The notes under the pieces: generated by a model | What the model was told of the DNA's origin: nothing | The model's input: only the letters and a program-made list of their open reading frames with translations | Databases searched by the model: none | Assembly (NCBI GenBank): GCA_945877525.1 | Contig: CAMDVP010000002.1 | Location: forward strand, 1-40,720 | DNA from: an uncultured Clostridia bacterium | GTDB taxonomy: Bacteria > Bacillota > Clostridia > Christensenellales > Aristaeellaceae | DNA: 40,720 nt | Direction: 5' to 3' | In this document: positions 1 through 40,720 of the stretch, piece after piece | How the letters are laid out: every line of letters begins with the position of its first letter | Position numbering within the stretch: the first letter of the stretch is position 1 | Translations under genes and position numbers: made by a program

Positions 1-819
1 ACCTGCTTTGATCTTGCACAGGCTGCCACGGTTGCCTGTGCGCTGAGAATTGCTCCTGTGAGACGGTTCCTGTTCATCAGCACCGCCGACGTATATGGTT
101 ATCCACTCTCGCGCTTACCGATGGGAGAAGCTGATTCATGGCGTACGCCTAACGACGATTACGCAGAGAAGAAAAAAGCCATCGAAGCGTTTTACCGAGA
201 AGCGCTGGCTGGAACAACGGTGGGCTATACCATTATTCGTCCCGGATATTCCCTGGGAAAAACCTTCTGCATGGGTGCCTTTGGGCGTGACAGAGGAATC
301 CACATGATCGCACGAATCCGACAAGGTTTGCCTGTCTATTCCCCCGGTGACGGCACCACGCTTATTGATGCCGGTGCGGCCTATAATACTGGCAGGATGA
401 TTGCCCGCATCTGTGAGGATAATGGAACCATTGGAGAGGACTATAATTGTGCAAACAATCAGGCTATCACTTACGATGAGTACCTTCTTTCTTTTGGCGA
501 GGCTTTGGGAAAACCTGTGCATATTGTTCATATTCCAACGGATTTCATGTTTTCGCTGGGCCGTCGTGAGGTAGCAGAGAGTCCATTGGGCAGCCTGACA
601 CAGTTCCACCTGTACTTTTCCGTAGAGAAGTTCCGCCGCCGCTTTCCTGATTTTTGTTGGGAGTATTCTATCGCTGATGCAGTGCGGGATTATGCTGCTT
701 ATCAGGAATCCCTCGGCAATTTTAAGGCAGTTGACGAACTGCGCTTTGAAGATCGGATCATTCCCTTATGGCAGGGCGCCATGAAGGAACTGAAGATAAA
801 CATCAATGAAGCCATATAA
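1..819 (+). CDS. NAD-dependent epimerase/dehydratase (extended SDR), 5'-truncated by window edge
   Basis: Frame +1 is open from base 1 (TCFDLAQAATVACALRIAPVRRFLFISTADVYG...), so the listed GTG at 58 is probably internal. STADVYG motif, YAEKK (YxxxK) and IIRPGYSLG are typical of extended SDRs. Confidence 0.85.
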   Translation, partial: TCFDLAQAATVACALRIAPVRRFLFISTADVYGYPLSRLPMGEADSWRTPNDDYAEKKKAIEAFYREALAGTTVGYTIIRPGYSLGKTFCMGAFGRDRGIHMIARIRQGLPVYSPGDGTTLIDAGAAYNTGRMIARICEDNGTIGEDYNCANNQAITYDEYLLSFGEALGKPVHIVHIPTDFMFSLGRREVAESPLGSLTQFHLYFSVEKFRRRFPDFCWEYSIADAVRDYAAYQESLGNFKAVDELRFEDRIIPLWQGAMKELKININEAI

Positions 820-832
820 AGGAGCGCAAAAA

Positions 833-2161
833 ATGACTAATCATTACGATTTATCCTCTGAACAGCGCAAAGAATACGCTCAGCATCTCATGCCCTGTCT
901 CAAACAACCGGGTGGACTGCCTCTCAAAGGTGGTCAAGGTATCTACCTGATTGATCTTTATGGAAAGAAGTATATGGATTTCACTTCAGAACAGTTTGTT
1001 TGCCTGCTCGGGTTTGGCAATCAGGAGGTTGCGGAGGCAATTTATGAGCAGGCGTTGACCATGCCTGTTGTGGCTCCTTTGCATCAGACAGATCTGCGCT
1101 TGCGGCTGTATCATAAACTGGCGTCTATTGCGCCAAAGAACCTTAACCGCATATCCTTCACGTTGGGCGGCGGTCTGGCCATAGAATCTGCAATGAAAAT
1201 CGCGCTAAAGAATGTGCCGGGTTCTCGTAACTTCGTCACGCTTTACGGAGGTTATCACGGAACCACATTTGGTACGGCAGATGGAACCTTCCTGACCAGT
1301 AGAGGAGGCGAACAAGAAATCGCCAATGAACACTTTTACCGCTTTGCAGGCAGCGCACAGCATCATTTTGTTCGTGTCGAGCGTCCTTACTGCTATCGCT
1401 GCCCCTTTGGAAAAGAAGCGGGGAAGTGTGGTTTGGAGTGTGCCCAGTCTCTTCAGAGAACACTTCAGTTTGGTGTGGCCGGTCCCGTGGCGGGTGTGAT
1501 TGTTGAACCCATCCAATCGGGTGGTGGCCAAATCCCTTTGCCGGCATCATATCTACGTCGTTTGCGTGAAATATGCACTGAAATGGGTACATTGCTGATT
1601 TTCGACGAAATACAGACGTTCGCTCGAACCGGCAGATTCTTCGCAGCGGAGTATTACGACGTAGAGCCGGACATTATAGCTTTTGCCAAGGGCGTAGGCG
1701 GTGGCATGCCCGTGGGCGGCATCATCATTCATGACCGTCTGACAGGCTTTGAAAACCTGATGGAAGATATGCAAACCTTCCAGAATAACCATCTGACCTA
1801 TGCTGCCGCACTAAAAACGCTGGAAATCATTGAGCGGGATGGTCTGCTTGAAAACGCGGAACGTGTCGGTTCATATATAACGCAACGGCTGCAGGCAATG
1901 CAGGATCAGTTTTCTTTTATCGGCGATGTACGCGGCCCCGGCCTTGCCATTGGTGTGGAACTGGTCAAAGACTGCACGAGCAAAGAACCCTTCGATGAAA
2001 AGCTTATGGGCAATATCTTTTCATGGTGTGAGCAGCATGGTCTGTTTCTTCAAATGGCGCATAACGTCATCAAACTTAAGCCGCCTATCATCATCACCAT
2101 GAAGCAGGCACAGGAAGCGATGGATATCCTGGAATCCTGCTTTCGGGAGGTCGTGATATGA
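833..2161 (+). CDS. class III (PLP) aminotransferase
   Basis: LIFDEIQTFARTGRFFAAEYYDVEPDIIAFAKGVGGGMPVGG contains the PLP-lysine region typical of class III aminotransferases. ATG at 833 follows an AAAGGAG Shine-Dalgarno. Also has a CxxCx8CxxxC cluster (CYRCPFGKEAGKCGLEC). Confidence 0.9.
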   Translation: MTNHYDLSSEQRKEYAQHLMPCLKQPGGLPLKGGQGIYLIDLYGKKYMDFTSEQFVCLLGFGNQEVAEAIYEQALTMPVVAPLHQTDLRLRLYHKLASIAPKNLNRISFTLGGGLAIESAMKIALKNVPGSRNFVTLYGGYHGTTFGTADGTFLTSRGGEQEIANEHFYRFAGSAQHHFVRVERPYCYRCPFGKEAGKCGLECAQSLQRTLQFGVAGPVAGVIVEPIQSGGGQIPLPASYLRRLREICTEMGTLLIFDEIQTFARTGRFFAAEYYDVEPDIIAFAKGVGGGMPVGGIIIHDRLTGFENLMEDMQTFQNNHLTYAAALKTLEIIERDGLLENAERVGSYITQRLQAMQDQFSFIGDVRGPGLAIGVELVKDCTSKEPFDEKLMGNIFSWCEQHGLFLQMAHNVIKLKPPIIITMKQAQEAMDILESCFREVVI

Positions 2162-3102
2162 AAGCCATTGTCAAGTATGGGGAAGCTCCGGGACAGGTGG
2201 ATTATCGTGAAATCCCGGAACCGCAGTGCGGCTATCGGGATGTAAAGATTGCTGTAAAGGCATGCGCGATTTGCGTAACAGATCTTCACATTATGGCTGG
2301 CACCTATCCTTGGCAAGTGGGTACACCATTGGGGCATGAATTTTGCGGTATCATAACAGAAGTAGGTGTGGGGGTGCGGCGTTTCAGGGTTGGTGATCGC
2401 GTAACTGCCTGCATGAATGGAGGATTTGCCCCTTTTGTGATTAAAGATGAGGACGACTGGGTATTCCATCTGCCTGATGAGCTTTCCTTTCAGGAGGGCG
2501 CGTTGCTTGAGCCTGCGGCGGCAGCGGTCAACAGCGTGGTAAATCGTTCGCATATTTTGCCAGGGGATCCGGTACTGATTGAGGGACCGGGTGTAATCGG
2601 ATTGCTGGCTTTGCAAGCCGCGAGGCTGCAGGGGGCACATGTGATCATTTCGGGCACGAATAAGGACGAGCAGCGACTATGTATGGCAAAAAAGCTCGGG
2701 GCCGAACGCACAGTTAATGTACAGCAGGAAGACCTGTACCAGGCGTGTAACGATTTCTCCAACGGAGCCGGAATGAGCACGGTATTGGAATGCTCAGGCA
2801 GTCAGGAGGCGCTGGATGCAGGTCTGCGGACATTATGCTACGATGGTCAGCTGACGCAAGTGGGAATCTTTGCAAAACAAGCAACCGTTGATTTGAGTGA
2901 GTTGGTATACAATAACCGAAAAATTATCGGCAGCATTGCCTACGACCGTGCAACCTGGGTACGTGTGATCGAACTGGTTAGAACCCATCAGCTCGATGTC
3001 AAGGCTCTTGTTTCGCATGTACTTCCTATTACCGAATGGGAAAAGGGGTTCGAGTTGGCGCGCCGCTGCATAGGATTCCGTGTTATTCTCATTCCGGAAT
3101 AA
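2158..3102 (+). CDS. zinc-dependent alcohol/threonine dehydrogenase-like oxidoreductase (MDR family)
   Basis: GHEFCGIITEVGVGVRRFRVGDRV and a Rossmann segment VLIEGPGVIGLLALQAARLQGAHVII. ATGA overlap with the preceding aminotransferase. Confidence 0.88.
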   Translation: MKAIVKYGEAPGQVDYREIPEPQCGYRDVKIAVKACAICVTDLHIMAGTYPWQVGTPLGHEFCGIITEVGVGVRRFRVGDRVTACMNGGFAPFVIKDEDDWVFHLPDELSFQEGALLEPAAAAVNSVVNRSHILPGDPVLIEGPGVIGLLALQAARLQGAHVIISGTNKDEQRLCMAKKLGAERTVNVQQEDLYQACNDFSNGAGMSTVLECSGSQEALDAGLRTLCYDGQLTQVGIFAKQATVDLSELVYNNRKIIGSIAYDRATWVRVIELVRTHQLDVKALVSHVLPITEWEKGFELARRCIGFRVILIPE

Positions 3103-3666
3103 ATGGCTAATAATCCTCGAACGCTGTTACGTGATGATTTTGTTGTTAGGAGAGAGTGAAAACCACCGTTTTTGTCGTATGCGTGTCGGAATGTAGCTGG
3201 CGGGTTTTTGTGCACCTCAAAGCGCAAAAAACGAGCAATATCCGTATGCACTCAACGTATAGACAAACTATCATTGTTCGTATTGCCATGGAAGCATCTG
3301 CTTAAGCCACAGCAACCAACTGTTTTGATTCGTGTTGCAAGGGACGCAGTCATTGTGCATATGTCAGATGCAACCGTCAAGCCTTCCGGCGCTGACAGCA
3401 TCAGCCGATAGCAATCTGGCAGCAGAAAGTTCAAAATTCGGTAAGGCCGGATGCAAAGAATCTGATTGAATCAGACAGAGGCAAAACTCCTATGTCCGCG
3501 CCTCAATGGGCACAGGGGCCAGTGAGGGAAGAACTCTATTACGACGCAAGGAATGATTCGTTCCGCTGTATTCAAACTTATGCTGTCCGGCAATATGCCC
3601 CACATGTGTCCAATTGGCTTTATGGTCTGCTGCCGGGCATGCGAGTGCAAATGTCCTTTCCCCTGC

Positions 3667-4512
3667 TTAGGCTTTGACAGAACCTTCCGCCAGCCCGGAA
3701 ACCACAAAATGCTTCTGGAATAACGCAAACAGGATAATCATGGGTATTTGTGCCAGAATCGATGCGGCGAAAATCCATTCCCAGCGGGTGGAATGCGCGC
3801 CTTTCAGCGATTGAATCATTACTGGCAAGGTGGTTTGGTTCTGAACACTGCCCAGAATGACCTTTGCGGAGAAGAACTCTTCCCAGGTGCCTTGCAGGCA
3901 AAAGATCGCCAACGTACCGATGGAGGGCAGCACCAAGGGAAGCATCACCCGGAAGAAGGTGGTCATATGGCCGCCGCCGTCAATTTTGACGGCATCCTCC
4001 AGATCCTTGGGCAGGGCCGCCATGTGCCCCCTCAGGAAGAAGGTGTTGCCGCAGATACCCGCCCCGACATACAGCAGAATCAGGCCTGCCTTGGTGCCAA
4101 TCAGGCCGTTGTTCGCACTGCCAATGCTCTGCAGCACCAGAAACTGGGGAATAATGCCCAGAAAGCCCGGAAGCATCAGGGTAAAAATATAAATGCGGAA
4201 CAGCAGCTCCCGCCCGAGAAAATCGATTCGTGCAAAGCCGTAGGCGCTCAGTGAAGCCACCAGCACCGTAAAGAAAGCTGTCAGAAGGGTGATGATCACA
4301 CTGTTCAGCGCTGCCCTGGGCAGGTCGGACTGGGAAAGAACATGCTCATAGGTGGCAAGACTGAGCTGCGAAGGAAAGAGATGGGGTGGATTGGGCAGGA
4401 CGTAACTGAATTCCTCAAAGGAATTGCAGATCATGAACCAGAACGGCAGAATAAAAATCAAAGCGCTCAGGCATAGCAGTGCCCAAAACATAACTTTTCC
4501 CATATACTTCAT
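3667..4512 (-). CDS. carbohydrate ABC transporter permease (MalG-like)
   Basis: Multi-TM protein with an EAA-type loop (LPKDLEDAVKIDGGGHMTTFFRVMLPLVLPSIGTLAIF) and C-terminal FQKHFVVSGLAEGSVKA. Confidence 0.9.
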   Translation of the reverse strand: MKYMGKVMFWALLCLSALIFILPFWFMICNSFEEFSYVLPNPPHLFPSQLSLATYEHVLSQSDLPRAALNSVIITLLTAFFTVLVASLSAYGFARIDFLGRELLFRIYIFTLMLPGFLGIIPQFLVLQSIGSANNGLIGTKAGLILLYVGAGICGNTFFLRGHMAALPKDLEDAVKIDGGGHMTTFFRVMLPLVLPSIGTLAIFCLQGTWEEFFSAKVILGSVQNQTTLPVMIQSLKGAHSTRWEWIFAASILAQIPMIILFALFQKHFVVSGLAEGSVKA

Positions 4513-5458
4513 TCGGCTTTGCCTCCTTCCGTGCGGAACACCCTATTCAGCACAAAGGTGGTCAACAGCACCAGCAGGGCTGTGATGATGCCGATGGCAG
4601 CGCCCTGCCCGAACTCAAACAGGTTGAAAGACTTGTCATACAAAAGATACTGCATCACGCTGGTGGTACCACGGGGATTACCGCTGGTGAGAATCATCAC
4701 CTGAATAAACACGCCGAAGGACCCGATAATCATGTTCACCAGCACATAAAAGGTGGTGCTCTTCAAAAACGGCACGGTGATGCGCCAGAACTGCTGCACC
4801 CGGTTGGCTCCGCCCAACATGCGGCTTCATACAGATCAATGGATATGCCCTGCAGGCCTGCCAGATAAATGACCATGGCCCAGCCGATGTTCTTCCAGAT
4901 ACTCAGAAGCCAGATCACCAGGTTGGCTGTCCAGGTGCGGTTCAGCCAGGAAACGTACTCTGGCAGAATATGAAAAATGTCCTTGAGAAGATAGTTGATC
5001 AATCCAGCGCCGCCGGCGTTGAACATGTAGGCAAACACGTTGCCCACAATAACCCAGCTGGTAATGACCGGCAGGTAAAAGCAGGTGCGGAAAAGCAGCT
5101 GGCTGCGCTTGAGGGAGTTGACCATCACCGCGAAAATCAGCCCGAAAAGCATGATGAAAGGCGTGGTAACCATCGCATAGAGGAAGTTGTTACGGATGGC
5201 CAACAGCGTCCGGTCACCCCGCTCGGCAAACAGCGCCACAAAATTGTCAAAACCAACCCAGGTCATGCTGCGCTGAACAATCTGGTAATTGGAAAAGCTG
5301 ATGCGGACATTGAACAGCATGGGGTAGAGGACGAACACACAGGCCAGCAGCACCCCGGGCAGAACAAAGGGGACTGCGGGGACCAGATTCCGTACACGCT
5401 TGCGCAGCAGCTTTTTTTCGTGCCGCAGCGAATCTTGCAGATTGTAGGCAGACAGCAT
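4509..5458 (-). pseudogene. carbohydrate ABC transporter permease (MalF-like), apparently frameshifted
   Basis: ORFs 4763..5458 (ends ...ISIDLYEAACWAEPTG) and 4509..4820 (begins MLGGANRVQQFWRITVPFLKSTTFYVL) are the two halves of one permease. The break lies inside the EAA loop, consistent with a 1-nt deletion near 4820/4821. Confidence 0.85.
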
Positions 5459-5517
5459 GGCGGTTACGCTCCTTTACAGGCAGAAGGAAACAGAGGCACG
5501 GAACAGGGAAGGAAAAT

Positions 5518-5564
5518 CTCCCGGCTCACAATGCCTGTCCGGGTGGCAGGTTATGGGCCGGGAG
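5518..5564 (-). other. intergenic hairpin between SBP remnant and permease
   Basis: CTCCCGGC (5518-5525) pairs with GCCGGGAG (5557-5564), with an inner CCTG/CAGG stem. Confidence 0.6.
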
Positions 5565-5580
5565 CATGCTTCAGGAAAAA

Positions 5581-5911
5581 TTACTTGGCCAGTTCCAGGT
5601 CGATTTCAGCCGCGTAGCTGGTCAGGGTAGACTGCACGTCCGCACCTTCGATGAAGATTTCGGTCATGGCGTCCTGCCAAAGCTGTTCCACAGTGGAAGC
5701 CTGAGGCGTGGGAATGCGGCTCTGAGCGCTTTCCAGCTGCTTCATGTACACGCTCCACTTTGAATCAGCCTGTACGGCCTTGCTGTCCACGCAGGACTTC
5801 AGGGTGGGAATGACGCCGACCTTCAGCAGCTCCAGCTGCACCTCTTCGCTGAGCATGAACTGCACAAACCGGAAAGCAGCGTCCTGCTTCTCGCTGCCGG
5901 AGAAGATCACG
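5581..5911 (-). pseudogene. extracellular sugar-binding protein, C-terminal fragment only
   Basis: IFSGSEKQDAAFRFVQFMLSEEVQLELLKVGVIPTLKSCVDSKAV... is a typical SBP C-terminal lobe. Upstream in the same frame (about 5915-6273) the translation is unrelated, with no signal peptide or SBP N-domain. Confidence 0.75.
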
Positions 5912-6303
5912 ATGATATACAATCGTTTGCTTCTCAGCGGAAAGCTGCATGACAATCTGCACGCAGCGGATACAGAAGCACAATAGCTGCTGGATGAGAT
6001 GAATCCGTAAATGGCAGCAGAGGCAGGCGTCAATGGGAGATTGAAAGTAGCTGATCCGATGAGACGGGTGAGCATGATGTATACCATGAAGGCGAAGGTC
6101 AAGGAAATCATTTGGAATTTCTCTGCCAGGGCGAGGTGAGAATATATGAGCTGCCGCAAAACCGGAGGCATGGTTGTATGCGCTCCTCGTTCTCCAGGAT
6201 GCGGGCCGTGGCAATTGGTCAGCGACCCGCTTTTGGCCGGCTGCAAGGTGTTCATAATGGACAACCAGAGCAATATAGTGCATTTTTTGTGGAAACGCAG
6301 GGC

Positions 6304-6332
6304 TTGTTTTCAACGGAAACGCATGCTATGCT
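6304..6332 (+). promoter_or_regulatory. sigma-A-like promoter for the GH36 gene
   Basis: TTGTTT (6304-6309), 17-nt spacer, TATGCT (6327-6332). Confidence 0.6.
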
Positions 6333-6386
6333 ATCAACACAAGCCCTTGCGACAGACAACTGAACCCACCAAAGGAGGATTTCAAC

Positions 6387-8321
6387 ATGAAAGCAGTCTC
6401 TGGAACCCGAGGCCTGGAAATATCGCTGGAGGGCGTAACGCTGCGGGAAATTCGCTGTTTTGCGTCACTGGATCGATCCAGTCCCGCCGAACTGACTGTG
6501 GACAGCATGACCCATACGAAGGACAGAATCACGATTGATATGTCCCTGGAGAAGCGCGTGCGCCTGACCTGGACGCTGCAGGCTGAGGAACAGACTGTGC
6601 TGATGCATGTGCGGGCCAAAACGCTGCAGGAGGGCATTGGCGCGCTCAACACCTTTGCTGCAGAAGAAGCCCTGACGCTCTCCATTGGCGGTGTGGGTGA
6701 CGCACAGACCATGCTGGGAGAGACCCTGTTCTCTCCCTGGTGGTGCAAGCCGACCTTTCCCGCATCACTGGGGGAGGTGGAGGCAAATACCCAGATGCTG
6801 CTTTGCAGATTACCCGCGGCGCATCTGTTCCTGTTTCCCCAGGTGAGCGACAGCTTCCGGGCGGACTTTTCAGGACAAAACGGTGCGCTGGCCCTGCGTC
6901 TCAATCCTGGACTGGAGGGAACTGCCTGTCTGGAGGGTTATGCCTTGGCCCTGGGCGTGGCGGACGATCCGTTCAGGGCAATCAGCCAGACCTATGCCGC
7001 CTGCGCCCATGCGGGTAGCATGGTAACCCCCTGCCGCAGCGGGCGCAGCGAGCTGCCAGGGCTGGACGAGCTGGGATGGTGCAGCTGGGATGCGTTCTAC
7101 CATGACGTCAGCGCACATGGGGTGGAGGACAAACTGCGGGAGTTGCAGGACAAGCAGGTGCCGGTGGGATGGATTCTCATTGATGACGGCTGGAGCGAAA
7201 CCCGGAGCGAGCGGCTGGTGTCCTTCCATGAGGATCGGGAAAAATTTCCGGAAGGGCTGCGGGCGGTGGCGCAGGCGGCCCATGAGCGCTACGGCGTGCA
7301 ACGGGTGGGCGTGTGGCATGCCTTTACCGGCTACTGGAAGGGCGTGGATTCCGAGGGCGAAATAGCCCGGACAATGCCGGAGGCTCTTTCTGCCACCAGA
7401 AGCGGTTATCTTCTGCCGGGCTTTTCCATGGGGCAGGCATTCGCCTTCTATGACGCATGGCACAGCTATCTTCAGGCCCAGGGCATTGATTTTGTCAAGG
7501 TGGACAACCAGAGCAGCCTGATCCATTTTACCAGGCACAATGCTCCGCTCCGTGCCGTGCGCGATACGCATGACGCGCTGGAAAAGTCTGTGCGCCTGCA
7601 CTTTGCATCGCCCATGATCAACTGCATGGGTATGGGCAGTGAGACGGTTACCTCCCGGAGATATTCCCTCATTGCCCGTTCCAGTGATGATTTTGTGCCG
7701 CAGGTGGCCGGCAGCTTTGTAAAGCACATCATGCAGAACGGCTATAACGCCGTGTTCCAGGACGGGTTGACTGTCTGCGACTTTGACATGTGGTGGACGA
7801 TGCATCCCGATGCCGTGGCTCATGGCGTTCTTCGGGCCATCAGCGGCGGGCCGGTGTACATCAGTGATCCTGTTGGCAAAACAGATCCCGCACAGCTTCT
7901 CCCCCTGCTGGACGATGACGGGCATGTGATTCGCTGCGACCATGCTGCCCGGCCCGCGCCCTCCTGCCTGTATGAAAACGTGCCGGAGCAGTCGGGGGTG
8001 CTGCGCCTGACCAATTGCCTGGGCGACGGCTGCGTGACGGCGCTGTTCAACCTGACGGAGCAGGACAGGGTGTGGCGTTTCGCACGGGAGGATACGGAGT
8101 GCGCGCCGGACGCCGATTACCTGGCGCATCTGCATTTTGCGGGGGTTTACGCACCTCTGGACCATATGCCGGAGATTCGGCTGCCTGCGGGCGGTGTGGA
8201 AATTGTCAATCTTTACCCTGTGGAGCAGGGCGCCTGCCTTGTGGGTGATGAAAGCAAGTATATCGGCATCGGGCTGCGCAGAAGCAGGATGGAGGTTCGG
8301 AATATTCGCTGTGGAAAATAA
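6387..8321 (+). CDS. GH36-type alpha-galactosidase/raffinose synthase (Sip1)-like glycoside hydrolase
   Basis: LGWCSWDAFYHDVSAHGVEDKLRELQDKQVPVGWILIDDGWSE and DFVKVDNQSS (nucleophile Asp region), characteristic of the Sip1/raffinose-synthase branch. Confidence 0.85.
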   Translation: MKAVSGTRGLEISLEGVTLREIRCFASLDRSSPAELTVDSMTHTKDRITIDMSLEKRVRLTWTLQAEEQTVLMHVRAKTLQEGIGALNTFAAEEALTLSIGGVGDAQTMLGETLFSPWWCKPTFPASLGEVEANTQMLLCRLPAAHLFLFPQVSDSFRADFSGQNGALALRLNPGLEGTACLEGYALALGVADDPFRAISQTYAACAHAGSMVTPCRSGRSELPGLDELGWCSWDAFYHDVSAHGVEDKLRELQDKQVPVGWILIDDGWSETRSERLVSFHEDREKFPEGLRAVAQAAHERYGVQRVGVWHAFTGYWKGVDSEGEIARTMPEALSATRSGYLLPGFSMGQAFAFYDAWHSYLQAQGIDFVKVDNQSSLIHFTRHNAPLRAVRDTHDALEKSVRLHFASPMINCMGMGSETVTSRRYSLIARSSDDFVPQVAGSFVKHIMQNGYNAVFQDGLTVCDFDMWWTMHPDAVAHGVLRAISGGPVYISDPVGKTDPAQLLPLLDDDGHVIRCDHAARPAPSCLYENVPEQSGVLRLTNCLGDGCVTALFNLTEQDRVWRFAREDTECAPDADYLAHLHFAGVYAPLDHMPEIRLPAGGVEIVNLYPVEQGACLVGDESKYIGIGLRRSRMEVRNIRCGK

Positions 8322-8426
8322 TGAAACATCTTGAATCTGCTTGACAAGAAAAAGCCGTTCATCTATCATGAGGGCAGATGATGAGGAAGCAGCCCCTGGC
8401 AATCTGTGTGCTTGGAGGAGATGAAG

Positions 8427-9605
8427 ATGGCACGGCTTCTGCTTGTGGAGGATGAACGCCTCCTGCTGACTGACCTGGCTGAGCAGTTTCCCTGGCACGA
8501 ATGCGGTATTACCCAGCTGATGACGGCGCAGAACGGACAGGAAGCGTGGGTAATCTGCCAGCGGGAAAGACCGGATATCCTGCTGACCGATATCCGCATG
8601 CCTGGTATGACGGGTCTGGATCTGGCGCGACAGGTTCAGACCCTGGAATATCCCGTGGCGGTGATTTTCATCAGCGCCTACAGTGATATTGCGTATTTGA
8701 GAGAGGCATTGCGGCTGCATGCGGCGGACTATCTGCTCAAGCCGGTGGATGAGGACGAGCTGGCCCGGGTATTGATGCGGGCGCAGTATGCCCTTGAGCA
8801 TTCCGCGCGCATGCGGGAGCGAAGCGATATGGTACATCAGTATACCGACGAACTGAGGGGATCCGTCCTTTCGGCTATCCTGCTGAAGCGGGGCGACAGC
8901 GCCATGCTGATGGCACAGGCGGAAATTGTCGGCCTTGTATCCGGGGAGGACTGGTGGTGCGTGCTGATGTCACCCGCGCAGGCGCTTCTTGGCGGGGAGC
9001 AAATGGAACAGTTGGCCAGAAAGCATTTGTCGGAGCTTGTGCAGGAGGCAATCGACATTCCTCTTGAGGAAGGCGCCGCAGCGGTGCTCCGGCTGAGCGG
9101 CAAGCCGCTGGCGGCTGCACTGGATGCAATACAGCAGGACGCGGCGCGCTTTTTTTCGGATGGGGACGGGAAAAGCATAGAACTGTCCATTACGGATTCG
9201 CTGGATTCGCTGTATGGACTGGGAAGCGAATTTGTGCTTCAGCTGCAGAGTAAACAGGCCTTCGGCAGCGGCAGCCTGTCCAATGCAGACGCCCTTTGCC
9301 GCCGGATTGTGTCCTATATCGATCAGCATTATATGGAGCATGATCTGTCCGTGTCTACCATGAGCCGAGAGCTGCATTATACAGCCTCCTACATCTGTAC
9401 GGTTTTTCGCAAAGAATACGGTCAGACGATACACAGCTACATCAACCAGCAGCGCCTGTATCATGCACGGGTACTGTTGCGCAATACCAGCCTTCCCGTC
9501 AGCCGGATTGCTGAAATGACCGGCTATGAAAATGAGAATTACTTTTCCCGTATGTTCAAAAGCGATGCGGGGGTTAGTCCCCTGCGTTACCGGAGGAATT
9601 CATGA
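8427..9605 (+). CDS. YesN-like response regulator (receiver + AraC-type HTH)
   Basis: RLLLVEDERLLLTDL...DILLTDIRMPGMTGLDLA...FISAYSDIAYLREA...DYLLKPVDEDEL receiver. C-terminal AraC HTH: YTASYICTVFRKEYGQTIHSYINQQRLYHARVLLRNTSLPVSRIAEMTGYENENYFSRMFKSDAGVSPLRYRR. Confidence 0.95.
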   Translation: MARLLLVEDERLLLTDLAEQFPWHECGITQLMTAQNGQEAWVICQRERPDILLTDIRMPGMTGLDLARQVQTLEYPVAVIFISAYSDIAYLREALRLHAADYLLKPVDEDELARVLMRAQYALEHSARMRERSDMVHQYTDELRGSVLSAILLKRGDSAMLMAQAEIVGLVSGEDWWCVLMSPAQALLGGEQMEQLARKHLSELVQEAIDIPLEEGAAAVLRLSGKPLAAALDAIQQDAARFFSDGDGKSIELSITDSLDSLYGLGSEFVLQLQSKQAFGSGSLSNADALCRRIVSYIDQHYMEHDLSVSTMSRELHYTASYICTVFRKEYGQTIHSYINQQRLYHARVLLRNTSLPVSRIAEMTGYENENYFSRMFKSDAGVSPLRYRRNS

Positions 9606-11329
9606 AACACCATGCCGCAAAGGGAGTCAGTCTGAAATACAAGCTCGTTTTTTGCCTGGCCATGCTGATGATCTGTGCCCTTGGCACCTATACGGCAGTT
9701 TGCGTGGGAGCGGTGCGGGACGAGTTTTCGACTGCGGCACTCAGGAGCATGGTTTCGACTGTGCAAGGCAACCAGGAGAAGCTGTCTGCCACCTTGCGGC
9801 AGCTGTCTGCCCAATGTATCACGCTGGCCAGCAGCTCCGAGCTGCAGGAAGGGCTGAACGGCTATGGCCGCCTGTCGCCTGTAGAGCAATGGGAGCGATG
9901 GCGCCGGATCGATGATCTGATGGACAACTGGCAGACATGCTCCGCTTATAACACAGTGCGGCTGTATCTGCCGGACAGCATGCGCTTTCTCCGTAACGGA
10001 AGCCGGTATGTTCCGGAGGTGGAGTCGCTCAAAGCAAAGATCCCGTTTTCTACCAGCCACGGCCAGCAGTTCTGGAGCATTGATCCGCACACCGGCCTGT
10101 GCTTCTGCTATGCGCCTGTGATCAGCGGCATGCAAACCAGCGCCTATGTGGAGCTGTCTGTCAGCCTGGACTGGTTCGAAAGCACGGCGGAGATCATGGA
10201 TTCTGTCAAAATGCCGATTTTCCTGACGGATCAAGAGGGAAATGTACTGCTTGGCGACAGCAAGGACAATGGAAGGCTTGAACTGGAAAGTGGCGTGCAG
10301 TCTGCTTCGGCAGGTCTGGAGGATCTGAAGCACGCTGTCGGCAGAAGCGATGCCTTTCTGATCTATGCCGAGGTGGAGGGCACGCCCTTCCGCCTGGCCT
10401 GTGAGCTGAGCGGCGAGGTGCTGGAGCAAAGCAGCAACGGCGTGGTTCAGCGGATGCTGAAGGCATGTGTGGCAATTGTGCTGGCTGCGGCATTGCTGGC
10501 CCTGGGCATGAGCAGCTGGCTGAACCGCAAGCTGAACCGTCTGACAGGCCGCATGGCGCAGCTGGAGCGGGGAGAACTGGATATCCAGCCCATTGCCGAA
10601 TCAAGAGATGAGCTTGACCAGGCGGTGAACCAGTTTGCCGACATGGCGTGCCAGCTCAAGAAGATGATGGATGACGTGCGCCACGCAGAGCAGCTGTGCA
10701 GGGAAAGCGAACTCCGCGTATTGCAATCCCAGATCAATCCGCATTTCATTGCCAATGCGCTGTCCTGCGTGGACGCGATGGCGCGGCAGAACAAAACGGC
10801 GCAGGTGCATGAGCTGATTAAGGAAATTGCCGCCTATCTGCGCCTTTCGCTAAACAAAACATGGCAGTTTACCACGCTGGAACGGGAACTGGAACTGGTG
10901 CGCACCTACTGGCGCATTCAGCAGGCCCGGTATGGCAGCGCCATTGAGCTGAGCGTATTGGCGCCTGCTGCGCTAATGACGGAACAGATACTGCCCCTGA
11001 CGCTGCAGACACTGGTGGAAAACGCTCTGATGCATGGCAACGAGCCGGATGCGCGCCACACGTTCCGGGTGGAACTGCGCATCCGACGCGAGGAACAGGT
11101 GCTGCTGATAGAGGTGGAGGATAATGGCGCGGGTATGTCGGAGGAGCGGCTTGAGCAGGTTCGCCAGGCTATTGGCAGCGCAGAGGTTTCCGAATGCTAT
11201 GGGCTGTGGAATGTGAACAGGCGCATCATTCAGCGCTATGGCGAAGATTATGGATTATCCATCCACAGTACTCTGGGGGTTGGAACACTGTGCATCCTGA
11301 CCATGCCTTCCTCTCAGGTGGAGGCCTGA
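9602..11329 (+). CDS. YesM-like sensor histidine kinase (HAMP, His_kinase, HATPase)
   Basis: LQSQINPHFIANALSCVDAMARQ (H-box type), HATPase motifs LVENALMHG and VEDNGAGM, two TM segments. Overlaps the RR gene by 4 nt. Confidence 0.95.
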   Translation: MKHHAAKGVSLKYKLVFCLAMLMICALGTYTAVCVGAVRDEFSTAALRSMVSTVQGNQEKLSATLRQLSAQCITLASSSELQEGLNGYGRLSPVEQWERWRRIDDLMDNWQTCSAYNTVRLYLPDSMRFLRNGSRYVPEVESLKAKIPFSTSHGQQFWSIDPHTGLCFCYAPVISGMQTSAYVELSVSLDWFESTAEIMDSVKMPIFLTDQEGNVLLGDSKDNGRLELESGVQSASAGLEDLKHAVGRSDAFLIYAEVEGTPFRLACELSGEVLEQSSNGVVQRMLKACVAIVLAAALLALGMSSWLNRKLNRLTGRMAQLERGELDIQPIAESRDELDQAVNQFADMACQLKKMMDDVRHAEQLCRESELRVLQSQINPHFIANALSCVDAMARQNKTAQVHELIKEIAAYLRLSLNKTWQFTTLERELELVRTYWRIQQARYGSAIELSVLAPAALMTEQILPLTLQTLVENALMHGNEPDARHTFRVELRIRREEQVLLIEVEDNGAGMSEERLEQVRQAIGSAEVSECYGLWNVNRRIIQRYGEDYGLSIHSTLGVGTLCILTMPSSQVEA

Positions 11330-11347
11330 ACAGACCCGACCCTATTT

Positions 11348-11369
11348 GACGGCGAAAGCCGTCTTTTTT
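11348..11369 (+). terminator. intrinsic terminator after the histidine kinase
   Basis: GACGGC-gaaa-GCCGTC followed by TTTTTT. Confidence 0.9.
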
Positions 11370-11408
11370 GTTTTGAGCCATAGGAGTCAGCAATTTGCGA
11401 ATTTATGA

Positions 11409-11441
11409 AATATAGTGCAAATAAGTGAAAAATATAGTGCA
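11409..11441 (+). promoter_or_regulatory. two direct repeats AATATAGTGCA, candidate response-regulator operator
   Basis: AATATAGTGCA at 11409-11419 and 11431-11441, 22 bp apart, just upstream of an extended -10 TGCTATACT (TATACT 11464-11469). Confidence 0.55.
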
Positions 11442-11508
11442 TTTGCGATAGGGCGCTTTGTGCTATACTTGCCTTGACGGAAAAAGTACATGAGAAAGGG
11501 GAGAAACC

Positions 11509-12438
11509 ATGCAGAGGGATTTGACGCTGCGCCGGAGGCTTCGCAGCATCCGCCAGAATGAATATCTGACGCTGTATCTGTTTCTTTTGCCGGCTGTAGT
11601 GCTGGTGGTGATTTTCTGCTATATCCCCATTGGCGGGCTGGTGATCGCCTTTCAGGATTTCAACATTTTCCAAGGCATTGGCGGAAGCACCTTTGTTGGA
11701 CTGGCGAATTTCCGAAAGGCATTTTCTGACCCTTATTTTCTGAGGGCGCTGAAAAACACCCTGATCATCAATTCCTACAAGCTGCTGTACTGGATTCCGC
11801 TGCCGCTGATCCTCGCGCTGATGATTAATGAGATTGGCTTTATGCCACTCAGGAAAACGGTGCAAACGGTGCTGTACATGCCTCACTTTCTTTCCTGGGT
11901 GATCGTGGGCGGTATTTTTACCAGCCTGCTCACGGTGAATGGCGGCGTGGTCAACAAGCTGCTGACATCCCTGGGCATGAAGCCCATCCGCTTTTTGACC
12001 GATGGGAACTGGTTTCGCGAGGTGCTGGTATGGTCCGCCATGTGGAAAGAGGCGGGGTGGGGAACCATCGTGTATCTGGCTGCCATCACAGCCGTGGATC
12101 CCATGCTGTATGAGGCTGCACTGATTGACGGCGCATCCAAGTGGCGGCGCATATGGAACATCACAATTCCGGCCCTGGCCAGTACCATCGTCATTGTGCT
12201 GATGCTGTCCCTGGGCAACCTGCTGGGCAATTCCTTTGAGCAGATTCTGGTGATGTACAATTCTACTGTGTACGATACGGCGGATGTGATCGGCACCTAT
12301 ACCTACCGCATCGGCATTGGACAGATGCAGTACAGCTATTCCTCGGCAATCGGCATGTTCAACTCAGTGGTGGGCTTTGCGCTGGTGGTGACCACCAATG
12401 CGCTGTGCCGCCGTTTCCTGGACCGTTCCATCTGGTAA
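11509..12438 (+). CDS. ABC transporter permease (LplB-like)
   Basis: Six-TM permease with EAA loop (LYEAALIDGASKWRRIWNITIPALASTIVIVLMLSLGNLLGNSFEQILVMYN). Confidence 0.93.
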   Translation: MQRDLTLRRRLRSIRQNEYLTLYLFLLPAVVLVVIFCYIPIGGLVIAFQDFNIFQGIGGSTFVGLANFRKAFSDPYFLRALKNTLIINSYKLLYWIPLPLILALMINEIGFMPLRKTVQTVLYMPHFLSWVIVGGIFTSLLTVNGGVVNKLLTSLGMKPIRFLTDGNWFREVLVWSAMWKEAGWGTIVYLAAITAVDPMLYEAALIDGASKWRRIWNITIPALASTIVIVLMLSLGNLLGNSFEQILVMYNSTVYDTADVIGTYTYRIGIGQMQYSYSSAIGMFNSVVGFALVVTTNALCRRFLDRSIW

Positions 12439-12450
12439 GGAGGGAATGAA

Positions 12451-13356
12451 ATGATTTCTGCTGCCCGTAGGCAAAATGCTATCCGGATGGATCGGTCTGA
12501 AAAAACCGTCAAGCTTCTTTCTTATTGTTTGCTGATCCTTGCACTGGTGGTAACCCTGTTCCCGATGCTGAACCTGGTGGCCAAGTCCATCAGCGGACAG
12601 CGGTATGTGGCTGCCGGGAAAATCACCATCATCCCGCACGACATTTCCTTTGGCGCCTATCGGTATGTGCTGACAGCCTCACGGTTCTGGCTTGCCATGA
12701 AGAATACCCTGTTCGTAACCATCATGGGCACGCTGATTTCCGTAGCGGTATGCACGCTGGCAGGTTATGCGCTGTCCAAGCAGCGCCTGCCCGGGCGCAG
12801 ATGGCTGATGCTGATGTTCATGTTTGCCATGCTGTTCAGCGGCGGCATGATTCCCACCTATCTGCTGATCAAAGAACTTGGCCTGCTGAACAGTCTGTGG
12901 TCCATGATTCTTCCGGGCGCCTTCAGCACCTATAATATGCTGCTTTTGAAGAATTACTTTGAAGGCCTGCCTGCGGAGATCGAGGAGTCCGCCCATATCG
13001 ACGGGGCCAATTATGTGCAGATTTTCCTGCGAATTGCTTTGCCGCTGGCCACGCCGGTGCTGGCCACCATCACGCTATTCTGCATTGTCAGCGGCTGGAA
13101 CGCTTACTTCAGTGCAAAGCTCTACATCACCAAACAGGAGCTGCTGACCCTGCAGGCTTATCTGGCGGGCATCATCTTTGAATCAGCCGATCCCACCGGC
13201 TCTTTCCAGCTGTCTGCCAACAATGCCAGCGGTCTGGCCAAGCAGTCGGTGGTGGATGCTACGGTGGTCTGCACCATGCTGCCGGTGGTGGTTTTCTACC
13301 CATTTCTGCAGCGCTTTCTGGTTTCCGGCATGGTGCTGGGTTCTGTCAAGGGGTGA
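12451..13356 (+). CDS. ABC transporter permease (LplC/YtcP-like)
   Basis: EAA loop (LPAEIEESAHIDGANYVQIFLRIALPLATPVLATITLFCIVSGWNAYFSAKLYI) and C-terminal FLVSGMVLGSVKG. Confidence 0.93.
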   Translation: MISAARRQNAIRMDRSEKTVKLLSYCLLILALVVTLFPMLNLVAKSISGQRYVAAGKITIIPHDISFGAYRYVLTASRFWLAMKNTLFVTIMGTLISVAVCTLAGYALSKQRLPGRRWLMLMFMFAMLFSGGMIPTYLLIKELGLLNSLWSMILPGAFSTYNMLLLKNYFEGLPAEIEESAHIDGANYVQIFLRIALPLATPVLATITLFCIVSGWNAYFSAKLYITKQELLTLQAYLAGIIFESADPTGSFQLSANNASGLAKQSVVDATVVCTMLPVVVFYPFLQRFLVSGMVLGSVKG

Positions 13357-13409
13357 CGTTGCGCCCAAGGCGCTTCGCAATAAACACTTATCGGAAGGGA
13401 GATACCAAG

Positions 13410-14876
13410 ATGAAGAAGTTTGCTACCCTGTTCCTGGTTCTCTGTCTCCTGCTGACGGCGCTTCCTGCCGCCCTGGCTGAGGGAGACGCGGTTGACATCC
13501 GTTACATGTATACGGATGACAGCTTTGACCCCAATACCGACCTGACCCGCACCCTGATCCAGGAGGAGCTGGGCGTCAACATTATCCCTGAGATGTATGC
13601 CTCGACAGATCAGGTTACCCTGATCCTGGCCTCCGATCAGGAATACGATGCGATCAAGATCAATGATACCACGCTCCTGGGCACCTATGCCAAGGCCGGT
13701 ACCATCACTGATCTGACGGACATCATCATGGCCAATGAAACCTTCTACAACATGTTCCCCAAGGAAGTGTGGGACATGGTGTCTGTGGACGGGCGCATCT
13801 ATGCCATTCCCGAAACCGATACCCAGGATATTGACTGGGGTATCGCCGTGCGCAAGGACTGGCTGGATAAGTGCGGCCTGAGCCTGCCCACCACGGTGGA
13901 CGAGTTCTACAACATGCTGGTGGCTTTCTCTCAGCTGAATCCTGCCGATGTGGGCGCGGATTATATCATTCCCTTCAGCATGAGCGGCGTGAACTCCACC
14001 CTTTATGCCAACGGACTGATTCAGGCCTTCGGACTGGGCGGCGGCATGCATGAATTTGTAGTGACCGAGGATGGCCTGAAGAACGGCTATCAGCTTCCCG
14101 GCGGCAAGGAGTATGTGACCTTCATGAACCGCCTGTATCAGGAAGGTCTGCTGGATGCAGACTTCCCCGCCAACCAGAATAGCGACGTGGTGGAGCGCGT
14201 GTCCGCCGGCAATGTGGGCTGCGCGGTGCTGTGCGTGTGGGATTCCTGGGCCCGCGACACGCTGAAGGCCAACAACCCCGATGCCGAGCTGGTGTATATC
14301 GGCGCGCTGACCAAGGAAGGCTATGAGGAAAACGGACGGCTGGCCACCCGCGGCGGTCTGAAGAACTACCTGGTGGTTCCGGCCACTTCTACCAAGGCGC
14401 AGGATGTGGTGAACTACTGCGTTGGCTTCATGGACGATGCGCACTATACCCGCCTGATTCTGGGTGATAAGGGCGTGCATTATGAAGTCAAGGACGGTAC
14501 CTACTACCCCATCTTCCCGGCGTTCAACGAGATGAACAAGGGCCGCTGGTTCTATCCCACCAATGTGGGCGAAAAGTATACTCCCCTGTTCGCCGTGCGC
14601 GCCCACAAGGAAGAGTCCATGGGCTACCTGTGGGATAACCTGAACGAGTACAAGGCTGCTCATGGCTATCTGGAAATCAGCCACCTGTGCCCCCTGCTCA
14701 AGGAATACAGCGACAACATCGGCACCCTGACCTCTCTGAGCTACGAGTATCTGATCAAGATGGTTCTGTCCGCTGATGAACTGGCCCAGTATGATTCCTT
14801 TGTCGAGCGCTGGATGGCTGCGGGCGGCGAAAGCTGGATCAACGCCATGAACCAGTGGTATACCTCCACCCACTAA
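13410..14876 (+). CDS. extracellular sugar-binding protein (LplA-like)
   Basis: Signal peptide MKKFATLFLVLCLLLTALPAALAEG followed by a DUF3502/LplA-style solute-binding domain. SD GGAAGGGAG precedes ATG 13410. Confidence 0.88.
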   Translation: MKKFATLFLVLCLLLTALPAALAEGDAVDIRYMYTDDSFDPNTDLTRTLIQEELGVNIIPEMYASTDQVTLILASDQEYDAIKINDTTLLGTYAKAGTITDLTDIIMANETFYNMFPKEVWDMVSVDGRIYAIPETDTQDIDWGIAVRKDWLDKCGLSLPTTVDEFYNMLVAFSQLNPADVGADYIIPFSMSGVNSTLYANGLIQAFGLGGGMHEFVVTEDGLKNGYQLPGGKEYVTFMNRLYQEGLLDADFPANQNSDVVERVSAGNVGCAVLCVWDSWARDTLKANNPDAELVYIGALTKEGYEENGRLATRGGLKNYLVVPATSTKAQDVVNYCVGFMDDAHYTRLILGDKGVHYEVKDGTYYPIFPAFNEMNKGRWFYPTNVGEKYTPLFAVRAHKEESMGYLWDNLNEYKAAHGYLEISHLCPLLKEYSDNIGTLTSLSYEYLIKMVLSADELAQYDSFVERWMAAGGESWINAMNQWYTSTH

Positions 14877-14928
14877 TCGACCCCATGCCGGAGAGAGAAA
14901 ATTCCTCCTTTTCCCTTTCCGAACTGTT

Positions 14929-14964
14929 TGCGCCCGGTGCACGGCAATGCCTGCATCGGGCGCA
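14929..14964 (+). other. strong intergenic hairpin between SBP and GH38
   Basis: TGCGCCCG (14929-14936) pairs with CGGGCGCA (14957-14964), extended by TGCA/TGCA. No clear U-tract. Confidence 0.65.
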
Positions 14965-15096
14965 CTTTATGCATGAAAAATTATGAAAAATAGTGATGCA
15001 ATTTGAAAAATAAAAGAAGGAATCCGGATAAAGACGGCGAATGATACCCTGTGAATCAGGCGAGGAACCAGCTTGCCGCATAAGGAGATAACAACC

Positions 15097-17508
15097 GTGA
15101 AAAAAACGCTGTATATGATTGGAAATGCCCACATCGACCCCGTGTGGCTCTGGCGGTGGACTGACGGCTTCAGCGAGGTTCGCTCCACCTTCCGCTCGGT
15201 GCTGGACAGGATGAACGAATACCCGGATTTCGTGTTTACCAGCGCGGCGGGGGCCTATTATGAATGGATCGAGCAGACCGAGCCGGACATGTTCCGGCAG
15301 ATTCAGCAGCGGGTGCGGGAAGGCCGCTGGAAGCTGGTGGGCGGCTGGTGGATTCAGCCCGACTGCAACATTCCCTGCGGTGAAAGCCTGGCCCGGCACG
15401 CACTGATTACCCAGCGTTACTTCCAGGAGAAGTTCGGCGTGACCGCCCATACCGGCTATAATGTAGATTCCTTCGGCCACAGCGGCGCCATCCCGAAAAT
15501 TCTGCGGAAATCCGGCATGTCGCATTATGTGTACATGCGCCCCGGCCAGCACGAGAAGGCGTATCCCGCCTGGACATTCCGCTGGCAAAGCCCCGAGGGA
15601 GAGTCGGTCAGTGCCTTCCGCATTCCCTTTGAATACTGCACCTGGGGCAAGGAGCTGACCCAGACCATCGACCGGGTGGCCCATGAGGTGACGGACGATC
15701 ACGGGCTGATGTGCTTCTATGGCGTGGGCAACCATGGCGGCGGCCCGACCAAGGAGAACCTGAACAGCATCGCTGAGCTGAACGGGCGGGATGATGTGGA
15801 GCTTCGCCTGTCCGACCCGGACGCCTTCTTCGAGGGGGTGGACGAGAGCCGCCTGCCCGTGGTCTGCGGCGACCTGCTGCACCATGCCAGCGGCTGCTAT
15901 GCCGGAAACTTTGCCGTGAAAAAGTGGAACCGCGATGCGGAAAACAGGCTCCTCACCGCGGAAAAATGGGCCTCCGCCGCCCGACTGCTTCTCGGCATAC
16001 CCTATGATGCACAGGCCTTCACCAGGGCATGGAAGAAGGTGCTGTTCAACCAGTTCCATGATATTCTGGCGGGCTGCTGCCTGCAGGAGGGCTATGACGA
16101 TGCGCGGGAGGATTTCGGCTATGCCCTTTCCTTCGGCGCGGAGCAGATCAACCGTGCCCAGCAAGCACTCATGCGCGCTGTCGCCATTCCCTTTGAGGAG
16201 GGCGCGTTCCAGTATGTGGTGTTCAATCCCCATGGCTTTGCAGCCAAGGCTCCCGTGAAGCTGGAGATTGCCGCATACAAGCAGCCCATGGCGCTCTTCG
16301 ATAGCCATGGCGAGCCTGTGCCTTATCAGCTGACCCATGCTTCCGCTGCAGCAAACGGCCGGCAGGCGCTGCACTTTGTGGCGCAGGTTCCCGCCATGGG
16401 GTGGCAGGTGTACACCATGCGTCCCATCGAGGCCGCTCCTGTGCAGCAGGAGGCGGACGACGGACTGATGCTGGAAAACGCCCTGGTGCAGCTGCGCTTT
16501 GACCCCGAAGCGGGCGTGACGGGCCTTCTGCTGAAGGAAACCGGTACGGAGATGCTCAGCGCGCCGGTGGAGGCGCTTGTCATGGACGATCCCAGCGACA
16601 CCTGGTCCCACGCGGTGCTGCGCTTCGACCGTCTGGAGGGCCGCCTGCCCGTGCGCAGCGTTCGCGTGACGGAAAGCGGCGCGGTGTTCAAGACCATCCG
16701 CGTGGAAATGGCCGACGGCGACAGCGCCCTGCGGCTGGACTTCACCCTGTATCATGAGCTGCCGCAAATCTTCATGGAATGCCGCCTGGACTGGTTCAAG
16801 CGCCAGAAGCTGCTCAAGCTCCACCTGCCCCTCCGGCACAACTACGGCCACGTCACCGTGCAGAATCCCTTCGGCTTCACCGATCATCCCCTGGATGGCG
16901 TGGAATATCCCATGCAGGAGTATGTGGATCTCACGGGCGTGACGCCGGATCCCGAACAGCGCATTCAGGGCCTGACCGGGCTGGCTGTGCTCAACGACGG
17001 CAAGTCCGCCTATTCCGCCGAGCGCAAGGCCATCGACATCACCCTGGTTCGCAGCCCCTACTATGCCAACCATGAGCCCTTCGTGGTGGAGGAGGGCATG
17101 GATTACCCCACGGTGGACTGGGGCCGGCAGCATTTCCGGCTGTCGCTTCTGCCCCATGCCGGCACGCCGGAGGATGGGCATGTGGAGGAGCAGGCACTGC
17201 TGCTCAACGCGCCCCTGACCATCCTGCCGGAGGGCGCCCATGACGGCGGCCTGGCGCAGGAGGGCAGCGTGCTGGCCCTGGAGGCCGCCCACACAGTGAT
17301 TGACGCGGTGAAGCTGGCGGAGGATGGCACGGACGCGCTGATTGTCCATTTACACGAAACGGCCCGGCGGGAGGAGAGCGTCAGGCTGCGCATCCCATGC
17401 CTTGGCTGCGACGCGACGCTGGACGTCAGGCCTGGGGAAATCCGCGTGCTGCGTGTGTCCCTGGCGGATGGCAGCGTCAGCGAAACCGACCTGACCGAGA
17501 TGAGCTGA
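15097..17508 (+). CDS. GH38 alpha-mannosidase
   Basis: MIGNAHIDPVWLWRW and YNVDSFGHSGAIPKIL are GH38 signatures. GTG start at 15097 with AAGGAG 8 nt upstream is preferred to TTG 15073. Confidence 0.93.
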   Translation: MKKTLYMIGNAHIDPVWLWRWTDGFSEVRSTFRSVLDRMNEYPDFVFTSAAGAYYEWIEQTEPDMFRQIQQRVREGRWKLVGGWWIQPDCNIPCGESLARHALITQRYFQEKFGVTAHTGYNVDSFGHSGAIPKILRKSGMSHYVYMRPGQHEKAYPAWTFRWQSPEGESVSAFRIPFEYCTWGKELTQTIDRVAHEVTDDHGLMCFYGVGNHGGGPTKENLNSIAELNGRDDVELRLSDPDAFFEGVDESRLPVVCGDLLHHASGCYAGNFAVKKWNRDAENRLLTAEKWASAARLLLGIPYDAQAFTRAWKKVLFNQFHDILAGCCLQEGYDDAREDFGYALSFGAEQINRAQQALMRAVAIPFEEGAFQYVVFNPHGFAAKAPVKLEIAAYKQPMALFDSHGEPVPYQLTHASAAANGRQALHFVAQVPAMGWQVYTMRPIEAAPVQQEADDGLMLENALVQLRFDPEAGVTGLLLKETGTEMLSAPVEALVMDDPSDTWSHAVLRFDRLEGRLPVRSVRVTESGAVFKTIRVEMADGDSALRLDFTLYHELPQIFMECRLDWFKRQKLLKLHLPLRHNYGHVTVQNPFGFTDHPLDGVEYPMQEYVDLTGVTPDPEQRIQGLTGLAVLNDGKSAYSAERKAIDITLVRSPYYANHEPFVVEEGMDYPTVDWGRQHFRLSLLPHAGTPEDGHVEEQALLLNAPLTILPEGAHDGGLAQEGSVLALEAAHTVIDAVKLAEDGTDALIVHLHETARREESVRLRIPCLGCDATLDVRPGEIRVLRVSLADGSVSETDLTEMS

Positions 17509-17530
17509 TTGGCAAAGGAGAACTCCTGTC

Positions 17531-18178
17531 ATGGAAAAACGCATCGCGATTCTTCACACCACGCCCGCCACCATCGCATCTCTGCGGGAGTTATGCGCCC
17601 GCCTGCTGCCTGGCGTAACGGTCAACCATTTTCTGGATGACAGCCTCTTGCCTGAAATCAACCGGGACGGCTGCATCAGCAACAGCGTGCGGGAACGCTT
17701 TGCCCGTCTGGTGGCCCTGGCGGCAGCCTCGGGCCCGCGGGTCATCATGAGCGCCTGCTCCACAGTGGGCGGGCTGCTGGAGGCGCTTCGCCCGGACAGC
17801 GCGATTCCCCTTGCGCGCATTGATGAGCCCATGGCCTGTCAGGCTGCGGAAAGCCGGGGACGACTGATTGTATGCGCCACCTTGCCTTCCACCCTCGGCC
17901 CTACGCTGGATCTGATCCGGCGCAAGGCAGGGCCCGAACGGCCCATTGACAGCCTGCTGGTGGAAGGGGCGGGAGCGCTGCTTTCTGCCGGTGATCAGGA
18001 AGGGTATCTCTCTCTGATTGCGTCCCGCCTGCATGAGGCTGCTGCAACGCATGAATGCGTGGTGCTGGCCCAGGCCTCCATGGCGCAGGCTGCGCAGCGC
18101 CTGCCCCCGGAGGAGCGGGCCCGACTGCTTACCAGTCCCGAGAGCGGAGTGGCCGCCCTGAAGAAATTTGTGAAATGA
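17531..18178 (+). CDS. Asp/Glu/hydantoin racemase-superfamily protein
   Basis: IMSACSTVGGLLEAL (Cys motif), LARIDEPMACQA, C-terminal VVLAQASMAQAAQRLP. Confidence 0.75.
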   Translation: MEKRIAILHTTPATIASLRELCARLLPGVTVNHFLDDSLLPEINRDGCISNSVRERFARLVALAAASGPRVIMSACSTVGGLLEALRPDSAIPLARIDEPMACQAAESRGRLIVCATLPSTLGPTLDLIRRKAGPERPIDSLLVEGAGALLSAGDQEGYLSLIASRLHEAAATHECVVLAQASMAQAAQRLPPEERARLLTSPESGVAALKKFVK

Positions 18179-18192
18179 ACCGAGGAAATGCT

Positions 18193-19062
18193 ATGAATCG
18201 TACGGAAATTCTTCAACTATTTGATCGTGCCCGCCGGGGCGGCTATGGCATCGGCTCCTTTTCGCCGCGGAATACGGTGCTGATTGACAGCGTGCTGGGC
18301 GCGGCCCAGGCACAGCGCTCGCCTGTGCTGGTGCAGATGTCCGCCAATGAGATGAACTGGTTCTCCTGTGACCCGGAAACCTTTGCCCGGGCCTACTTTG
18401 CCGCGAAGAAGCGCTTTAGCGCCGAGTCCGTGCTGCACCTGGACCACACCAAGGATGTGGACACCGTGTTCCGGGCCATTGACGCGGGCTTTGAGTCGGT
18501 GATGTTTGACGGCTCGCGCCTGCCCTATGAGGAAAACCTGAGCCTGACCCGTCGGGTGGCGGAGTATGCACATGCCCGGGGTGTCTGCGTGGAGGCGGAG
18601 CTGGGCGCCATCGGCGGCGCGGACAAGCTGGAAACCGGCAGCGACGAAACCCTGTATACCGATCCTGCGCAGGCGGAGGACTTCGTCCGTCGCTCCGGCT
18701 GCGACATGCTGGCGGTCAGCGTGGGCACAGCCCATGGCGTGTACCCGGTCAAGAACCCGAGGATCGACTTCGACCGCCTGATGCAAATCCGTCGGAGGAC
18801 GGACGCGGTGCTTGTGCTGCACGGCGGCTCGGGCCTGCCGGAGGAAACCATCCGCCGTGCCATCCGGGAGGGCGTGGGGAAAATCAATATTGCCACCGAC
18901 CTGGAGTTGGCCTTCCAGCAGGTGACCGGCCGGGGCCGCATGCCTAATGCGGAAACCCTGCAGCTGCCCGCCGATATGCTGGCGGAGGGTGTGCGGCAGG
19001 TGCAGGCCCTGGTAGAGGACCGTATCGTCCGTTACCTGCTCTCCGGCGGAAAGGCGGACTGA
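18193..19062 (+). CDS. class II ketose-bisphosphate aldolase (FbaA/GatY family)
   Basis: YGIGSFSPRNTVLIDSVLGAAQAQRSPVLVQMS, HLDHTKD, VMFDGSRLPYEENL, VEAELGAIGG, VSVGTAHGVYP, VLHGGSGLPEETIRRAIREGVGKINIATDL. Confidence 0.93.
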   Translation: MNRTEILQLFDRARRGGYGIGSFSPRNTVLIDSVLGAAQAQRSPVLVQMSANEMNWFSCDPETFARAYFAAKKRFSAESVLHLDHTKDVDTVFRAIDAGFESVMFDGSRLPYEENLSLTRRVAEYAHARGVCVEAELGAIGGADKLETGSDETLYTDPAQAEDFVRRSGCDMLAVSVGTAHGVYPVKNPRIDFDRLMQIRRRTDAVLVLHGGSGLPEETIRRAIREGVGKINIATDLELAFQQVTGRGRMPNAETLQLPADMLAEGVRQVQALVEDRIVRYLLSGGKAD

Positions 19063-19065
19063 GCC

Positions 19066-20349
19066 ATGGCGGACAAGCTGCGCGTCGGTATTGTGGCCGA
19101 TGATATCACAGGCGCCAACGATGTGGGCGCCATGCTGGCCCGCAACGGCTATGTCTGCACGGTTATCTCCCTGGCGGAGAACCCGGTGCCCGGGGATTTC
19201 GAGGGCTCCGACGCGCTGGTGATCAACACGGGCAGCCGCCTGGACACGCCGGAAATGGCTGCGGAGAAGTCCGCACGGGCTGCGGCGTTCCTGCGCAGGA
19301 TGGGCTGTGATCGCTTTTCCGCGAAAACATGCAGCGTGTTTCGCGGAAACATTGGCGCGTCCCTGGATGCGGTGCAGGATGCGGTGGGTGAGGATTGTAC
19401 CATGGTGGTGCTGGGCTTTCCGGCCAACGGGCGCACCACGCTGCATGGCGTGCATTATGTGCGTGGCGTGCCTCTGGAAAGAACAGCCTTCGCTGCAGAT
19501 CCGGTGAACCCCATGCATCTGTCCCGCCTGCGGGACATCCTGGCCCAGCAGTCCAAGCGGCCAAGTGCGGAGTTTCCCTATGAATGGCTGGAATTGCCCC
19601 TGGAGAAACAGCAGATCCTGCTGGAGGAACTGAAGGCCCGGGCGCGGTACATCCTCTTTGATGTGCGGGATGACAACGACCTGCAGCTGATTGCCCGACT
19701 GATTGGCGGCGAACGCTCCATCGCCGGGGCCAGCGCCATCTTCGGCGCGCTGCCGCGGGTCTGGGGCTGCGCTGCCACACCGGTGCCCTGCCCCCTCCAT
19801 CCCTCCGTGCCGGGCACCCTGATCGTTTCCGGCAGCCTGACGCCCCAAACCCGTGCGCAGACCGCTGTGCTGCGGGAACACGGCATTCCCTGCGCAAGGC
19901 TTGATCCCGTCCTTCTGCTGGAGGAAAACTGTGATACATTATATGACCGGCTGACTGAAAAGCTGACCGCGCATTTGTCCGCCGGGCAGAGCGTGCTGCT
20001 GTGCGCCGATCAGGACAGCTGCCGCGTGGCCGACGCCGCGGCGCGAAGGGGCATAGATTCCCGGACCATGGGGCGGCGGATCACTTCTGCCCTGGCGCTT
20101 CTGGCCGGACGGGCCTGCCAGGCCGGCGGGGTGCGGCGCGTGCTGGTGGCCGGCGGCGAAACCAGCGACTGCGTCAGCGCTGCACTGGGTGTGCGCAGCA
20201 TGCGAATCTGGGAAGAACTGGAGCCCGGCATCCCCCTGATGACGGGGCGCACCCGGGACGGCGGGGAGCTGCTGCTGGTGTTCAAGTCGGGCAGCTTCGG
20301 TTCGGACGGCTTCCTGCTGGAAGCCATGCGGCGCATGAATCAAGCATAA
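19066..20349 (+). CDS. four-carbon acid sugar kinase family (DUF1537) protein
   Basis: VGIVADDITGANDVGAMLARNGY, FSAKTCSVFRGNIGASLDAV, LVSGSLTPQTRAQ and VLVAGGETSDCVSAALG motifs. Confidence 0.88.
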   Translation: MADKLRVGIVADDITGANDVGAMLARNGYVCTVISLAENPVPGDFEGSDALVINTGSRLDTPEMAAEKSARAAAFLRRMGCDRFSAKTCSVFRGNIGASLDAVQDAVGEDCTMVVLGFPANGRTTLHGVHYVRGVPLERTAFAADPVNPMHLSRLRDILAQQSKRPSAEFPYEWLELPLEKQQILLEELKARARYILFDVRDDNDLQLIARLIGGERSIAGASAIFGALPRVWGCAATPVPCPLHPSVPGTLIVSGSLTPQTRAQTAVLREHGIPCARLDPVLLLEENCDTLYDRLTEKLTAHLSAGQSVLLCADQDSCRVADAAARRGIDSRTMGRRITSALALLAGRACQAGGVRRVLVAGGETSDCVSAALGVRSMRIWEELEPGIPLMTGRTRDGGELLLVFKSGSFGSDGFLLEAMRRMNQA

Positions 20350-20362
20350 CGGAGGAATTCCC

Positions 20363-22051
20363 ATGAAGCTGATTAAAGAACCTGTTCTGCGGGTGGAAGC
20401 TGACCTGTACGCCCTCGAATTCCTGCCTGACCGGCCCGCTGCGCGCGTGACCGACCAACGGGGCGATGTGGTGGGCGATCTCTTTCTTGTGTCCTCCTGC
20501 CATGCGCGGGAAGGCTATGACGTCACTTCCCGACTGTCTGCGTGGACGGTGGAGGAGGGGCCGGAGGAAATCCAACTGACGGCGGAGGCCGACTCCCTCG
20601 TATGGAAGCGGAAGCGGATTACCCTGCGGCTGCTGCGGGACCGCATCCTCTACGGCATAACTGTGGAGGGCGAGGGCACGCTGACGGAAACCGAGCTGCT
20701 CAGCGGCCTGTATACCGGCTGCAGCCGCCGCTTTACCAGCGCGCGGTTCTATTCCGGCTTTCGGGGTGAAACCCTGTTCAATCCCGAGCCTGACGGCAGC
20801 GAGGTCTATCAGCGCCCGCTGAACGAGCGCTCCCTTATCGATATGACCGGTGTACCCATTCCCGGGAGAGACGGCTGGTTCTTTACCCCGCCGCCCTTCT
20901 GCTTTGTGCTGCGCCGGGGCATCACCTGCATGACCCTGGGCGTGGCGGCCAGGCCCGGGCAGCACACATTCACCGAGGTGGAATACACAGGCGGCAGCGG
21001 TCAGGGGCTGATCGTCCGCTATGAGGGCCGCACCCGGGTGCAGGGGACGTATGACCTGCCGGAGGTTCACATGATCTTTGGCACGGACGAATACGCCCTG
21101 CTTGGCGAGTTCTGCAAGGCCGAACGCCTGCCCTGCAGCCATGAGGAAACGCCTGCGTGGTGGAGGCGGCCCATCTTCTGCGGCTGGGGTGCGCAAAGCG
21201 CCCTGTCCCGGGACGAGCATCAGCCCGCGCCTGCCCTGGCCTGCCAGACGTTCTATGAAAAATTCACCGCTTCTCTGGATGCGAAGGGAATTGACCCCGG
21301 CACCATCGTCATCGACGACAAGTGGCAGCAGGCTTATGGTCTGAATGCCCCTGACCCTGTCAAATGGCCGGACATGAAGGGGTTCATCCGAAGCATGCAT
21401 CAGAAGGGGCGACGGGTGCTGCTCTGGCTTAAGGCGTGGGATTGCGAGGGCGTGGATGCTGATCTGTGCATTCGCGACTTTGCGGGAAATCCGCTTTCCA
21501 TTGACCCTGAGCATCCGGCGTATCAGGCTCTGTTTGCGAGAGCCTGCCGGGAACTGCTGTCCCCGGAGGGGCTGGATGCCGACGGCTTCAAGATTGATTT
21601 CACCGCTCGTATGCCCACCTGTCCGGGCTGCAGGCAGTACGGCGAGCACTGGGGGCTGGAGCTGATGCGCGACTACCTGGCTATGGTCTACGACAGTGCC
21701 AAGGCCGTCAAGTCCGATGCCCTGGTGATGTGTCACTGCCCCCATCCCTACTTGGCTGACAAGCTGGACATGATCCGCCTGAACGATGTGAACACCGGCC
21801 GCCCCGTATGCCGGCAAATGCGTCACCGCGCCGCTGTGGTGCGCGCAGCTATGCCCGACCGGCTGATTGATACGGACAACTGGCCCATGCCGGACAAGGC
21901 CTCCTGGCTGGACTATGTGCGTATTCAGCCCGAGCTGGGCGTGCCGTCGCTGTATTATCTGTGGCACATGGACAACAGCCCCGAGGATATCACCGACGAG
22001 GATCTTGAGGTGGTCCGGGAAAGCTGGCGGCGCTGGAACAGCGGCGAATAA
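20363..22051 (+). CDS. putative glycoside hydrolase with clan GH-D/GH31-like (beta/alpha)8 barrel
   Basis: PGTIVIDDKWQQAYGLNAPDPVKWPDMKGFIRSMHQKGRRVLLWLKAWD...DGFKIDFTARMPTCPGC resembles GH36/GH31 barrels, with a candidate nucleophile Asp in KIDF. Exact family uncertain. Confidence 0.7.
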   Translation: MKLIKEPVLRVEADLYALEFLPDRPAARVTDQRGDVVGDLFLVSSCHAREGYDVTSRLSAWTVEEGPEEIQLTAEADSLVWKRKRITLRLLRDRILYGITVEGEGTLTETELLSGLYTGCSRRFTSARFYSGFRGETLFNPEPDGSEVYQRPLNERSLIDMTGVPIPGRDGWFFTPPPFCFVLRRGITCMTLGVAARPGQHTFTEVEYTGGSGQGLIVRYEGRTRVQGTYDLPEVHMIFGTDEYALLGEFCKAERLPCSHEETPAWWRRPIFCGWGAQSALSRDEHQPAPALACQTFYEKFTASLDAKGIDPGTIVIDDKWQQAYGLNAPDPVKWPDMKGFIRSMHQKGRRVLLWLKAWDCEGVDADLCIRDFAGNPLSIDPEHPAYQALFARACRELLSPEGLDADGFKIDFTARMPTCPGCRQYGEHWGLELMRDYLAMVYDSAKAVKSDALVMCHCPHPYLADKLDMIRLNDVNTGRPVCRQMRHRAAVVRAAMPDRLIDTDNWPMPDKASWLDYVRIQPELGVPSLYYLWHMDNSPEDITDEDLEVVRESWRRWNSGE

Positions 22052-22080
22052 TGTATTGAATGATCCGGAGGTATGCCGAT

Positions 22081-24645
22081 ATGCGTCTGCCCCTGCTTGA
22101 TTCCTGTGATGTGCTGATTGCCGGCAGCGGCCTGTCCGCCATGGCCCGGGCCCTGGAGCTTGCCGATGGACATCGGGTGCTGCTGGTGTCGGAGGACACC
22201 TGCCTGTATGCCGATCTGGATCGTTCCTGCGACTGGCGTCTTCCGCAGAACCTGCCCGAAGCGCTTCGAACGCAGCTGTTTCCCGAAGCGCTTCGCCGGG
22301 AAAACGGTCTGTTTCATCCGGACGGGCTGAAGCGCCACGGTGAGCGTTTGATGGCGCAGCGGGGCGTTTCCCTGCTGTATGCCTGTCAGGTGCTGGGACG
22401 GGCGGGGGACTGCGCTGTGATTGCCCATAAATCCGGTCTGTATGCCATCCGCTGTGCTCAGGCTATAGACGCCCGGGCTGGGGAACGGCTTTCCCGGCCT
22501 TGCTATTGCCTGCAGACCATGCGCGGACGGGAACTGCAGGTGCTTCGGATTCCCATGGCGGAGGAGGGCATCCTGCCGCAGACCCTGTTCTGCCGTTATG
22601 AAACAGCCTTAACATGCCTGCCGAAGGGAAATACGCTGGCCCGGGGCGGATATGCCCTGACGGAGGCGGAGGGGCTTCACTTCTCGCCTGCGCCCATGCC
22701 GCACTTGGCCGATGTGCTCCTGGGATTGCAGGATCCGCTGCGGCATAATCCGCTGTTCGATCAGGCGGAACAGACTGTCGAGCTTCCCGGTCTGTCTGCG
22801 CAGGAGGATGCATACGATGCGGTGGTTGTGGGCGGCGGCACTGCCGGCGCGGCAGCGGCACTGTTCTGTGCCCGGCAGGGGCTGAAGACACTGCTGATGG
22901 AAATGAACCATCAGCTGGGCGGCACGGCCACGGCAGGCGGCGTGAGTACCTACTGGTTCGGCCTGCGCGAAGGCGCCACCCGGCAGATTGACCAGGCGGT
23001 GGCGGAATACTGCCGCCGTCTTGACCTGCCCCGGCAGGCCTGCCTGTGGAGCGAGGACGATACCTTCCCGCCGGATCTGAAGGCTCATGCGCTGCTGGGC
23101 CTGTGCCTGGATGCGGGGGTGGACATTCATCTGGGCAGTCTGGCGTGCGGCGTCAGGCGGGAGGGGCAGCGCGTGACGGGCGTGTACGAGGCGCAGGAGG
23201 GCGCGCTGCGTTATCATGCTGCAAGCATGATTCTTGACTGTACCGGTGATGGCGATGTGTGCATGTTTGCCGGAGCGGCGCATACCTATGGCAGCGAACG
23301 GGACTGCATGACCTACTGGGCTTCCCTGGCCCAGTACACTGCGCCGGATCAGTACAGAAACAATTTCTCCACCATGGTGCATGTGGGCGACCCGCGGGAC
23401 TATACCCGCTTTATCCAGGCGGGCAGGCTCCGGGGCAAGGACATGTATGACCATGGCCGGTATGTGGCGGTGCGGGAATCCCGGCATATCCGCGGCATGG
23501 CGCAGGTAACCCTGGATGCGATCCTGTCGATGAAGCCGACGGAGCAGATGCTGTATACCTGCTTCAGCAACTATGATCCCAAGGGCCGCCTGACGGATGA
23601 TCGGGCGTACTTTGGGCTTTTGTGCCCCAATCAGCGAATTCCCGTGCCCCGGGGCGCTGTGATTCCTGTGGATGGGTCGGGCTGTCCGCTGGAGGGCCTG
23701 CTGGTGGGCGGCAAGGCCATCAGCTGCACCCATGATGCGTTCCCGGGCATCCGCATGCAGCCGGATTTGCAGCGGCAGGGGCTGGCCCTGGCGGCGCTGG
23801 CGGGGCAGTGCATTGCCCAGGGCGTTCCTGCCTGGGAGGCCCGTGGGGTGGACGAGGCGATCCTGTCCCTTGGTGGTGATACGGCCCGCCCCGATTACGA
23901 AGCTGTGCCGCCCCTTGACAGGACGATTGCGTCCCTTCGCGGCAACGAGCCCTGGGAATGGCTGGATGCGCCGGCGGATGCCTGCACAGTCCGGGTGGAG
24001 CCGGTGGTACAGGTGATGACGGCACCCCCGGCGGAGGCCCTGCCGCTCCTGCGCGAGGCGTGGAAGCAGGCCGAAGCGCCGGAGCTGCGCCTGCTGCTGG
24101 CCCGGCTGCTTCTGTGGCATGGCGACGAGCGCGGCGCAGGGGTCGTCATCCGCACGGCGGAAACCATGATGGACGCGGCAGATGGGCTTCCCCGGCGCAT
24201 CGGGTCGGTGAACTACGGTCAGCTGCTACCCGACCATGGGCTGATGCCGGAACTTGTCTATCTGCTCAACAGCCTGAGCCATACGACTTCCGCCGATGTG
24301 ATGCCCGTGCTGTCGCGCATGGTGGCGCGGCTGGAAACCTCCGCGCGGGATTGGCACGATTTGCGGGCCGGCATCTACTGCTACTGCGAATGTCCCGCCT
24401 ATGTGGCCCTGGGCCGCAGGGACAGGGCGCTGATTCCACTGATCCGGCGGATTCTGGCTCTGCCGGAACTGAACAGCCCCGCAGCGGATGGACTTTTGCA
24501 GGAGCGCTTTGACATGCTGCGGATCACGCTACTGAATGCGCTGCACGCCCTGGGGGAGGATACGGGCCGCACGGGCCTGGAGGCCTATCTGCAGGACGAG
24601 CGGCGTCCCTTTGCGCTGGCTGCCGCCACGCTGCTGAAGTCATGA
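22081..24645 (+). CDS. FAD-dependent oxidoreductase (FAD_oxidored family) with extra N-terminal Rossmann-like segment and C-terminal helical repeat region
   Basis: DAVVVGGGTAGAAAALFCARQGLKTLLMEMNHQLGGTATAGGVSTYWFG. Start ATG 22081 preceded by CCGGAGG. Confidence 0.85.
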   Translation: MRLPLLDSCDVLIAGSGLSAMARALELADGHRVLLVSEDTCLYADLDRSCDWRLPQNLPEALRTQLFPEALRRENGLFHPDGLKRHGERLMAQRGVSLLYACQVLGRAGDCAVIAHKSGLYAIRCAQAIDARAGERLSRPCYCLQTMRGRELQVLRIPMAEEGILPQTLFCRYETALTCLPKGNTLARGGYALTEAEGLHFSPAPMPHLADVLLGLQDPLRHNPLFDQAEQTVELPGLSAQEDAYDAVVVGGGTAGAAAALFCARQGLKTLLMEMNHQLGGTATAGGVSTYWFGLREGATRQIDQAVAEYCRRLDLPRQACLWSEDDTFPPDLKAHALLGLCLDAGVDIHLGSLACGVRREGQRVTGVYEAQEGALRYHAASMILDCTGDGDVCMFAGAAHTYGSERDCMTYWASLAQYTAPDQYRNNFSTMVHVGDPRDYTRFIQAGRLRGKDMYDHGRYVAVRESRHIRGMAQVTLDAILSMKPTEQMLYTCFSNYDPKGRLTDDRAYFGLLCPNQRIPVPRGAVIPVDGSGCPLEGLLVGGKAISCTHDAFPGIRMQPDLQRQGLALAALAGQCIAQGVPAWEARGVDEAILSLGGDTARPDYEAVPPLDRTIASLRGNEPWEWLDAPADACTVRVEPVVQVMTAPPAEALPLLREAWKQAEAPELRLLLARLLLWHGDERGAGVVIRTAETMMDAADGLPRRIGSVNYGQLLPDHGLMPELVYLLNSLSHTTSADVMPVLSRMVARLETSARDWHDLRAGIYCYCECPAYVALGRRDRALIPLIRRILALPELNSPAADGLLQERFDMLRITLLNALHALGEDTGRTGLEAYLQDERRPFALAAATLLKS

Positions 24646-24704
24646 AAGTCAAAGGCAAGGGAATACTGCATGGGTGTTTCTCTTCATCATCTATCCGAAA
24701 AGGA

Positions 24705-24735
24705 ACCCGGCGCTTCATGCGGAGCGCCGGGTTTT
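24705..24735 (+). terminator. intrinsic terminator after the FAD oxidoreductase
   Basis: ACCCGGCGCT-tcatgcgg-AGCGCCGGGT followed by TTT. Confidence 0.85.
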
Positions 24736-24779
24736 CCATGCCTTCAGAAGGGAACTTATACTATTCTCAAATTCACCTG

Positions 24780-24975
24780 ATACTATTCTTATTCTAAACG
24801 ATTATAAGGATGCGGTGCGAAGGAGTGCAGAGGGCGACGGCTCGCCAGTGGCGAGTCCGCCGAAGGCGGAAGTCGAAAGCGAAGCGACGATGACCGCAAA
24901 GCCCTCTGCTCGCCTCCGCAGAGGCGAAATCCTTTTGCCGCATACGAAAGATATGATTTAGAAACAGATTAGTAT
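24780..24975. repeat. MITE-like palindromic element with imperfect terminal inverted repeats and internal hairpins
   Basis: Left end ATACTATTCTTATTCTAAACGATT; reverse complement of right end ATACTAATCTGTTTCTAAATCAT. Inside: GCAGAGGGC/GCCCTCTGC, CTCGCCagtGGCGAG, CCGCCgaaGGCGG, TCGCCTCcgcaGAGGCGA. Confidence 0.7.
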
Positions 24976-25114
24976 GACACATCTACTCGTGCCTTTTCCA
25001 TTCAGGCGTCCGGTGATTCCACTCACCGCAGCGCTGCTGCGCCTCGTTCCATTCCCGCCCGCCAGAATGAAAAATACGCTTCGTATCTTGTGCCATTTTC
25101 ATTTGAGAAAAGTA

Positions 25115-25780
25115 TTAAGGCTGCGGCCAGGGACGGGCGGGCTTGTAGCCGCTCCGCAGCAGGAAATCTTCCCGCACGCTGTCCGAAACACCCTGCAGCG
25201 TGATGCCTGCGCGCTTGGCCTCCAGCGCCATGCGGCAGCTGTTTTCCAGCACCTCCAGGCCGGTGCATGCCTCCTGCAGGGAGGTGTCATACACCATCAC
25301 GCCGTGATTTTTCATCAGGATGATATTGCCGTGAGCGCCGGCCTCCTCGATGGCGCAGGCCAAAGCGTTGCTGCCCGGATGGGCGTAGTCCACCCGCTCG
25401 ATCCGCTGCAGGTAGTACATGTTTTCCACAAACAGATTCTGGGGGATTTCCAGATCGCTGGAGGCTGCGAGGGTTGTGTAGAAGGGCGAAACATGCACCG
25501 CTGCCCCGGCCCAGGGCGTGCGGCGGTACAGCCCCAGGTGGCATGGAAGCTCCTTGGAGGGCTTGCGGCCGGTGAACTGCCCCGTGGCAATGTCGCACAG
25601 GGCAAAGTCCTCCTCCCGCAGGGCGTCAAAGCGCGTGCCGCTGGCGGTGACAACCGCCTGCTCCTCGCTGATGCGCACGCTCATGTTGCCCGCGCTGCCC
25701 CAGGTCAAATGATGCTCCATGATCCATTGACCCCAGCGGATCATCCCCGCTACGGCTTCCTCATAGCTTGCAAACTTCAT
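25115..25780 (-). CDS. class II aldolase/adducin-family sugar-phosphate aldolase
   Basis: WGSAGNMSVRI, SGTRFDALREEDFALCDIATGQ, PSKELPCHLGLY, ILMKNHGVMVYDTSLQEA. Confidence 0.88.
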   Translation of the reverse strand: MKFASYEEAVAGMIRWGQWIMEHHLTWGSAGNMSVRISEEQAVVTASGTRFDALREEDFALCDIATGQFTGRKPSKELPCHLGLYRRTPWAGAAVHVSPFYTTLAASSDLEIPQNLFVENMYYLQRIERVDYAHPGSNALACAIEEAGAHGNIILMKNHGVMVYDTSLQEACTGLEVLENSCRMALEAKRAGITLQGVSDSVREDFLLRSGYKPARPWPQP

Positions 25781-27215
25781 GCTTTTTCTCCTCTCCCAGT
25801 GCGATGATCTGTTTCATCAGCGGCTTGTACGTCTGCTGATAGATGTCTGTATAAGCCCGGTGCAGGGCTGCCTCCGGCTCCAGGGTACGCGCCATGGACA
25901 GCGGGGGCATCACGGAAGTTCCTGTGGCCGGGCCAGAGGCTATTCGCGCAGCGCCGTACAGGGTACCCTCCTCCTCGGCGGGCAGGCAGACCTGCGCGCC
26001 GGTAACGTCTGCCAGTGTCTGCATCAGCCGTTCATGCCTTGTCAGTCCGCCGGCGCATACCAGGCGAGGCTGCTCGCCCATGGCTTCCAGCACACAGCGG
26101 GTTTCCATGGCAAGCCCCTCGTAGATTGCTGCTGCCAGTGCGCCGCGGGTGGCGTCGGCCCGTAGCCCTGCCAATGCGGCGCAGGCGTGGGGCTCCAGGT
26201 GGGGCGCGCCGCTGCCGGATAGGTAGGGCAGATAGACCATGCCCGTGGGGCGGGAAACTGCGGCGGCCTCAGCCATGAATGAGGCGTAATCCTCCCCGGG
26301 GAAAAGCAGATTCTTCCAGCAGTTGACCGAGGCGCCGGCGGACTGGATGGAGCCCAGACAGGTGTACCGGCCTGTTGGCGACGGCCCGTAGGATAGTCCG
26401 CTGAGCGCATCCTCCGGGGCGTAAGTCTTTTTTTCGCAGAGCATCACCTGCGCCGTGCCCATGGACACCATGACCCCGCCCCGGGTTAGAACGTCCGCAC
26501 CAAAGGCGGCGCAAACATGGTCGTGTCCGGCAATGCACACGGGAATGCCGCCCGGCAGTCCCATCACGCCCGGCAGTGTTTCGCCCATGGGCATGCCTGG
26601 GGCGGCGATGGGCGGCAGCACAGTTTCCGGCAGGCCCAGCGCTGCCAGAAAGCTCCTGTCCCAGCACCGCTGCGGCAGGCTGAAGGCCAGGGTGCGGGCT
26701 GCCAGGGTTTCGTCGGTTGCCATGCGCCCGGTCAGCAGCAGCGCCGCCTGCTCGACCACACCCAGAAAGCAGACGTCCCCGATGGGCTCCGAAAGCCCTG
26801 CCGCCATGTCCAGCAGCTTAAAGACGCCATACTTGTAGCTCATAGGCAATCCGGTCTGACGGCTGCGTTCGGCAAAGGCCGGTGAGTTCCGGAGCCGGTC
26901 AAACACCTCCATGGACCGTCCGTCATACCACGGGCGGATAGAGGTAAGCATCGCCCCTGTTTTACGGGAAACGAAGCCGCCGGATTCCGCCATGCCCGTC
27001 AATGCTACGGCGGTTGCATCGGACAGCCCGGGCAGTCCGGACAGCAGCTGTCGGAGGGACTCCTGCAGGCCATCCTGGGGAAAGCAGGTATAGGCGCCTT
27101 CTGGCCCGGTGGGCGTGGGTATGCGGCTCAGGCCCGCGCAACGCCCCTCTGTCGTGTACAGTGCAGCCTTCCAGCTGGTGGAGCCCAAATCCAGGGCAAG
27201 AATCACCGCTGTCAT
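25761..27215 (-). CDS. FGGY-family carbohydrate kinase
   Basis: ILALDLGSTSWKAALY, ALTGMAESGGFV, CIAGHDHVCAAFGADVL, YLPYLSGSGAPH, RLVCAGGLTRHERLMQTLADVTGAQV. Confidence 0.93.
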   Translation of the reverse strand: MTAVILALDLGSTSWKAALYTTEGRCAGLSRIPTPTGPEGAYTCFPQDGLQESLRQLLSGLPGLSDATAVALTGMAESGGFVSRKTGAMLTSIRPWYDGRSMEVFDRLRNSPAFAERSRQTGLPMSYKYGVFKLLDMAAGLSEPIGDVCFLGVVEQAALLLTGRMATDETLAARTLAFSLPQRCWDRSFLAALGLPETVLPPIAAPGMPMGETLPGVMGLPGGIPVCIAGHDHVCAAFGADVLTRGGVMVSMGTAQVMLCEKKTYAPEDALSGLSYGPSPTGRYTCLGSIQSAGASVNCWKNLLFPGEDYASFMAEAAAVSRPTGMVYLPYLSGSGAPHLEPHACAALAGLRADATRGALAAAIYEGLAMETRCVLEAMGEQPRLVCAGGLTRHERLMQTLADVTGAQVCLPAEEEGTLYGAARIASGPATGTSVMPPLSMARTLEPEAALHRAYTDIYQQTYKPLMKQIIALGEEKKHEVCKL

Positions 27216-27299
27216 CTCCTGTCATATTTTTTCACCATTGTAGCACGATCGCCAGCCGGATTCAAGAAAAAATCCGCAAGGGCTGCCCGGCCCCTCCAT

Positions 27300-27328
27300 T
27301 TGCATTTCCTTCATGGGTATGCTATAAT
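27300..27328 (+). promoter_or_regulatory. promoter for the DeoR-family regulator
   Basis: TTGCAT (27300-27305), 17 nt, extended -10 TGCTATAAT (TATAAT 27323-27328). Confidence 0.65.
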
Positions 27329-27367
27329 GAACATATATGGTATTTTTTCCATGAGGGGGCGGTGCCC

Positions 27368-28138
27368 ATGATACCCTCCTTGCGCCAACAAAAGCTGTTG
27401 GATCTGTTACAGCAGGAGAAAAAGGTGTTTTTCCTTACGGAGCTGGTGGAGCAGCTGCACATCTCGGAGTCCACCCTGCGGCGGGATTTGAAGCTGCTTT
27501 CCGCCCAGGGGCGCATCAAGGTTCTGCGGGGCGGAGGCGTGTGCGTTAATCAGGGCAATGTGGAGCTGGATATCGAGTCCAAGCTGCATGTGGCCCTGGA
27601 GGAAAAGCGGAAAATCGCCCGCTTCGCTGCGGAGCTTGTGCAGGAGGGCGATACGCTGTTCCTGGATCCCTCCAGTATCTGCTACCTGATGCTGGACTAT
27701 CTGGTGAACAAGCGTGTCACCGTGGTGACCAACTCCTGCGCCAATGTGACCCGCATGCTTCACCTGGGCATTCCCTGCATCATGATCGGCGGGCAGACCA
27801 AGAAGGGTACCTTTGCCTGCATTGGCAGCATGGCGGAGGAAATGATGCGCCGCCTGTGGTTTAACCGGTGCTTCCTGGGGGCGGGCGGCATCACCCCCCA
27901 ATATGGCATTACCAACCACGATCCCGCGGAATGCGCGATCAAGCATCTGGCCATTGAGCATTCCGGCGAAACCATTTTCCTGATCAACTCCGCCAAGGCG
28001 GGGGTGATGACCATGTATCAGGTGGCGCCTGTTGACCGCTACCGGGTGCTGATGGATCAGCCGGTTCCGGAATTGGAAGGCTATGACAACATCCTTGTGG
28101 TGCCGGAGGACCGGGAGGATGCACAGGATCCGGCCTGA
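27368..28138 (+). CDS. DeoR/GlpR-family transcriptional regulator
   Basis: RQQKLLDLLQQEKKVFFLTELVEQLHISESTLRRDLKLLSAQGRIKVLRGGGV. The ORF track start at 27002 is far upstream; ATG 27368 fits the family N-terminus. Confidence 0.92.
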   Translation: MIPSLRQQKLLDLLQQEKKVFFLTELVEQLHISESTLRRDLKLLSAQGRIKVLRGGGVCVNQGNVELDIESKLHVALEEKRKIARFAAELVQEGDTLFLDPSSICYLMLDYLVNKRVTVVTNSCANVTRMLHLGIPCIMIGGQTKKGTFACIGSMAEEMMRRLWFNRCFLGAGGITPQYGITNHDPAECAIKHLAIEHSGETIFLINSAKAGVMTMYQVAPVDRYRVLMDQPVPELEGYDNILVVPEDREDAQDPA

Positions 28139-28153
28139 TGCTGCGGGCATGAA

Positions 28154-28183
28154 ACGTCCTTTCTTTGCAAAGGGCGTTTTTTT
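28154..28183 (+). terminator. intrinsic terminator after the DeoR regulator
   Basis: ACGTCCTTT-ctttgc-AAAGGGCGT then TTTTTT. Confidence 0.85.
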
Positions 28184-28361
28184 GTGGGAAGAATCAGGAG
28201 AAATGCTTCATTTTCCGTCAGTTCAGTGCAAAGAACGTTCATGTCCATGAACTCCACTGTCTTATTTGGCCGTAAAACGGCATTTTGCACAGAATAAAAC
28301 AGGGGAAAAAGAATGAGATGAAAAAAACTGAAGAAAATTGACCAAATCAGCGAAAAAGGTG

Positions 28362-28390
28362 TTGACAGAAGCGAAAGCCCATGATACAAT
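28362..28390 (+). promoter_or_regulatory. consensus sigma-A promoter of the LacI-led operon
   Basis: TTGACA (28362-28367), 17-nt spacer, TACAAT (28385-28390). Confidence 0.85.
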
Positions 28391-28400
28391 GAAGTCACGG

Positions 28401-28418
28401 TTTGGGAACGTTCCCAAA
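28401..28418. promoter_or_regulatory. LacI-type operator, perfect 18-bp palindrome
   Basis: TTTGGGAACGTTCCCAAA lies just downstream of the -10, with a central CG as in LacI-family operators. Confidence 0.85.
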
Positions 28419-28466
28419 AATGGGAAGTGAAGAAACGATGGATGCGGGAAAGGAGATGCGAAGAGC

Positions 28467-29474
28467 GTGCCGACGATCCATGATGTTGCCCTGCTGGCGG
28501 GCACATCCAAGAGCACTGTTTCCCGCTACCTGAACGGCGGCTCAATCAGCAGCTCCAAGGCGGCGGAAATCGAGCAGGCTATCCGCCGCTCGGGCTACAG
28601 CCCCAATGTCAACGCACGGCGGCTGGTGCAAAGCCGGACGAACATGCTTGGCATTGTGTTTGACGATATTGCCAATTACGTCTACGGTGACATGATGGCA
28701 GGCGTCCAGGCCGCCGCGCGCCGCCTGGGGTTCGGATGCATGTTCTATTCCCGGGCTACGGACGGGAAGCGTGAGACGGACTTTCTTTCCCTGCTGTCCT
28801 CCTGTACGGTGGACGGGTTGATCCTCATCGATCTGGGACGGCGCGATAAAAGCGAGGTCCGCCAGCTGGAGCGCAGCGGCTGCCCGATTGTGCTGGTGGG
28901 GGATGGCTGCGGCACGGAAACCCTGGCGGCGGTGGATGTGGACAATACCCAAGGCACCGAGCGGGAAACCGCTTACCTGATCCGGCAGGGGCACAGACGC
29001 ATTGCCTACCTGCAGGGGCCGGATGAAATGCCTGCGGCTGCGGCCCGCCTGAAGGGATACCTCAACGCTTTGCACGCGGCGGACATTCCAGTTGACCCGG
29101 CGCTGATTCGCCAGGTCAGCTGGACGGTGCGCGACGCTAACCGCTGCGTAACCCGGCTGATGGCGGAGCAGCCCTTTACGGCGCTGATTGGCTCCAATGC
29201 CTTTTCCACCTATGGCGCGCTGCTGGCCCTGGAGGACGGCGGCCGGCGTGTGCCGGAGGATGTGGCGCTGGCAGGCTTTGACGAGCATCCCCTGTGTGAG
29301 CATGTCCGTCCGGGCATCACGACGCTCAAGCAGCCTTTCTTTGAAATCGGTGAGGCGGCGGTGGAGCGCCTGGTACAGGGCTTTGAGGCGGAAAAGCCTG
29401 CGGGAGGAACCATTCTGATGCAGCCGGAGCTGCTGGTACGCGGAACCACCGAACAGAAAGGAGTCAGGGCATGA
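28467..29474 (+). CDS. LacI-family transcriptional regulator
   Basis: PTIHDVALLAGTSKSTVSRYLNGGSISSSKAAEIEQAIRRSGYSPNVNARRLVQSRTNMLGIVFDD. GTG start with AAGGAG upstream. Confidence 0.95.
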   Translation: MPTIHDVALLAGTSKSTVSRYLNGGSISSSKAAEIEQAIRRSGYSPNVNARRLVQSRTNMLGIVFDDIANYVYGDMMAGVQAAARRLGFGCMFYSRATDGKRETDFLSLLSSCTVDGLILIDLGRRDKSEVRQLERSGCPIVLVGDGCGTETLAAVDVDNTQGTERETAYLIRQGHRRIAYLQGPDEMPAAAARLKGYLNALHAADIPVDPALIRQVSWTVRDANRCVTRLMAEQPFTALIGSNAFSTYGALLALEDGGRRVPEDVALAGFDEHPLCEHVRPGITTLKQPFFEIGEAAVERLVQGFEAEKPAGGTILMQPELLVRGTTEQKGVRA

Positions 29475-30370
29475 ACATCAAGCGGCGGCAGAAATGGGCA
29501 TATCTGTTCATCATCCCATTCTTTGCGTCCTTCCTCACCTTCAGCATCTACCCGATTTTCTATTCCCTGTACATTTCCTTCCACGACTATAATCCTCTCA
29601 CCCTGGCCATGAAGCCCGTGGGATGGAGCAATTACGCGCGCCTGTTCGCGTCGGATTACTTCTGGAGCAGCGTGCTGAACACGATTGAGATCTGGCTGAT
29701 TTCCATCATTCCGCAGCTGATCATTGCCCTGACCCTGTCCCTGATCCTCAACGAGCGCTGGGTCAAGGGCAAGAACGCCCTGAGAAGCATCTACTACTTC
29801 CCCAACCTGATTACCCCCATCACCATTGGCATGCTGTTCACCCTGCTGTTCGGCTATCCCGGCGGCGCAATCAACAACCTGTTCACTTCCCTGGGCATTT
29901 TCAACCAGGCCGTGGATTTCAAAAACACCACCTGGCTGGCCAAAACGGTGGGCGGTATCGCCATCTGCTGGCAGAACTTCGGCTATAACATCATCTTCAT
30001 CACTGCCGGGCTGCACTCCATCTCCACCGACGTGTATGAAGCAGCGGAGGTGGACGGCGCCAACGCCTGGCAGCGCACCACGAAGATCACCATGCCCCTG
30101 CTGCGGCCCATCATGCTCTATATCATGATTACATCCATCATCGGCGGCCTGCAGATTTTCGACATTCCCAAGATGCTTTTCGGCGGAGCCACCGATTCCT
30201 ACGCTACCCGAACCATGGTGCTGTACATGTATGAGTCGGCCTTCGAGAACTGGCAGTTCGGCTATGGCGCGGCGGCGGCCTATACCATCGCGCTGATCAT
30301 CGGCGCCTTCTCCCTCATATCGATCTTGTTCAACGCCTTTCAGGGCCGCGGCAGAAAGGAGGCGGCGTAA
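29471..30370 (+). CDS. carbohydrate ABC transporter permease (MalF-like)
   Basis: VYEAAEVDGANAWQRTTKITMPLLRPIMLYIMITSIIGGLQIFD EAA loop. ATGA overlap with the LacI gene. Confidence 0.95.
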   Translation: MNIKRRQKWAYLFIIPFFASFLTFSIYPIFYSLYISFHDYNPLTLAMKPVGWSNYARLFASDYFWSSVLNTIEIWLISIIPQLIIALTLSLILNERWVKGKNALRSIYYFPNLITPITIGMLFTLLFGYPGGAINNLFTSLGIFNQAVDFKNTTWLAKTVGGIAICWQNFGYNIIFITAGLHSISTDVYEAAEVDGANAWQRTTKITMPLLRPIMLYIMITSIIGGLQIFDIPKMLFGGATDSYATRTMVLYMYESAFENWQFGYGAAAAYTIALIIGAFSLISILFNAFQGRGRKEAA

Positions 30371-31240
30371 ATGAGCATGCAGGCAAGCCTTTCTGCAAAC
30401 GCCCGGGCCCGCTTCAAGCGGCACCTGTGCCATGCGCTGCTGTACGCTGTGCTACTGGTGATGGCGGCGGTGTGCTTCTTCCCGTTCCTGGCCATGCTCA
30501 TCGGCTCCACCCAGGACAACCTGACCATTGCCACCAAGTTTTCCCTGGTGCCCGGTGATAAGTTCATGGACAACTATAACCGTATGATGCAGAACAAGAA
30601 CATCTGGCGCGGCTTTGCCAACTCTATCTGGCTGGCGGTGGTCAATACGGCGCTGTGCCTGTACTTCTCCGCGCTGACGGGATATGCGTTTTCCAAGTTC
30701 CGCTTCAAGGGGCGCGGGGCGCTGTTCACCTTCATCATGGTGGTGATGATGCTCCCCGGGCAGCTGGGCGTGATCGGCTTCTTCCGCGAGGTCAGCGACA
30801 TGAAGCTGCTCAACACCTACTGGCCGCTGATCATCCCAGCCATCTCCAACTGCTTCGCGGTGTTCTTCTTCAAGCAGTACCTGGATTCCGGCCTGCCCAA
30901 CGAGCTGATCGAGGCGGCGCTGATTGACGGGTGCGGTGAAATCAAAATCTACCACAGCATAGTGCTGCCCTGCATGGGTGCGGCGCTGGTGACCCAGGGC
31001 GTGATGAGCTTCATCGGCAACTGGAACAGCTACCTCAATCCCCTGCTGATCCTGAACAAGACCGACCTGATGACCCTGCCTGTCCTGCTGGCTTCCATCA
31101 AGAGCGGCAACGGCGCTTCGGACTATGGCGCACAGTATGTTGGAATTCTGATTTCGGTGGCGCCGCTGCTGGTGATCTTTACCCTGGCCAACAAGGTCAT
31201 CATGGAGAAGATTGCCATCGGCGCGGCGGTCAAGGGCTGA
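30371..31240 (+). CDS. carbohydrate ABC transporter permease (MalG-like)
   Basis: LIEAALIDGCGEIKIYHSIVLPCMGAALVTQGVMSFIGNWNSYLNPLLIL, C-terminal VIMEKIAIGAAVKG. Confidence 0.95.
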   Translation: MSMQASLSANARARFKRHLCHALLYAVLLVMAAVCFFPFLAMLIGSTQDNLTIATKFSLVPGDKFMDNYNRMMQNKNIWRGFANSIWLAVVNTALCLYFSALTGYAFSKFRFKGRGALFTFIMVVMMLPGQLGVIGFFREVSDMKLLNTYWPLIIPAISNCFAVFFFKQYLDSGLPNELIEAALIDGCGEIKIYHSIVLPCMGAALVTQGVMSFIGNWNSYLNPLLILNKTDLMTLPVLLASIKSGNGASDYGAQYVGILISVAPLLVIFTLANKVIMEKIAIGAAVKG

Positions 31241-31310
31241 CGGCAGCCCGGCTTTTCCTGATCACCACAGGCAACAGCCTGTGCAGATAAATCACAAGGA
31301 GGTATGTACC

Positions 31311-32585
31311 ATGAAACGTATCCTGTCCGTGGCTCTGTGCCTGGCCATGCTGCTGACCTGCTTCGCGGTGGGCGCTGTGGCCGAGGAAACTGCCAACCCC
31401 TACGAGGTGGACGAAAGCCTTTCCGGCACCTTCACCTGGTGGACCTATTTCGACCAGGCTCCCTTCCTGAAGGAGCAGTTCGAGAAGAAGTATCCCAACG
31501 TGACCATCGACCTGCAGGTATTTGGCGGCGACGATTACCAGACCAAGCTGATGAACGCCCTGCCCACCGGCCAGGATGTGCCCGATGTGTTTGACCTGGA
31601 GGAGGGCTATGTCTACAAGTTCATCGACAGCCCCCTGCTGGCCGACCTGGACGCCCTGGGCCTGGGCGAGGTGTGCAACAGCTACTACGACTGGGCCGTG
31701 GCCATGGGCCGCGACTCCAACGGCACCCTGAAGGGCATCTGCGACAACGTGTCTCCCGTGGCCTTCTGGTATCTGCGCGACGCCATGGAGAAGTGGCTGG
31801 GCACCAGCGATGACGCTGAAATCTCCGCCATGCTTTCCTCCTGGGACGCCATCAAGGAAAAGGGCCTGGAGATCAAGGAAAAGTCCAACGGCGAAGTGTA
31901 CCTGTGGCCCAACCTGTCCGCGATGGTCAAGGTGGCCGGCTACAGCCTGACCCCCATTGCCCGCAACGGCAAGGTGGCCATCGAGCAGGGCTGGTATGAC
32001 CTGCTGGACACCATGCGCGATTTCTGGGAGGCCGGCATCGTTGCTGACCTGGGCGGCTGGAGCGGCGACTGGGCTACCGCCTGGAACAACGGCACTCTGC
32101 TGATCCGCGTCATGCCCAGCTGGGACTTCTTCACCGACTGGAGCATCAACACCGGCAACGTGGGCGTGGCGGCTCCCTTCATGGCTTCCTATGAGGGCGG
32201 CACCTATCGCGCCATCTACGCAAACTCCGAAAAGACCGACCTGTGCGTGAAGTTCCTGGAGTTCCTGACCAACGAAACCTATCAGCTGCAGAACCTGTAC
32301 ACCAACAACCAGATGCCCGCCAACAAGAACATCGCCGGCCTGCTGGGCCCCGATTACACCAATGATAACTTCGGCGGCCAGAACATCATGAAGACCTATG
32401 ACACGATCTGCAACAACATTGCCGACATCGTGCCCGACCAGTACACCCGCGGCCTGCAGAACAAGTTCTCCAAGTATGCCCAGGCCGGCATCAAGGAAGG
32501 CAAGACCAATGACGAAATCATTGACACCTTCCTGGCCGACATCCGGGATACCTATCCCGAGCTGGACTTCAGCAATTTCAACTGA
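31311..32585 (+). CDS. extracellular carbohydrate-binding protein (SBP family 1)
   Basis: Signal peptide MKRILSVALCLAMLLTCFAVGAVAEE, FEKKYPNVTIDLQVFGGDDYQTKLMNALPTGQDVPDVFDLE. AAGGAGG upstream of ATG 31311. Confidence 0.95.
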   Translation: MKRILSVALCLAMLLTCFAVGAVAEETANPYEVDESLSGTFTWWTYFDQAPFLKEQFEKKYPNVTIDLQVFGGDDYQTKLMNALPTGQDVPDVFDLEEGYVYKFIDSPLLADLDALGLGEVCNSYYDWAVAMGRDSNGTLKGICDNVSPVAFWYLRDAMEKWLGTSDDAEISAMLSSWDAIKEKGLEIKEKSNGEVYLWPNLSAMVKVAGYSLTPIARNGKVAIEQGWYDLLDTMRDFWEAGIVADLGGWSGDWATAWNNGTLLIRVMPSWDFFTDWSINTGNVGVAAPFMASYEGGTYRAIYANSEKTDLCVKFLEFLTNETYQLQNLYTNNQMPANKNIAGLLGPDYTNDNFGGQNIMKTYDTICNNIADIVPDQYTRGLQNKFSKYAQAGIKEGKTNDEIIDTFLADIRDTYPELDFSNFN

Positions 32586-32611
32586 GCGCAGGCTGCCTAT
32601 GCCTGAATTCG

Positions 32612-32647
32612 GCCGGGTGCGGAGGGATACGTCCCTCCGCATCCGGC
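32612..32647 (+). other. 16-bp stem-loop downstream of SBP gene
   Basis: GCCGGGTGCGGAGGGA-TACG-TCCCTCCGCATCCGGC. Confidence 0.85.
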
Positions 32648-32752
32648 TCCCTGCGTTTTGCTGCGATGGCAGACAAGACCTGCGGGATGGACGCGCAGGC
32701 CCTGTCTGCCCGATCGGGCTGATTTTCTCACAAGGAAAGGACGATCATTTGT

Positions 32753-33475
32753 ATGATGCTGCTTCCGGGGGTTTATCAGGTGGCGGGGCCAAGTGTGTCT
32801 CACTTCTTTGACGCAACGGCTTATCTTTTTCCCTGCGATGGCGAGCTGATGCTGGTGGACTGCGCTACCAGGGAGGGACATGAGCAGATGCTGGCGAACA
32901 TCCGGCGCCTGGGCTTTGATCCTGCACGGCTGACCCGCGTACTGGGAACCCATGGACATTATGATCACATTGGCGGCGCGAAGCTGTTGCGGGAGAGCTT
33001 TGGCACCAGGCTGTATCTCCACAGCCTGGATCGCGAGCAGGTGGAAACGGGGGACAGCGTGCGCACCACCGCATCCCTGCTCTACGGCGTGGAGGCGGAG
33101 CCCATCCCGGTGGATGGCTGCCTGGAGGAGGGCGACAGCTTCCAGGTGGATGCGGGCGTGCTGCATGTGCTGCACACGCCGGGCCACAGCCCGGGCAGCT
33201 GCTGCTTTGTGCTGGAGCATACCTCCGGGCTTTCCATGCTGTTTGCGGGGGATACGCTCCACGGGGGCTACCACCCGCTGATCGGCGCCAACCTGGATAT
33301 CTGGCCTGAAAGCCTGAAGAAGCTGACCTCCCGGCACTTTGACTACTTCACTTTCGGGCACTGCAATCCCCAGCTGCTGTGCGATGCGGACGAGCGCATC
33401 CGCTGCCTGGTGCAGTCCTTTGGCAATTACCTGAACCCGTGGTTCAAGGATTTCTACCGTTCCTATCCCTATTGA
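32753..33475 (+). CDS. metallo-beta-lactamase-fold hydrolase
   Basis: LGTHGHYDHIGGAKLL, LHTPGHSPGSCCFV, FAGDTLHGG metal motifs. Confidence 0.9.
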   Translation: MMLLPGVYQVAGPSVSHFFDATAYLFPCDGELMLVDCATREGHEQMLANIRRLGFDPARLTRVLGTHGHYDHIGGAKLLRESFGTRLYLHSLDREQVETGDSVRTTASLLYGVEAEPIPVDGCLEEGDSFQVDAGVLHVLHTPGHSPGSCCFVLEHTSGLSMLFAGDTLHGGYHPLIGANLDIWPESLKKLTSRHFDYFTFGHCNPQLLCDADERIRCLVQSFGNYLNPWFKDFYRSYPY

Positions 33476-33497
33476 GCGAGACAGGAGGCGTGAACCC

Positions 33498-35147
33498 ATG
33501 AGCAGCCGCTGGATTGGCCTGGACATTGGCGGAACCAAATGCGCCGTGGTGCTGGCCGAGGTAAACCACGGCATCCGTATCGCGGACAAGATCCGTTTCG
33601 ACACGCAGACAGAAAAGGGCTTTGACCAGGCCTGGAACCGGCTGTGCTCTGCGGTGGACGAGCTGCTGGCCCGCCACCGGCTGACGGCAGGGGATATCCG
33701 TGCCATTGGCGTCAGCTGCGGCGGGCCGCTGGATTCCCGCCGGGGCGTGATTCTATGCCCCCCGCATCTGCCCGGTTGGGTGAACATCCCCCTGAAGGCC
33801 ATGCTGGAGGAGCGCTTCGGCATTCCGGCCTATATTCAGAACGATGCCAATGCCTGCGCGCTGGTGGAATGGAAGCTGGGCGCGGGCCGCGGCACGCAGA
33901 ACATGATCTTCCTCACCATGGGAACGGGCATGGGCGGCGGCGTGATAGCCGAGGGACGGCTTTTGTCCGGGCACACGGATATGGGTGGTGAAATCGGTCA
34001 TCTGCGCCTGACGGAGGACGGGCCGGTGGGCTTTGGCAAGGCGGGCTCCGCCGAAGGCTATGTCAGCGGCGAGGCCATCGGCAAGCTGGCCAGGGAAATG
34101 TCGTCCCGCATCCGGGCCGAGGGCCGCGTTCCCGCCTGGGAACAGGACGGGCATGCTGCTGAGGAGATCAGCGCCCGGCTGATGGCGGATTATGCCCGCA
34201 GGGGTGATGCGGACGCTCTGGCGCTGTTCCGCTTTGTGGGCAAAATGCTGGGCCGTCTGCTGGGCCAGCTGGTGGATGCCTTTAACCCGGAGAAAATCGT
34301 GATTGGCAGCATTTTTGTGCGCTGTGAGGATCTCCTGCGGGAAAGCATGGACGAGGAACTGCGGAGGGAGGCCATCCCGTATTCCTATCAGGGGGTGCAG
34401 GTGGTACCCGCCCAGACGGGGGAGGCCATTGGCGACCTGGCCAGCATCATAACGGCGCTGTATGCCATGGATGTGGATCCCATGCAGACGGGCGATGAGC
34501 AGAATGCGGCGGTGCTTGCGCATTATGAACGGCTGTTTGACCGCTATCCCGCGCTGGAGGGGTGCCGGGACAGCGTGATGCAGGCGTATCTGCTGCTTCG
34601 GGACGCCTATGCCCGGGGCGGCAAGCTGCTGGTGTGCGGCAACGGCGGCAGCTGTGCCGACAGCCAGCACATTGTGGGCGAACTGATGAAGGGCTTTTAT
34701 CTCAAGCGGCCGCTGCAGGACGATATTCTCCGGAAGATGCAGGATGCCCTGGAGCCGCTGCTGCCGGGGGCGGCTGCACTGATGCAGGGCGGGTTGCCTG
34801 CCATTGCCCTGACGGATCATCAGGCGCTGAATACGGCGGTGCAGAATGACTTGGATCCCTCCCTGGCCATGGCTCAGCAGGTCATCGGCTACGGCAGGCC
34901 GGGGGATGTAATCCTTGGCATCAGCACCAGCGGCAACGCCAGGAACGTAGCGCTGGCTGTGGCTGCGGCAAAGGCTCTGGGGCTGACGGCCATAGGGCTG
35001 ACGGGGGGCACGGGCGGCAGGCTGAAGGCCATGTGCGACTGCGCTGTGGTGGCTCCTGCGTCCACCCCCGCTGATGTGCAGGAATATCACCTGCCCATCT
35101 ACCATGCCCTGTGTGCCATGCTGGAAGCCCGGTTTTTTGCGGGCTAA
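33498..35147 (+). CDS. fusion protein: N-terminal ROK-family sugar kinase + C-terminal GmhA-like SIS phosphosugar isomerase
   Basis: N-term: WIGLDIGGTKCAVVLAEV, IQNDANACALVEWKLGAGRGTQNMIFLTMGTGMGGGVI, GGEIGHLRL. C-term: LLVCGNGGSCADSQHIVGELMKGF, GISTSGNARNVALAVAAAKALGLTAIGLTGGTGG, VQEYHLPIYHALCAMLE. Single uninterrupted ORF. Confidence 0.9.
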   Translation: MSSRWIGLDIGGTKCAVVLAEVNHGIRIADKIRFDTQTEKGFDQAWNRLCSAVDELLARHRLTAGDIRAIGVSCGGPLDSRRGVILCPPHLPGWVNIPLKAMLEERFGIPAYIQNDANACALVEWKLGAGRGTQNMIFLTMGTGMGGGVIAEGRLLSGHTDMGGEIGHLRLTEDGPVGFGKAGSAEGYVSGEAIGKLAREMSSRIRAEGRVPAWEQDGHAAEEISARLMADYARRGDADALALFRFVGKMLGRLLGQLVDAFNPEKIVIGSIFVRCEDLLRESMDEELRREAIPYSYQGVQVVPAQTGEAIGDLASIITALYAMDVDPMQTGDEQNAAVLAHYERLFDRYPALEGCRDSVMQAYLLLRDAYARGGKLLVCGNGGSCADSQHIVGELMKGFYLKRPLQDDILRKMQDALEPLLPGAAALMQGGLPAIALTDHQALNTAVQNDLDPSLAMAQQVIGYGRPGDVILGISTSGNARNVALAVAAAKALGLTAIGLTGGTGGRLKAMCDCAVVAPASTPADVQEYHLPIYHALCAMLEARFFAG

Positions 35148-35155
35148 GGAGGATC

Positions 35156-36589
35156 ATGATGAAAAAGCTCCGCAATCAGGTGATGCTGATTACCTATCCT
35201 GACAGCCTGGGCGGCAACCTTGCTGCACTGAAGTCAACCCTGAATGATACCCTTCAGGGGGCGGTGGGGAGCATTCACATTCTGCCCTTTTTCCCCTCCA
35301 GCGGCGACAGGGGCTTTGCCCCCACCACCTATGACCGGGTGGAGCCTGCCTTCGGTACCTGGGCGGATGTGGAGGCACTGGCAGGGGACTACATGCTCAT
35401 GTGCGACATGATGGTTAATCATATTTCCCGCCGCAGCGAGGAGTTTCAGGATTATCTGCGCCACGGGGAGGAAAGCCCCTATGCGGAGATGTTCTTTGAC
35501 TATGACGTATTCTTTGGCGGCGAACCGTCGCAGGAGGAACTGGCCCGGCTGTACCGCCGCAGTGATAAGCCCCTGTACCAGGAAATCACCCTGCCGGACG
35601 GCACGCGCAAACGCCTGTGGTGCTCCTTTTCCGCCGAACAGATCGACCTGGATACAAACAGCCCCGTGGCCCGGGATTACATCATGCGCAACCTGAAGGG
35701 CCTTGGCCGCCACGGCATATCCGTGGTGCGCATGGACGCCTACGGCTATATCACCAAGGTGCGCGGAACAAACTGCTTTTTTGTCGAGCCCCAAATTTGG
35801 GGGCTGATTGAGGAAATGGAATCGCTCCTGCAAAAGCAGGACATGACCCTTCTTCCCGAGGTGCACGACCGCTACGACGTAGTGCGGAAGATCAGCGACC
35901 ACGGCTACTATACCTACGACTTTGTGCTGCCCTTGACGGTGCTGCATACGCTGTTTACCGGTTCCGGCAAGGCGCTGAAGCGCTGGCTGGCCATCGCGCC
36001 GGACAACCAGCTGTCCGTGCTGGATACCCATGACGGCATCGGCGTATACGACGCGGACGGCATTGTGTCCGAGGAAGAGGCGGAGGCAGTGATCCGCCGG
36101 GCCGAGCCGCACCTGTCCTACCACTACAAGCCCATGGATATGTCCAAGCGCAAGTACCGCAAGAGCTATCAGCTCTATGGCACCTACTATTCCATCCTGG
36201 GAGAGCGGGATGATGCATACCTGCTGGCCCGGGCCATCCAGTTCTTTGCGCCGGGCATTCCGCAGGTATATTATGTAGGCATGCTTGCGGGCAAAAACGA
36301 TCTGGACTTTGACCCCGCAGATCACCGGAACATCAACCGGCACAACTATTCCCGTGCGGAAATCGAGGCGGAGGCGCAGCGGCCCGTGGTAAGGCGGCTG
36401 CTGGACATGATGCGCCTGCGCAACACCTGCCCGGCCTTTGACGGTCCACTGGAGGTGGCGGAAACGGAGGACAGCGTGCTGGACCTGCGCCGCCGCCATG
36501 GCGATGCGTGGGCGCGCCTGGAAGCCGACCTGCGCACCTGCGATTTTACCATTACCTATGGAAATGCCAACGAAACGCATACATTTTGA
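35156..36589 (+). CDS. GH13_18 sucrose phosphorylase-family enzyme (sucrose-6F-phosphate phosphorylase-like)
   Basis: NQVMLITYPDSLGGNL, IHILPFFPSSGDRGFAPTTYDRVEPAFGTW, VVRMDAYGYITK, LLPEVHDRYD, VLDTHDGIGVYD, ARAIQFFAPGIPQVYYVGMLAGKND. Confidence 0.9.
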   Translation: MMKKLRNQVMLITYPDSLGGNLAALKSTLNDTLQGAVGSIHILPFFPSSGDRGFAPTTYDRVEPAFGTWADVEALAGDYMLMCDMMVNHISRRSEEFQDYLRHGEESPYAEMFFDYDVFFGGEPSQEELARLYRRSDKPLYQEITLPDGTRKRLWCSFSAEQIDLDTNSPVARDYIMRNLKGLGRHGISVVRMDAYGYITKVRGTNCFFVEPQIWGLIEEMESLLQKQDMTLLPEVHDRYDVVRKISDHGYYTYDFVLPLTVLHTLFTGSGKALKRWLAIAPDNQLSVLDTHDGIGVYDADGIVSEEEAEAVIRRAEPHLSYHYKPMDMSKRKYRKSYQLYGTYYSILGERDDAYLLARAIQFFAPGIPQVYYVGMLAGKNDLDFDPADHRNINRHNYSRAEIEAEAQRPVVRRLLDMMRLRNTCPAFDGPLEVAETEDSVLDLRRRHGDAWARLEADLRTCDFTITYGNANETHTF

Positions 36590-36867
36590 GCGGATTCTCG
36601 CCTTGTGTTTCATACAATAGAGACTGCAAAAGGCATTGCAGAAACAGGGCCTGATACCTGCGGAGAATGCCGTCGGTACCTGAACGGGTCACTGGAGATA
36701 TCTCATGCCACGCTGATGCAGTCGGAAACGAACGCTTCCAGGCTGCGAACCACGGCGGAAATCCTGATGGACGAGGAACCATACTATACGGTAGAGCAGC
36801 TGGAGCGCCACAGGCAAATTGTGGAGGAGAACAGGGCCCCGCGGGGCAAGCAATAAACAATCTGCGA

Positions 36868-36900
36868 AGCACCCTGCAGACACAGCAGGGTGCTTTCTTT
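36868..36900 (+). terminator. intrinsic terminator
   Basis: AGCACCCTGC-agacaca-GCAGGGTGCT followed by TTCTTT. Confidence 0.8.
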
Positions 36901-37011
36901 GATGCACGGAAAGGTGCCAAAGGGTTCTTTCAAATGATGATTCCGGCCCCATCCCCGGATCCCGATACTGAGGAGCCGGAGAAACGGTTGCCTTTGTATT
37001 GCTATGGCTCT

Positions 37012-37362
37012 TCAACATTGTCTGGCCATATATCCTTCGCCCCAATTCCAGAGTGCATCCAGCACCGGCTTCAGACTGTAGCCCAGCTCAGTCAGCGTGT
37101 ATTCCACTCGCGGAGGGACCTCTGCATAGACCTTACGGTTCACCAAACCGCTTGCTTCCATATCTCGAAGTTGAGCCGTCAGCACCTTCTGCGAGACATG
37201 GCCGATGGATTTCCTTAATTCCCCAAAGCGTTTGGTTCCGGGCATCAGGTCTCGCAGAATCAGGACCTTCCATTTGTCACCGATCAGCATGAGGGTGGTT
37301 TCCACTGGACAGGCAGGCAGAGCCTTTGCCGGCATTGATTCAATTGTTTTGATATCTTCCAT
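37012..37362 (-). CDS. HxlR-family (DUF24) winged-helix regulator
   Basis: CPVETTLMLIGDKWKVLILRDLMPGTKRFGELRKSIGHVSQKVLTAQLRDMEASGLVNRKVYAEVPPRVEYTLTELG is a classic HxlR motif with the conserved N-terminal Cys. Confidence 0.95.
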   Translation of the reverse strand: MEDIKTIESMPAKALPACPVETTLMLIGDKWKVLILRDLMPGTKRFGELRKSIGHVSQKVLTAQLRDMEASGLVNRKVYAEVPPRVEYTLTELGYSLKPVLDALWNWGEGYMARQC

Positions 37363-37399
37363 ATCGTGTGTCCTCCAATAGTTTCCTTCTGGTAACTAC

Positions 37400-37415
37400 A
37401 GCACAATATTGTGCT
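37400..37415. promoter_or_regulatory. 16-bp perfect palindrome, candidate HxlR operator
   Basis: AGCACAATATTGTGCT in the divergent HxlR/PPOX intergenic region. Confidence 0.6.
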
Positions 37416-37506
37416 TACTTTACGAATATACTCTACGGCGGTATTATAATACCAGCGAAAGGAAAACGCAACCTTTCCCCTACAATACGCTCTGGAGGTA
37501 ATCATC

Positions 37507-37902
37507 ATGGAAAGAGTCATCAGGTTTTTGCAGGCAAACCCCGTTCAGTATCTCGCTACCGTGGGCCGTGACGGGAAAGCCAAGTGCCGTCCCTTCATGT
37601 TCTGCTTTGAACAGGATGGCAGGCTCTGGTTCTGCACCAACAATACCAAGGATGTCTATCAGGATATGCAGGCCAATCCCTATGTGGAGGTGTCCGTCTC
37701 CAGCCCCAGCTACGCCTGGATCAGGCTGCATGGCAAGGCGGTGTTTGAGAACAATATGGCGGTAAAGGAAGGCTGCATGAACAATCCGATTGTCAAAGGC
37801 CAGTACCAGACCGCCGACAATCCCATCTTTGAGGTGTTCTATCTGGATGATCCCCATGGCGTGATTGCCGACTTTTCCGGCAATCCTCCTTACGAGTTCT
37901 GA
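37507..37902 (+). CDS. pyridoxamine 5'-phosphate oxidase-family FMN-binding split-barrel protein
   Basis: VIRFLQANPVQYLATVGRDGKAKCRPFMFCFEQDGRLWFCTNNTKDVYQDMQANPYVEVSV. Confidence 0.9.
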   Translation: MERVIRFLQANPVQYLATVGRDGKAKCRPFMFCFEQDGRLWFCTNNTKDVYQDMQANPYVEVSVSSPSYAWIRLHGKAVFENNMAVKEGCMNNPIVKGQYQTADNPIFEVFYLDDPHGVIADFSGNPPYEF

Positions 37903-37912
37903 GAAGAACTGT

Positions 37913-38033
37913 CTTGTCATGTTCGGGGCAGGGTGAAATCCCTGACCGGCAATGACAGCCAGCGAGCGGAAACGCTGATGCGGTGAAATCCCGCAGCCGA
38001 CGGTATAGTTCGGATGAAAGAAGACGTGATAAG
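37913..38033 (+). ncRNA. FMN riboswitch (RFN element)
   Basis: GGGGCAGGGTGAAATCCCTGACCGGCAATGACAGCCAGCGAGC...GCTGATGCGGTGAAATCCCGCAGCCGACGGTATAGTTCGGATGAAAGAAGA matches the RFN conserved core. P1 forms between 37914-37923 (TTGTCATGTT) and about 38022-38031 (GACGTGATAA region). Confidence 0.95.
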
Positions 38034-38038
38034 GCTCG

Positions 38039-38072
38039 CCCCGCAGACGCCATAAGCAATCTGCGGGGTTTC
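38039..38072 (+). terminator. hairpin after FMN riboswitch, likely expression platform terminator
   Basis: CCCCGCAGA (38039-38047) / TCTGCGGGG (38060-38068) followed by a short TTTC; U-tract weak. Confidence 0.65.
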
Positions 38073-38206
38073 GCTGCCACTCCAAATCAGTCAACGAGTT
38101 TTCTTTCAATGCTTTGAAGCACCCCGTCATCAGTATTGCTGCGATGTTGGTCCATAAGCGGCCGCGCCCGGTACGAAAGGGCGACGCCTGAAAGGAGGAA
38201 TCTCAT

Positions 38207-38830
38207 ATGGAAAGCAAAGATTATTTATCCTATCTCGTCCGGGAAATACACACCACGGTGGTTGCAACGGTGGATGATGCCGGTCAGCCGGTCACGGCCG
38301 CTATTGATATGATGGATGCGGATGAAGGCGGCCTTTACTTTCTGACCGCCAGAGGAAAGGGCTTCTATGATCGCTTGAAAAAGCGGGGAACGCTTGCACT
38401 CACCGGATTGAAAGGCACGGACACCATGCATTGCGCCGCGCTTTCCATTCGGGGTAAGGTGCGGGAGCTGGGCGGCGGGCTACTGCCCCGGCTGTTTGAG
38501 AAGAATCCCTACATGAATGAAATCTACCCGGACGAAGCTTCCAGAAGCGCATTGACGGTCTTTGTCATCTATGAAGGCAGCGGAGAATGGTTTGACCTGT
38601 CCAGAAAGCCAATCGAACGGGCCAGCTTTACCTTTGGCGGCGCAGAGAAGGTGCAGGAAGGTTATTTCATCACAGACGCCTGCATCGGCTGTAAGCTCTG
38701 TTATTCCAAATGTCCGCAGAAGTGCATTGATATTTCCGGCAGGCCGGTGGTTATTCAGCAGCAAAACTGCCTGCATTGCGGAAACTGCTATGAAATCTGC
38801 CCGGCCAGGGCCATTGTGAAGCGGGGTTAA
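38207..38830 (+). CDS. PPOX-family flavoprotein fused to a 2x[4Fe-4S] ferredoxin domain
   Basis: N-term split-barrel (VREIHTTVVATVDDAGQPVTAAIDMMDADEGGLYFLTARGKGFYDRLKK). C-term CIGCKLCYSKCPQKCIDI and CLHCGNCYEICPARAI. Confidence 0.92.
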   Translation: MESKDYLSYLVREIHTTVVATVDDAGQPVTAAIDMMDADEGGLYFLTARGKGFYDRLKKRGTLALTGLKGTDTMHCAALSIRGKVRELGGGLLPRLFEKNPYMNEIYPDEASRSALTVFVIYEGSGEWFDLSRKPIERASFTFGGAEKVQEGYFITDACIGCKLCYSKCPQKCIDISGRPVVIQQQNCLHCGNCYEICPARAIVKRG

Positions 38831-38834
38831 GCCC

Positions 38835-39614
38835 ATGAAGCAGGAAGAACGAAGACGATACTTGATTGAGGAGTTGCTGCGGGAGCAGCCTTGCTGTCGC
38901 TGGCAGCAGATTCCGGCGGATGCAGACCACCAGAAGGTTCTGCTGCGGTCATTGCTGAATGTACGCCGTCCGGAAGCCGTCAGCCCAGAGTTTCTTGAGG
39001 TGCAGGACGCTTATCTGCAGGAGGAATTGGCGGCGAAGGGGATCACCCGCCTGTCCGACCTGCGCCCGGTTCAGGAAGGAATCTATCTCTGGCGGGGAGA
39101 TATCACGACGCTCAAATGCGGAGCCATCGTCAATGCGGCCAATAGCGGCATGACCGGCTGCTACCAGCCATGCCATCACTGCATTGACAACTGCATCCAT
39201 ACGTATGCTGGGGTACAGCTTCGGTTGAAGTGTGCCGAAATCATGGCGCGTCAGGGATTTGAGGAACCCGTCGGACAGGCCAAGATCACACCTGCCTATA
39301 ACCTCCCCTGTGATTATGTGATTCATACGGTAGGTCCTGCCGTGCATGGGAAATTGACCCGACAGCACTGTGAATTGCTGGAATCCTGCTACCGCTCCTG
39401 CCTGTCCTTGGCCGATGAAAAGCAGGTGTCCAGTATGGCGTTTTGCTGTATTTCATCAGGTGTGTTCAGGTTCCCAAATGACAGGGCGGCGGAGATTGCT
39501 GTGCGGACAGTACAGGAATACAAGGCGGAAACCGAAAGTAAAATCAAGGTGATATTCAATGTTTTCAAGGAACAGGATGAACAGATCTATAGAAAGCTGC
39601 TCCGGGCAGATTGA
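38835..39614 (+). CDS. zinc-containing macrodomain protein-ADP-ribose hydrolase
   Basis: LWRGDITTLKCGAIVNAANSGMTGCYQPCHHCIDNCIHTYAGVQLR, AKITPAYNLPCDYVIHTVGP, CCISSGVFRFPNDRAAEIA. Confidence 0.93.
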   Translation: MKQEERRRYLIEELLREQPCCRWQQIPADADHQKVLLRSLLNVRRPEAVSPEFLEVQDAYLQEELAAKGITRLSDLRPVQEGIYLWRGDITTLKCGAIVNAANSGMTGCYQPCHHCIDNCIHTYAGVQLRLKCAEIMARQGFEEPVGQAKITPAYNLPCDYVIHTVGPAVHGKLTRQHCELLESCYRSCLSLADEKQVSSMAFCCISSGVFRFPNDRAAEIAVRTVQEYKAETESKIKVIFNVFKEQDEQIYRKLLRAD

Positions 39615-40440
39615 GCGGCTAAGGCAAGCGATGGAGACGGCAGATGCGGTTCTGATCGGCGCTGGTTCGGGGCTGTCTTCCTCCGCGGGCCTAACTTATA
39701 GCGGAGAACGTTTTGAACAGTATTTTTCAGATTTCCATCAGAAATATGGGATAACCGATATCTACTCCGGCGGATTTTATCCGTTTGACACGCTGGAGGA
39801 ATACTGGGCCTGGTGGAGCCGCCATATTCTCTATAACCGCTATGTGGATGCGCCAATTCCAATCTATCGGGAACTGTTGGCCCTGGTGCAGGGTCGGGAT
39901 TATTTTGTGCTGACCACCAATGTGGATCATCAATTTCAGCGGGCAGGCTTTGAAAAGAAACGGTTATTCTACACGCAGGGAGATTATGGCCTGTGGCAAT
40001 GCTCCAAAGCCTGCCATTGCAAGACCTATGACAACGAAAACGCTGTCCGGCAGATGGTCGCCAGGCAGCGGGACATGCGAATTCCGACAGCGTTGATTCC
40101 CCGGTGTCCGGCATGCGGCGCACCGATGACCATGAACCTGCGGTGCGACGATACCTTTGTGCAGGATGAGGGGTGGTATGTTGCCCAAAGCCGGTATTCG
40201 GACTTTATACGGCGGCACAATCATGGGAAGGTGCTGTATCTGGAGTTGGGGGTGGGCGATCATACGCCTGTTATTATCAAGTATCCGTTCTGGCAATATA
40301 CGCTGGAAAACCCGGACGCTGTCTATGCCTGTGTGAACTTCGGGCAGGCATACGCGCCAAGGGAAATCGCAGAGCAATCCATCTGCTTGGATATGGATAT
40401 CGGGCATATGCTATCAGAACTGGAGCAAAAGCCATATTGA
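39577..40440 (+). CDS. SirTM (class M) sirtuin, candidate protein ADP-ribosyltransferase
   Basis: ADAVLIGAGSGLSSSAGLTYSGERFEQYFSDFHQKYGITDIYSGGFYPF...FVLTTNVDHQFQRAGFEKKRLFYTQGDYG, zinc-type CPACG motif. Immediately downstream of the macrodomain gene, as in known macro-SirTM pairs. Confidence 0.9.
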   Translation: MNRSIESCSGQIERLRQAMETADAVLIGAGSGLSSSAGLTYSGERFEQYFSDFHQKYGITDIYSGGFYPFDTLEEYWAWWSRHILYNRYVDAPIPIYRELLALVQGRDYFVLTTNVDHQFQRAGFEKKRLFYTQGDYGLWQCSKACHCKTYDNENAVRQMVARQRDMRIPTALIPRCPACGAPMTMNLRCDDTFVQDEGWYVAQSRYSDFIRRHNHGKVLYLELGVGDHTPVIIKYPFWQYTLENPDAVYACVNFGQAYAPREIAEQSICLDMDIGHMLSELEQKPY

Positions 40441-40445
40441 AACAA

Positions 40446-40490
40446 AAGGACAGAGCATCCTTCATTCAGAATGGATGGGCTGTCCTTCTT
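40446..40490 (+). terminator. intrinsic terminator after SirTM
   Basis: AAGGACAG (40446-40453)/CTGTCCTT (40480-40487) with inner ATCC/GGAT, then TTCTTCATTTT. Confidence 0.8.
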
Positions 40491-40613
40491 CATTTTCAAG
40501 ACGAGGTATTCAAAGTATATTCTGACAGTTGGGATGCATATATCCGCAGAGAATTCTGCTTCTGGGGCTGCGCGTAGCCTGCGACGCTCCCACACCTGTC
40601 GGTCGATGCACAC

Positions 40614-40668
40614 TTTACAGATTGACAGCAATATGCTATACTTATTCATTGAACGATCGGTTAATGAA
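40614..40668 (+). promoter_or_regulatory. promoter and near-palindromic operator of the downstream gene
   Basis: TTTACA (40614-40619), 17 nt, TATACT (40637-40642); then TTCATTGAACGATCGGTTAATGAA (40645-40668), near-palindrome centred on CGATCG, TetR-type appearance. Confidence 0.65.
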
Positions 40669-40683
40669 TGAAGTGAGGATGCG

Positions 40684-40720
40684 ATGAGAGAACGCGACGA
40701 ACAGGCATTTCAGCGGCGAA
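40684..40720 (+). CDS. start of a gene truncated by the window edge, possibly a TetR-family regulator
   Basis: ATG 40684 (MRERDEQAFQRR...) after GTGAGGA; only 12 codons are visible. Confidence 0.35.
   Translation, partial: MRERDEQAFQRR

Follow-up and report, generated by a model that had tools for sequence, protein, structure and literature searches.

A conserved candidate acid-sugar catabolic island joining glycoside hydrolases, a single-cysteine racemase-like protein, an aldolase and a DUF1537 kinase

Kinases of the DUF1537 family, as known from OtnK and OiaK, phosphorylate the CH2OH group beside the ketone of a keto acid, and DHAP can be released from their products in two ways, by an OtnC-type decarboxylation or by an FBA-type retro-aldol reaction. 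The locus described here lies in a 40,720-nt stretch of DNA from an uncultured Clostridia bacterium (hereafter the window, meaning the whole stretch analyzed). It shares with the 3-oxo-tetronate pathway for L-threonate and D-erythronate a DUF1537 kinase best matched by OtnK, an OtnC-like class II aldolase/adducin protein (ClII), a DeoR regulator and a probable DHAP product. However, its proteins score well under the equivalog cut-offs of that pathway, neither the dehydrogenase OtnD/LtnD nor the Hyi-like isomerase OtnI was recognized among the window genes scanned, and the island adds a racemase-like protein (RAC), an FBA/GatY-type aldolase (FBA), an FGGY kinase, a ROK-SIS protein and four glycoside hydrolases. 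To our knowledge, RAC belongs to no characterized Otn pathway. In the 3-oxo-isoapionate route (OiaK/OiaX), the DUF1537 kinase adjoins a RAC homolog in 12 loci retrieved here, but these homologs form a separate branch of the RAC tree, and the RuBisCO-like cleavage enzyme of that route (OiaX) was found within 8 kb of none of the 57 RAC loci of the island clade and was not recognized among the window genes scanned. PdxA2-type pathways (D-threonate, D-erythronate) likewise have a DUF1537 kinase in common with the island, which lacks PdxA. A second DUF1537 gene of this genome (G000, contig C25; L032:4046-8511) lies with PdxA, DHDPS-like and Fe-ADH genes in a conventional PdxA-type arrangement, and similar gene sizes recur in L034.

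The earlier note had described a six-gene, one-strand operon with very short gaps, and six plus-strand genes are indeed present from 15097 to 24645, separated by 22, 14, 3, 13 and 8 bp (Table 1). Five of the six gene names that it gave are strongly backed by Pfam. The sixth, a GH-D/GH31-like hydrolase, is backed in part: its match to the Pfam GH31 barrel is weak (21.0 bits, below cut-off) and the profile match to GH31 alpha-galactosidases is partial, but its Asp motifs DGFKxDF and DxDNWP are invariant in 13 homologs. The GH38 protein has three domains, and its Zn-ligand and Asp-nucleophile motifs look intact (H12, D14, D124 and H321, in motifs invariant in 34 island GH38s, with residue roles that we assume from family knowledge). 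The model of the FAD oxidoreductase (mean pLDDT 52.9) was too poor for a structure search. Of the terminator placed after the operon, a 7-bp hairpin exists at 24910-24927, but its T tract is poor and the site no better than chance, with seven terminator-like sites in the region against 10.2 expected in shuffles.

The operon edge as first drawn also proved incomplete. Searching this genome with proteins of its relatives located the ClII and FGGY genes on the minus strand, convergent with the operon and divergent from the DeoR regulator, and each strand has promoter-like sites between the DeoR and FGGY genes (27237-27328). The view that the DUF1537 kinase lacks its usual partners does not hold, as both genes adjoin the operon on the opposite strand and belong to the conserved set; an isolated operon without kinase and aldolase partners is thereby ruled out. 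The ROK-SIS fusion, the MBL hydrolase, the GH13-like enzyme and the second ABC transporter are further members of that set, and the two-component pair upstream is local context outside the conserved core. A search of this genome for a phosphomannose isomerase that the ROK-SIS protein could replace gave two matches, both weak. Elsewhere in the window, an ABC permease pair on the minus strand (3667-5458) has one gene in two overlapping pieces (4509-4820 and 4763-5458), a possible frameshift, and a PNPOx-ferredoxin protein followed by a macro-domain protein (38207-39611) has no apparent relation to the island.

Table 1. Features of the island and its surroundings in the window
Feature	Position	Strand	Evidence and remarks
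GH36/raffinose-synthase-like hydrolase	6387..8321	+	PF05691, E 9e-59
AraC-type response regulator	8406-9605	+	Pfam; two-component pair, 8406..11329
Histidine kinase	9602-11329	+	Pfam; partner of the response regulator
ABC permeases	11509-12438, 12451-13356	+	Pfam; directly upstream of the operon
Solute-binding protein	13353-14876	+	Pfam; directly upstream of the operon
GH38 alpha-mannosidase-type hydrolase	15097..17508	+	PF01074/PF09261/PF07748; 196.7 bits
RAC, single-cysteine Asp/Glu-racemase-fold protein	17531..18178	+	PF01177, 44.7 bits (cut-off 31 bits)
Class II FBA/GatY-type aldolase	18193..19062	+	PF01116, E 5e-83, 279.4 bits; NIATD[L/V]E motif
DUF1537 acid-sugar kinase	19066..20349	+	SBD_N and NBD_C (PF07005, PF17042); 180.1 + 112.4 bits
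GH31/clan GH-D-like hydrolase	20363..22051	+	Profile match to GH31 alpha-galactosidases 8j53/8j50
FAD-dependent oxidoreductase	22060..24645	+	PF12831, E 4e-50, 172 bits; extra N- and C-terminal parts
ClII, class II aldolase/adducin	25115..25780	-	Closest to OtnC (3-oxo-tetronate-4-phosphate decarboxylase), its best-scoring NCBIfam family
FGGY carbohydrate kinase, XylB-like	25761..27215	-	Scores best as xylulokinase
DeoR-family regulator	27386..28138	+	PF00455/PF08220; true start slightly upstream of 27386
LacI-family regulator	28467..29474	+	Pfam
Second ABC system	29471-30370, 30371-31240 (permeases); 31212-32585 (binding protein)	+	Pfam
MBL-fold hydrolase, possible lactonase	32753..33475	+	PF00753
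ROK sugar kinase and GmhA-like SIS isomerase fusion	33498..35147	+	PF00480 + PF13580
GH13-like alpha-amylase-fold enzyme	35111..36589	+	PF00128

The same combination of genes is seen again in Paenibacillus/Bacillus, Lachnospiraceae (Eisenbergiella), Chloroflexota, Rubrobacter and Deinococcus, with Paenibacillus taihuensis, P. catalpae and Metabacillus niabensis among the cultured carriers. It comprises GH38, RAC, FBA, DUF1537, FGGY, ClII and ROK plus SIS, as well as the GH-D-like hydrolase, the FAD oxidoreductase, the MBL hydrolase and ABC transporters. Searching species genomes with a RAC profile retrieved 80 loci; for 46 of them (Bacillota, Chloroflexota and Actinomycetota), the flanking sequence that was fetched contains FBA, GH38 or both. 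The typical order is lacI-ABC-amidohydrolase-C19-(FGGY)-RAC-FBA-GH38-ClII-DUF1537-SIS-ROK-GH36 in Paenibacillus/Bacillus, with the FAD oxidoreductase after GH36 where the flank extends far enough; (MBL)-GH13-FADox-GH38-GH38-RAC-FGGY-FBA-DUF1537-SIS-ClII in Eisenbergiella and relatives; and GH-D-like-RAC-FGGY-MBL-GH38-GH2-ClII-DUF1537 in Anaerolineae. Two Deinococcus plasmids carry GH-D-like, GH38, RAC, FBA, ROK and SIS genes, with DUF1537 and ClII further along, and the nearest complete Clostridia variant (L061) reads GH38-GH31L-RAC-FGGY-FBA-DUF1537-GH38-ROKSIS. SIS and ROK are separate genes in most other islands, and many loci lack the FAD oxidoreductase and MBL genes. C19 (L080:7437-9476 and similar loci), a protein of about 680 residues recurrent in Bacilli islands, has no Pfam or NCBIfam match.

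Individual window genes have counterparts in these islands. Genes 35%–38% identical to the GH36 gene occur in those of Paenibacillus/Bacillus, at the head of which stand genes 38%–40% identical to the LacI gene, whereas Lachnospiraceae islands hold full-length homologs of the FAD oxidoreductase (36%–38%) and a GH13 gene (44%–47%) adjoining FAD oxidoreductase and GH38 genes. A genome of the same family carries most of the suite over three contigs at about 41%–83% identity (in a search that left out ClII), including an MBL ortholog (66%) and, directly after RAC-DUF1537, orthologs of the second ABC system (75%–80%). Window-type genes are sporadic among relatives, a spread that would fit horizontal transfer as a candidate explanation.

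RACs of island loci fall mostly into one clade of the RAC tree (58 rows, support 90), 45 rows of which were labeled island members. When this clade was taken by RAC sequence alone, neighbors within 8 kb differed between its 57 loci and 42 loci outside it: FBA was found at 40/57 versus 2/42, GH38 at 38/57 versus 0/42, ROK/SIS at 29/57 versus 1/42, ClII at 24/57 versus 1/42 and FGGY at 28/57 versus 5/42. This enrichment exceeds chance, by p-values that ignore relatedness, with a query profile built from island members and markers picked after some loci had been viewed. FBA, DUF1537 and ClII are each missing near RAC in some islands, so the islands demonstrate no single fixed linear pathway.

RAC resembles the Asp, Glu and hydantoin racemases and arylmalonate decarboxylase in fold (TM about 0.6-0.8) and in its first cysteine, and its model (pLDDT 95.7) best matched glutamate and aspartate racemases in a fold search. 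It differs at the site of the second catalytic cysteine (the GC motif of solved racemases), which, by profile alignments and motif comparison, corresponds to Q181; both C76 and Q181 are invariant in 45/45 homologs. Because only one cysteine is present and the second position is Gln, classical two-base racemization is unlikely, and a true amino-acid racemase is disfavored. The residues retained suggest instead proton transfer on an activated acid, as by an isomerase, epimerase or decarboxylase. On a Deinococcus taeanensis plasmid (L017:2650-2946), only 98 codons of RAC remain; the middle of the gene, and with it the conserved-cysteine region, is gone, and the GH38 and FBA neighbors are kept.

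Some loci carry a smaller unit. Three genomes from a single genus and a Mahella-like genome (L055-L057, L140) have RAC-FBA-DUF1537 but neither GH38 nor GH-D hydrolases alongside, and a Rhodococcus plasmid has RAC-DUF1537-FBA with sugar ABC genes and a gene of the enolase superfamily next to it. From these arrangements, RAC, the aldolase and the DUF1537 kinase probably form a core whose members work together. Outside the island clade, the order RuBisCO-like protein-DUF1537-RAC-SBF transporter is found at 12 loci, from Bacteroidota, Planctomycetota and Verrucomicrobiota; where these were scored, the RuBisCO-like protein was best matched by OiaX (506-524 bits) and the kinase by OiaK (389-450 bits). 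None of the 12 has FBA, and no retrieved locus combines FBA with a RuBisCO-like protein. As RAC and DUF1537 are constant and FBA or the RuBisCO-like protein varies, the C-C cleavage enzyme would appear to be interchangeable. RAC homologs also lie next to or near DUF1537 kinases on a Niallia megaplasmid (L016:9998-12922) and an Ilyobacter plasmid (L015), in the latter beside genes of the isocitrate/isopropylmalate-dehydrogenase family. At L030 (G056, contig C22), a DUF1537 gene near FBA and RAC is split: one piece spans 3836-4771 and the other begins to match at about 4590, reflecting a frameshift or an assembly error.

The proposal of a catabolic operon, in which hydrolysis of a glycan is coupled to a racemase-like enzyme, a kinase of the DUF1537 family and an aldolase for ketose phosphates, is supported. 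We give an even chance to a reading, drawn from gene content, in which it forms the center of an island for breaking down an oligosaccharide taken up by the cell. This would contain a mannose-like sugar and a second residue treated as an acid sugar, the latter by a route converging on DHAP. The order suggested in the note, with oxidation followed by isomerization, phosphorylation and cleavage, is plausible as a candidate sequence of steps, but the presence of two kinases, a pair of aldolases and ROK/SIS favors converging branches, two or more in number, over one linear chain. We infer the reactions, their order and the substrate as follows. The oligosaccharide would be imported by the ABC transporters and cleaved intracellularly by the GH38, GH36 and GH13 enzymes together with the GH-D-like one, and the ROK-SIS protein would phosphorylate the mannose-like unit freed by GH38 and then isomerize it to a ketose phosphate. 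The second unit may be oxidized by the FAD oxidoreductase and its lactone opened by the MBL hydrolase, after which RAC, as isomerase or epimerase, would shift a proton on the carbon adjacent to a carboxylate or carbonyl. Given the product chemistry of its family, the DUF1537 kinase would place phosphate on the CH2OH beside a ketone, and the bond beyond could be broken to give DHAP by OtnC-like decarboxylation or by FBA-type retro-aldol cleavage, the latter releasing an aldehyde without distal phosphate. One of the two aldolases might receive its ketose from the FGGY kinase. It counts against this reading that none of DUF1537, ClII, FGGY or ROK-SIS reached an NCBIfam equivalog cut-off.

Alternatively, the island may be a composite of known routes, namely a mannoside/galactoside locus (GH38, GH36, GH-D, ROK-SIS), ordinary 3-oxo-tetronate catabolism and an FGGY/FBA ketose-1-phosphate branch, with only the combination being new; we regard this as possible, if rather doubtful. 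The intact-looking GH38 motifs and the assignment of FGGY to xylulokinase would agree with it, as would the fact that OtnK and OtnC are the best-scoring families of the DUF1537 and ClII proteins. Both SBD_N and NBD_C of the kinase score above the Pfam cut-offs. However, the kinase reaches 228 bits as OtnK (cut-off 350) and ClII 99 bits as OtnC (cut-off 250), both wide misses. The lack of recognized OtnI-like and OtnD-like genes in the window and the presence of RAC also argue against a composite, and the minimal units pair DUF1537 tightly with FBA, without ClII.

The aldolase itself carries unusual residues. Its open reading frame was listed from 18055, and the ATG in Table 1 is most likely the start, being favored by the domain extent and a ribosome-site-like sequence (GAGGAAAT). 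Like the GatY, KbaY and FbaA ketose-bisphosphate aldolases, it matches the class II family and conserves the zinc-ligand His motifs (HLDHT, TAHG and LHGG). It differs at the motif that is D-T-[D/E]-L-R in KbaY-like and Helicobacter aldolases: nearly all island aldolases have NIATD[L/V]E (one copy was unmatched by the motif scan), with Ala for Asp and with Glu for the Arg of solved bisphosphate aldolases, a basic residue that we take to bind the distal phosphate. Asp288 of E. coli FbaA matters for cleavage (PMC5434028). We place the Ala of the island aldolases at its position. A glycolytic FBA was rejected, another aldolase of the same genome having the canonical KINIDSDLR. Inositol and YdjHI-like routes were also set aside, with no inositol genes recognized in the window and YdjI merely a weaker relative of the island FBA.

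These residues bear on a hexuronate route, in which DUF1537 would phosphorylate D-tagaturonate or a similar 5-keto-aldonate, FBA would yield DHAP and tartronate semialdehyde, and RAC would isomerize, racemize or decarboxylate the semialdehyde. Such a route is consistent with the minimal RAC-FBA-DUF1537 unit and with the phosphate beside a ketone established for the products of OtnK and OiaK; the Glu suggests a substrate without distal phosphate, and the Ala recalls, as we presume, tagatose-type aldolases. We nevertheless consider it unlikely, as no uronate isomerase or uronate-releasing hydrolase was recognized in the window, and ClII and FGGY would be left without explanation. It is similarly improbable that the five core enzymes form one linear pathway, in which FGGY would act on a seven-carbon ketose-uronate, FBA would yield DHAP and a four-carbon aldehyde acid, RAC would convert the latter to 3-oxo-tetronate as a cofactor-free aldose-ketose isomerase, and DUF1537 and the OtnC-like protein would release a second DHAP and CO2; if true, RAC would bring a new activity to the racemase fold. 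Apiose-type branched sugar-acid catabolism, with RAC marking an apionate route and FBA or ClII in place of OiaX, would account for RAC beside OiaK-like and OiaX-like proteins in the 12 loci described above, but is very improbable given that the RACs of those loci fall outside the island clade, that the window kinase gets a much lower OiaK score (106 bits) and that no island-clade RAC has a RuBisCO-like protein nearby.

The description of the island as a candidate unassigned pathway has become firmer through the conservation of its gene set across phyla. No solved pathway with an identical gene set was found in the searchable literature, and no paper in the open-access collection searched joins these genes, which is weak evidence as subscription work, including the main DUF1537 and apiose papers, is mostly outside that search. 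The island is real, conserved and, as far as could be searched, without a named-pathway match, and its enzyme families are known ones. Retention of the set across four or more phyla (Bacillota, Chloroflexota, Actinomycetota and Deinococcota) implies that its substrate is common in nature and, it seems, still unnamed. Gut Lachnospiraceae are among the hosts, and those that can be cultured, such as Paenibacillus and Bacillus, make direct testing possible. The single-cysteine RAC, common to the aldolase, RuBisCO-like and PdxA-like contexts of DUF1537, points to a missing shared step in acid-sugar catabolism.
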